DNA from: Clostridia bacterium
GTDB taxonomy: Bacteria > Bacillota > Clostridia > Oscillospirales > CAG-272
Assembly: GCA_017505785.1 (NCBI GenBank)
Contig: JAFVOQ010000040.1
Coordinates: 1 to 41,844 of the forward strand
Length of the DNA: 41,844 nucleotides
Direction: 5' to 3'
Shown: positions 1 through 41,844 of the stretch, piece by piece
Position numbering within the stretch: the first letter of the stretch is position 1
Layout of the letters: each line of letters opens with the position of its first letter
Translations under genes and position numbers: made by a program
Notes under the pieces: model-generated
Told to the model about the DNA's origin: nothing
The model's database searches: none
The model's input: only the letters and a program-made list of their open reading frames with translations

Positions 1-40
1 CATCTGTGAGAATCCCAAGCACAAGCAGAGACAGGGCTAA
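1..40 (+). CDS. rpmJ: Ribosomal protein L36 (bL36), 3' end only
   Basis: Reading from base 2, the fragment encodes ICENPKHKQRQG followed by TAA at 38-40. This is the conserved C-terminal tail of the zinc-ribbon protein L36 of the 50S subunit, including its last Cys and the His of the zinc site. The gene starts before the window, so only about 12 codons are visible. Its position 30 bases before rpsM is the standard place for rpmJ in Firmicutes. Confidence 0.9.
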   Translation, partial: ICENPKHKQRQG

Positions 41-70
41 TCCCCACACTGAAGAAAGAGGTAAATAACT

Positions 71-439
71 ATGGCTCGTATTGCAGGTGTTGATATTCCC
101 AATCAAAAAAGAGTGGAAATTGCACTTACCTATATCTACGGCATCGGCCGTAAGAGCGCAAACGATATTCTCGCCAAGACCGGTATCAATCCCGATACCC
201 GTGCAAAGGATCTGACCGAGGAAGAGGTTGCCAAGCTTCGTGATGAGATTGAAAACGCTTACACGGTAGAGGGTGATCTCCGCCGCGACAATGCGCTCAA
301 CATCAAACGCCTGGTTGAAATCAACTGCTACCGCGGCATCCGTCACAGAAAGGGTCTGCCGGTAAGAGGTCAGAGAACCAAAACCAACGCGAGAACGCGC
401 AAGGGTCCCGCTAAGACCATTGCAAACAAGAAGAAGTAA
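71..439 (+). CDS. rpsM: 30S ribosomal protein S13
   Basis: This 122-residue protein is S13 (uS13), which sits in the head of the 30S subunit and contacts the 50S subunit and P-site tRNA. It begins [14 protein letters not shown], carries the family's helix-two-turn-helix, and ends in the basic tail with [19 protein letters not shown] that reaches the P site. Length is normal. An AGAGG-type ribosome site precedes the ATG. It lies between rpmJ and rpsK in the usual alpha-operon order, so it is presumably co-transcribed with the upstream spc genes. Confidence 0.98.
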
Positions 440-457
440 TAAAGGAGTGGCAATAAA

Positions 458-853
458 ATGGCTAATGTTTCTAAAAAAGTCGTAAAGAAACGCCGCGAGC
501 GCAAGAATATTGAAAAAGGCGCCGTGCACATCAGCGCGACTTTCAACAATACCATTATCACCATCACGGATGTTGCAGGCAACGCAATTTCTTGGGCATC
601 TGCCGGTGAGCTTGGTTTCAAAGGTTCCCGTAAATCCACTCCCTTCGCAGCACAGTCCGCAGCAGAACAGGCTGCAAGACTTGCGATGGAGCACGGCCTC
701 AAATCCGTTGAGGTTTACGTAAAGGGTCCCGGTTCCGGACGTGAATCCGCTATCCGTGCACTTGAGGCAGTTGGCCTTCAGGTCACCATGATCAAGGATG
801 TAACTCCGATCCCCCACAACGGCTGCCGTCCGCCTAAGCGCCGCCGCGTATAA
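458..853 (+). CDS. rpsK: 30S ribosomal protein S11
   Basis: This 131-residue protein is S11 (uS11) of the 30S platform, which contacts 16S rRNA near the Shine-Dalgarno helix. The conserved stretch [18 protein letters not shown] starts near residue 21. The end [11 protein letters not shown] is the typical basic tail, and [14 protein letters not shown] is also intact. An AAAGGAG ribosome site stands 10 bases before the ATG. It is 18 bases from rpsM and 20 from rpsD, so all three are in one transcript. Confidence 0.98.
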
Positions 854-873
854 TTTACAGGAGGTAATGTAAA

Positions 874-1500
874 ATGGCAAGATATACTGGTCCCGTTTGT
901 CGTCTTTGCCGCCGTGAGGGCACCAAGCTGTTCCTCAAGGGCGAGCGTTGCTTGACCGGCAAATGCGCCATTGACCGCAGAAGCACTGCTCCCGGTCAGC
1001 ACGGCGCAGCAAACAAAAAAGTAAGAGAATACGGTATGCAGCTTCGTGAGAAGCAGAAGACCAAGAGATACTACGGTGTTCTTGAGAAGCCCTTTGCAAA
1101 CTACTATGCAGAGGCAGAGCGCAAGTCCGGCATGACCGGTGAGAACCTGCTCATCCTTCTTGAGAGACGTCTTGACAACGTTGTTTACCGTATGGGTCTG
1201 GCTGATAGCCGCAAGCAGGCTCGTCAGCTCGTTCTTCACGCACACTTCACCCTCAACGGCAAAAAGGTAACCATTCCTTCCATTTCCGTTAAGGTTGGCG
1301 ATGTGATCGCAGTGAAGGAAGCAAGCCGTGATCTTACCACGATCAAGGCACTTATCGAGGGTGCTGCATCTAAGCTGACCCCCAAGTGGCTTGAGGTAAA
1401 CAAAGAGAATGCTACCGCTAAGGTTGTGGCTCTGCCCGCCCGCGATGACATCGACTTTGATTTCAACGAGCAGCTTATCGTCGAGCTTTATTCCAAATAA
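874..1500 (+). CDS. rpsD: 30S ribosomal protein S4, zinc-binding form
   Basis: S4 (uS4) is a primary 16S rRNA binder that starts assembly of the 30S body. The protein has 208 residues. Cys9, Cys12, Cys26 and Cys31 form the zinc knuckle of the C+ type of S4. The S4 RNA-binding domain spans about residues 98-160 ([20 protein letters not shown]). A CAGGAGGT ribosome site precedes the ATG. The gene lies inside the alpha operon between rpsK and rpoA, as in many Clostridia and unlike Bacillus subtilis, where rpsD is separate. S4 is a known translational autoregulator in other bacteria; the structured gap after this gene could relate to that, but this is only inference. Confidence 0.98.
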
Positions 1501-1514
1501 TCCGTTTACCGTTT

Positions 1515-1578
1515 CGGCGGCGATACGGAAGATCGCCACCGACAGTTGGCACACAACAAAACTTGCCGCATAGCGGCA
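1515..1578 (+). promoter_or_regulatory. Two hairpins in the rpsD-rpoA gap
   Basis: The 108-base gap between rpsD and rpoA is unusually long for this operon. It contains a hairpin at 1515-1541 (CGG/GGCGAT arms with one mismatch, loop ACGGAAG) and a second perfect 6-bp hairpin at 1564-1578 (TGCCGC, loop ATA, GCGGCA). Neither is followed by a T tract, so they are unlikely to be terminators. They may tune processing or translation of rpoA, or bind S4. The role is not established. Confidence 0.5.
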
Positions 1579-1608
1579 TTACAAATTCAGTAAGGAGGGT
1601 TTATTGGA

Positions 1609-2580
1609 ATGCTTGAAATTGAAAAGCCGAATATTACAATAGACAAGATGAGCGCAGATGGCACACACGGATTTTTCGTAGTGGATCCTCTTGAGCGTGG
1701 TTACGGTATTACCCTTGGCAACTCTTTGCGCAGAATTATGCTCAGTTCCTTGCAGGGTGTTGCCGTTACCAGCATTAAGATTGACGGCGTGCTCCATGAA
1801 TTTTCTACAATTCCCGGTGTGAAGGAAGACGTGACCGAGATCGTTTTGAACGTGAAGGGGATCACTGCAAAGCTTCACAGCACCGCACAAAAGACGGTTG
1901 TAATCGACGTAACCGGTCCTTGTGATGTTACCGCAGGTGACATTCAAGCCGATGCTGATCTTGAGATCCTCAATCCCGATCATCATTTGGTAACCGTTGC
2001 GGAGAACAAGCGTTTTTACATGGAGCTCTGCTTTGATCACGGTCGTGGCTATGTATCGCAGGATCGCAACAAGCAGCTTGCAAGCATGGCAGCGGGTAAT
2101 GTGTCTGCACCGATCGGTACCATTTATACCGATTCTATCTACACACCTGTCTATAAGGTAAATTACTCTGTGGAGAACACCCGTGTAGGTAACAACACAG
2201 ATCTTGACAAATTGACCATCGAGGTTCTCACCAACGGAACCGTGACGGCAAAAGAAGCGATCTCTCTTGGAGCCAAGATCCTCAACGAACATCTCAACTT
2301 GTTTGTAAATCTTACCGATGAAGCAAAGAAGGCAGAGATCATGGTGGAACGCGAAGAAACCATCAAAGAGAAGGTCCTTGAGATGACCATTGAAGAGCTT
2401 GACATGTCGGTTCGTAGCTTCAACTGCTTGAAGCGCGCCGGCATTGACACGGTGGAAGATCTGACCAACCGTACCGAGGAGGATATGATCAAGGTCCGCA
2501 ATCTCGGAAAGAAATCGCTTGAAGAAGTTATTCAGAAACTGCACTCCCTTGGCCTTGACCTGAAAAAGGAAGAGGACTGA
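1609..2580 (+). CDS. rpoA: RNA polymerase alpha subunit
   Basis: This 323-residue protein is the alpha subunit, whose dimer nucleates RNA polymerase assembly. The N-terminal assembly domain (about 1-230) contains [20 protein letters not shown], the signature near residue 30. A charged linker follows. The C-terminal domain (about 260-318), with [17 protein letters not shown] and a helix-hairpin-helix, binds UP elements and activators. Length is normal. A near-perfect TAAGGAGGG ribosome site precedes the ATG. Confidence 0.98.
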
Positions 2581-2622
2581 GGTAGAAGTGCGATAATTGC
2601 AAAAAATTAGGAGGGAAAACCA

Positions 2623-2970
2623 ATGCCCGGAAGAAAACTCGGCAGACCTACCGCACACCGTAATGCGATGCTGCGCGGTCTTGTGACTTATCTCCTGGAG
2701 AACGGTTCTGTTGAGACCACTCTCACCAGAGCAAAAGAAGTTCGTTCCATGGCAGAGAAAATGATCACGCTTGGCAAGAAGAACACGCTTGCCAGCCGTC
2801 GTGCGGCTCTTGCGTATATCACGAAGGAAGACGTTGTTACCAAGGTGTTCAACGAGCTTGCTCCCAAGTACGAAGGCCGTAATGGCGGATACACCCAGAT
2901 CTTTAAAATGGGTCCCCGTCGCGGTGACGCCGCTGAAATGGCGATCATCCGTCTTGTAGACGAGGCGTAA
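2623..2970 (+). CDS. rplQ: 50S ribosomal protein L17
   Basis: This 115-residue protein is L17 (bL17), which lies near the peptide exit tunnel. It starts [20 protein letters not shown], the family signature, and carries the [19 protein letters not shown] helix. It follows rpoA by 42 bases with a TAGGAGGG ribosome site. It is the last gene of the alpha operon here and is followed directly by a strong terminator. Confidence 0.98.
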
Positions 2971-3003
2971 TCAATGTATAATGCCTGACCGCAACGGGCA
3001 GGC

Positions 3004-3042
3004 AAAAACGCCCCAAGAGGATTTCCTCTTGGGGCGTTTTTA
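3004..3042. terminator. Bidirectional terminator between rplQ and the convergent PLP-enzyme gene
   Basis: A perfect 12-bp stem, CGCCCCAAGAGG at 3009-3020 and CCTCTTGGGGCG at 3025-3036 with loop ATTT, is flanked by A5 on the left and T5 on the right. It can therefore stop transcription in both directions, ending the ribosomal operon on plus and the 3044-4425 pair on minus. A weaker hairpin (TGCCTG/CAGGCA) lies just before it at about 2981-3003. Confidence 0.93.
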
Positions 3043-3043
3043 A

Positions 3044-4174
3044 TTAACAAAATTCATGCCGCAGCACGCGCCAAAGCACATCGACCTCGGCACTTGTGTT
3101 AAATGCGCCAAAGCCAAGGCGCACCGCGCCGCCCGGGGGAGTGCCCAGTGCTTGATGCGCAAGTGGCGCGCAGTGAAGCCCTGCCCGTGTGCAAATTCCC
3201 GATTTATCAAGCACTCTTGCTACCTCAGTGGAGGGGATGCCGATTTTATTAAAAAGCAAAACGGCACCCGGTGTATCGGGTTGATATATTTCAAATCCGT
3301 CTAAGGAAGCAATGCGTTCTCTCGCGGCAAAAAACAGGCGGTTGGCGCGTTCTTCTATTTCGGGGAGCCCAAGCTCCATGACATGAGAAATGCCGCCGCA
3401 AAGCCCTGCAATGGCGATCACAGGCAACGTGCCTGCCTCAAAGCGCTCGGGAAACTCCTCAGGCATGGTTCGCAAGAGAGAATTGACACCGCTTCCGCCC
3501 TCAATGAGGGTGGAAAGCGAGATGCACTCTCCCAGTGCCAGCACGCCGCACCCCTGTATGCCAAGAAGCCCCTTGTGCGCGGGGACTGCGAGCGCATCGA
3601 TCTGCATGGCGCGCATATCTATGGGCAGATGCCCTGCCGACTGCGCGGCATCTACCATAAATAGGAGTCCACGGGAACGGCAAAGCGTGCCGATCTTGGC
3701 TAAGGGCAGAGAAAGGGAGCAGATGTTTGAAGCGTGCAGGCAAACCACCGCAGCTGTGTTTTCTTTTATACGTGCTGTGATTTCTTGCAGGATCTGTTCG
3801 TGTGTGCGCCCCACCACGGGGAAGGTGTCAAATGAAATATCCCTCTCCTGCTGCAAGGCGTGAAGTGGGCGCAGAATGGCGTTATGCTCAAGCTCTGAGC
3901 AGAGCACATGGGCTCCATGCTTTAGTGCGCCCTTGAGTGCCATGTTCAGTGCATAGGTCGTGTTTTGCGTAAACACAACGCGCTCGGGGGCATTTAGCCC
4001 TAAAAAATCCGAGAGCAGCTCACGGCAAGCATACACTTTTTCGGATGCGATGCGCGAGAGAAAATGTGCACCGCGCCCCGGGTTGCCACACCAGGTGCGC
4101 ATGCAGGCTGTCGCCTCGGCGATAGCGCGTGGCGATTTTGGAAAAGAGGTGGCGGCGTTGTCAAAGTATATCAT
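3044..4174 (-). CDS. Cysteine desulfurase-like PLP enzyme (class V aminotransferase fold)
   Basis: This 376-residue enzyme belongs to the NifS/SufS/Csd fold group, which removes sulfur or selenium from cysteine or selenocysteine through a PLP aldimine. It starts MIYFDNAATSFPKSP, the substrate and PLP entry motif. Asp175 (MVDAAQSAGH) should pair with the pyridine nitrogen. Lys201 (PAHKG) should be the Schiff-base lysine. Cys335 in RAGLHCAPLAH is the persulfide cysteine of the short-loop group. The chosen ATG fits the family N terminus; an upstream in-frame ATG would add 36 unrelated residues. It lies 5 bases after a DUF3343 gene, a pairing known near selenium-dependent molybdenum hydroxylase genes (the EF2568-like family). 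Substrate choice between S and Se is inferred only. Confidence 0.9.
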   Translation of the reverse strand: MIYFDNAATSFPKSPRAIAEATACMRTWCGNPGRGAHFLSRIASEKVYACRELLSDFLGLNAPERVVFTQNTTYALNMALKGALKHGAHVLCSELEHNAILRPLHALQQERDISFDTFPVVGRTHEQILQEITARIKENTAAVVCLHASNICSLSLPLAKIGTLCRSRGLLFMVDAAQSAGHLPIDMRAMQIDALAVPAHKGLLGIQGCGVLALGECISLSTLIEGGSGVNSLLRTMPEEFPERFEAGTLPVIAIAGLCGGISHVMELGLPEIEERANRLFFAARERIASLDGFEIYQPDTPGAVLLFNKIGIPSTEVARVLDKSGICTRAGLHCAPLAHQALGTPPGGAVRLGFGAFNTSAEVDVLWRVLRHEFC

Positions 4175-4179
4175 ATTGC

Positions 4180-4425
4180 TCAATCTCTTAGAATATATTG
4201 TGAAACCGAGATGCGCGCGGCACGAAATACAGCACGTGCCGCGTTTTCGCTTGTGGCTGCAAATTCTACGCCGTAGGCACATCCGCGCCGCGTTTCCTCC
4301 GGAGCGAGCGCAATGACCTCTGCGCTAATGTTAGCCGAAAGCAGCGCGCGCTGTGCCTTGATCGCGGCTGTCATAGAGCCTATCGCCGCTACGCATTTTT
4401 GGGGGAAGGTGTTTCGTGAATACAT
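4180..4425 (-). CDS. DUF3343 small protein, Se/S-carrier-like
   Basis: This small protein of 81 residues resembles DUF3343, described as a putative Se/S carrier. Visible are an N-terminal beta strand (CVAAIGSM), an amphipathic helix with AIKAQRALLSANI, a second strand with VIALAPEETRRGCAYGVEF, and a C-terminal helix. The Gly-Cys after the Arg pair matches the single conserved cysteine of the family. The ATG at 4425 has AGGAGG five bases upstream. A second ATG at 4461 also has AGGAGG, ten bases upstream, giving a 93-residue form. The neighbouring PLP enzyme suggests it takes or passes on sulfur or selenium. Confidence 0.72.
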   Translation of the reverse strand: MYSRNTFPQKCVAAIGSMTAAIKAQRALLSANISAEVIALAPEETRRGCAYGVEFAATSENAARAVFRAARISVSQYILRD

Positions 4426-4529
4426 GATGCCCTCCTTTGCGGTTGAAGGTGCTGATTTCATGTGCGATACACCTCCTCTAACAATATATGCTAAAGGGAT
4501 AATATCGCACACTTTTTTCTTTGCGGCGG

Positions 4530-4558
4530 TTGACAAAAGCCATTTTTTTATATAGAAT
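4530..4558 (+). promoter_or_regulatory. Sigma-70-type promoter of the DUF1538-PII operon
   Basis: TTGACA at 4530-4535 and TAGAAT at 4553-4558 are separated by 17 bases. This gives a perfect -35, a -10 with one mismatch, and a leader of about 45 bases before the ATG at 4611. A GGGGGAG ribosome site follows. The promoter points away from the minus-strand DUF3343 gene. Confidence 0.8.
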
Positions 4559-4610
4559 AAATATATTATGATTATGATTACGCACAGCGTTTTGGGAAAG
4601 GGGGAGAGCC

Positions 4611-6137
4611 ATGCTTAAAATTTTGTTGCTTAAGTGTAAAGAAGCGTTGATCTCGGTAATGCCTGTTACGGCAATTGTACTGTTACTGAATTTGACACCG
4701 CTTGTTACGGTATCGGCTCTTGAAATGACTGTGTTTCTCCTTTCCGCGCTCTTTCTGGTGCTCGGCATCGGACTTTTCAACCTCGGTGCGGATATTGCCA
4801 TGACACCGATGGGCGTACAGGTGGGTGCAGGCCTTTCCAAGTCGCGTAATATGGGACTTTTGCTATCTGTCAGCTTTTTGCTGGGCGTGTTGATCACCGT
4901 GGCAGAACCCGACCTTTCGGTGCTTGCCTCACAGGTCAGCGCAGTGGTAAACGGTACTGCACTGATCGTCACGGTTGGCGTTGGCGTGGGACTCTTTTTG
5001 GTGCTTGCCATTTTGCGTATTGTGACCAAAACGGGGCTTTCTAACATTCTCATGATATTTTATATGCTCGTGTTTGCCCTTGCTGCGCTGGTGTTGGAGC
5101 GTGGCAACGGCAGCTTTCTCGCGCTTGCCTTTGACTCGGGCGGTGTCACAACAGGGCCGATCACCGTGCCCTTTATCATGGCACTCGGTACAGGTATTGC
5201 AACCACGCTTGGCGGTAAGGATGCGGGGGAGAACAGCTTTGGTCTGGTGGCACTATGCTCAATTGGCCCTGTGCTTGCCGTTATGATGCTGGGACTTTTT
5301 GCAAACGGTGAAATGATATATGCGCTGCCCGATTATTCGGTACAGGCGCATATCGGCAGTGCGTTGCCTCACACCATTTTGGATGTGATGAAGGAGGTTG
5401 CACTTGCCCTGGGGCTTTTGGTGGCATTCTTCTTTATCATGCAAGCCGTATTTTTACGCTTGCCGCGCCGCAAGCTTTATCGTATTGCCGTGGGTATCCT
5501 TTATACCTTTGTGGGGCTTGTGATGTTCCTTACTGCAGTTACGGTTGGCTTTATGCCGATCGGTTACCGCATCGGGCATGATCTGGCGGATAGTAACAGC
5601 ACATTGCTGGTGATCGTTGGCTTTGTGCTCGGGCTTGTGGTGGTATTGGCAGAGCCTGCCATTCACGTTTTGAAGGGGCAGGTCGAGGACGTGACCAACG
5701 GAACGGTGAGTAAGCGTTCCATGATGCTTGCCCTCTCGATCGGTGTCGGTATATCGATCGGGCTTTCCATGTTGCGTATTATTTTGGATTTCAGTATTCT
5801 GTACTACCTGATACCGGGCTATTTTATCTCCTTGGGGCTCTCCTTTTTTGTGCCCCGTTTGTATACTGCCATTGCCTTCGACTCGGGCGGCGTTGCAAGC
5901 GGTCCGCTGACCTCAAGCTTTATTTTGCCGCTTGCGATCGGCGCATGCGTATGCTTGCAGGGTGCTTCCTCGGTTATGCAAAATGCCTTCGGCATTGTGG
6001 CTATGGTTGCCATGACACCTCTTATTACCATTCAGGTTATGGGCTTTCGTGCCGTAATGGCGGGCAAGGTGCGCGACAACATTATGATGAAGCAGATCCT
6101 TGGTGCCGATGATGAGCAGATCATCGATTTTATGTAA
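4611..6137 (+). CDS. Double DUF1538 integral membrane protein (putative cation transporter)
   Basis: This 508-residue protein is very hydrophobic, with roughly 12 or more membrane segments, and is built from two homologous halves. Each half has an AEP motif before a LASQV or LKGQV stretch ending in NGT (residues about 102-124 and 346-366). Each also has a loop of the form AFDSGGV-x2-GP (near 172 and 422). This is the DUF1538 family. A two-gene DUF1538 pair, UmpAB, has been reported as a Na+(Li+,K+)/H+ antiporter in Halomonas; here both units are fused in one chain. Ion transport is inferred from that family. The two PII-like genes follow with nine bases between them and this gene. Confidence 0.85.
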   Translation: MLKILLLKCKEALISVMPVTAIVLLLNLTPLVTVSALEMTVFLLSALFLVLGIGLFNLGADIAMTPMGVQVGAGLSKSRNMGLLLSVSFLLGVLITVAEPDLSVLASQVSAVVNGTALIVTVGVGVGLFLVLAILRIVTKTGLSNILMIFYMLVFALAALVLERGNGSFLALAFDSGGVTTGPITVPFIMALGTGIATTLGGKDAGENSFGLVALCSIGPVLAVMMLGLFANGEMIYALPDYSVQAHIGSALPHTILDVMKEVALALGLLVAFFFIMQAVFLRLPRRKLYRIAVGILYTFVGLVMFLTAVTVGFMPIGYRIGHDLADSNSTLLVIVGFVLGLVVVLAEPAIHVLKGQVEDVTNGTVSKRSMMLALSIGVGISIGLSMLRIILDFSILYYLIPGYFISLGLSFFVPRLYTAIAFDSGGVASGPLTSSFILPLAIGACVCLQGASSVMQNAFGIVAMVAMTPLITIQVMGFRAVMAGKVRDNIMMKQILGADDEQIIDFM

Positions 6138-6146
6138 GGAGGTGGC

Positions 6147-6608
6147 ATGATGTCAAGCGTAGCAAATGAAACCGAAAAAAAGACAAGGCGAACGGTTGCT
6201 AAGCCCACGGCACGCCGCACCGTATCCAAGGCAAAGACGGCGACGGGGCACAAGGCAGCACCGCAGAAGCTTAAGCTTCTCGTTACGGTGGTGCCGCGTC
6301 GAAAGACTGAATATTTTATGGATCTTATTCAATCTTTTGATGTGAATATGCAATTTTGCTCTACGGCAAAGGGCACGGCAACCTCTGATATTATGGCTCT
6401 TATGGGCCTTGAGGATAATGAAAAGCGTGTAATATTCAGCGTTGTTCGTGAGGACATGGCACCCCGCGTGCTCTTAGCACTTGAAGAAAAATTTGCCACG
6501 ATCAAGAACGCAAAGGGCATTGCCATGACGGTGCCGCTTACCGGCATGATCGGTGTGGCGATCTATCAATTTTTGGCGAACAACCGCAAAGGAGGGAAAG
6601 TAACATGA
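6147..6608 (+). CDS. PII-like protein with a basic N-terminal tail
   Basis: The protein has 153 residues. The first 40 or so form a Lys/Arg/Thr/Ala-rich, probably disordered tail (KKTRRTVAKPTARRTV) that looks like a histone H1 tail. From about residue 42 it has the ferredoxin-like PII fold, KLKLLVTVVPRRKTEYFMDL, and near the end KGIAMTVPLTGMIGV, which resembles the PII segment after the B loop. The canonical T-loop RGAEY motif is absent. It is probably a sensor or gate for the upstream DUF1538 transporter. TAAGGAGGTG precedes two consecutive ATG codons, at 6147 and 6150. The end overlaps the next gene by four bases (ATGA). Confidence 0.75.
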   Translation: MMSSVANETEKKTRRTVAKPTARRTVSKAKTATGHKAAPQKLKLLVTVVPRRKTEYFMDLIQSFDVNMQFCSTAKGTATSDIMALMGLEDNEKRVIFSVVREDMAPRVLLALEEKFATIKNAKGIAMTVPLTGMIGVAIYQFLANNRKGGKVT

Positions 6609-6955
6609 AATTTGAATATGAGCTGATACTTTGTATCGTGAATACCGGCTTTTCCGATGCGGTCATGGAGGCGGCACGCGCCTGCGGCGCGGGTGGCGGC
6701 ACGGTCATTCACGCCCGTGGCACTGCCAACAAGGAGGCAGAAACCTTTTTTAAGATCACCATTCAGCCCGAGAAGGAGGCTGTCATGATCCTTGTGCCCT
6801 GTGCCATTAAGGACGATGTGCTCCATGCCCTTTACCAAAAGGTTGGCTTGCAAACACCGGGACAGGGCATTGCCATGGCACTCCCCGTTGACGGTGTGGT
6901 GGGATTGCCGAATAAAATTGAGAAAACAGAAAAGACAGAAAAAAGCGAAGATTAA
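6605..6955 (+). CDS. Second PII-like protein, divergent
   Basis: This 116-residue protein has the PII layout: strand KFEYELILCIVN, helix, strand GGGTVIHARGT, then a shortened T-loop region (NKEAETFF) without the uridylylated Tyr motif. A strand (KEAVMILVP), a helix and the end TPGQGIAMALPVDGVVGL follow. The C terminus is a Lys/Glu tail. It starts in a four-base ATGA overlap with the first PII-like gene, and AAAGGAGGG lies 10 bases before the ATG, so the two are translated together and may form a heterotrimer. PII proteins bind ATP, ADP and 2-oxoglutarate; whether this one does is unknown because the usual ligand loops are altered. Confidence 0.8.
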   Translation: MKFEYELILCIVNTGFSDAVMEAARACGAGGGTVIHARGTANKEAETFFKITIQPEKEAVMILVPCAIKDDVLHALYQKVGLQTPGQGIAMALPVDGVVGLPNKIEKTEKTEKSED

Positions 6956-6960
6956 AAAAC

Positions 6961-7000
6961 AAAGCAAGTAAAAACCGCCGCACGGCGGTTTTTTTGCTTG
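6961..7000 (+). terminator. Terminator of the DUF1538-PII operon
   Basis: The stem ACCGCC/GGCGGT with loop GCAC is followed by T7 and lies 20 bases after the second PII-like gene. AAAAA precedes it and AAGCAA/TTGCTT arms extend it, so it could also act on minus-strand transcripts. Confidence 0.9.
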
Positions 7001-7143
7001 CTATCCCTTGGGTTTTGTTATGTCCTTGTGCCGCAAAAAATGTGACAGATATCTGATTTTTTAAAATAATACTTGTATTTGTGCTTGAAATTTGGTAATA
7101 TGTAGTGTAGATGCTTTAATATTTTGACTATGGCGGTGTCAAT

Positions 7144-8025
7144 ATGTTCGGTTATGTAAAAATTGAGAGGGCGGAGCTTCGTGTGCGCGAATATGAATAC
7201 TACCGTGCCGCCTATTGCGGGCTTTGCCGCAGCATGGGCAAGTGCACGGGGCAGTGCTCACGCCTCACGCTCAGCTACGATATCGCCTTTCTTACGCAGG
7301 TGCGCATGGCACTTGTCGGTACGGTGCCGCAGTTCAAAAAGCGGCGTTGCCTTGTGCATCCGTTTCGCGTCCGTATGATGATGGAGCCCAACGCCGAGCT
7401 TTCCTTTGCCGCAGACGTTTCGGCGTTGCTTGCCTATGAGAAGTGCTGTGATGATGTGGCGGATAAGCGTGGCTTTGGTAAGCTTGCCGCTGTGGCAAAA
7501 AAGCTGTTGCTTCGCTCAGCGTACTGTCGCGCACGGAAGCGACATCCCGCGCTTGCCGCACAATTACGCGAAAAGCTGGCCGCACTTACTGTGCTTGAAG
7601 GACAGCGGCGTGCCACGGTTGACGAGCCGGCTGCTATTTTCGGTGAAATACTTGCCCTGCTGTTCGGAGGCGAACTGCCCCGCGAGACGGCGCGTATTGC
7701 CGAGGCGCTCGGTGCGAAGATCGGCAGATTTATTTATATCTTGGATGCGATCGATGATATGGACCGTGATGAAAAAACAGGGAATTTTAACCCGGTCCTG
7801 CTGCTTTTTGGCGCAAAGCCCACATCGGAGCAAAAGCAAATGCTGGAGGAGGCACTCCTTTCCTGCCTTGACGATGCCGCCAAGGCACTCGATCTTGTAG
7901 GACAGAGTTCTTCGTCGCCCAGCCGCGCTATTCTTGAAAATATATTGTATTTGGGCATGCCCGCTGTTGCCAAGAGGATCATTTGGGGCAAGGCTGCGTG
8001 TCACAAGGAGGAAGCAAGTGAGTAA
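7144..8025 (+). CDS. DUF5685 family protein, function unknown
   Basis: This 293-residue soluble protein begins [20 protein letters not shown], the DUF5685 signature. Cys25, Cys28, Cys34 and Cys38 ([14 protein letters not shown]) could hold a metal or cluster. Near residues 199-210 there is an acidic helix, [11 protein letters not shown], followed by [10 protein letters not shown]. This looks like the Asp-rich helix of all-alpha isoprenoid synthases, but no function is proven. The ribosome site is weak (GGCGGTG). The gene overlaps the following J-domain gene by eight bases. A gene pair of this type recurs in Clostridia, which suggests a shared role for the cysteine-rich pair. Confidence 0.85.
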
Positions 8026-8722
8026 TAATCCCTACAAGGTGCTTGGCGTTTCGCCGAATGCCGATGACGAAGAAATCAAAAAGGCCTATCGCGAGTTGGC
8101 GCGAAAATACCACCCCGACCGTTACCGCGACTCCGATCTTGCGGATCTTGCAAACGAGAAAATGAAGGAGATCAACGCAGCATACGAGGAAATTACGCGC
8201 ATGCGTGAGGCTGCTGCGGGCGGTGAAAATTATTATGAGGAGCCGCGAGGAGGCGACACGTTCTCGGGCGATGCACAAACAGGAGGCAGGCAACGCAGCT
8301 ATGGGCCGAATATGGGTGGTGGAACCAACTATCACTCACAAAGCTATTCTGCCGATGCAAAGGCGAAGTTTACCGCGATCAGAAATTATATTAACGGTGG
8401 CAACATTGGCGAGGCGGAGCGTTTGCTTGAGGAGGTAGGTCAAGCCGACAGAGGCGCTGAATGGGTCTTTTTAATGGGCTGTATCCAGCTTCACAAGGGC
8501 TTTTACGTAGATGCACAGCGTTCGTTTGAAACAGCTTACCGCATGGAGCCCACCAACAACGAATATTGGCAATTCAAAGAGAAAATGCACCAAAAGGCGG
8601 GCGGCTTTGGAAGGGGCTACCGCACCTCGGGCAGTGACGGCGGATGTGATTGGTGCACTACACTGATCTGTGCCGACTGCTGCTGCGAGTGCATGGGCGG
8701 CGACCTCATCCCCTGCTGCTGA
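8018..8722 (+). CDS. J-domain protein with TPR-like region and Cys-rich tail
   Basis: This 234-residue protein starts at GTG 8018, with AAGGAGG six bases upstream. The upstream in-frame ATG at 7934 lies inside the previous gene and would add 28 unrelated residues. Residues 3-65 are a J domain with the DnaK-activating His32-Pro33-Asp34 motif. A Gly/Tyr-rich linker follows, then a helical repeat region (about 105-185) like one or two TPR units. The last 25 residues hold seven or more Cys, including CCCEC and a terminal CC. It is probably a specialised DnaK co-chaperone. It overlaps DUF5685 by eight bases and is one base from the next gene. Confidence 0.88.
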
Positions 8723-8723
8723 T

Positions 8724-9263
8724 ATGGCAACACGCAGGAGAAAAGCAACGAGATATCTCACCCTATCTGCCGTTTTGGCGGCACTTGGTGTGATCCTTCT
8801 CGCACTTGGCGCGCTTGTAGAGGTGCTTGACCTTACTATGGCTGCCATTGCCTCATTTACGGTCGTATTTGCCGTGATCGAATTAAAGGGGAAATACCCC
8901 CTGCTGGTATATCTTGTAACCTCCGTGCTTGCGCTGTTGCTGCTGCCAAGCAAAACGCCGGCACTTGTGTATTTGCTGTTTGCAGGATATTACCCGATTT
9001 TAAAGGCATTGCTTGAGGGATATTTTTCTCGCGCGCTATCATGGCTTTTAAAAATTTTGGCTTTTAATGTGGCGGCGGCGGTGACCGTGCTGGTATCGGT
9101 AAAGGTATTTGTGCTCTATGCCGTGGAATGGCGTGCATGGTATATCGTATTGCTGCTGCCTCTGACTGCTGTGTTTGTGATCTATGACGTGGCACTCTCG
9201 CGCCTGATTACTGCCTACATGGTGCGCCTAAGAGGCAGATTTCGCTTTTTAAAGGATGAATAA
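8724..9263 (+). CDS. Integral membrane protein, function unknown
   Basis: This 179-residue protein has five or six predicted membrane segments and starts MATRRRKATRYLTLSAVLAA. The ATG at 8724 lies one base after the J-domain stop codon, so translation is probably coupled. The first helices and the short loop after VLDLTMAAIASFTVVFAVIE recall small substrate-binding (S) subunits of ECF-type transporters, but I see no vitamin-binding motif and do not assign a substrate. It is the last gene of the DUF5685 trio. The C terminus is basic (RLRGRFRFLKDE), so the tail is probably cytoplasmic. Confidence 0.7.
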   Translation: MATRRRKATRYLTLSAVLAALGVILLALGALVEVLDLTMAAIASFTVVFAVIELKGKYPLLVYLVTSVLALLLLPSKTPALVYLLFAGYYPILKALLEGYFSRALSWLLKILAFNVAAAVTVLVSVKVFVLYAVEWRAWYIVLLLPLTAVFVIYDVALSRLITAYMVRLRGRFRFLKDE

Positions 9264-9270
9264 AATGCAG

Positions 9271-9304
9271 AAGTGCAACGGTGCTGCGGCGCGTTGCACT
9301 TTTA
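9271..9304 (+). terminator. Terminator after the DUF5685 trio
   Basis: AAGTGCAACG at 9271-9280 pairs perfectly with CGTTGCACTT at 9292-9301, with an 11-base loop. The T tract is short (TTTT then ATG), so efficiency may be moderate. It lies seven bases after the stop codon. Confidence 0.7.
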
Positions 9305-9342
9305 TGTTAGGGATAGACGGGTGCAGATGCGCCTTTTGCGTC

Positions 9343-9371
9343 TTGACAATAAGTAATCTATATGTTATAAT
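9343..9371 (+). promoter_or_regulatory. Perfect consensus promoter of the CNNM-DtxR-rnhA operon
   Basis: TTGACA at 9343-9348 and TATAAT at 9366-9371 are separated by exactly 17 bases. Both boxes match consensus in full. The leader to the ATG at 9420 is about 42 bases. AAGGAG at 9401-9406 is 13 bases from the ATG, which is long for a ribosome site and could damp translation. Confidence 0.92.
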
Positions 9372-9419
9372 ATTTTTTAAACACTTTCAAAAAAATAATA
9401 AAGGAGTTGGTTTTTCTTC

Positions 9420-10751
9420 ATGGACAGTAGTACAGTACCCTTATGGATTGTGTTTGCAATTTGTGTGGTGGGTGGCGCTTATTTCGCAGCAACCGAGAGC
9501 TCGTTCTCGGCGGTCAACAGAATTAAGATCAAGACCCTCGCAGATGACGGAAACAAGCGTGCGCGCGGTGTTTTGTGGGTGCTTAACAGGTTTGAAAAGG
9601 CACTGACAACACTTTTGGTCGGCAACAACGTCACAAAAATCGCCGCCGCATCGGTGGCAACGCTGATCGCGACCAATATGTTTGCACACAAAGGCGAGGA
9701 TTTCATCAATTCGTTTGCCTTTTCTATCGGCTGTAGTGTGGTGAGCACAGCGGTGATCTTTTTGCTCAGTGAAATGATCCCCAAAAGCTTTGCCAATGAC
9801 CGCAGTGAGAGCGTTTCGCTCTTCTTCCAGGGATCGCTTCGCTTGCTCATGCGTATACTTGCTCCTATCGCAGGCTTTTTTGGCTTGATCTCCACGGCAG
9901 CATCCAAGGCGTTTGCCAAAAAGGAAGCTGAGCCCTCTATTACTGAGGATGAGCTCATGGAGATCTTAGATACGGTAGAGGAGGAGGGCGTTGTTGACGA
10001 GGAGCAGGGTGATATGCTCAAATCCGCGCTCGAATTTGGCGATACTGTTGTGGCGGATATTATGACCATGGCGCGTGATATCGAGATGCTCAATGTCGCC
10101 GCATCGACCGAGGAGGTGCTTGAAACGATCAGAAGCACCAACCACTCTCGCATTCCCGTGTATGCAAATGACAGAAACCGTATCGTCGGCACGCTTCGCA
10201 TTCGTACATTTTTGACGGAGTACCGTCGCAATCCTAAAGTAAAGGTGCGCGCACTGATCTCGCAGCCCTATTTTGTAACAGAGGATGCAAAGATCGACGA
10301 TCTGCTGACCGATATGCGCCAGCACAAGCACCATATGGCTCTTGTTCGTGATAAAAACAAAAAAATCGTCGGCCTTGTCACCATTGAGGATATCCTTGAG
10401 GAGCTGGTAGGCGAGATCTTTGATGAGGAAGACGTTGTAGACCAAGACTTCCAGGCACTTGGCGGCAACCGTTACCTTGTAAATACACGCATGCTTGTTG
10501 GCACGCTGTATGAGCGCATTGGGCTTTCCGAGGCACCCGCGGCATTGGCGGCAAAGCCCCTGCTTTCCCTGATGCTTGAAACCATTGGCAGACTTCCCGA
10601 GGAGGAGGAAAGCTTTGTGGTGGATGACTTGGAGTTTACCGTTGAGGCTGTAGAAAATCAGCGTCCTGTACGCACGTTTGTGCACGTGCTTGATGAGGAA
10701 GAGAAGGCGGCAAGAGCCGCCGCAGCCACCGAAAAGGAGGTGGATGCATAA
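9420..10751 (+). CDS. CNNM/CorC-type DUF21-CBS membrane protein 1 (putative Mg2+ exporter)
   Basis: This 443-residue protein belongs to the HlyC/CorC (CNNM) family. The DUF21 membrane domain (about 5-190) carries YFAATESSFSAVNRIKIKTL and LLVGNNVTKIAA. A CBS pair follows (about 205-330), with SRIPVYANDRNRIVGTL and VGLVTIEDILEELVGEI, then a CorC/HlyC C-terminal domain (about 345-430). Family members export Mg2+ or related divalent cations; the old hemolysin name is misleading. The stop codon shares one base with the ATG of the second paralogue. The end is a Glu/Ala-rich tail. Confidence 0.92.
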   Translation: MDSSTVPLWIVFAICVVGGAYFAATESSFSAVNRIKIKTLADDGNKRARGVLWVLNRFEKALTTLLVGNNVTKIAAASVATLIATNMFAHKGEDFINSFAFSIGCSVVSTAVIFLLSEMIPKSFANDRSESVSLFFQGSLRLLMRILAPIAGFFGLISTAASKAFAKKEAEPSITEDELMEILDTVEEEGVVDEEQGDMLKSALEFGDTVVADIMTMARDIEMLNVAASTEEVLETIRSTNHSRIPVYANDRNRIVGTLRIRTFLTEYRRNPKVKVRALISQPYFVTEDAKIDDLLTDMRQHKHHMALVRDKNKKIVGLVTIEDILEELVGEIFDEEDVVDQDFQALGGNRYLVNTRMLVGTLYERIGLSEAPAALAAKPLLSLMLETIGRLPEEEESFVVDDLEFTVEAVENQRPVRTFVHVLDEEEKAARAAAATEKEVDA

Positions 10752-12058
10752 TGGCAGAGCATTTTGCGAAATTGTGGTGGGCATACGTTGTTATTTTTGT
10801 TATGATATGCCTTTCCGCATATTTCTCGGCATCCGAGATCGCCTTTAATACGGCAAATAAGATGCGCTTGCGCCGCGCTGCCGAGGAGGGCTCGCGCACG
10901 GCGTCAATTGCACATAAGATCGCCGAAAACTTTACCATTTCACTGTCTACGATCTTGATCGGCAACAACTTAGCGAACATTGCCGTATCAACGTGCACAA
11001 CGCTGATCGTGATGAATTTGTTCCCCGGAAATGCGGGCGCAGCTTCCTTTATCGCCACTCTTCTTGTGACGGTCGTGATACTGATTTGCGGCGAGATCGT
11101 ACCAAAGGTCCTCTCAAAGCAGCACGCCGACGTCGTGGCGCGCATTGTAGCGATCCCCACGCGTGTGCTTACCGTGCTGGTCAGCCCGATCGTGGCAATT
11201 GTTATGGCATTGCTGTTTGTGCTGCGTAAGCTCTGGGGTAAGGACCGCAGTGACAGCGACCCGACTGTGACGGAGGAGGAGCTTTCCTCCATTATTGAAA
11301 CCGTTGAGGAGGAGGGCGTGATCGACGAGGATCAGGGCGAGCTTTTGCAATCCGCGCTTGAGTTCCACGATATCACCGTAGAGAAGATCATGACCCCCCG
11401 TATCAACGTGACTGCGCTTGATATTGACGATGAGGAAACCATCCGCGCTCTTGTGGCGGATACAACGCAGTATTCGCGTATTCCCGTTTATGAGGGAAGC
11501 GTGGATAATATTATCGGCATTTTGTCGCTTAACCGTTACTATAAGGCGGCAATGGACGGGGAAGCACCCGACGTTCGTTCGCTTTTGATGAAGCCCTGTA
11601 AGATCCACAAAACCATGAAGCTGCCTGCCGCACTTGCACGCTTGCGCGAGCAAAAGATGCATTTGGCTATCGTTATCGATGAGTTTGGCGGCACGCTCGG
11701 CGTGGTAACCATGGAGGATATCTTAGAGGAGCTTGTGGGTGATATTTGGGACGATACCGACGTGATCGTGACCGAATGCTATCCCACGGGTGAGAATACC
11801 TACGAGGTATCGGGTGAAATGAACATTGAGGACTGCTTTGATGAGGTAGACTTCAAGTGCCCCGAGGATTTCAGCTGTGAATATACCACCATGGGTGGCT
11901 GGGCGGTTGAGATGCTGGAGGCAAATCCGCATGTGGGCGACAGCTTCGCCTATGAAAACCTGTTCGTGATCGTTTCGGCTATGGATGAGGAGCGCGTAAC
12001 AAAGCTTACGCTGTTCGTCAAGCCCCAGCCCAAGGACGAGGACGGAGAGGAGCTGTAA
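10751..12058 (+). CDS. CNNM/CorC-type DUF21-CBS membrane protein 2 (paralogue)
   Basis: This 435-residue paralogue of the preceding gene has the same order: DUF21 (YFSASEIAFNTANKMRL, LIGNNLANIAVS), a CBS pair with SRIPVYEGSVDNIIGIL and GTLGVVTMEDILEEL, and the CorC/HlyC domain. Its ATG overlaps the previous stop by one base (TAATG), so the two are likely made in equal amounts. CNNM proteins act as dimers, so a heterodimer is possible but unproven. The DUF21 domains are clearly diverged, arguing for an old duplication. Confidence 0.92.
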   Translation: MAEHFAKLWWAYVVIFVMICLSAYFSASEIAFNTANKMRLRRAAEEGSRTASIAHKIAENFTISLSTILIGNNLANIAVSTCTTLIVMNLFPGNAGAASFIATLLVTVVILICGEIVPKVLSKQHADVVARIVAIPTRVLTVLVSPIVAIVMALLFVLRKLWGKDRSDSDPTVTEEELSSIIETVEEEGVIDEDQGELLQSALEFHDITVEKIMTPRINVTALDIDDEETIRALVADTTQYSRIPVYEGSVDNIIGILSLNRYYKAAMDGEAPDVRSLLMKPCKIHKTMKLPAALARLREQKMHLAIVIDEFGGTLGVVTMEDILEELVGDIWDDTDVIVTECYPTGENTYEVSGEMNIEDCFDEVDFKCPEDFSCEYTTMGGWAVEMLEANPHVGDSFAYENLFVIVSAMDEERVTKLTLFVKPQPKDEDGEEL

Positions 12059-12089
12059 ATTGTAAATAAAATGTAAGGAGGGGAGAACT

Positions 12090-12467
12090 GTGGCAATTCA
12101 CGAATCGGGCGAGAATTATCTTGAACAAATTTTGATTCTTTCTAGTCAAAAAGACAAGGTTCGTGCGGTGGATCTCTGCACGGCACTCGGGTTCTCCCGC
12201 CCCACGGTTAGCGTGATGCTGCGTGAGCTCAGGGCAAGCGGCTTTGTTACCGTTGCCGATGGGGGCGGACTTGCTCTCACCGAAAAGGGGCTTGCCGTTG
12301 CGGAGCGCATGTATGAAAGGCACTGCCTTTTGGCGCAGGCGTTGATGGCGATCGGCGTTTCCCATGCCACCGCCCTTGAGGATGCCTGCAAGATCGAGCA
12401 CGATCTCAGCGAGGAAACGGTTTCCTGCCTGAAATCCTTCTTGGCAAAAATGAAGAGTGAATTATGA
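12090..12467 (+). CDS. DtxR/MntR-family metal-dependent repressor
   Basis: This 125-residue protein starts at GTG with AAGGAGGGG upstream. Residues 1-65 form a winged helix-turn-helix ([20 protein letters not shown]). Residues 70-125 form the dimer and metal domain. Candidate metal ligands are Glu12, His78, Cys100, Glu103 and His104. Cys100 matches the DtxR (iron) type rather than the Glu of MntR, and Asn9 stands where MntR has Asp. There is no SH3-like third domain. It lies after two putative Mg2+ or metal exporters and overlaps rnhA by four bases, so a metal-responsive role in this operon is plausible; no operator was identified. Confidence 0.85.
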
Positions 12468-12901
12468 AGCACGTGGATATTTATACAGACGGTGCCTGTA
12501 GGGGGAACCCCGGGCGCGGCGGCTGGGGTGCAATACTTGTGTACGGTGGACATGAAAAGGAGCTTTCGGGCGGTGAGGCGCATACCACCAACAACCGCAT
12601 GGAGCTTTGCGGTGTGATCGCCGCGCTTGCTGCCCTGCGCGAGCCCTGCGAGGTGACACTCACCTCCGATTCACGCTACGTGGTGGAGGCGGTGAACAAC
12701 GGCTGGGCGGAGTCTTGGCGTGCGCGTGGATGGCGAAAGGCAGACAAAAGCCCTGCGCTAAACGTGGATCTTTGGGAGCAGCTTTTAGGGCTCCTCAAAA
12801 AGCATGACGTCACCTTCAAATGGGTGCGCGGACATGCAGGGCATCCGTATAACGAACGCTGCGATCAGCTGGCAACCGCCTTTGCGGATAGGCAAGAGTG
12901 A
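12464..12901 (+). CDS. rnhA: Ribonuclease HI
   Basis: RNase HI cuts the RNA strand of RNA-DNA hybrids at R-loops and primers. The protein has 145 residues. The full catalytic set is present at almost the same numbers as in E. coli: Asp9 ([11 protein letters not shown]), Glu47 (NNRMEL), Asp69 (SDSRYV), His124 ([13 protein letters not shown]) and Asp134. It starts in a four-base ATGA overlap with the DtxR-like gene. Its last codons (AGG CAA GAG TGA) lie inside the repeat that begins at 12889, so the natural C terminus may have been replaced by repeat sequence. The catalytic core is intact. Confidence 0.96.
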
Positions 12902-12966
12902 ATAATCCAAACTCGGTTTTGAGAGCAAATATGAGCATCTGCATCGGCAAATTTTTTGTAATATCC
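12889..12966 (+). repeat. Dispersed repeat, half-length copy overlapping the rnhA 3' end
   Basis: About 78 bases beginning TAGGCAAGAGTGAATAATCC match, at roughly 85% identity, the reverse complement of 41714 back to about 41637. Shared landmarks are ACTCGGTTTTGAGA, GCAAATAT, GCATCTGCATC and TTGTAATATCC. Only one arm of the 41.6-kb palindrome is present. The first codons overlap the end of rnhA and supply its stop codon. Confidence 0.88.
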
Positions 12967-13020
12967 ACCGAGTCGTGACCGCGTTGCCTGAAACAATAAA
13001 ATACAGCAACACATTTAAAG

Positions 13021-13071
13021 AAAAAGGCTGTGATGTAGCATCCGTGAGATGTTATGCCACAGCCTTTTGTG
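13021..13071 (+). terminator. Long hairpin, probable terminator after rnhA
   Basis: AAAAGGCTGTG at about 13022-13032 pairs with CACAGCCTTTT at 13058-13068, with an inner GCAT/ATGC pairing in the 25-base loop. The T run is only four long. It is the first strong stem after rnhA, 120 bases downstream. The flanking A and T runs could let it work in either direction. Confidence 0.6.
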
Positions 13072-13127
13072 CATCTGCAACCATATTTCACGTCCTGCAC
13101 TTTGTTTGCACATCCTTTTTTGCTGTC

Positions 13128-13190
13128 ATCCTCACGGTGGGCAACAAAGCCCACCGTGAGGATCTCCGAAAACGCCATTTGCGTTTTCGG
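13128..13190. repeat. Two adjacent perfect hairpins in the gene-free region
   Basis: A perfect 15-bp stem (ATCCTCACGGTGGGC at 13128-13142, loop AACAAA, complement at 13149-13163) is followed three bases later by a perfect 10-bp stem (CCGAAAACGC at 13166-13175, loop CATTT, complement at 13181-13190). The pair looks like an intergenic palindromic repeat unit. No T tract follows directly. The whole 12902-13368 stretch otherwise holds only the repeat copy, the hairpin at 13021 and the promoter of the next gene. Confidence 0.7.
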
Positions 13191-13368
13191 CGGTGTGTTG
13201 CACCCTTTTTTGGCAAAACTCTGCTCTTTCAAAGTGGGTAACGGCGTTTTTTTCTTTGGCTGAATGGGGGGGAATTACAGAAAAATTTTAACAAAAAAGC
13301 GGTTTTTGTCAAACTGCACAATTTGGCATTTCTTTTTTGTTTGAAACGGAGAAATTGGGGGGTAAGCG

Positions 13369-13397
13369 TTGACGGGTATAAAAAAAATATGTATAAT
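13369..13397 (+). promoter_or_regulatory. Promoter of the beta-helix surface protein gene
   Basis: TTGACG at 13369-13374 and TATAAT at 13392-13397 are separated by 17 bases. This leaves a leader of about 85 bases before the ATG at 13489, with AAAAGGAG at about 13474-13481 as the ribosome site. Confidence 0.85.
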
Positions 13398-13488
13398 GTA
13401 TTTGAACCTTTTTCAATTTGTGCACATGTTGTTCACAAATCGAACAAAAATGGCGGAATTTCCGCAATACGAGAAAAGGAGAAAAACT

Positions 13489-16400
13489 ATGAGAAAACAG
13501 TTGAAATTGCTTCTCTTGGTGGCAACGGTTCTGGCATTGTTCGTCATGACAATGATCGTGAGCTCTGCTTCCCTGGAGGCACCGTATGTGGCTCTGAGTG
13601 GCGAAACCGTCGTATCCGAGCACAGCGACTTTGCTGATGCATATGCGGTGGTAAAGGCCGGCAATGCCGATACGATCCGTATTGACACGGACGTAATTTT
13701 GAACGCGGGTCTTTCGTTGGATACCGACGTCGTAATTGACGGTGCCGGTCATACCATTGCGATGGACAGCGCCGTTCGTACCGGCTGGATGTTTACGCTC
13801 GCACAAGACAACGTGAGCGTGACGGTCAAAAACGCAACGCTCGTGCACAACTTCACCCCCACTACGGCGGGCCGTACTGCGGGCTTGTTCTTTGCAGGTG
13901 GCGATTACGTATCGCTCACAGTTAAGAACGTTGTTGCCGAGAACGTTGCCGGCGAGTTTATCAACGCACTGAAGTCGACCGAAAAGTGTGCCAGCGGCAT
14001 AACTTTTATTGTTGAGGACTCTGTGCTGAGAACAGAGCACACGCTGCGTGTTATCTCGTTCAGCTCTAACGAGGCGGGCGACAAGATCACCAAAAAGAAT
14101 ACGGTAGTCCTCAGAAATTCCACTTTGGAATCGGGGACCACCGGCTCGAAGCAGGGTATGTTTTATGGTATCAACACTGACGTTCTTGTTGAGTCGAGCC
14201 ATATCATTATGGATGATGCCGCAGGCTATGTCTTCTACGGCGACACCACGAAAGCAGAGAACGGTACCTATGTTACCATTACGGGCAGCTCTAAGTTTGA
14301 GGTTGGTGGCATTTCTAAGTTCGGCTCCGATAGCTTTATTGTTTTCGGTACGCCCGGCGGCAACGACCCGATCGAGGTGGACGTTAAGTCGTTTATTTTG
14401 TATCAGCAAAAGAACACGGAGCAGACCTACACGTTCCACAGCGGTACTTATAGATCGGACTCTTACCTCATTAGAATAAGCAACAAAATAAGAAGCCACT
14501 TTAACATTCACGGCGGTACTTTTATTGCTGACAAGTCGGATGCTGTGATTAGATACGAATCCACGGTTGTTTGCGATATCAATATCACCGGTGGCGAATT
14601 CCACCTGTCAAATGCAAAAGGGCTGATCGATCTGCGCGGCAAGGTTACGGAAAGCGGTCTGGTTCTGCCTGCGGCAGACAAGGCAGTTCCTGGCGCGATC
14701 AAGATATATCTTGATAGTGCAGCTGCGGCTAATGCTACGGCTATCAAGGACTTCTTCAAGACCGATGCTTGGAAGGAATCCGGCGCACATTTCTACATTA
14801 CTGCTTGGAATCTTGACGCTAATAAGCTGTATACATTTGCAGAAAACTTTACAGGCACCCTGGAGGAATGTGTAAGTCTGGTTAAGGCATACGTGTTCCA
14901 GGCTCCTATCGCGGCATATGAGGAATTGCGCTCCGCGTCTGAAGCTCAGGTGTTCTTCTCCTCGGGTGAGAATCAGAACCTGTTTGTTGATATCGGCGTA
15001 ATTCCGCCCTTTGTAATTAAGGATGCAAACGTTACGGTTACCATCAATGGCGGAAAATACGATGCACTTGGTACGCTTGCAAACGTACAGGCAGGTACCC
15101 TGATCCTCAACGGCTGCGAAATGACCGCTGCTACTACTCTTGTAAACATCACGGGCGGTAAGCTGACTGTGCAGGATTGCAAGATCACTGCAACCGGCAG
15201 TGATGCGCTTATCGTTGTAGGCGGTGCGGCTACCGTTGAGCTTAAGGGTGCGAATACCGAAATTTCCACCTTGGGCTCTCTGGTTAGCATGCAGAATGCT
15301 GCGGGCACTGTAACGGTCAATGAGGGTTCTTACGCTATCAAAAAGGGTAAGCCCCTGTTTACCGGCACTGTTGCAGGTGTTGTTGGTAAGATCAACATTG
15401 TGAAAGCAACCTTCAGACTCGCAGGCGGTTCTTCGCTTAACGGCGGCACGCTCACCAATGACTCCTATACGTTGCCTACGGCTGCTGCTGCAGGTGACAT
15501 TACCTTCTACCTTGATGCAGGCTCTGCTGACAGTGTAGAGGTCCAGAATTTCCTGAGTGCTAATCAATGGTATGCGGCTAAGGCACGTTACATTGTAATT
15601 GGCTGGGGCGAGGGTGAAGCCAGCTTGTATGAGATGACCGCGAACTTCTCGGGCACGCTTGAGGACTACAAGGCAATGATCCGCGCGTACATCTTGGTTG
15701 CTCCTCAAATCAACTATGAGGCACTGCGTAGCGAATCCGGGGCACAGGTGTTCTTTACAACAGGTGCCAATGCGAACCTGATTGTAGATTACGTTACCAT
15801 TCCCGAAATGCTTCCTTTCGTAATCAAGAATTCTAACATTACGGTTACACTGACCGACTGGAATTATACCACAACCAGTCTGCTGGCACGCGTAGAAGCA
15901 GGCAAGCTGGTTCTGAACAACTGCACATTTAACTTCTCCTTGAACGATGGTGCATTCATTTACGTGAATGGCGCCGAGGCTGCCCTTGAGATCTCGGGCG
16001 GCACGTTTACGGGCAACGCTTCTTCCATCTTTGACGTAACCACGGGTAGCTTTACCGTTAAGGGCGGCAACTTTGTTAACACCAAGGGCGATCTCATTCA
16101 CCTCAACGGTGCAGGTGCGATCACGATTGATCCCGCTACGCCCGATACCGTGCTTAACTTCACCGCCGTAGGCAGTATTCTTGTTACCAAGAACGCAGCC
16201 GGTGCTGCTGTTACTATCAATGGCGGTAACTTTGTCGGCAACTATGTTGAGAACGTAACTCAGCGTCCCGCAAACGTTTACATGTTCTCCGTTGGCGCGG
16301 AAATGTTGCTGAAGATCAATAACGGTACCTTTGACAACGGCAAGGGCAACTACATTTTCGATTTCAATGCAGCCGATGCTGTGATTTGGATCGTAGAAGG

Positions 16401-19350
16401 CACGTTTAACGGCGGTATCGGTTGGATCCTGGCTGATCAGGAAGGCGTCGTTATGATTGGCGATCCTGACGATTCGACCAAGAGCCCTGTATTTACCGAT
16501 AGCCAAGGCGCTGCAGGCAATGCGTTTATTTCCATTGATAAAGGCGCAATGGTTGGTATACTTGCAGGTACCTATACTGCCAGCACCCCGGCTTACCATA
16601 TGTTCTATGTTAAGAACGGTCTCCTTGGCATAGCAGGCGGTACCTATACCGGCTCGCTCTTCTATGCGACTGCAAATAGCTTGATTGAAATTGAAGGCGG
16701 TACGTTTACCGCAACCGGTAATAACGGTGTGCTGTTTGAGCTTGACGGCACCATTACCACAGATAATATCGCGATCAATGCAGCCGCTGCCTTCACGGTA
16801 ACGGATAATGCATACATTTTCAAGACCAAGATGAATGCAACTGCCACGAGTGCTGTGCTCGCCAATGCAAAAATCACCGTAACCGGCTACTCCAAGGTTG
16901 GCGTGACATTGGCCGGCGAAACTGACATTACGTTTGCTAGCGAGGCGGATGCAAAGACCTTCGTTAGAGCGTATGTTGCTAGCGGCACACTTACCTTTGA
17001 TCCTGAGACAATAGTTCCTACGCTCAAGATCGACGGCAAGGTGAATCTCACTGTAACCGGCGGTACCTGGAACTACGGTGCGGATTATTTGTTCAACCTG
17101 GTAAGCGGTGACTCTACTGTTACCATTACCGGCGGTACCTTTAACTCTTACGGTGGCGGCTTGCTCTACCTGGGCGGCACAGCTTCGCAAGTTGTGATTG
17201 GCAATACCGAAAATGCAAAGAACGCTCCTAAGTTCAACGTAACCAACGGCCTTGGCATGATCTATAATGCAGCTGACGGCTCCACGATTACGATTCACAA
17301 CGGCACCTTCACCATGAACGATTACCTGGGCTGCAACGGCTTCACGTTTGCTGCTCCTGCTACGGTTGTTATCAATGACGGTACCTTTACTGTTACCAAG
17401 GGCGCAAGCATTGATAAAAACGGCAATGTTGAGAACAACACTGTATTGTTCTACGTTTCTACCGGCGAAACCAATATCACCATTCATGGCGGTACCTTTA
17501 AGGCAGCACGCATTGTTTTCTTTGAAACTGCCGCAGGCACCCTCACCATTAACAACGGTGACTTCTCCTCCGGTGCATACTCCACGCTTGAGGCAAACAT
17601 GTTCGCCTTTACGACCAAGAAGGGCGCGACCGTTACCATCAACGGCGGCTTCTTCAGAGGTAACAACTTCACCAATTCCATTCTGTTCCTCAAGTCATCC
17701 AAGCCTATTACCCTTAACATCTATGCCGGTGAGTTCAGCAAGAGCTTGACTTGGCTCTATTCCAAGGGTCCGCACAATGTTACGTTTGATAAGCTTGAAG
17801 GCGGCACAGGCCCCTCGTTTGACGGTCTTAACAACGGTGTTGGTTCTAAAATGGAAGGCGGCACTCCTGCCAACTATACGCCTAAGGGCATATGGTTCGA
17901 TGCCGACTACGATGCTGTGGTTGAATTTAAGGCAGGCTCCTTTGAGCTCTCTGCTTCCGAAACGGTTGCGATCTTCATGCTCACCAGAGGCACCTTTACC
18001 TTCTACGACGGTGTAAGCGTTAAGGCACCGTACATCATGTTCCGTGCTGAGAGTGCCCTTCAGGGTACTGTTACCATTAAGGGCGGTACGTATACCGGCA
18101 TCCACGTTGCAAACATGTTCTATTTCGCAGCTGATGAAGCACAGACCGCAGAAACACCTCTTGTGGGTCAGTATGTGATCGAGGGCGGTACCTTCAACGC
18201 AACCGGCAGTGCTACGCTCTTCTACATTGCTTCTCTTGACGAGCATATCTCGTTGCTCATTAAGGGCGGTACCTTCACTTCCGAGAATGTAAGACTTGCA
18301 TTCTTTACCGACGCAACTGTGATGAACGTTACTATTGAGGACGGTAACTTTAGCACCACGGCTTCCCGTATGTTCTACTTGGACGAAAACGCTGCTCCTC
18401 TTGTAATCAAGGGCGGTACGTTCGTACTCGAAGATAAGTCCGGTAACAAGGCTGACGACGGTATTATCTATGCCGTAAGTAAGAAGGCTTCTAAGGTTTC
18501 TGTGCAGGGCGGTGTATTTGTAGATAACCGTAAGGGCAACAATCAGACCTTTATTAAGATGGATCCCTTGGCAGTGATTGAGTTTGCAGGTTCCTTCAAG
18601 CTCTACGTAGCTGAGCAGAAGACCAACTTCTACTACGACAGCGACGACAATGCAAAGTCTGTTCCTTTTGCACAGACCAAGGAAACCTATAACGGTCAAG
18701 AGTATTACGTATGCTTCGGTTACTATAACCAGAATGCACCTGTAATTTACAATACTCCCGCAATCCGTCCTGTAATGGGTGCTGAGGGTCTGACCTTCTC
18801 CGCTTCCGTATCCGCAGCTACCGCTACGCAGCTTGCAGAGCTTGGTACTGTAAGCTACGGCACGCTGATCTTCCCGACTAAGTATTTGGCTAACGGCTGG
18901 GAGAACGGCACCGACTTCTTGGCAGCACTGAAGGCATATGCTACCGAAAGCGGCAAGAGCGAAAGCTCCGTATATGTAATGATTGAGGCGAAGAACGGTC
19001 TTGAGACCGCAGAGGATGGTTCTATTACCATTCGTGCATCGCTCATTAACATCAAGGATGCAAACCACACGCTTGACCTGACCGGTATTGCATACGCAAA
19101 GGTTACTGCTGCCGACGGTACTGTAACTTATCACTATGCATCGCACCTGTCTGCCGGCGTTACCAATAACATGCGTAATGCTGCTAAGACTGCGCTTTAT
19201 GATGTGAATGATAAGGCGATCGACACCGGCTTGCATGTATACTGCTATGCATCTATTATGAAGAAGGATAGCTTCAGCCGTTACCACGCTCCTTTCCAGG
19301 ATAGCCTGAAAAAGTATCTGGCTGAGGACGAGCGCGTACCTCAGTGGTAA
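13489..19350 (+). CDS. Giant secreted beta-helix repeat protein
   Basis: This 1953-residue protein has a Sec signal peptide (basic start MRKQLK, hydrophobic core, cleavage probably near residue 27). The bulk consists of about 25-27 short repeats with a GG-[TNKE]-[FYW] turn (for example ITGGTFNSY, IEGGTFNA), the look of a pectate-lyase-like right-handed beta-helix. A block of about 130 residues is duplicated near 392-520 and 660-790 (shared YITAW/YIVIGW, FTGTLEE/FSGTLED, FVIK), with a weaker third copy near 1135-1195. The last 200 residues (about 1755-1953) form a separate domain with YGTLIFPTKYLANGW and LTGIAYAKV. No LPXTG motif, SLH domain or lipobox is seen, so anchoring is unknown. A polysaccharide-binding or cleaving role is possible, but no catalytic motif is recognisable. 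Confidence 0.85.
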   Translation: MRKQLKLLLLVATVLALFVMTMIVSSASLEAPYVALSGETVVSEHSDFADAYAVVKAGNADTIRIDTDVILNAGLSLDTDVVIDGAGHTIAMDSAVRTGWMFTLAQDNVSVTVKNATLVHNFTPTTAGRTAGLFFAGGDYVSLTVKNVVAENVAGEFINALKSTEKCASGITFIVEDSVLRTEHTLRVISFSSNEAGDKITKKNTVVLRNSTLESGTTGSKQGMFYGINTDVLVESSHIIMDDAAGYVFYGDTTKAENGTYVTITGSSKFEVGGISKFGSDSFIVFGTPGGNDPIEVDVKSFILYQQKNTEQTYTFHSGTYRSDSYLIRISNKIRSHFNIHGGTFIADKSDAVIRYESTVVCDINITGGEFHLSNAKGLIDLRGKVTESGLVLPAADKAVPGAIKIYLDSAAAANATAIKDFFKTDAWKESGAHFYITAWNLDANKLYTFAENFTGTLEECVSLVKAYVFQAPIAAYEELRSASEAQVFFSSGENQNLFVDIGVIPPFVIKDANVTVTINGGKYDALGTLANVQAGTLILNGCEMTAATTLVNITGGKLTVQDCKITATGSDALIVVGGAATVELKGANTEISTLGSLVSMQNAAGTVTVNEGSYAIKKGKPLFTGTVAGVVGKINIVKATFRLAGGSSLNGGTLTNDSYTLPTAAAAGDITFYLDAGSADSVEVQNFLSANQWYAAKARYIVIGWGEGEASLYEMTANFSGTLEDYKAMIRAYILVAPQINYEALRSESGAQVFFTTGANANLIVDYVTIPEMLPFVIKNSNITVTLTDWNYTTTSLLARVEAGKLVLNNCTFNFSLNDGAFIYVNGAEAALEISGGTFTGNASSIFDVTTGSFTVKGGNFVNTKGDLIHLNGAGAITIDPATPDTVLNFTAVGSILVTKNAAGAAVTINGGNFVGNYVENVTQRPANVYMFSVGAEMLLKINNGTFDNGKGNYIFDFNAADAVIWIVEGTFNGGIGWILADQEGVVMIGDPDDSTKSPVFTDSQGAAGNAFISIDKGAMVGILAGTYTASTPAYHMFYVKNGLLGIAGGTYTGSLFYATANSLIEIEGGTFTATGNNGVLFELDGTITTDNIAINAAAAFTVTDNAYIFKTKMNATATSAVLANAKITVTGYSKVGVTLAGETDITFASEADAKTFVRAYVASGTLTFDPETIVPTLKIDGKVNLTVTGGTWNYGADYLFNLVSGDSTVTITGGTFNSYGGGLLYLGGTASQVVIGNTENAKNAPKFNVTNGLGMIYNAADGSTITIHNGTFTMNDYLGCNGFTFAAPATVVINDGTFTVTKGASIDKNGNVENNTVLFYVSTGETNITIHGGTFKAARIVFFETAAGTLTINNGDFSSGAYSTLEANMFAFTTKKGATVTINGGFFRGNNFTNSILFLKSSKPITLNIYAGEFSKSLTWLYSKGPHNVTFDKLEGGTGPSFDGLNNGVGSKMEGGTPANYTPKGIWFDADYDAVVEFKAGSFELSASETVAIFMLTRGTFTFYDGVSVKAPYIMFRAESALQGTVTIKGGTYTGIHVANMFYFAADEAQTAETPLVGQYVIEGGTFNATGSATLFYIASLDEHISLLIKGGTFTSENVRLAFFTDATVMNVTIEDGNFSTTASRMFYLDENAAPLVIKGGTFVLEDKSGNKADDGIIYAVSKKASKVSVQGGVFVDNRKGNNQTFIKMDPLAVIEFAGSFKLYVAEQKTNFYYDSDDNAKSVPFAQTKETYNGQEYYVCFGYYNQNAPVIYNTPAIRPVMGAEGLTFSASVSAATATQLAELGTVSYGTLIFPTKYLANGWENGTDFLAALKAYATESGKSESSVYVMIEAKNGLETAEDGSITIRASLINIKDANHTLDLTGIAYAKVTAADGTVTYHYASHLSAGVTNNMRNAAKTALYDVNDKAIDTGLHVYCYASIMKKDSFSRYHAPFQDSLKKYLAEDERVPQW

Positions 19351-19377
19351 GCCAAAGCTAAAAGGCTTCAAAACAAT

Positions 19378-19446
19378 CCGCAAGGAGGCACGCCTCCTTG
19401 CGGCAAATAAAAATCCCAACTGCTTTTGCGGTTGGGATTTTTTGTT
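19378..19446 (+). terminator. Two tandem hairpins ending the beta-helix gene
   Basis: The first is a perfect 11-bp stem (CCGCAAGGAGG, loop CACG, complement) at 19378-19403. The second is AAATCCCAAC at 19411-19420 paired with GTTGGGATTT at 19431-19440, followed by T's. The second is a classic intrinsic terminator; the first may add strength or protect the mRNA end. Confidence 0.92.
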
Positions 19447-19474
19447 ATGAGATGTTTTATTATGAGATGTTTTA
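19445..19474 (+). repeat. Tandem direct repeat, 15 bp x 2
   Basis: TTATGAGATGTTTTA occurs twice without change at 19445-19459 and 19460-19474, between two convergent terminators. It is non-coding. It may be a slippage product; no function is visible. Confidence 0.85.
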
Positions 19475-19485
19475 TAACACATAAT

Positions 19486-19519
19486 AAAAAGCCCCGTGTG
19501 ATAAAATCATCACACGGGG
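19486..19519 (-). terminator. Terminator of nadE
   Basis: CCCCGTGTGAT at 19492-19502 pairs with ATCACACGGGG at 19509-19519, loop AAAATC. Read on the minus strand, the stem is followed by CTTTTTATT. It lies nine bases after the nadE stop codon. Confidence 0.92.
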
Positions 19520-19527
19520 TGCGCGTT

Positions 19528-21462
19528 TTACGCCTTAATTTCCTCAATTTCCTGCAACCATTCGGCGGCGCAAGCGTCGGATGGCATATGCCAATCCCCA
19601 CGCGGGGAAAGTGCCACAGAGCCGATTTTTATGCCGTCAGGAACGCAGTTGCGTTTGAACTGCTGCGTGAAAAATCTTTTTGCGAATACGGTAAGCCATT
19701 TTTTAATGGTTGCACCGTCAAAAATACCCGCAAAAGCCTTTTCGGCAAGGGCAAAGATCTTTGCGGGACGGTAGCCGTAACGTACAGTGTAAAAGATAAA
19801 GAAATCATGCAGGGCATAGGGGCCTACGATATCCTCGGTCTTTTGTGCGATCTTTCCCACTGCATCGGGGGGGAGCAGCTCTGGGCTGATGGGTGTGTCA
19901 ATAATGCGGTAGAGCACGTCACGCGCATCGGGCAAAAGCTCTTGATCGATCACAGTTTCAATGATCCAGCGTATCAGCGTTTTCGGTACGTCGCAGTTTA
20001 CGCCGTACATGCTCATATGGTCGCCGTTATAGGTGCACCAGCCGAGCGCCATTTCCGAAAGGTCGCCCGTGCCCAGCACAATGCCGCCGTGCTTGTTTGC
20101 AAGATCCATTAAGACCTGTGTGCGCTCGCGCGCTTGGCTGTTTTCAAAGGTTACCGAAAAATCATCCGGGGCGTGCCCGATATCCTTGAAATGCTGTAAA
20201 ACTGCATCCCGTATCGGGATCTCCAATGCTGTTACACCAAGCTTTTCCATTAATTCAAGCGCATTGGCAAGCGTTTGATCGGAGGTGCCAAAGCAGGGCA
20301 TGGTAACGGCTGTAATATTGGTGTGCGGCAGGTGTAGCTTATCCATGGCATGAACGGCAACCAACAGCGCGAGGGTAGAATCAAGACCGCCGGAAATGCC
20401 GATCGTGAGCTTCCCACCAATCACCGTAAGGCGACGGGCAAGCGCGGCTGCTTGCATTTCGAAAATTTCCGTGCAATGCTTGGCACGTGTTGCTTTATCG
20501 TCGGGCACAAAGGGCAGGCGGCTGATCTTGAGAAGCGATCCGTCAGAGGCTGCGAGTGCTAAGGGAAGGTCAACGGTTTCCATGCTGCCAACCAGACCGT
20601 AGTGTGTGGCACATTCACCAAAGGTGCGGTTGTGGCGGCGATCGTGGCGGATCTTGCCAAGATCAAGGTCGCACACAAGCAAATAGTCGCTGTCGATTGC
20701 GTTGGCGTTCTCTGCTTCAAGCTTGCCCGCTAACGCGATCATGCCGTGACCCGAAAAAATCAGATCGGCAGTGGATTCGTCCTTGCCTGCACCTGCAAAC
20801 AAATAGGCTGTCTTGGTCCGTGCAGATTGCTCAATAACGGCGTTACGGCGTTTGTTGCGCCCTGTGACGACCTCGTGTGCCGCGGCAAGCCCCAAAATCA
20901 CTTCAGCACCTGCTAAAGCAAGGCAGGTGGAGGGGGGCAGGGGGGCTGCAAGATCCTCGCATATCTCAACGCCCACCACAGTGCCGTCAGCGGCACGGAA
21001 AAGCAGTTCGCTGTCTGCGGGAAAGGTAAAGCACCCAAGGGTGATAAGGGTGGTTTGGCCAAGAGCTGACGCGGGGGAGAAATGGCGGCGTTCCTCGCCT
21101 GCACCGTAGGTGGGCAAAAAGGTTTTTGGCACAGCTCCTACGATCTTACCGCCCGAAAGCATTACGGCACAGTTATAAAGCTGTCCGTTTATAAGGAGTG
21201 GCGCGCCAACCGCTACCAGCATCGTATCCGGCACCGTGCTTGCCAGCAGGCAAAGTGCTTCGGCGGCGCGCTCAAGCAACAGATCTGAGATAAACAGATC
21301 GCCGCAGGTATAACCCGTGAGAGATAGCTCGGGAAAGGTCAGAATAGTCACACCTGCCTCTTGCGCTTGCTCAATTTTTTTTACAATTTCGGCGGTGTTA
21401 AATGCAATATCAGCTACTCGCAGTGGTGGAACGGCAATTCCCGCACGTAGAATGTCCTTCAT
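19528..21462 (-). CDS. nadE: Glutamine-dependent NAD+ synthetase
   Basis: The enzyme makes NAD+ from deamido-NAD+, ATP and glutamine, the last step of NAD synthesis. The protein has 644 residues, the long two-domain form. Residues 1-290 are a nitrilase-type glutaminase with the catalytic triad Glu45 (FPELSLTGYTC), Lys113 (VPKTFLP) and Cys168 (VEICEDL). Residues about 330-640 are the synthetase, with the ATP PP-loop SGGLDST at 357-363. GGGAGG precedes the ATG. It is transcribed alone from its own promoter and ends at a strong terminator. Confidence 0.97.
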   Translation of the reverse strand: MKDILRAGIAVPPLRVADIAFNTAEIVKKIEQAQEAGVTILTFPELSLTGYTCGDLFISDLLLERAAEALCLLASTVPDTMLVAVGAPLLINGQLYNCAVMLSGGKIVGAVPKTFLPTYGAGEERRHFSPASALGQTTLITLGCFTFPADSELLFRAADGTVVGVEICEDLAAPLPPSTCLALAGAEVILGLAAAHEVVTGRNKRRNAVIEQSARTKTAYLFAGAGKDESTADLIFSGHGMIALAGKLEAENANAIDSDYLLVCDLDLGKIRHDRRHNRTFGECATHYGLVGSMETVDLPLALAASDGSLLKISRLPFVPDDKATRAKHCTEIFEMQAAALARRLTVIGGKLTIGISGGLDSTLALLVAVHAMDKLHLPHTNITAVTMPCFGTSDQTLANALELMEKLGVTALEIPIRDAVLQHFKDIGHAPDDFSVTFENSQARERTQVLMDLANKHGGIVLGTGDLSEMALGWCTYNGDHMSMYGVNCDVPKTLIRWIIETVIDQELLPDARDVLYRIIDTPISPELLPPDAVGKIAQKTEDIVGPYALHDFFIFYTVRYGYRPAKIFALAEKAFAGIFDGATIKKWLTVFAKRFFTQQFKRNCVPDGIKIGSVALSPRGDWHMPSDACAAEWLQEIEEIKA

Positions 21463-21497
21463 GGTAAGCCTCCCTTGAAAGTACTACTTTAATTTTT

Positions 21498-21526
21498 ATT
21501 GTAACATATTATTTTTAAAAATGCAA
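21498..21526 (-). promoter_or_regulatory. Promoter of nadE
   Basis: On the minus strand, TTGCAT (plus 21521-21526) and TACAAT (plus 21498-21503) are 17 bases apart, about 35 bases before the nadE ATG. The region between them is A/T-rich. Confidence 0.75.
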
Positions 21527-21632
21527 TGCACAAGTGAAAAATAGTATCGGGTTACCTCAAGATACAAAGAACATGGTCCGACGTAAAGGTGTATACGGTG
21601 TGGCTGCGGTCAAAAGCACGTATTATAATTGA

Positions 21633-21679
21633 TAAAAACCGCGTTTTCTACCGTTTGAAGATAGAAAAGGCGGTTTTCT
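21633..21679 (-). terminator. Terminator of the mgl-type operon
   Basis: On the minus strand, AAAACCGC-x-TTTTCTA pairs with TAGAAAA-x-GCGGTTTTT around a short loop, giving a stem of about 15 bp with one mismatch and ending in T5. It begins 42 bases after the mglC stop codon. Confidence 0.88.
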
Positions 21680-21720
21680 CTTGTTTCTTCATTTTCGCTC
21701 ATGCAGATTGGCATTCGGTG

Positions 21721-22776
21721 TTATCTTTTTACCAAATATTTTCGCATATCAATGGCGCAAGCAATGAGAATGATCAGACCCTTGATGATATATTGCATAT
21801 TGGCATCAATGCCAAGGAAGGTCAGCCCCACAAAGATCAGGCGCAGCAGCACAACACCAAGTATTACACCGCCGATCTTGCCCGTGCCGCCCACAAAGGA
21901 AACACCGCCGATTACGCAGGCTGCAATTGCATCGAGCTCATAGTTAAGACCGGTTGCCGCGCTGTTTGATCCGATACGTGCCGCTTCGATAAAGCCCGTC
22001 ACGCCGTAAAGAACACCCGCGAGAGTAAACACCAAAATGATCACACGCTTCACGTTTACACCTGACACGTTGGCAGCCTCGGGATTAGAGCCGACAGCGA
22101 ACATGTTTTTTCCAAAGGCGGTCTTGTTCCAAACGACCCACATGATAGCGGTGATCGCAACCACATACCATACATAATTGGGAATGGGCGTGCCACCAAG
22201 CGAAAACACGCTCCCCTTAATAAAATTGGTATAGGAAGGGTCAAGCCCCGAGATCGATTGCCCGTTATTGTTGCCTGTCATTAAAAAAAGCAGCAGCGCG
22301 CCGTAAATGATGAGCTGTGTGGAAAGGGTTACGATAAACGGATGCAGGTGAAATGTTGCCGAGCAATAGCCGTTAATAAATCCTGCAAGAGCACCAATGG
22401 CGATGACAAGCAAAAAAACCAGGGCTATGGGGAGGGTGGAAAGGCTTGGAAACATTTTACCCGCGTATCCCGTCATTTGCAAGAGAGCTGCGGAAATACA
22501 CGCCACAAGCCCTACGATGCGGCCGGCGGAAAGATCAGTGCCGGTCAAAATAATGGCCCCTGCAATGCCGAGCGCGATTGGCAAATTGGCAGCAGAAAGG
22601 GAGATGATGTTGATAATGGAGGACCAGGAAAGAAACCTTGGATTGAGGCATTGGATGAGAATAATAGCGGCGACAAGAAAAATATAAAGAGAATTGTTGA
22701 TAAGAAGCTCGGAAAGCCATACGCGCCGTTCATGCTTATCCATGCTTTTGATTTTTTCGATACATTTCATTTTCAC
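21721..22776 (-). CDS. mglC: Galactose/methyl-galactoside-type ABC transporter permease
   Basis: This 351-residue permease of the MglC/RbsC family forms the membrane channel. Around eight to ten hydrophobic segments are visible. The family motif GAIILTGTDLSAGRIVGL stands near residue 75 and GVSFVGGTGKIGGVILGV near 300. The chosen start is GTG at 22776, with AAGGGAG seven bases upstream; an upstream ATG in the same frame lies within mglA and gives unrelated residues. It follows mglA by 17 bases. The C terminus is DMRKYLVKR. Confidence 0.92.
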   Translation of the reverse strand: MKMKCIEKIKSMDKHERRVWLSELLINNSLYIFLVAAIILIQCLNPRFLSWSSIINIISLSAANLPIALGIAGAIILTGTDLSAGRIVGLVACISAALLQMTGYAGKMFPSLSTLPIALVFLLVIAIGALAGFINGYCSATFHLHPFIVTLSTQLIIYGALLLFLMTGNNNGQSISGLDPSYTNFIKGSVFSLGGTPIPNYVWYVVAITAIMWVVWNKTAFGKNMFAVGSNPEAANVSGVNVKRVIILVFTLAGVLYGVTGFIEAARIGSNSAATGLNYELDAIAACVIGGVSFVGGTGKIGGVILGVVLLRLIFVGLTFLGIDANMQYIIKGLIILIACAIDMRKYLVKR

Positions 22777-22793
22777 AAATGATCTCCCTTCGG

Positions 22794-24311
22794 CTATACG
22801 TTTTGGGCGGCAAGGGTCATGATTTCTTCCTGTGTGGTTTTGGCGGCATCCACCTCGCCTGTTACCTCGCCACCCGACATCACATAGATGCGGTGACAAA
22901 TACCGATCAGCTCGGGCAGCTCGCTTGATATCACCAAGATCGCTTTGCCACGCGAGGCAAGCTCCTCAATAAGCTGATAGATTTCATATTTTGCACCTAC
23001 ATCAATGCCGCGTGTCGGTTCGTCAAGCAAAAGAATTTCGGGGTCGGTAAGGAGCCAACGGCCAAAAATAACCTTTTGCTGATTGCCGCCTGAAAGTGTG
23101 CGTATTTGTGTGCTGCGTGCCGCGGTCTTAACAGACAGCCTTTTTATCAATTCGTCGGTTTTTTCAGCACGTTTGCGGTCGTTTATCAAAATTTTTCCGA
23201 AAAGGAAGGAGGGAAGTGAGGAAACGGTCATGTTTTCGGTGATGTCAAGAATACCGAAAATACCGCTTGCGCGTCGCTCCTCGGTAACAAATGCAAATCC
23301 GTTTCGCTTTGCCTCGCGTGCTGTTTTGTTTTGAATTTCTTTTCCGCTAAGATACAGCTTTCCGCTTTGCCGTGCCGATAATCCGAAAATGTTTTCAAAA
23401 AACTCGCTTCGCCCCGCGCCTGCAAGACCTGCAAGTCCGACAATTTCGCCGCGCCGCACGGAAAGAGAAACGTTTGATACTCTTTGATAGCGCGACGTGA
23501 TGTCCTTGGCCTCAAATAGCACCTCTCCCGGCTTTGAGGTCTTTTTGGGGAAGCGATTGGAAAGCTCGCGCCCGACCATGAAACGGATGATTTTTTCCAT
23601 TGTCATTTCCGTCGCGGGGGCAGTTGCCACGTTGGCACCGTCACGCATGACGGTAATGTCATCGGAGATGCGTAGGATCTCCTCCATTTTGTGCGAGATA
23701 TAGATGATGCCGCATCCCCTTTTCTTCAGCATCTCTATGATGCGGAACAGGTGTTCAACCTCGCCCTCTGTCAGTGAAGAGGTAGGCTCGTCAAGCACAA
23801 TGATCTTTGCATCATAGGATACCGCCTTGGCTATTTCTGCCATTTGGCGTTCTGCTACCGACATGGTGGACATGATGCGCGCAGGATCGATAGAAAGCCC
23901 CAAATTTTGAAGCACGTGTTGCGTTTTTTTATACGTTTCACGGTCCGAGGTGAAGATGCCGAGCTTGGTGGGATAACGGCCAAGCCAGATATTATCCATA
24001 ACACTGCGCTTCAGTGCTTGATTCAGCTCTTGGTGCACCATGGCAACGCCATGATCAAGCGCCTCGCGCGGATTTTGGAAGCGAACCGGCTTTCCCTCAA
24101 GAAGTATCTCGCCCTTATCCTCGGTATAAATGCCGAAAAGGCACTTCATCAGTGTTGATTTTCCCGCACCGTTCTCTCCCATAAGTGCGTGCACGGTTCC
24201 TTTGCGAACTGTCAGCGACACATCTCGCAACGCACGCACCCCGGGAAAGGTTTTGCTAATGCTGCGCATCTCCAGTAAAGGAGGGCTTTTTTGAGTACCG
24301 TTAGCCGACAT
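22794..24311 (-). CDS. mglA: Sugar ABC transporter ATPase (two NBDs)
   Basis: This 505-residue protein is the fused double ATPase of the MglA/RbsA family. The first NBD has Walker A GENGAGKST at 45-53 and Walker B IIVLDEPTSSL. The second has the degenerate P-loop GLAGAGRSEFF, signature LSGGNQQKV and Walker B LLLDEPTRGIDVG. One degenerate P-loop is normal in this family. The ATG overlaps the end of mglB by 11 bases and has no clear ribosome site, so translation is probably coupled. It powers uptake with mglC. Confidence 0.94.
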   Translation of the reverse strand: MSANGTQKSPPLLEMRSISKTFPGVRALRDVSLTVRKGTVHALMGENGAGKSTLMKCLFGIYTEDKGEILLEGKPVRFQNPREALDHGVAMVHQELNQALKRSVMDNIWLGRYPTKLGIFTSDRETYKKTQHVLQNLGLSIDPARIMSTMSVAERQMAEIAKAVSYDAKIIVLDEPTSSLTEGEVEHLFRIIEMLKKRGCGIIYISHKMEEILRISDDITVMRDGANVATAPATEMTMEKIIRFMVGRELSNRFPKKTSKPGEVLFEAKDITSRYQRVSNVSLSVRRGEIVGLAGLAGAGRSEFFENIFGLSARQSGKLYLSGKEIQNKTAREAKRNGFAFVTEERRASGIFGILDITENMTVSSLPSFLFGKILINDRKRAEKTDELIKRLSVKTAARSTQIRTLSGGNQQKVIFGRWLLTDPEILLLDEPTRGIDVGAKYEIYQLIEELASRGKAILVISSELPELIGICHRIYVMSGGEVTGEVDAAKTTQEEIMTLAAQNV

Positions 24312-25368
24312 ATTTTTCGTAGTGGATGCGCAGTTTTCGCACGTTTTGGTCTACTGTGAAGTCGCCTGTGTCTGCCATAAGGTCGCGTTCTGCCAGCGCG
24401 TTTTTCGCAAGGTGAAGCAGTGCCGATGCCATGCCAACGGCATCCTGCTTAATGGTGCCACTCATCTGCCCGTTTGCAATCAGATTTTTGGCTGCGTCTG
24501 TGGCATCAACGCCAAAAACGGGAACGGTTGGTGCGGTGCCGCCTGTGTTATAGCCAACTGCATTCAGTGCGGAGATCGCGCCCTCTGCCATGCCGTCGTT
24601 GTTGCAGATCACGAGCTCGATCATGTTATTGTTTGCTGCGTTATATTCTGTCAGAGCCGTTGTCATATATTCGTTTGCTGCGGTGGCAGACCATAGCCCG
24701 TTTTTGTCTACCAGGTAGCCGTTTTTATTTGCGGCATCGTAAAATTTAAGTGGCTTTTTGCCTGCGTCGACCAGCTTTTTGTTGGCCTCCTCAACGCTGT
24801 ACTTCGTGCGGAAAATTGCCTCGTTGTTGCCTTCCTCGCCCTTGAAAAGCACATAGGAAATCTCGCCGTTGCCGTTTAGGTCGTATTTGCTCCAGTTTGC
24901 CAGCAGATATTCGCCGATCAATTCTCCCTGCAAAATACCTGCTTCCTCGGCGCGTGTGCCCACAAATGCGCAATTCTCATAGCCTTTGATCACCTCATCG
25001 CTGACCTCGCGGTTAAAGAAGATCAGCGGAACTCCCGCATCTTTTGCAAGAGATGCGATTTCGCTTGCAGCATCATCAGAGCCCGTGTTTACAATGTTTA
25101 CAAGAATGGCCTTTGCCCCTTTGGTGAGTGCGGTGCGGATCTGCTCGGTCTGCGTTGTCTGACTGCCGTTCCCGTCATAATCCTGATAGGAAATGCCGGC
25201 ATTTTGCAATTCCTTGTCGAGTACCGTGCGTACGGAGGAAATATAGGTGTCGCTGTAATTATAGTAAAAAACATGCACGTCGGCGTTCTGGTTGCCGCTG
25301 CACCCGGTAAGGAAAGGGACAGTCAGTGACAACGAAAGCACCAGTGCCAAAAAACTTCTTTTCATCAT
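24301..25368 (-). CDS. mglB: Galactose-type sugar-binding lipoprotein
   Basis: This 355-residue lipoprotein has a signal peptide and lipobox (FLTGC, Cys23), so it is anchored outside the membrane. It is a type I periplasmic-binding-protein fold of the galactose/glucose family: NYSDTYISSVRTVLDKEL at the start, LVNIVNTGSDD in the middle, then FFNREVSDEVIKGYENCAFVGT, then VFGVDATDAAKNLIANGQM near the C terminus. Two ATG codons stand in tandem (25368, 25365) behind AAGGCGG. It is the first gene of the operon. Galactose is the best guess for the substrate, but ribose or another hexose cannot be excluded. Confidence 0.92.
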   Translation of the reverse strand: MMKRSFLALVLSLSLTVPFLTGCSGNQNADVHVFYYNYSDTYISSVRTVLDKELQNAGISYQDYDGNGSQTTQTEQIRTALTKGAKAILVNIVNTGSDDAASEIASLAKDAGVPLIFFNREVSDEVIKGYENCAFVGTRAEEAGILQGELIGEYLLANWSKYDLNGNGEISYVLFKGEEGNNEAIFRTKYSVEEANKKLVDAGKKPLKFYDAANKNGYLVDKNGLWSATAANEYMTTALTEYNAANNNMIELVICNNDGMAEGAISALNAVGYNTGGTAPTVPVFGVDATDAAKNLIANGQMSGTIKQDAVGMASALLHLAKNALAERDLMADTGDFTVDQNVRKLRIHYEKYVG

Positions 25369-25450
25369 AAATACCGCCTTAGCATAATTTTGCGCGGATC
25401 TCGCGCAGGCTTGATGTTATTGTGCGCCGGTTTTTACTGTTTATGAAAGA

Positions 25451-25479
25451 ATTGTATTGGTAAAGCGTTCCAATATAAA
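25451..25479 (-). promoter_or_regulatory. Promoter of the mgl operon with an operator in the spacer
   Basis: On the minus strand, TTTATA (plus 25474-25479) and TACAAT (plus 25451-25456) are 17 bases apart, about 82 bases before the mglB ATG. An inverted repeat, ATTGG-N9-CCAAT (25456-25474), fills the spacer. A repressor there would block RNA polymerase. No regulator gene is adjacent. Confidence 0.6.
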
Positions 25480-25665
25480 AGTGGTGGAGGGGAGTTATCT
25501 GAATAAAAAACAGTGCAAATGTGAATTTTTTGTAAAAGAGTGGACAACCTTCCAATTTTCTGCAATGTAGAAATTTGGCTTTTAAATTTGTTTATCATGC
25601 ACAAAAAAAGAAGCGGCCCCCAAAAGCAATGCCTTGCCGCGCAAAATACTCTCGAAGTATGCTGT

Positions 25666-25786
25666 GTTAAATTAAATTTACGAAAAAGTGAGAAGAAGAA
25701 ATGCGTTTGGGAAAAAGCAACAAAAATGCATCGCTTTTCAAATTTTGGGACATTACACATGTTTTCGACTGTAAATTGAATTTAAC
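25666..25786. promoter_or_regulatory. Pair of inverted 16-bp A/T-rich sites upstream of the import operon
   Basis: GTTAAATTAAATTTAC at 25666-25681 and GTAAATTGAATTTAAC at 25771-25786 are inverse copies with one mismatch, 89 bases apart. Each is itself nearly palindromic (GTAAATT-N-AATTTAC form). This looks like two operator sites that could be bridged by a looping regulator. Nothing coding is convincing between them. Confidence 0.5.
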
Positions 25787-25871
25787 ATCCAAAAAACCAA
25801 ATGAGAAAAAGTGACGGAATTTTGCGCCAGCTGAGAAACACGTCTGCGAGAGGCCCTGCGCACATTACGAG

Positions 25872-25883
25872 ATGCGCGCGCAT
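25872..25883. promoter_or_regulatory. Perfect 12-bp GC palindrome upstream of the import operon
   Basis: ATGCGCGCGCAT is self-complementary and ends six bases before a TATAAT at 25889-25894. The latter has no good -35. The palindrome could be an operator for the stronger promoter that starts at 25912. Confidence 0.4.
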
Positions 25884-25911
25884 GCGTGTATAATGCGCGA
25901 GAAATTTACGC

Positions 25912-25941
25912 TTGACTTTGCGTAGTTTTTTGTGGTAAAAT
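25912..25941 (+). promoter_or_regulatory. Probable promoter of the 13-kb import operon
   Basis: TTGACT at 25912-25917 and TAAAAT at 25936-25941 are separated by 18 bases. The predicted start is near 25948, leaving a leader of about 195 bases before the ATG at 26145. Confidence 0.72.
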
Positions 25942-25947
25942 GTTGCC

Positions 25948-26134
25948 ATACAGCGAGGCCCCTGTGCAAGTGGGGGCTTCGGGTGCTTACTTCGGATATG
26001 CCGAAAAGCGAAACGGCCCGCGTGGCCGTTTCACTATGTTTCTTTTCGTGCGTGTGCGGCGTAGGCACGCGTTGCGTGTGGCGGCGTTTCCTGCCGTGGC
26101 ACGCCAATACGAAGAACTGCGAGTGCAGTAAGAG
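25948..26134 (+). promoter_or_regulatory. Structured 5' leader of the import operon
   Basis: The leader folds into several hairpins: GAGGCCCC with GGGGCTTC near 25960-25981, TTCGG/CCGAA at 25991-26005, and a perfect 9-bp stem GAAACGGCC/GGCCGTTTC at 26010-26032. More G/C-rich pairing follows up to the AGAGGAGG ribosome site. I recognise no known riboswitch class. It could be a stabilising leader or an attenuator. Confidence 0.5.
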
Positions 26135-26144
26135 GAGGAAAAAC

Positions 26145-29100
26145 ATGAAAAAGAAGATGCTCCAACGACTTCTTGCCTTGGTCCTGGCGGTGACCTTCAT
26201 TTTCGGCGGCACGCTGACGATCGGTGCTACCGGTGAAGGTGCAGGTGGCTCGAATTCTACCACCGATAAGACCTTGGCGGATATCAGGGAACAACTCAAT
26301 GCAGACGATTATGAGGCGTACATCAAAAACTACGATGATGTTGAAAGAGCCACGGCTGCCATTGAGATCGACGGCACACAGTACAAAGAGTTTGTAAAGG
26401 GTTCTACCACAGGCTCTGATGTGCGCGAAATTGTTCTCGATGACGGAACTAAGCTGCTTTACACACCGAATTCGGGTACTACGACGTGGGAGGTCAACAT
26501 TCCCGCTACTGCAAAGTACAGCATCATTATCAATTATCTGCCCGATGATGCAAAAACCGCATCGATCGAGCGTATTTTGAAGATCGACGATGCCATTCCC
26601 TTTGCCGAGGCACGCTTTTTGACGCTTTCCAAAACGTGGAAGAACCAATACACGTATGCTAAGGTTGAAGCAACAAAGGAGGCTTCGGTTTCGGATATTC
26701 ACGCCGAGGCGTTGGCTGCAGGCTTTGCCTCTGCACAGACCGTGACCGAGAATGGTAAGACTTACGTTTGCTTGGAGATCCCCTCTGTGTGGACTTCTGC
26801 GCTCGCTGATTTTGTGACCAAATATACGGTTCGCTTCTTTACTAAGGATATTGACGGCAACGAGCTGCGTCCCAGCATGGTGCAGACTCCTACACTCAGC
26901 TGGTATGAGCTGCGCGATGCGGACGGCTTCTATGCGGAAACGTTCGAGTTTGTATTTGAGGCGGGCACGCGCACCATTTCCTTGGAAGCGGTCAACGAGC
27001 CCCTCTCCATCAAATCGATCGTTCTCGTTCCTCACGTGGATCTTGATTCCTACGAGGGCTACTTAAAGCAATTTGCCAATGTTGGTTCCGGTACCGATAA
27101 GGTTCTGATCCAAGCGGAGTACTCAGGCGCAACCTCCTCGCAGACCGTTTATCCTGCAGAGGACCGTACCGATGCTGCTACCTTGCCCTCTGATACGACC
27201 TGCACGCTGCTGAACACCATTGGCGGTGAAAAGTGGCAGACCGCGGGTCAGTGGGTGCGCTATTCCTTTAAGGTAAACAAGAGTGGCATGTATAACATTG
27301 CCGCCCGTTACCGTCAAAACGTGCTTGACGGTATGTACGTTTGCCGTTCGTTGCGCATTTCCAGTGTGGGTGCTGCTGCCGGTGAGCCCGGGTATTATGA
27401 CGGCTCCATTCCGTTCTTTGAGGCGTCACAGCTGCGCTTCAATTACAGTGCAGAATGGCAGTCTACACTGCTTAATAACGGTGGAGATGCATTCCAATTC
27501 TACTTTGCGGAAGGCGTGGAATACACCATTACGCTTGAAGTAGCACTTGGCTCCATGGGTGACATTGTGCGCCGTGTGGAAGCGGCTCTTTCCTCTATTA
27601 ACAGCGATTATCTTGCAATCGTTAAGCTTACGGGTGCGGATCCCGATGAATACCGTGATTACGGCTTCTCCCGTGCAATGCCTGATGTTATGATCGACAT
27701 GATCCTGCAATCCCGCGAGCTTTATGCGATCTCTGAGCAGCTGTCTGCTATCACGGGTGAAAAGAGCTCAAGCGTGGCTACGCTTGAAAAGGTTGCTTGG
27801 CTGCTTGATCGTATGGGTACCAACGAGGATGAGGTTGCAAAGTATTTGGATCAGCTTAAATCCTACATCGGCTCTCTTGGTACTTGGGTGAGTGATGCGA
27901 AAACGCAGCCTCTCCAGCTTGACTATTTGGTGGTACAGCCGCTTGGCGATGAGCTTCCCCAAGCAAAGGCGGGCTTCTGGAAGGCACTTTGGCACGAGCT
28001 TTCGAGTTTTGTGATGTCCTTCTTCCGCAACTATGACCGTATGGGTGCTGCGTCTGAGGATGGGGGTGAAACGAGCATTGATGTATGGGTTGCATCCGGC
28101 CGTGACCAGGCGCAGGTTCTTCGCAATCTGATCAATAACGAGTTTACGCCTAATAGCGCGCTTCAAACCACTGTGAATCTGAAGCTTGTAGCCGCCGGTA
28201 CGCTGTTGCCCTCTGTTCTTTCGGGCATGGGCCCTGACGTTTATATAGGCGTTGGTGAAGGTAACGTAATCAATTATGCGATCCGCGGTGCAATCCTCCC
28301 TGTGGAAAACATGGAGGGCTTTGAGGAATACACCAAGGCAAACTTCAACGAAGCTGCCATGGTGGTGCTTGGCATTGAGGATTCTGACGGTGTTTATCAC
28401 TGCTACGGCTTGCCCGAAACGCAGAACTTTGAAATGATGTTCGTGCGTGAGGATATTCTTGCGGACCTTGGCATTGAGATCCCGAAAACATGGGACGATG
28501 TGCTTGCCGCGATTCCGACGCTGCAGGCAAACAACATGCAGATCGGTATGCACGCGAACTATCAAGTCTTCCTATATCAAATGGGCGGCACGCTCTTTGC
28601 CGATAACGGCATGCGTATCAACCTCGACTCTAACGTCGGCCTTGAGGCGTTTGATACGATGTGCAGCTTCTTTACGATGTACTCCTTCCCGAAATCCTAT
28701 GATTTCCCGAACCGTTTCCGTACAGGCGAAATGCCGATCGGCTTTGCCTCTTACAACGCTAACTACAACCAGTTGACCGTATTTGCAACCGAGATCAAGG
28801 GCCTTTGGAACTTCTATCCGCTGCCCGGTATCGAACAGGCTGACGGCACGATCAACAACGTTGCCGTTGCGACCGTTTCCGCGATTTGTATGATGAACGG
28901 CTGCGGCAGCGAGGGCGGCGAGGCAGGCGAGCTTGATAAGGCGCGCGCATGGGAGTTTATGAAGTGGCACTCGGGCGCGGACTGCCAAATTGCGTATTCC
29001 AACGAAATGGTTGCGATCATCGGTCCTTCCGCAAAGCATGCGACTGCAAACCTCAATGCACTTTCGGAAATGCCCTGGACCGCGGCGGAGCTTGAGCAGT

Positions 29101-29564
29101 TGCTTTACCAGTTCAACAACCTCGCATCTATTCCCGACTACCCCGGCACTTATATTATTGGTCGTTATACCAACTTTGCATTCCTTGCTGCTTACAATGA
29201 TAACAAGGATCCCATTCAAGAGCTGCAAAGCTACATTACAATTATAAACAAAGAGATCACGAGAAAACGTGAGGAGTTTGGACTTGAAACTCTTGAGATC
29301 GGTCAAACTCTTAAGAGCAAGCGTCTTGATCAGATGAAAGAGGCCTGGGAGTCTGATATAAAGAACCTTGGGCAAGAGAGCTCGCTTGCAAAATCGGCAA
29401 CAAAGATCATGGGTGATATTCCCGCATTTATCGAGAATGAGAAGTACGATTTGGTTGAGTATCACGTGTTGCAATTTGTTCTTGCCGAATTAAAGGCGCT
29501 TGATGCTTCTGCGTTCGCAGGTACCATCAATGCACTTGAAAGAGCGATCCTTGTGATGGCATAA
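26145..29564 (+). CDS. Giant secreted solute-binding protein with beta-sandwich N-terminal region
   Basis: This 1139-residue protein has a Sec signal peptide (MKKKMLQRLLALVLAVTF, cleavage near GAT-GEG) and no lipobox, unusual for a Gram-positive binding protein. The N-terminal half (about 30-640) looks like two carbohydrate-binding-type beta sandwiches; the second (about 318-478) has VLIQAEYSGATSS and GQWVRYSFKVNKSGMYNIA, as in CBM6-like modules. Residues about 640-1000 are an ABC family 1 sugar-binding fold: IDVWVASGRDQAQVLRNLIN, GPDVYIGVGEG, GIEIPKTWDDV. A helical tail of about 140 residues ends the chain. The start has AGAGGAGG upstream. It is the first gene of the operon and should feed the permeases that follow. 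The ligand is unknown. Confidence 0.88.
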   Translation: MKKKMLQRLLALVLAVTFIFGGTLTIGATGEGAGGSNSTTDKTLADIREQLNADDYEAYIKNYDDVERATAAIEIDGTQYKEFVKGSTTGSDVREIVLDDGTKLLYTPNSGTTTWEVNIPATAKYSIIINYLPDDAKTASIERILKIDDAIPFAEARFLTLSKTWKNQYTYAKVEATKEASVSDIHAEALAAGFASAQTVTENGKTYVCLEIPSVWTSALADFVTKYTVRFFTKDIDGNELRPSMVQTPTLSWYELRDADGFYAETFEFVFEAGTRTISLEAVNEPLSIKSIVLVPHVDLDSYEGYLKQFANVGSGTDKVLIQAEYSGATSSQTVYPAEDRTDAATLPSDTTCTLLNTIGGEKWQTAGQWVRYSFKVNKSGMYNIAARYRQNVLDGMYVCRSLRISSVGAAAGEPGYYDGSIPFFEASQLRFNYSAEWQSTLLNNGGDAFQFYFAEGVEYTITLEVALGSMGDIVRRVEAALSSINSDYLAIVKLTGADPDEYRDYGFSRAMPDVMIDMILQSRELYAISEQLSAITGEKSSSVATLEKVAWLLDRMGTNEDEVAKYLDQLKSYIGSLGTWVSDAKTQPLQLDYLVVQPLGDELPQAKAGFWKALWHELSSFVMSFFRNYDRMGAASEDGGETSIDVWVASGRDQAQVLRNLINNEFTPNSALQTTVNLKLVAAGTLLPSVLSGMGPDVYIGVGEGNVINYAIRGAILPVENMEGFEEYTKANFNEAAMVVLGIEDSDGVYHCYGLPETQNFEMMFVREDILADLGIEIPKTWDDVLAAIPTLQANNMQIGMHANYQVFLYQMGGTLFADNGMRINLDSNVGLEAFDTMCSFFTMYSFPKSYDFPNRFRTGEMPIGFASYNANYNQLTVFATEIKGLWNFYPLPGIEQADGTINNVAVATVSAICMMNGCGSEGGEAGELDKARAWEFMKWHSGADCQIAYSNEMVAIIGPSAKHATANLNALSEMPWTAAELEQLLYQFNNLASIPDYPGTYIIGRYTNFAFLAAYNDNKDPIQELQSYITIINKEITRKREEFGLETLEIGQTLKSKRLDQMKEAWESDIKNLGQESSLAKSATKIMGDIPAFIENEKYDLVEYHVLQFVLAELKALDASAFAGTINALERAILVMA

Positions 29565-29604
29565 CCTCGATTACATTTAAATTAGTGCTGTAAGGAGAAA
29601 AAAC

Positions 29605-30540
29605 ATGTCAAAGAAAAAAGCGGTGATCCGATCGGACATGACGCGTGCACAATGGACATGGAAAGAGATGAAGCGCAATAAGGTTGCCTATGCTATGATA
29701 GCACCTTATATGCTGATCTTCACGCTTTTCACCGTCGTTCCTGTTGCGCTTTCGATGGTGATCAGTTTAACAAACTTTAACCTGCTCGAGGTTCCGGATG
29801 TGGTTTGGCTTGACAACTACATTCGTCTGTTCCTTGATGACGATATCTTTATTCTTGCTTGTAAAAACACCTTGATCTTTGCAATGATCGTAGGACCTGT
29901 TTCTTACTTGATGTCCCTGATGGTTGCATGGTTCATCAACGAGCTGCCTCCCAAGATCCGTGCTTTGGTAACGCTCGTCTTCTATGCACCCTCCATTTCC
30001 GGTCAGGTGTACCTCATTTGGGGTACCCTGTTCTCGGGTGACTCTTACGGTTGGGTCAACGGTATTTTACTTGATCTTGGCATCATTACCAAAGAAATTC
30101 AATGGTTCCAAAATGCCAGCTATGTTATGCCGCTTTGTATTGTGGTTGCACTTTGGACATCGCTTGGCACCTCGTTCCTGTCCTTTATTGCAGGTCTGCA
30201 GGGTATTGACCGTTCGATGTACGAGGCAGGCGCGGTTGACGGCGTGCGTAACCGTTGGCAAGAGCTTTGGTATATCACGCTGCCCTCCATGAAGCCTCAG
30301 CTGATGTTCGGTGCCGTTATGGCAATCACATCCTCCTTTGGCTTTGGCGGCGTAGTTACCGCGCTTTGCGGCTTCCCGTCTGTGGATTACGCGGCGCATA
30401 CCATCATGCACCATCTTGATGACTACGGCAGTCAGCGCTTTGAGGTCGGCTATTCCTCGGCGATTGCGGTTGTCCTCTTTGCAGTAATGATCGGTGCCAA
30501 CATGCTGGTTAAGAAAGTGCTTTCAAAGGTGGGTCAGTAA
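29605..30540 (+). CDS. Sugar ABC transporter permease A1 (LacF/UgpA type)
   Basis: This 311-residue permease has about six membrane segments, a basic cytoplasmic start and the EAA loop EAGAVDGVRNRWQELWYITL that docks the ATPase. MIAPYMLIFTLFTVVPVALS is the first helix. It follows the binding-protein gene by 40 bases with AAGGAG before the ATG. It pairs with the next gene. No ATPase gene lies in the operon, so an MsmX-like shared ATPase is inferred. Confidence 0.93.
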   Translation: MSKKKAVIRSDMTRAQWTWKEMKRNKVAYAMIAPYMLIFTLFTVVPVALSMVISLTNFNLLEVPDVVWLDNYIRLFLDDDIFILACKNTLIFAMIVGPVSYLMSLMVAWFINELPPKIRALVTLVFYAPSISGQVYLIWGTLFSGDSYGWVNGILLDLGIITKEIQWFQNASYVMPLCIVVALWTSLGTSFLSFIAGLQGIDRSMYEAGAVDGVRNRWQELWYITLPSMKPQLMFGAVMAITSSFGFGGVVTALCGFPSVDYAAHTIMHHLDDYGSQRFEVGYSSAIAVVLFAVMIGANMLVKKVLSKVGQ

Positions 30541-30541
30541 T

Positions 30542-31417
30542 ATGTCAAAGAAACTTCGTACAAGAAAACATAAAGTCGTACTGAACCGTTCGGCCGGCGG
30601 TGATGCGGGCATCAGCGTGATGCTGATCATTTTGGGAGCTTTCATGTTCCTGCCCATGATATACGTTATCAGCCAGTCCCTCAAGCCTCTGGATGAGTTG
30701 TGGATGTTCCCCCCGCGCTTTATTGTGCGCAATCCTACCTTCAAAAACTATCGCGATCTGTTCATGCTGATGAACACCTCGTGGGTGCCCTTCTCGCGTT
30801 ACATCTTTAATACCGTATTCACCTCTGTTACGGGTACGGTCGGAAACCTGTTCTTCTCCTCTCTTGCGGCGTATGCTATGGCAAAGATCAAGTTCCCGGG
30901 TCGTAAATGGATGTTTAAAACGGTAAGAACCTCGCTGATGTTCCACTCCACCGTTACAGCGATCACTTCCTTTATTATTATGAGTGCGCTGAACTGGGTC
31001 GATACGTATTGGGCGATCATCGTTCCTGCTTGGGCAACCTCACTTGGCCTTTACCTGATGAAGCAGTTTATGGAAACCAACGTTTCCGATGCGGTGCTCG
31101 AGTCTGCCCGTCTTGACGGTGCCTCTGAGCTGTACACTTTCTGGGTGATCGCAATGCCCATGGTTAAGCCCGCTTGGCTGACGCTGATCATTTACTCCTT
31201 CCAGGATCTCTGGAATAAGGGTGCTTCGATCTATATCCATTCCGAGCAGTTGAAATCCTTCAACTACGCGATCGGTCAGATCATGGCGGGCGGTGTTAAG
31301 CGCGCAGGTGCACACGCAGCTTCGCTTGTTATCATGATGTTTGTGCCGATTCTTGTGTTTGTTATTACCCAGTCCAACATTATCGAAACGATGGGCTCTT
31401 CCGGTATGAAAGATTAA
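30542..31417 (+). CDS. Sugar ABC transporter permease B1 (LacG/UgpE type)
   Basis: This 291-residue partner permease starts MSKKLRTRKHKV at 30542, one base after the stop of A1; an upstream in-frame ATG at 30494 lies inside A1 and is unlikely. It has five or six membrane segments and the EAA loop ESARLDGASELYTFWVIAMP. FMFLPMIYVISQSLKPLDELW is the typical helix and periplasmic loop of this group. The ribosome site (AAAGGTGG) is weaker than in neighbouring genes, so coupling to A1 is likely. Confidence 0.93.
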   Translation: MSKKLRTRKHKVVLNRSAGGDAGISVMLIILGAFMFLPMIYVISQSLKPLDELWMFPPRFIVRNPTFKNYRDLFMLMNTSWVPFSRYIFNTVFTSVTGTVGNLFFSSLAAYAMAKIKFPGRKWMFKTVRTSLMFHSTVTAITSFIIMSALNWVDTYWAIIVPAWATSLGLYLMKQFMETNVSDAVLESARLDGASELYTFWVIAMPMVKPAWLTLIIYSFQDLWNKGASIYIHSEQLKSFNYAIGQIMAGGVKRAGAHAASLVIMMFVPILVFVITQSNIIETMGSSGMKD

Positions 31418-31432
31418 TTAAGGAGGAAAAAC

Positions 31433-33616
31433 ATGAAAAAAATCATATCTGTTACATGTGTGCTGTTTGCCCTCCTAATGGTGCTTTCCATTCCGGTGGG
31501 TGCTGCACAGGCATACACAACCTACACCTATTCAATTAGCGGCTCTCCGCTGTATTCTCCGGATGCCTATACAGCAGAGAAGGTCATTAACTCCACCACC
31601 ATGGGTGTTAAGACGCCGCTTTCCAATGTGAATGATATGGTTACCGATAAGGACGGCAATGTTTATATTGCCGACACCGATAACAACCGTATCATTTGCC
31701 TTGACCGTTATTTCCATCTTCGCTTTGAGATCCAAAACTTTACCAACGATCAAGGTATTGCCGATTACTTTACCAAGCCTGAGGGCGTATTCGTAACTGA
31801 GGATCGCTATGAAGGGAATAAGTTAAAGTATAAGGGCCGCATTTTTGTGTGCGACACCCAGGCAAACCGCATAGTAACCTTTAACCGCGACGGCAGCTTT
31901 GACTCCATTATCGAAGCTCCCAAGTCTGAGCTGTTTGGTGAGAATGCCGTTTACTGGCCGGTAGCAATTGCGGTTGATGCTTACGAAAGACTTTACGTGG
32001 TTTCCAGTGAGACCAGTGAGGGTATCATCGTTATGACCGATAAGGGCGAGTTCACCTCCTTTATCGGTGCACAGCAGTCGGTGCTTTCCCTGTGGGATCA
32101 AATTTGGCGTCGCTTCCAGACTAAGGAGCAAAGAGAGAGATCTGAAACGGTCATTTCCTATCCTTATAATAACATTACCATTAACGAGAATGGATTCATT
32201 TACGCAAGTATTTACGCAGAGGACCTGCTTTCTCAAATGGAGGCTGCGATCACTTCAAAGGCAATTAGCGGTGAGTATGCACCCGTAAAGCTGCTTAACC
32301 CGGCCGGTGATGAGATCATGCGTCGTAACGGCTTTTGGCCGCCTGCGGGTGAAATCGATTACGCGCCTATGGGCGCCGGCCTCGGTACTGCGGCAAATAT
32401 TTCCCGTATTGAGGACGTCGCATGCGGTCCTGAAGGTACTTGGTCGATCTTTGATTATCATCGTAGCAAGATCTTTACTTACGACTATGACGGCAACCTG
32501 CTCTTCGCTTTTGCGGATACGGGTAGCCAGCTCGGTAACTTTACCGAGAGATCGATCCGTGCGATCTGCTATCAGGATGATGTTTTCCTTGTGCTGGATG
32601 CATCGGGTAACATAACTGTGTTTAAGCGTACCGAGTACGGTGATGTGCTGGTTCGTGCTCTGTATCATCAAAACCAACGTCTTTACGACCTTGCGATGAA
32701 TGACTGGAGTGAGATCCTGATGCGTAACTCCAACTACGATGCTGCTTATGTCGGTATTGGTAAGTGCTTGTCCCAAGGTAACGTGGGTAAGTATGAGGAG
32801 TCGCTCGACTATTTCCGCGCGGCATACGACACCCAGTACTATTCGGTTGCGTATAAGGAAATTCGTAAGGAGTGGATGTCCCGCTTCTTCCTGTGGATCC
32901 CTATTGTTATTGTAGCGGTCTGTGTGCTGATCAGCAAATTCCTCAAGCATGCGGGTAAGATCAATAAGCAGGTGGCTGTTTCTGGTAAAACGCGCACCTT
33001 TAAGGATGAGCTTTACTATGTATTCCACGTGATGTTCCATCCTGTGGACGGCTTCTGGGATCTAAAGCACGAGAAACGCGGATCTGTGCGCGGTGCATTG
33101 GTATTCCTTGTCATTACTATGCTGGCATTGTTCTACCGTGCAATCGGCTCGGGTTATATTATGAATCCGCAGGGCACAGGCAGTGCAAATATCTTTATGC
33201 AGATTTTGGTGGTATTTGTGCCGGTTCTTCTGTTTGTACTTGCCAACTGGTGTCTTACTACCTTGTTTGAGGGCGAAGGCAACTTTAAGGATATTTTTGT
33301 TGCTGTCGGATACTCGGTGCTGCCCATTGCAATTACCACCATTCCCGTAACCCTGTTCTCTAACTTTGTGGTAAGTGAGGAGCTTAACATTCTCAATCTT
33401 ATTGCAATTCTCGGCTTTATCTGGGCAGGCATGCTGCTCTTCTTCGGTACAATGGTTACGCATGACTACAGTATGGGTAAAAACATCCTTACTGTTGCCG
33501 GCACCGTAATCGGTATGGCGTTTATCATGTTCCTTGCGATACTCTTTGCTTCACTTGTTACGGACATGGTTACCTTTGTTTCCGGAATTGTAGCCGAGAT
33601 CAACTATCGACTGTAA
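31433..33616 (+). CDS. NHL-repeat, TPR-like and Yip1 membrane protein
   Basis: This 727-residue protein has a signal peptide (MKKIISVTCVLFALLMVLS). Residues about 60-390 carry NHL beta-propeller repeats (VNDMVTDKDGNVYIADTDNNRI, split by loops; AVDAYERLYVVSS). Residues about 414-480 are TPR-like (YDLAMNDWSEILMRNSNYDAAYVGIG). One membrane segment lies near 483-502. A C-terminal Yip1-type domain with about five membrane helices spans 524-727. The propeller should be outside and the Yip1 part in the membrane. AAGGAGG precedes the ATG by seven bases. The gene sits between two permease pairs, so it may scaffold or sense a bound polymer. The role is inferred, and the family has no assigned function that I know of. 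Confidence 0.82.
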   Translation: MKKIISVTCVLFALLMVLSIPVGAAQAYTTYTYSISGSPLYSPDAYTAEKVINSTTMGVKTPLSNVNDMVTDKDGNVYIADTDNNRIICLDRYFHLRFEIQNFTNDQGIADYFTKPEGVFVTEDRYEGNKLKYKGRIFVCDTQANRIVTFNRDGSFDSIIEAPKSELFGENAVYWPVAIAVDAYERLYVVSSETSEGIIVMTDKGEFTSFIGAQQSVLSLWDQIWRRFQTKEQRERSETVISYPYNNITINENGFIYASIYAEDLLSQMEAAITSKAISGEYAPVKLLNPAGDEIMRRNGFWPPAGEIDYAPMGAGLGTAANISRIEDVACGPEGTWSIFDYHRSKIFTYDYDGNLLFAFADTGSQLGNFTERSIRAICYQDDVFLVLDASGNITVFKRTEYGDVLVRALYHQNQRLYDLAMNDWSEILMRNSNYDAAYVGIGKCLSQGNVGKYEESLDYFRAAYDTQYYSVAYKEIRKEWMSRFFLWIPIVIVAVCVLISKFLKHAGKINKQVAVSGKTRTFKDELYYVFHVMFHPVDGFWDLKHEKRGSVRGALVFLVITMLALFYRAIGSGYIMNPQGTGSANIFMQILVVFVPVLLFVLANWCLTTLFEGEGNFKDIFVAVGYSVLPIAITTIPVTLFSNFVVSEELNILNLIAILGFIWAGMLLFFGTMVTHDYSMGKNILTVAGTVIGMAFIMFLAILFASLVTDMVTFVSGIVAEINYRL

Positions 33617-33636
33617 GCGCGGAAAGGAGATAAAAA

Positions 33637-36600
33637 ATGAAAAATAAAAAACTGCTGATGCGGTTGCTCTGCGCGCTTCTGTCGATCGTGATGCTTGCGT
33701 GCATGATCCCCGCAATAACGGTTTCCGCAGCGACCAAATCGAATGAGGAAACCGTAATCGATTATACCAGTGTAGCATACGAAAGTGCCGAGGCGCGCTA
33801 TCAAGCGATGAAGGAATACTACAATGACGGTGTTTATGCGCTTGCTTGCGATGAAAAAATCGGTGTCGTTGCATACAAAAAGATCGCCACCGGTGAAATC
33901 CTCTTCACCAACCCTTGGGATATGACCAAGGAGCCCTCTAAAGAGACCAGCGTTCGTGAAGAGATGATGGCTCAGGTCATTTTGACTTACGCCGATAATC
34001 AGGGTGGTGGCAAAACTCTCAATAGTTACACAGATGCTATACTTAAGGGACAATTTGCGGTAACACCCATTCAAAACGGTGTACGTGTAGAGTATGCGAT
34101 AGGTGAAATTTCAGCTCGTATTCTCGTGCCGCTTCGTATTGAGAGAACGAGCTTTGAAGAAAAGATCATGAAGCCCCTTGAGGAAAATCTGTCGACTCGT
34201 AATTTCAGCAAATTCATGGCCTACTATTCTCTCAAGAAGCAGGGTGGTAGCGGTATTGCCGCTGCATATCCCGTAACAGAGGAGAAGGGGATCGATATTT
34301 ATGTTTACAATGATGACGTGACCAAAACGAAGGTTCTTCGTGAGCTTGAGGCATGGATTCTTGAATACTGTCCCGATTACTCCTTTGCACAGATGGATGA
34401 GGACTATGAGTTTGTGGATTTTGAATACGAGGCTAAATCGCCTGCAGTATTCAGAATGGCACTTGAATATACGGTGGATGCAAACGGTCTGTCGGTATCT
34501 TTGCCTGCAAACGGCTTGCGTTACGACGAGACTGAGTACCGTATTACCGACCTTAAAATTTTGCCGTATATGGGCGCAAGTTACAAGGGCAATACCGGCT
34601 TGGACCGCGTAACAGGCGTGCCGATCGACGGCGGTGTGACCTATTCGGGCTACTCCTTCATTCCTGACAGCTCAGGTGCCTTGTATGAGTTGACGCAGGT
34701 CATTTCTCGCCCTGCCCGTGTGTACGGTGAGGACTATGCACTGTACTCGGTAATAGGCTCGCATGTTGCGCCTATGCGCATGCCTGTGTTCGGTCAGGTG
34801 GAAACGGCTACTTATCCTGACGGCAGAACGGAAAGCCGCGGGTTCCTGGCGATCATTGAGGAGGGTGAATCCCTGGCTTCTATCGCTCCGAACCACTCCA
34901 CTAAGTTCTATTCCTCGGTAGTTGCATCGTTTATTACACGTCAAGCGGATACCTCCACATCAAGCTGGTCTGTATATGCAAACCGTCGCTATACCGATGA
35001 TTACAAGCTGCGCTACATCATTCTTTCCGATGATACAAAGGCACAAGCTGCATCGCTCAATAGCTATTACGAGTGCTCTTGGATGGGCATGGCGTGTGCA
35101 TACCGCGATTACCTGGATTCCAAGGATAACGGCTTTGAGCGCCTTGGCGCAGAGGATGTTTCGGCATCTATTCCGCTTTACATTGAAACCTTTGGCTGTA
35201 AGGATACTGTCAAGAAGATTATGTCTATTCCCGTAACTGTTTCTGTGTCGCTTACCTCCTTTGAGGATATTGAGACCATGTACGGGTATTTGGTCGGTGA
35301 GGGTGTTACGAATGTAAACTTTAAGCTTACCGGCTACGCAAACGGCGGCCTTTATTCGGAGGTTCCCTACAAGCTGAAATGGGAGAGCTCTGTTGGCGGT
35401 AAATCCGGCTTTAAGGATTTGCTTGAATTTGCAGCAGAGCATCCTGAGCTTGGCATTTTCCCCGATTTTGATTTTGTTTATACCAGCTTTGGCGGTGCTT
35501 CTGTTGATATGAAGAAGTACGGTGCGCGTACGGTAGATAATCGCTATACTACCAAGCGTACGTATTCGGTTACACAGCAAACGCTTATCAGCTACTATCA
35601 AATGGTTCTTTCTCCCGCAACCTTCAGCCACTTCTACGAAAAGCTTGAGAAGAAGTACAGCAAGTATGAGAACGGTGCAATTTCGCTCTCTACCATGGGT
35701 AGCGACCTGAACTCCAGCTTTGATGAAGAGCAGACCTCGCTTCGTGAGGATTCCAAGAACTACACCATGCAGGCACTTGAGTACTTTACCTCACGCGACT
35801 ATGAGGTTATGGTAGATGGCGGTAACGCGTTTACCTGGGGCTATGCCGATTACATTCTCGATGTACCGCTGAGCTCTAACCGTTATGTCAACGAGCTGGC
35901 AACGGTTCCTTTCATGGGCGTTGTTCTTCATGGCTATGTACAGTTTGCAGGCAGCGCACTCAACCTTGAGGGTAACCTTTCCTATGCAATGCTCAAAGCA
36001 ATGGAAAGCGGCGCGGGCATATACTTCCTGCTCTCCTACACCAACACCGAGCTTTTGAAGGAGGATATCCTTCTTTCTCAGAATTATTCGGTTCGTTACG
36101 ATATTTGGCAGACTCGCCTGGTTGAGATCTACAAGGAGCTCAACTCCGCGCTCTGCGATGTGCAGACCAAGCTCATTATCGACCACGAGCTGCTTGACGG
36201 CACGCGCGTTCCCGATACGGATGAGCTGTTGCAGGATGCACTTGAAGAGGCACAGAAGGAAGCTGCTGCTGTGGCTGCAAGACGTGAGAATATTGCGCTT
36301 GCTACCGCAACGCTCAATCAAATCAACACGCGCTTCACGCAGTACAAGGCTGAGCTCGCTACCAAGTATGCGGCAATGCAGGCATTGCGTGATGCCAACA
36401 GTGATTTGATGAAAGCATGGGATGCTTACGTTGCAAATCCGACAGATACAGCTGTAAAGCAGGTGTTCTTCTTGACGCTTACCGCATCTGTGGCAGAGCC
36501 CATGGCAGATCTTATCCTGTTAAAGGCAACTGTTGATGAGCTGAAGACTGTGGCAGAAAAGAATTATCAGTTCTTGGTTGATACGAAGGCTGAGGCTGAT

Positions 36601-37119
36601 ATTGTTGCTGCTGCAAAGACCGTGCTTGATGCGATTGTTGACACCTATAACGAGATCGTTGCTGCCTATGGCGTAGCTACTGAAAATCTTGGTTACGTTC
36701 ATGCAGATCACCGCGCTGCATTCCTTTACGGTGATGCAGCTTATGCAAGCGTTTCCGTTGAGGACCTTTGCGCACTCTTTGTAGCTGCGCTGAAGGGTGA
36801 TTTGCAGGGAGATGATCAAGCGATTGATCTTGGAAATTTGATCACCACGCTTTCCGAGGGACTTGTGGTTAAATCTGAGCCTGTTGCAGGTGCTGCAAAC
36901 AATGCAGCAAACGGCAGCGTTGATTCTTCTTACAAGTATGCAGTTGACAGTGAGATCGTATATGTCACCTACGGTGATTATGCAAACGGCAAGCCCGTGG
37001 CTTACAAATCCTTTATTCTTAACTTCAATGATTATGCAGTCACTACCACGGTTGACGGTGTTGTATATCACATCGATGCTTACGGTTATGCTGTGATCCT
37101 GCATAACACCAATTCTTAA
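33637..37119 (+). CDS. DUF5696 family secreted protein
   Basis: This 1160-residue protein has a signal peptide cleaved near TVSA-ATKS (residues 29-32). The first 500 residues are mostly beta-rich, with many Tyr/Asp-containing strands. Residues about 506-828 carry the DUF5696 core, which starts ISA-type strands such as SIPLYIETFGCKDTVKKIM and includes the FPDFDFVYTSFGG segment and VMVDGGNAFTWGYADYI. This looks like a TIM-barrel glycoside-hydrolase-like domain, but I cannot name catalytic residues. Residues about 831-1014 are long helices, probably coiled coil (EALEEAQKEAAAVAARR-type). GGAAAGGAG precedes the ATG. It lies between the Yip1/NHL gene and a permease pair. Confidence 0.82.
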   Translation: MKNKKLLMRLLCALLSIVMLACMIPAITVSAATKSNEETVIDYTSVAYESAEARYQAMKEYYNDGVYALACDEKIGVVAYKKIATGEILFTNPWDMTKEPSKETSVREEMMAQVILTYADNQGGGKTLNSYTDAILKGQFAVTPIQNGVRVEYAIGEISARILVPLRIERTSFEEKIMKPLEENLSTRNFSKFMAYYSLKKQGGSGIAAAYPVTEEKGIDIYVYNDDVTKTKVLRELEAWILEYCPDYSFAQMDEDYEFVDFEYEAKSPAVFRMALEYTVDANGLSVSLPANGLRYDETEYRITDLKILPYMGASYKGNTGLDRVTGVPIDGGVTYSGYSFIPDSSGALYELTQVISRPARVYGEDYALYSVIGSHVAPMRMPVFGQVETATYPDGRTESRGFLAIIEEGESLASIAPNHSTKFYSSVVASFITRQADTSTSSWSVYANRRYTDDYKLRYIILSDDTKAQAASLNSYYECSWMGMACAYRDYLDSKDNGFERLGAEDVSASIPLYIETFGCKDTVKKIMSIPVTVSVSLTSFEDIETMYGYLVGEGVTNVNFKLTGYANGGLYSEVPYKLKWESSVGGKSGFKDLLEFAAEHPELGIFPDFDFVYTSFGGASVDMKKYGARTVDNRYTTKRTYSVTQQTLISYYQMVLSPATFSHFYEKLEKKYSKYENGAISLSTMGSDLNSSFDEEQTSLREDSKNYTMQALEYFTSRDYEVMVDGGNAFTWGYADYILDVPLSSNRYVNELATVPFMGVVLHGYVQFAGSALNLEGNLSYAMLKAMESGAGIYFLLSYTNTELLKEDILLSQNYSVRYDIWQTRLVEIYKELNSALCDVQTKLIIDHELLDGTRVPDTDELLQDALEEAQKEAAAVAARRENIALATATLNQINTRFTQYKAELATKYAAMQALRDANSDLMKAWDAYVANPTDTAVKQVFFLTLTASVAEPMADLILLKATVDELKTVAEKNYQFLVDTKAEADIVAAAKTVLDAIVDTYNEIVAAYGVATENLGYVHADHRAAFLYGDAAYASVSVEDLCALFVAALKGDLQGDDQAIDLGNLITTLSEGLVVKSEPVAGAANNAANGSVDSSYKYAVDSEIVYVTYGDYANGKPVAYKSFILNFNDYAVTTTVDGVVYHIDAYGYAVILHNTNS

Positions 37120-37134
37120 GGGAGGTAAAAGCTT

Positions 37135-38115
37135 ATGACAAATCAAGTGAAAGTGACGGCAGCCGCCGCACCGGTAAAGAAAAAGAAAATACCCTCCCTT
37201 GATAGAAAGAAATCTCGCGCGGGTTGGCTCTTTGTATTGCCGTTTATTATCGGATTGATCTTCATCTATTTCCCCATTCTTTGGGAATCGATTTCCTACA
37301 GCTTTTATAATTACACGTCTGTGAAAGGCATTGTAACCAAAGAATTTGTGGGCTTTGAGCACTATACTACCGCGTTTACGGGTGATGCTAAGTTTGCCCA
37401 GTCATTGCTGACGGGCTTGCAGGAAATGGCATTTGATATTCCCGCAATCCTCATTTTCTCGCTCTTTGTTGCGGTGATCCTGAATCAGAAAATGGTAGGC
37501 CGTGCGGCGTTTCGTGCTATTTTCTTCCTTCCCGTTGTGGTATCTACGGGTGTTATGGAATCGGTTATGTCCTCGTCTTACGGTGCCTCCGGCAACCAAA
37601 TGGATTTGGGTATGGAGGAAGGTGAAGAAGCAGTTGAGGAATTAGCAACCTCAACTGCGATCGAGGGACTACTCGTCAGTATTTTCAGCAGCCTTGGCTT
37701 TGGTACAGGTCTTGTTACTTACATTTCCTCTGCTGTTGCAAGTATTTCGGGTATTATAAACCGTTCGGGCGTGCAGATCTTGATCTTCCTTGCAGCCTTG
37801 CAATCGATTTCTCCTGCTATTTATGAGTCCTGTCAGATCGACGGTGCTACCTCGTGGGAAACCTTCTGGAAGATCACCTTCCCAATGGTGAGCCCCATGA
37901 TCTTGGTAAATGCTGTTTATACGATAATTGACTCCTTTACCACAGATTCCAACTCTGTTATGCAGTTGATTAACAATACGTATATGGGCGTTGAGGCCGG
38001 CGCAAAGCACGTGAGTGCTGCTATGGGTTGGATGTACTTCCTCGTAGTATTGGCGATAGTTGGCATCGTGGCAGGTATTTTCTCCATGTATGTCTTCTAT
38101 CAGAGAAGAGATTAA
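37135..38115 (+). CDS. Sugar ABC transporter permease A2
   Basis: This 326-residue permease of the LacF/UgpA type has an N-terminal Lys-rich stretch and about six membrane segments. The EAA loop is ESCQIDGATSWETFWKITF. Between the third and fourth segments it has an acidic insert with DLGMEEGEEAVEELATS, longer than in permease A1; the insert may reach a partner protein outside. AGGGAGG precedes the ATG by eight bases. It follows DUF5696 by 15 bases and pairs with the next gene. Confidence 0.93.
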   Translation: MTNQVKVTAAAAPVKKKKIPSLDRKKSRAGWLFVLPFIIGLIFIYFPILWESISYSFYNYTSVKGIVTKEFVGFEHYTTAFTGDAKFAQSLLTGLQEMAFDIPAILIFSLFVAVILNQKMVGRAAFRAIFFLPVVVSTGVMESVMSSSYGASGNQMDLGMEEGEEAVEELATSTAIEGLLVSIFSSLGFGTGLVTYISSAVASISGIINRSGVQILIFLAALQSISPAIYESCQIDGATSWETFWKITFPMVSPMILVNAVYTIIDSFTTDSNSVMQLINNTYMGVEAGAKHVSAAMGWMYFLVVLAIVGIVAGIFSMYVFYQRRD

Positions 38116-38133
38116 GGAAAGGAGGATGTTAAT

Positions 38134-39249
38134 ATGACACAAAATATGGATAACAAACCGCAAGTTAAGCGCGAGTCCAAAAATAAGATTCGTGTTGACT
38201 TTGAGCGTACCAGCTTAAAGGAACGCCTTAAGGCAAAGTATCTTTCTTCTTATTTTGCTAAAAATGTGCTATGGTACATCTTCCGCCTCCTTCTGCTCAT
38301 TGGTATCGCCTTTGTCATTCTCAAGCCCTTCTACACGATGATCATGCGTTCCTTTATGGAACCCGAAAATTTTGTGGATGCTACGGTTGTGAATGTGCCG
38401 CGTGCTTTCTCGGCAATCATTTATAAGTCAATTATTGTAGACTTGGAATATTTCAAGGTGTTTTTCCTTACCTTGGCGCTTTCCCTTGGATGTGCGCTTT
38501 TGCAAACCTTCTCCTGCGCATTGGTTGGTTACGGTCTTGCAAAGTTCAAATTCCGTGGTGCAAAAGCCGTGTTCCTTCTGGTTATTCTCAGCTTGGCAAT
38601 TCCGCACGGTACCATGCAGTCTGCAATATTCTATCGCTTCCAGCACTTGGATATTTTCGGAATCTTCAATTTCCTCGCGGGCGGTGCTCGCACAGGCATT
38701 GAGGGTATTGATAATATTCTTTCCAAGATCAAAATTTTGCCGGAAAGCTTTGTAGGCGGTATTAGTACAATCAGAAGCGTTGTACCGATTCTGCTGCTTT
38801 CCGTAACGGGTCTTGCCTTTAAGAACGGTCTTTACATCTTTTTGCTTCGTCAGTTCTTCCGCGGTGTGCCTGATGAGCTTGAAGAATCTGCCTACCTTGA
38901 CGGCGCAAACACCTTCCGCACCTTTGTGCAGGTTATTTTGCCGCTTTCCGTTCCGATGCTTATCACCGTGTTCCTGTTTGCGTTCTGCTGGCAGTGGACA
39001 GATGACTTTTACATTCCGTTGTTCTTTACGGGTCAGCCTCCTGCTTTGATGACGTATTTGCCCCAGATTGATGAAATTCCCATCACCTTGGCAACCATTT
39101 ATACGCAGGTTACGCACTCAAGCGGTGCGTACAAAAAGGCAATCGTTTACGGTTGTGGCTTGATGACATGCGCGCCCCTGATTATTCTTTACCTCTTCTG
39201 CCAGAGATACTTGGTACAGGGTATCGAACGTTCGGGTATCGTTGGATAA
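38134..39249 (+). CDS. Sugar ABC transporter permease B2
   Basis: This 371-residue permease of the LacG/UgpE type has a long basic N-terminal stretch of about 45 residues, then six membrane segments. The EAA loop is ESAYLDGANTFRTFVQVIL. GKAxV-type pairing helices are normal, but a region after FQHLDIFGIFNFLAGG is longer than usual. AAAGGAGG lies upstream of the ATG. It is the last gene of the operon and ends before a strong terminator. Together with A2 it forms a second heterodimeric channel in the same transcript. Confidence 0.93.
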   Translation: MTQNMDNKPQVKRESKNKIRVDFERTSLKERLKAKYLSSYFAKNVLWYIFRLLLLIGIAFVILKPFYTMIMRSFMEPENFVDATVVNVPRAFSAIIYKSIIVDLEYFKVFFLTLALSLGCALLQTFSCALVGYGLAKFKFRGAKAVFLLVILSLAIPHGTMQSAIFYRFQHLDIFGIFNFLAGGARTGIEGIDNILSKIKILPESFVGGISTIRSVVPILLLSVTGLAFKNGLYIFLLRQFFRGVPDELEESAYLDGANTFRTFVQVILPLSVPMLITVFLFAFCWQWTDDFYIPLFFTGQPPALMTYLPQIDEIPITLATIYTQVTHSSGAYKKAIVYGCGLMTCAPLIILYLFCQRYLVQGIERSGIVG

Positions 39250-39260
39250 TCTTCGATTAC

Positions 39261-39300
39261 AAAAAAAATAAGTATCCCCTACGGGGGATACTTATTTTTT
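39261..39300. terminator. Bidirectional terminator of the import operon and glpK
   Basis: ATAAGTATCCCC pairs with GGGGATACTTAT around a short TAC-type loop, flanked by A7 on the left and T7 on the right. It can end the plus-strand import operon and the minus-strand glpK transcript, although it lies about 127 bases beyond the glpK stop. Confidence 0.93.
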
Positions 39301-39426
39301 TGCAATGATTGACTGAATAAAGGCGAAAAGAGGGTGTCCCGAATGCCCAAATCCATTTGAATTGAATGAACCCTGTGTTTTTGCCCGGTGATTGTTTTAT
39401 AAAGCCACAACAAAAGTTTTTTGTAT

Positions 39427-40917
39427 TTATGATGAAAAGGCACTTGATGCCGAAACGGCGCGATGCCATTTTTCAAGATGTGCGGTACGCACTTCCTCGC
39501 GCATATGCGGAGTAAATATTTTGGCTGCCGGCAGAAGGGTTCTGAGGTCTTCTATACTGTTGTAAAGGTTAGTTGCAAGTCCTGCCATAGTGGCAACGCC
39601 CCAAGCGGTTGTTTCAATACAGGCGGAGCGTGCAATCGGTAAGGCGGCAAGATCACTTTGTGTTTGCATCAAAAGGTTGTTGGCGCAAGCACCGCCGTCA
39701 ACGCGCAAAAGCGGTATGAAAAGGCCTGTATCCTGCCGCATCGCATCAAGAACATCAACGGTTTGAAAAGCCATGGCATCGAGTGTTGCACGCACCAAGT
39801 GTGCGCGGGTTGTGCCGCGTGTAATGCCACAGACCGTGCCGCGCGCGGCAGCGTTCCAATAAGGAGTGCCAAGCCCTACAAAGGCGGGAACAAAGTATAC
39901 CCCACCGCTATCGGTCACCTCGGCGGCAATTGCTTCACTTTCTGAGGAGGTTGAAATCAGTCCAAGCCCGTCACGCAACCACTGGATTGCGGCGCCGCAT
40001 ATAAACACAGATCCCTCCAATACATAAGTAGTTTTGCCGTTATGCTGCCAGCCGATCGTTGTCAGTAATCCGTTTGATGAGGTGACAGGGGTATTTCCCG
40101 TATTCATCAGCATAAATCCGCCCGTGCCATAGGTGTTTTTGATGTCGCCCGCATCAAAGCAGCATTGCCCAAAAAGAGCTGCTTGCTGGTCACCGGCCGC
40201 CGCGGCGATCGTAATGGGGGTGCCAAAAATTTCAGCATCGGTTTCACCAAATACGCCAACCGTGGGCAGGACCCGGGGAAGCATGGCGCGGGGAATATCG
40301 AAAAGCTCCAGTAGCTCCGCATCCCACGTTAAGGTATGGATGTTAAAGAGCATCGTGCGTGCGGCGTTTGAGGGATCGGTTGCGTGCACGCGCCCTCCCG
40401 TAAGCTTGTAGATCAGCCACGTATCAACCGTTCCAAATAACAGCTCGCCACGCTCTGCCCGTTCCTGTGCCTTTGGCACATTTTGCAGAATCCAGCGTAG
40501 CTTTGTTGCGGAAAAGTAGGGGTCGGGTGCAAGCCCTGTTTTTTCTCGTATGATAACATCTTTTCCTGTTTGGCATAGCTTCTCACATAACGCCTCGGTG
40601 CGGCGGCATTGCCATACAATGGCAGGGCAAATGGGCTTGCCCGTGTCTTTTTCCCAAACAACGGTTGTTTCGCGTTGATTGGTAATGCCAAGTCCTGCAA
40701 TATCGGCAGCAGAAATGTCAGCCTGCCTCAACGCTTCCTTTGCGGTTGCCAGTTGACTTTCCCAAATTTCACATGCATCATGCTCAACCCAACCTGCTTT
40801 TGGAAAATACTGCGTAAATTCACGTGCTGCCTTTGCCACAATATTGCCGTTGCGGTCAAATATGATACAGCGTGAGCTGGTAGTGCCCTGATCGAGTGCC
40901 ATTAAGTATTTTTTCAT
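39427..40917 (-). CDS. glpK: Glycerol kinase
   Basis: The enzyme phosphorylates glycerol with ATP to glycerol 3-phosphate. The protein has 496 residues, the normal length, of the FGGY family. The ATP motif DQGTTSSR is at 9-16 and the substrate-side GWVEHDACEIW is at 42-52. GDQQAALFGQ stands near residue 250 and KNTYGTGGFML follows it. The activation loop reads DAEIFGTPI and lacks the HxYG-like histidine that many Firmicute enzymes use for HPr phosphorylation, so PTS control may be absent, as in E. coli. The ATG overlaps the stop of the ImmA-like gene by three bases. AAAGGA lies upstream. Confidence 0.95.
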   Translation of the reverse strand: MKKYLMALDQGTTSSRCIIFDRNGNIVAKAAREFTQYFPKAGWVEHDACEIWESQLATAKEALRQADISAADIAGLGITNQRETTVVWEKDTGKPICPAIVWQCRRTEALCEKLCQTGKDVIIREKTGLAPDPYFSATKLRWILQNVPKAQERAERGELLFGTVDTWLIYKLTGGRVHATDPSNAARTMLFNIHTLTWDAELLELFDIPRAMLPRVLPTVGVFGETDAEIFGTPITIAAAAGDQQAALFGQCCFDAGDIKNTYGTGGFMLMNTGNTPVTSSNGLLTTIGWQHNGKTTYVLEGSVFICGAAIQWLRDGLGLISTSSESEAIAAEVTDSGGVYFVPAFVGLGTPYWNAAARGTVCGITRGTTRAHLVRATLDAMAFQTVDVLDAMRQDTGLFIPLLRVDGGACANNLLMQTQSDLAALPIARSACIETTAWGVATMAGLATNLYNSIEDLRTLLPAAKIFTPHMREEVRTAHLEKWHRAVSASSAFSS

Positions 40918-41420
40918 ATCGTATTGTCCTTTCGGATCATTCTTTTTTTATTACGGGTAGAAAACAGGCGGCGCACGCGAAAGGTTGGTTCAAAGGATAA
41001 AACAAATTCTCCTTTTTCTGTTGACAGCTTTGTCATAGTGCCATAACGCTCGCGGTAATTTTCCATTGCCGCAACAAAAAAATCCTCCGGCACGCCAAAA
41101 CATTCGGCAAATTCCCACGGCTCGCGGCAGCCCTCAAGTGCGGCATCCAGTAATTTACGCATGCCGATCAAGCGGTCAAAAATTTGCTCTCTGGTGCGAC
41201 GTTCCATGCGTGCGTCGGTAAGAATATCACCGTAGGAGTGCAGGGCGTGTGTGAGCTCCTCGCACAGTACTACGGTGCGCTCTGCCTCAGTGTCGACCTG
41301 TGCGCTGATAGCAATGGTATCATCACAGCAGAGCCCGCGAATGCGCGGCGATACAAAGGGATATTTTTCAATCACAGTAAGCCCGTTTTTTTCTGCCTCG
41401 TCGAGTAACTTTTCGTACAT
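40914..41420 (-). CDS. ImmA/IrrE-type metallo-endopeptidase-like protein
   Basis: This 168-residue protein resembles the ImmA/IrrE family, zinc proteases that often cut a paired repressor. The zinc site reads CEELTHAL (Glu54, Glu55, His58); like several phage-type family members it has EEL-x-H in place of HExxH. A C-terminal helical part (about 90-168) ends in a basic tail. The start ATG at 41420 has AAAGGAAC upstream. An in-frame ATG at 41537 would add 39 residues encoded by the repeat element, so I reject it. No helix-turn-helix repressor gene is seen beside it. It is coupled to glpK by an ATGA overlap. Confidence 0.75.
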   Translation of the reverse strand: MYEKLLDEAEKNGLTVIEKYPFVSPRIRGLCCDDTIAISAQVDTEAERTVVLCEELTHALHSYGDILTDARMERRTREQIFDRLIGMRKLLDAALEGCREPWEFAECFGVPEDFFVAAMENYRERYGTMTKLSTEKGEFVLSFEPTFRVRRLFSTRNKKRMIRKDNTI

Positions 41421-41436
41421 AGAGTTCCTTTCAGTA

Positions 41437-41714
41437 TAGGCAAGAGGGAATAATCCGAACCCGCCCTCAAGCCTTGCTTTTTCGCGCTTTCGGTACTTAT
41501 CGCTCTTACCAAGTTCGTACTTGGCGGCGATCGCCAAGCACCAAAATCATCAAAAAAACAACGTTTGAGGGTCTCTTGGAGTTTTGAGAAAGCAAATACT
41601 TGTAGATGCGAGGGGAATTTTCGCAGTAATATGGGGATATTACAAGGAAATTTCCTGATGCAGATGCAGATATTTGCTTCTCAAAACCGAGTTCGGATTA
41701 TTTCCTCTTGCCTA
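41437..41714. repeat. Palindromic element with inverted ends (MITE-like)
   Basis: The ends TAGGCAAGAGGGAATAATCC (41437-41456, continuing to 41460) and the inverse of 41691-41714 match over 24 bp with one mismatch. CCCTCAA at 41464-41470 and TTGAGGG at 41565-41571 form a further inverse pair. The right half (about 41580-41692) is one imperfect palindrome of about 112 bases with arms TTTTGAGAAAGCAAATA and TATTTGCTTCTCAAAA. One arm of this palindrome recurs at 12889. No transposase is present. It lies immediately upstream of the ImmA-like gene. The final 130 bases of the window hold no complete gene. Confidence 0.8.
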
Positions 41715-41844
41715 GCCGCACGGGAGCCGAACATATAAGGTTTTAAAAGACATATTTTTCGCGGCACTTCACCAAATTGTTCTCGAATATTTGTATATTC
41801 TTCAAAAAATTCGGTTTGTTCCGCAAAAAATCTGTTCTTTTAAA

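Follow-up and report, generated by a model that had tools for sequence, protein, structure and literature searches.

A conserved seven-gene block of Clostridia that may encode a glycan importer with two permease pairs

CUT1 sugar importers that work with MsmX, MsmK or UgpC are built from an SBP_bac_1 binding module and MalF/MalG-type permeases with EAA loops, and their ATPase is encoded outside the transporter locus. The athe_0595-0598 locus of Anaerocellum bescii, which carries no ATPase gene, is reportedly served by MsmK (PMC12838199). In Gram-positive bacteria, one permease pair and a lipoprotein binding protein (SBP) are the norm for this class. The window analysed here (41,844 nucleotides of a Clostridia bacterium, contig JAFVOQ010000040.1) contains a block with an SBP_bac_1-type protein and BPD_transp_1 permeases with EAA loops, and the genome encodes a UgpC/MsmX-type ATPase, all of which place it with the CUT1 importers; it departs from the Gram-positive norm in having two permease pairs and a binding protein that lacks a lipobox. 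The same seven-part block is carried by pNP243 of Butyrivibrio fibrisolvens and by a plasmid of Paenibacillus cellulosilyticus, where it has been annotated gene by gene and has apparently not been studied; these copies differ in that NHL and YIP1 are separate in Butyrivibrio, that extra ordinary SBPs are present, and that the Paenibacillus block includes UgpC. Searches of a literature library returned no paper mentioning DUF5696 and none on Yip1 with NHL and ABC or on Caldicellulosiruptor with NHL; a broader search for the Yip1 domain returned transporter papers, and the term 'Yip1 domain' was absent from those listed. The seven genes probably form a cell-surface importer, likely for sugars, that is conserved but apparently undescribed.

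All seven open reading frames were confirmed as co-directional genes on the + strand at 26145-39249, where the sequence-only reading had placed them, and the short gaps (40, 1, 15, 20, 15 and 18 bp in gene order) and AGGAGG-like ribosome sites ahead of the genes agree with its description. Together with their flanking signals, the features of the window are:

25912-25941, + strand: promoter TTGACT-18-TAAAAT with an extended -10 TG, the best promoter-like match on the + strand in the region
25942-26144, + strand: structured 5' leader with several hairpins (RNA fold z-score -4.15)
26145-29564, + strand: giant binding protein (SBP), block A, 1139 aa (Pfam, PDB profile, alignment)
29605-30540, + strand: permease P1a, block A, MalF/UgpA-type (Pfam BPD_transp_1, NCBIfam UgpA-like; EAA loop YEAGAVDGV...LP)
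30542-31417, + strand: permease P1b, block A, MalG/UgpE-type (Pfam, NCBIfam; EAA loop ESARLDGAS...MP)
31433-33616, + strand: NHL/TPR/Yip1 membrane protein, block B, 727 aa (Pfam, PDB profile, hydropathy, partial AF2)
33637-37119, + strand: DUF5696 protein, block B, 1160 aa (Pfam, PDB profile, hhalign, residue counts)
37135-38115, + strand: permease P2a, block B (Pfam, NCBIfam; EAA loop YESCQIDGATS...FP)
38134-39249, + strand: permease P2b, block B (Pfam, NCBIfam; EAA loop EESAYLDGANT...LP)
about 39266-39300, + strand: intrinsic terminator AAGTATCCCC-TAC-GGGGGATACTT with a T-run (sequence, scan)

Pfam assigned SBP_bac_1 (PF01547) with an E-value of 3e-10, Yip1 with 1e-18, NHL with 2e-5 and DUF5696 with 1e-118. 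BPD_transp_1 was matched by all four permeases, three of them above the curated cut-off and P1b just below it (22.9 against 26.4 bits), and the translations of all four keep the EAA coupling loops. For P1b, the ATG at 30542 (291 aa) is better taken as the start than the alternative GTG at 30494 (307 aa). No ATPase gene lies inside the seven-gene block.

The promoter is conserved as the block TTGAC...TGxTAAAATxTTGCCA across 12 aligned relatives, and the terminator, a strong inverted repeat followed by a T-run, lies 3' of P2b, the last gene. Given that one conserved promoter and one strong terminator frame the block, the seven genes are likely to form a single transcript. Between promoter and first gene, none of 200 shuffled versions of the leader (~200 nt) folded as stably as the native sequence; relatives also carry a leader, the sequence of which has changed, and an Rfam search for a known element gave no match. 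The upstream intergenic region is common to the block and to a divergent operon for an Mgl-type (CUT2) galactose importer at 21721-25368.

The block is nearly universal in the window's family, a large family of Clostridia, with DUF5696 present in 137 of 146 genomes (102 of the 104 of good quality). Phylum-wide, DUF5696 was found in 42 of 348 genomes, 33 of them with strong matches. Of the 58 loci that we extracted, 38 belong to the window's family and 20 to 13 others; a few overlap, having been fetched from the same place. The NHL/Yip1 gene is located directly 5' of DUF5696 in 58/58, and the P2 pair follows 3' of DUF5696 wherever the contig allows. SBP-P1a-P1b lies upstream in most loci and 3' of the P2 pair (B-A order) in three, while two loci (L079, L080) lack it within about 8 kb. 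Outside the window's family, 12 of the 20 loci encode NHL and Yip1 in two neighbouring genes, as does pNP243. When the same 348 genomes were searched independently with NHL-Yip1 and with the N-terminal region of the giant SBP, both proteins were recovered in every one of the 33 genomes with strong DUF5696; among the other 315, the giant SBP occurred in only two (G249, G299) and NHL-Yip1 in only one (G388, partial). These counts, which exclude weaker matches such as shorter SBP-like reading frames and short NHL stretches, correspond to a Fisher p of about 1e-44. The seven-gene block is a conserved unit, and the 58/58 loci and 33/33 genomes rule out chance co-location. The sequence-only reading had proposed a joint system and had named rare proximity of DUF5696 and NHL/Yip1 to these permeases as the observation that would count against it; the neighbourhood survey revealed the reverse, and the invariant NHL/Yip1-DUF5696 adjacency, the accompanying permeases and the genome-wide co-occurrence all speak for such a system. 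Two unusual records were noted among the loci. One (L136; MT835600.1, 'Bacteriophage sp.', human faeces, UNVERIFIED) carries all seven parts of the block, NHL and Yip1 being split, together with an ordinary SBP; it is filed as phage but is probably a bacterial contig. In the other (L091 of genome G409), an Omp85/POTRA gene is found a few genes from the block, which is therefore also present in an apparently diderm lineage.

A search of the genome to which the window belongs (1.69 Mb, 97.9% complete) found a single OB_MalK ATPase, an orphan located between unrelated genes with no permease near, which scores above the cut-off for the UgpC family (466 vs 432 bits). Other permease hits in the genome comprised PotBC with its own ATPase, one permease near an amino-acid-type ATPase and a remaining hit that no NCBIfam sugar model matched at the threshold used; only two SBP_bac_1 proteins were present, the giant SBP and PotD, and outside the block the genome has neither permeases nor a binding protein of the CUT1 sugar type. 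The divergent Mgl ATPase was rejected as the driver because MglA is of the CUT2 type. With only one MalK-type ATPase in the genome and no other permeases of the CUT1 sugar type, the likeliest candidate for driving all four permeases is the lone UgpC/MsmX protein. The first gene of the block in P. cellulosilyticus is a UgpC gene, placed directly 5' of the giant SBP. Both observations fit the earlier proposal that the ATPase is encoded elsewhere.

Although the block is framed as one operon, pairwise divergence splits its genes into two co-evolving sets, which refines the earlier view of a single unit. Block A comprises the giant SBP, P1a and P1b, and block B comprises NHL/Yip1, DUF5696, P2a and P2b. 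Divergence correlates with r of 0.92-0.97 within A, 0.95-0.97 within B and 0.79-0.87 across the two; all these values are inflated by common species history, and it is the contrast between them that is informative. Inside the window's family, DUF5696 correlates with P2b at 0.94 vs 0.54 with P1b, while NHL-Yip1 is intermediate (0.91 with the giant SBP). The weaker covariation across blocks raises the question of whether A and B are two independent importers that travel together and take up different glycan products, with NHL/Yip1 and DUF5696 serving pair 2 only. Loci with block B only (L079, L080), those in B-A order and a genome in which the giant SBP and DUF5696 are both present with no contig common to their hits (G207) would fit such an arrangement, as would the smaller SBP of ordinary type, in many cases with a lipobox, that is found near the block in 16-17 of the 20 loci outside the window's family. 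However, A and B co-occur in 33/33 genomes even if unlinked, NHL/Yip1 covaries with the giant SBP as well, none of the 38 loci of the window's family has a second, ordinary SBP near the block, and the window's genome offers pair 2 no further sugar SBP of the CUT1 type. We therefore regard two separate importers as rather unlikely.

What pair 2 might use as its receptor is suggested by DUF5696. The protein is composed of a signal peptide, a beta domain, a GH129-like TIM barrel, a helical insert (~860-1080) and a C-terminal beta domain. The window's sequence alone gave no hits in the PDB and a profile was needed: an hmmsearch with a 20-sequence DUF5696 profile matched DagB/ZGAL_3152 (5opq, 8rzg) at 1e-11 and NagBb (5wzn) at 5e-7. 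The search of the family also recovered solo GH129-like proteins of ~580 aa from other genomes within it (L107-L113). They align with DUF5696 by hhalign at 99.8%, and one of them (L110, 4695-6422, - strand) matches NagBb at 4e-17 and GH101 at 1e-7. By this profile similarity, DUF5696 is a remote relative of GH129/GH101-type glycosidases. HMMER and hhalign agree that T686 of the window occupies the column of the nucleophile Asp of NagBb (D435), a residue reported to be conserved in DagB as D486 (PMC5698469). In this column, 31/31 DUF5696 proteins from the window's family have T/S, and 11 of the 20 from elsewhere have D. The second acid column, occupied in NagBb by Glu478, which we take to be the second catalytic residue, is variable, and for the window hhalign aligns D727 where HMMER aligns G728. 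The solo proteins, in contrast, keep Asp and Glu in 7/7 (HY[IV]D, SE[GS]), making them candidate new alpha-glycosidases. An AF2 model of DUF5696 with 11 close relatives was unusable (pLDDT 44), so that our statement on the active site rests on sequence and profile alignment. A search of 249 genomes with PF11308 (GH129) produced no match, but the controls were likewise unmatched and absence is not implied.

The barrel in the window's family is thus very probably devoid of retaining catalysis, and given that the solo relatives keep both acids, DUF5696 is here probably a non-cutting receptor. The sequence-only reading had allowed for a machine that cuts a polymer outside the cell, which the replacement of the nucleophile in all 31 family members argues against. 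An active surface glycosidase that trims glycans for the permeases would be in line with the resemblance of its profile to GH129-type enzymes (E about 1e-11) and, via the solo relatives, to GH101, as well as with the Asp found outside the family; set against T/S throughout the family and intact acids in the solo proteins, we consider this improbable. With D/E at both catalytic columns in 8 of the 20 other-family proteins, catalysis may persist in some of them. The helical insert (window 36200-36900), located before the C-terminal beta domain, is missing in distant relatives, and some family members exceed 2000 aa (see also loci L048, L071 and L072).

The giant SBP consists of a signal peptide, two CBM35/golvesin-like beta-sandwich regions, a helical spacer and the SBP_bac_1 module; it was correctly described from sequence as a 1139-residue protein without a lipobox. 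Its golvesin and CBM35 matches in Pfam are weak and mostly sub-threshold, whereas the best PDB profile match (5ysb, Lin1841; E 9e-31) covers the binding module only. Hits to YopM were judged spurious. The NHL/TPR/Yip1 protein carries a signal peptide, an NHL beta-propeller, a TPR region (~398-455), a transmembrane segment (~486-504) and a Yip1 membrane domain (531-702). Its AF2 model is reliable in the propeller only (strand pLDDT 70-94), and the models of this protein and DUF5696 are too weak for interface claims. The PDB profile search matched the propeller to its extracellular counterpart in PknD (1rwi), and a histidine kinase and a response regulator are encoded beside the block in Butyrivibrio; block B could on these grounds be mainly a glycan sensor signalling through NHL/Yip1, rather than an importer. 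Yet, the P2 permeases keep their EAA coupling loops, an SBP usually accompanies them outside the window's family, and Pfam reveals no signalling domain in NHL/Yip1, all of which leaves a sensor with little probability.

Sugar as the cargo is suggested by homology and by the CAZyme neighbours of the block in other lineages. Genes for GH43, GH3, GH35, GH30 and GH27 adjoin the block in other genomes, and such neighbours are common in other families, whereas within the window's family most of the genes around the block are not of the carbohydrate type, with one GH27 in one member. No CAZymes were seen among the window's tested neighbours, and the locus does not qualify as a Gram-positive polysaccharide utilisation locus. 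Elsewhere in the window, three large minus-strand reading frames (13309-19482; 431, 959 and 595 aa) have no Pfam match, and a plus-strand frame of 1993 aa antisense to them is probably spurious.

Taken together, we favour, by a modest margin over even chances, a conserved importer at the cell surface that takes up oligo- or polysaccharides and in which two co-evolving blocks work together, DUF5696 is a non-cutting receptor and one remote ATPase provides the energy. In block A, the giant SBP would capture glycan chains and feed permease pair 1. DUF5696 would hold the chain, or its end, at the membrane as the receptor for pair 2, and would there stand in for the ordinary SBP that other lineages keep beside the block. 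The NHL/TPR/Yip1 protein could use its propeller and TPR to dock the parts outside the cell and its membrane helices to seat them next to the permeases, and a UgpC/MsmX ATPase from elsewhere in the genome would power both pairs. The binding role of DUF5696, the docking role of NHL/Yip1 and a physical complex are our inferences. More tentatively, and with less than even probability, both permease heterodimers might belong to one machine organised by the propeller/Yip1 protein, with the giant glycan-binding protein, a degenerate glycosidase as second receptor and one shared ATPase. If so, one ABC importer can contain two permease pairs, and a glycosidase that has lost its activity can act as a substrate receptor. 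The block gives DUF5696 a concrete, testable context and ties bacterial proteins with Yip1 and NHL domains to probable glycan import. Close members of the window's family come from the ruminant gut, and given that no further CUT1 sugar importer is present in at least one member, the block may be how these bacteria feed.

Compared with CUT1 importers, the block stands out by two permease pairs per operon, a 1139-residue SBP that is not a lipoprotein, and the addition of NHL/TPR/Yip1 and DUF5696. The giant SBP itself differs from CUT1 binding proteins by its added N-terminal regions resembling carbohydrate modules; the closest solved relative of its binding module, Lin1841 of Listeria (5ysb), is about 400 aa long, lacks the long N-terminal part and is too distant for its substrate to be transferred. 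Similar to PknD (1rwi), NHL/Yip1 is a membrane protein with an NHL propeller outside the cell, but it has no kinase, and its propeller is followed by TPR and the Yip1 membrane domain. Finally, DUF5696 has the beta domain, TIM barrel, C-terminal beta domain and profile similarity in common with GH129 (NagBb, 5wzn; DagB, 5opq) and GH101 enzymes, from which it is set apart by Thr/Ser in place of the catalytic Asp, a variable acid/base column, a large helical insert and permeases as its neighbours.
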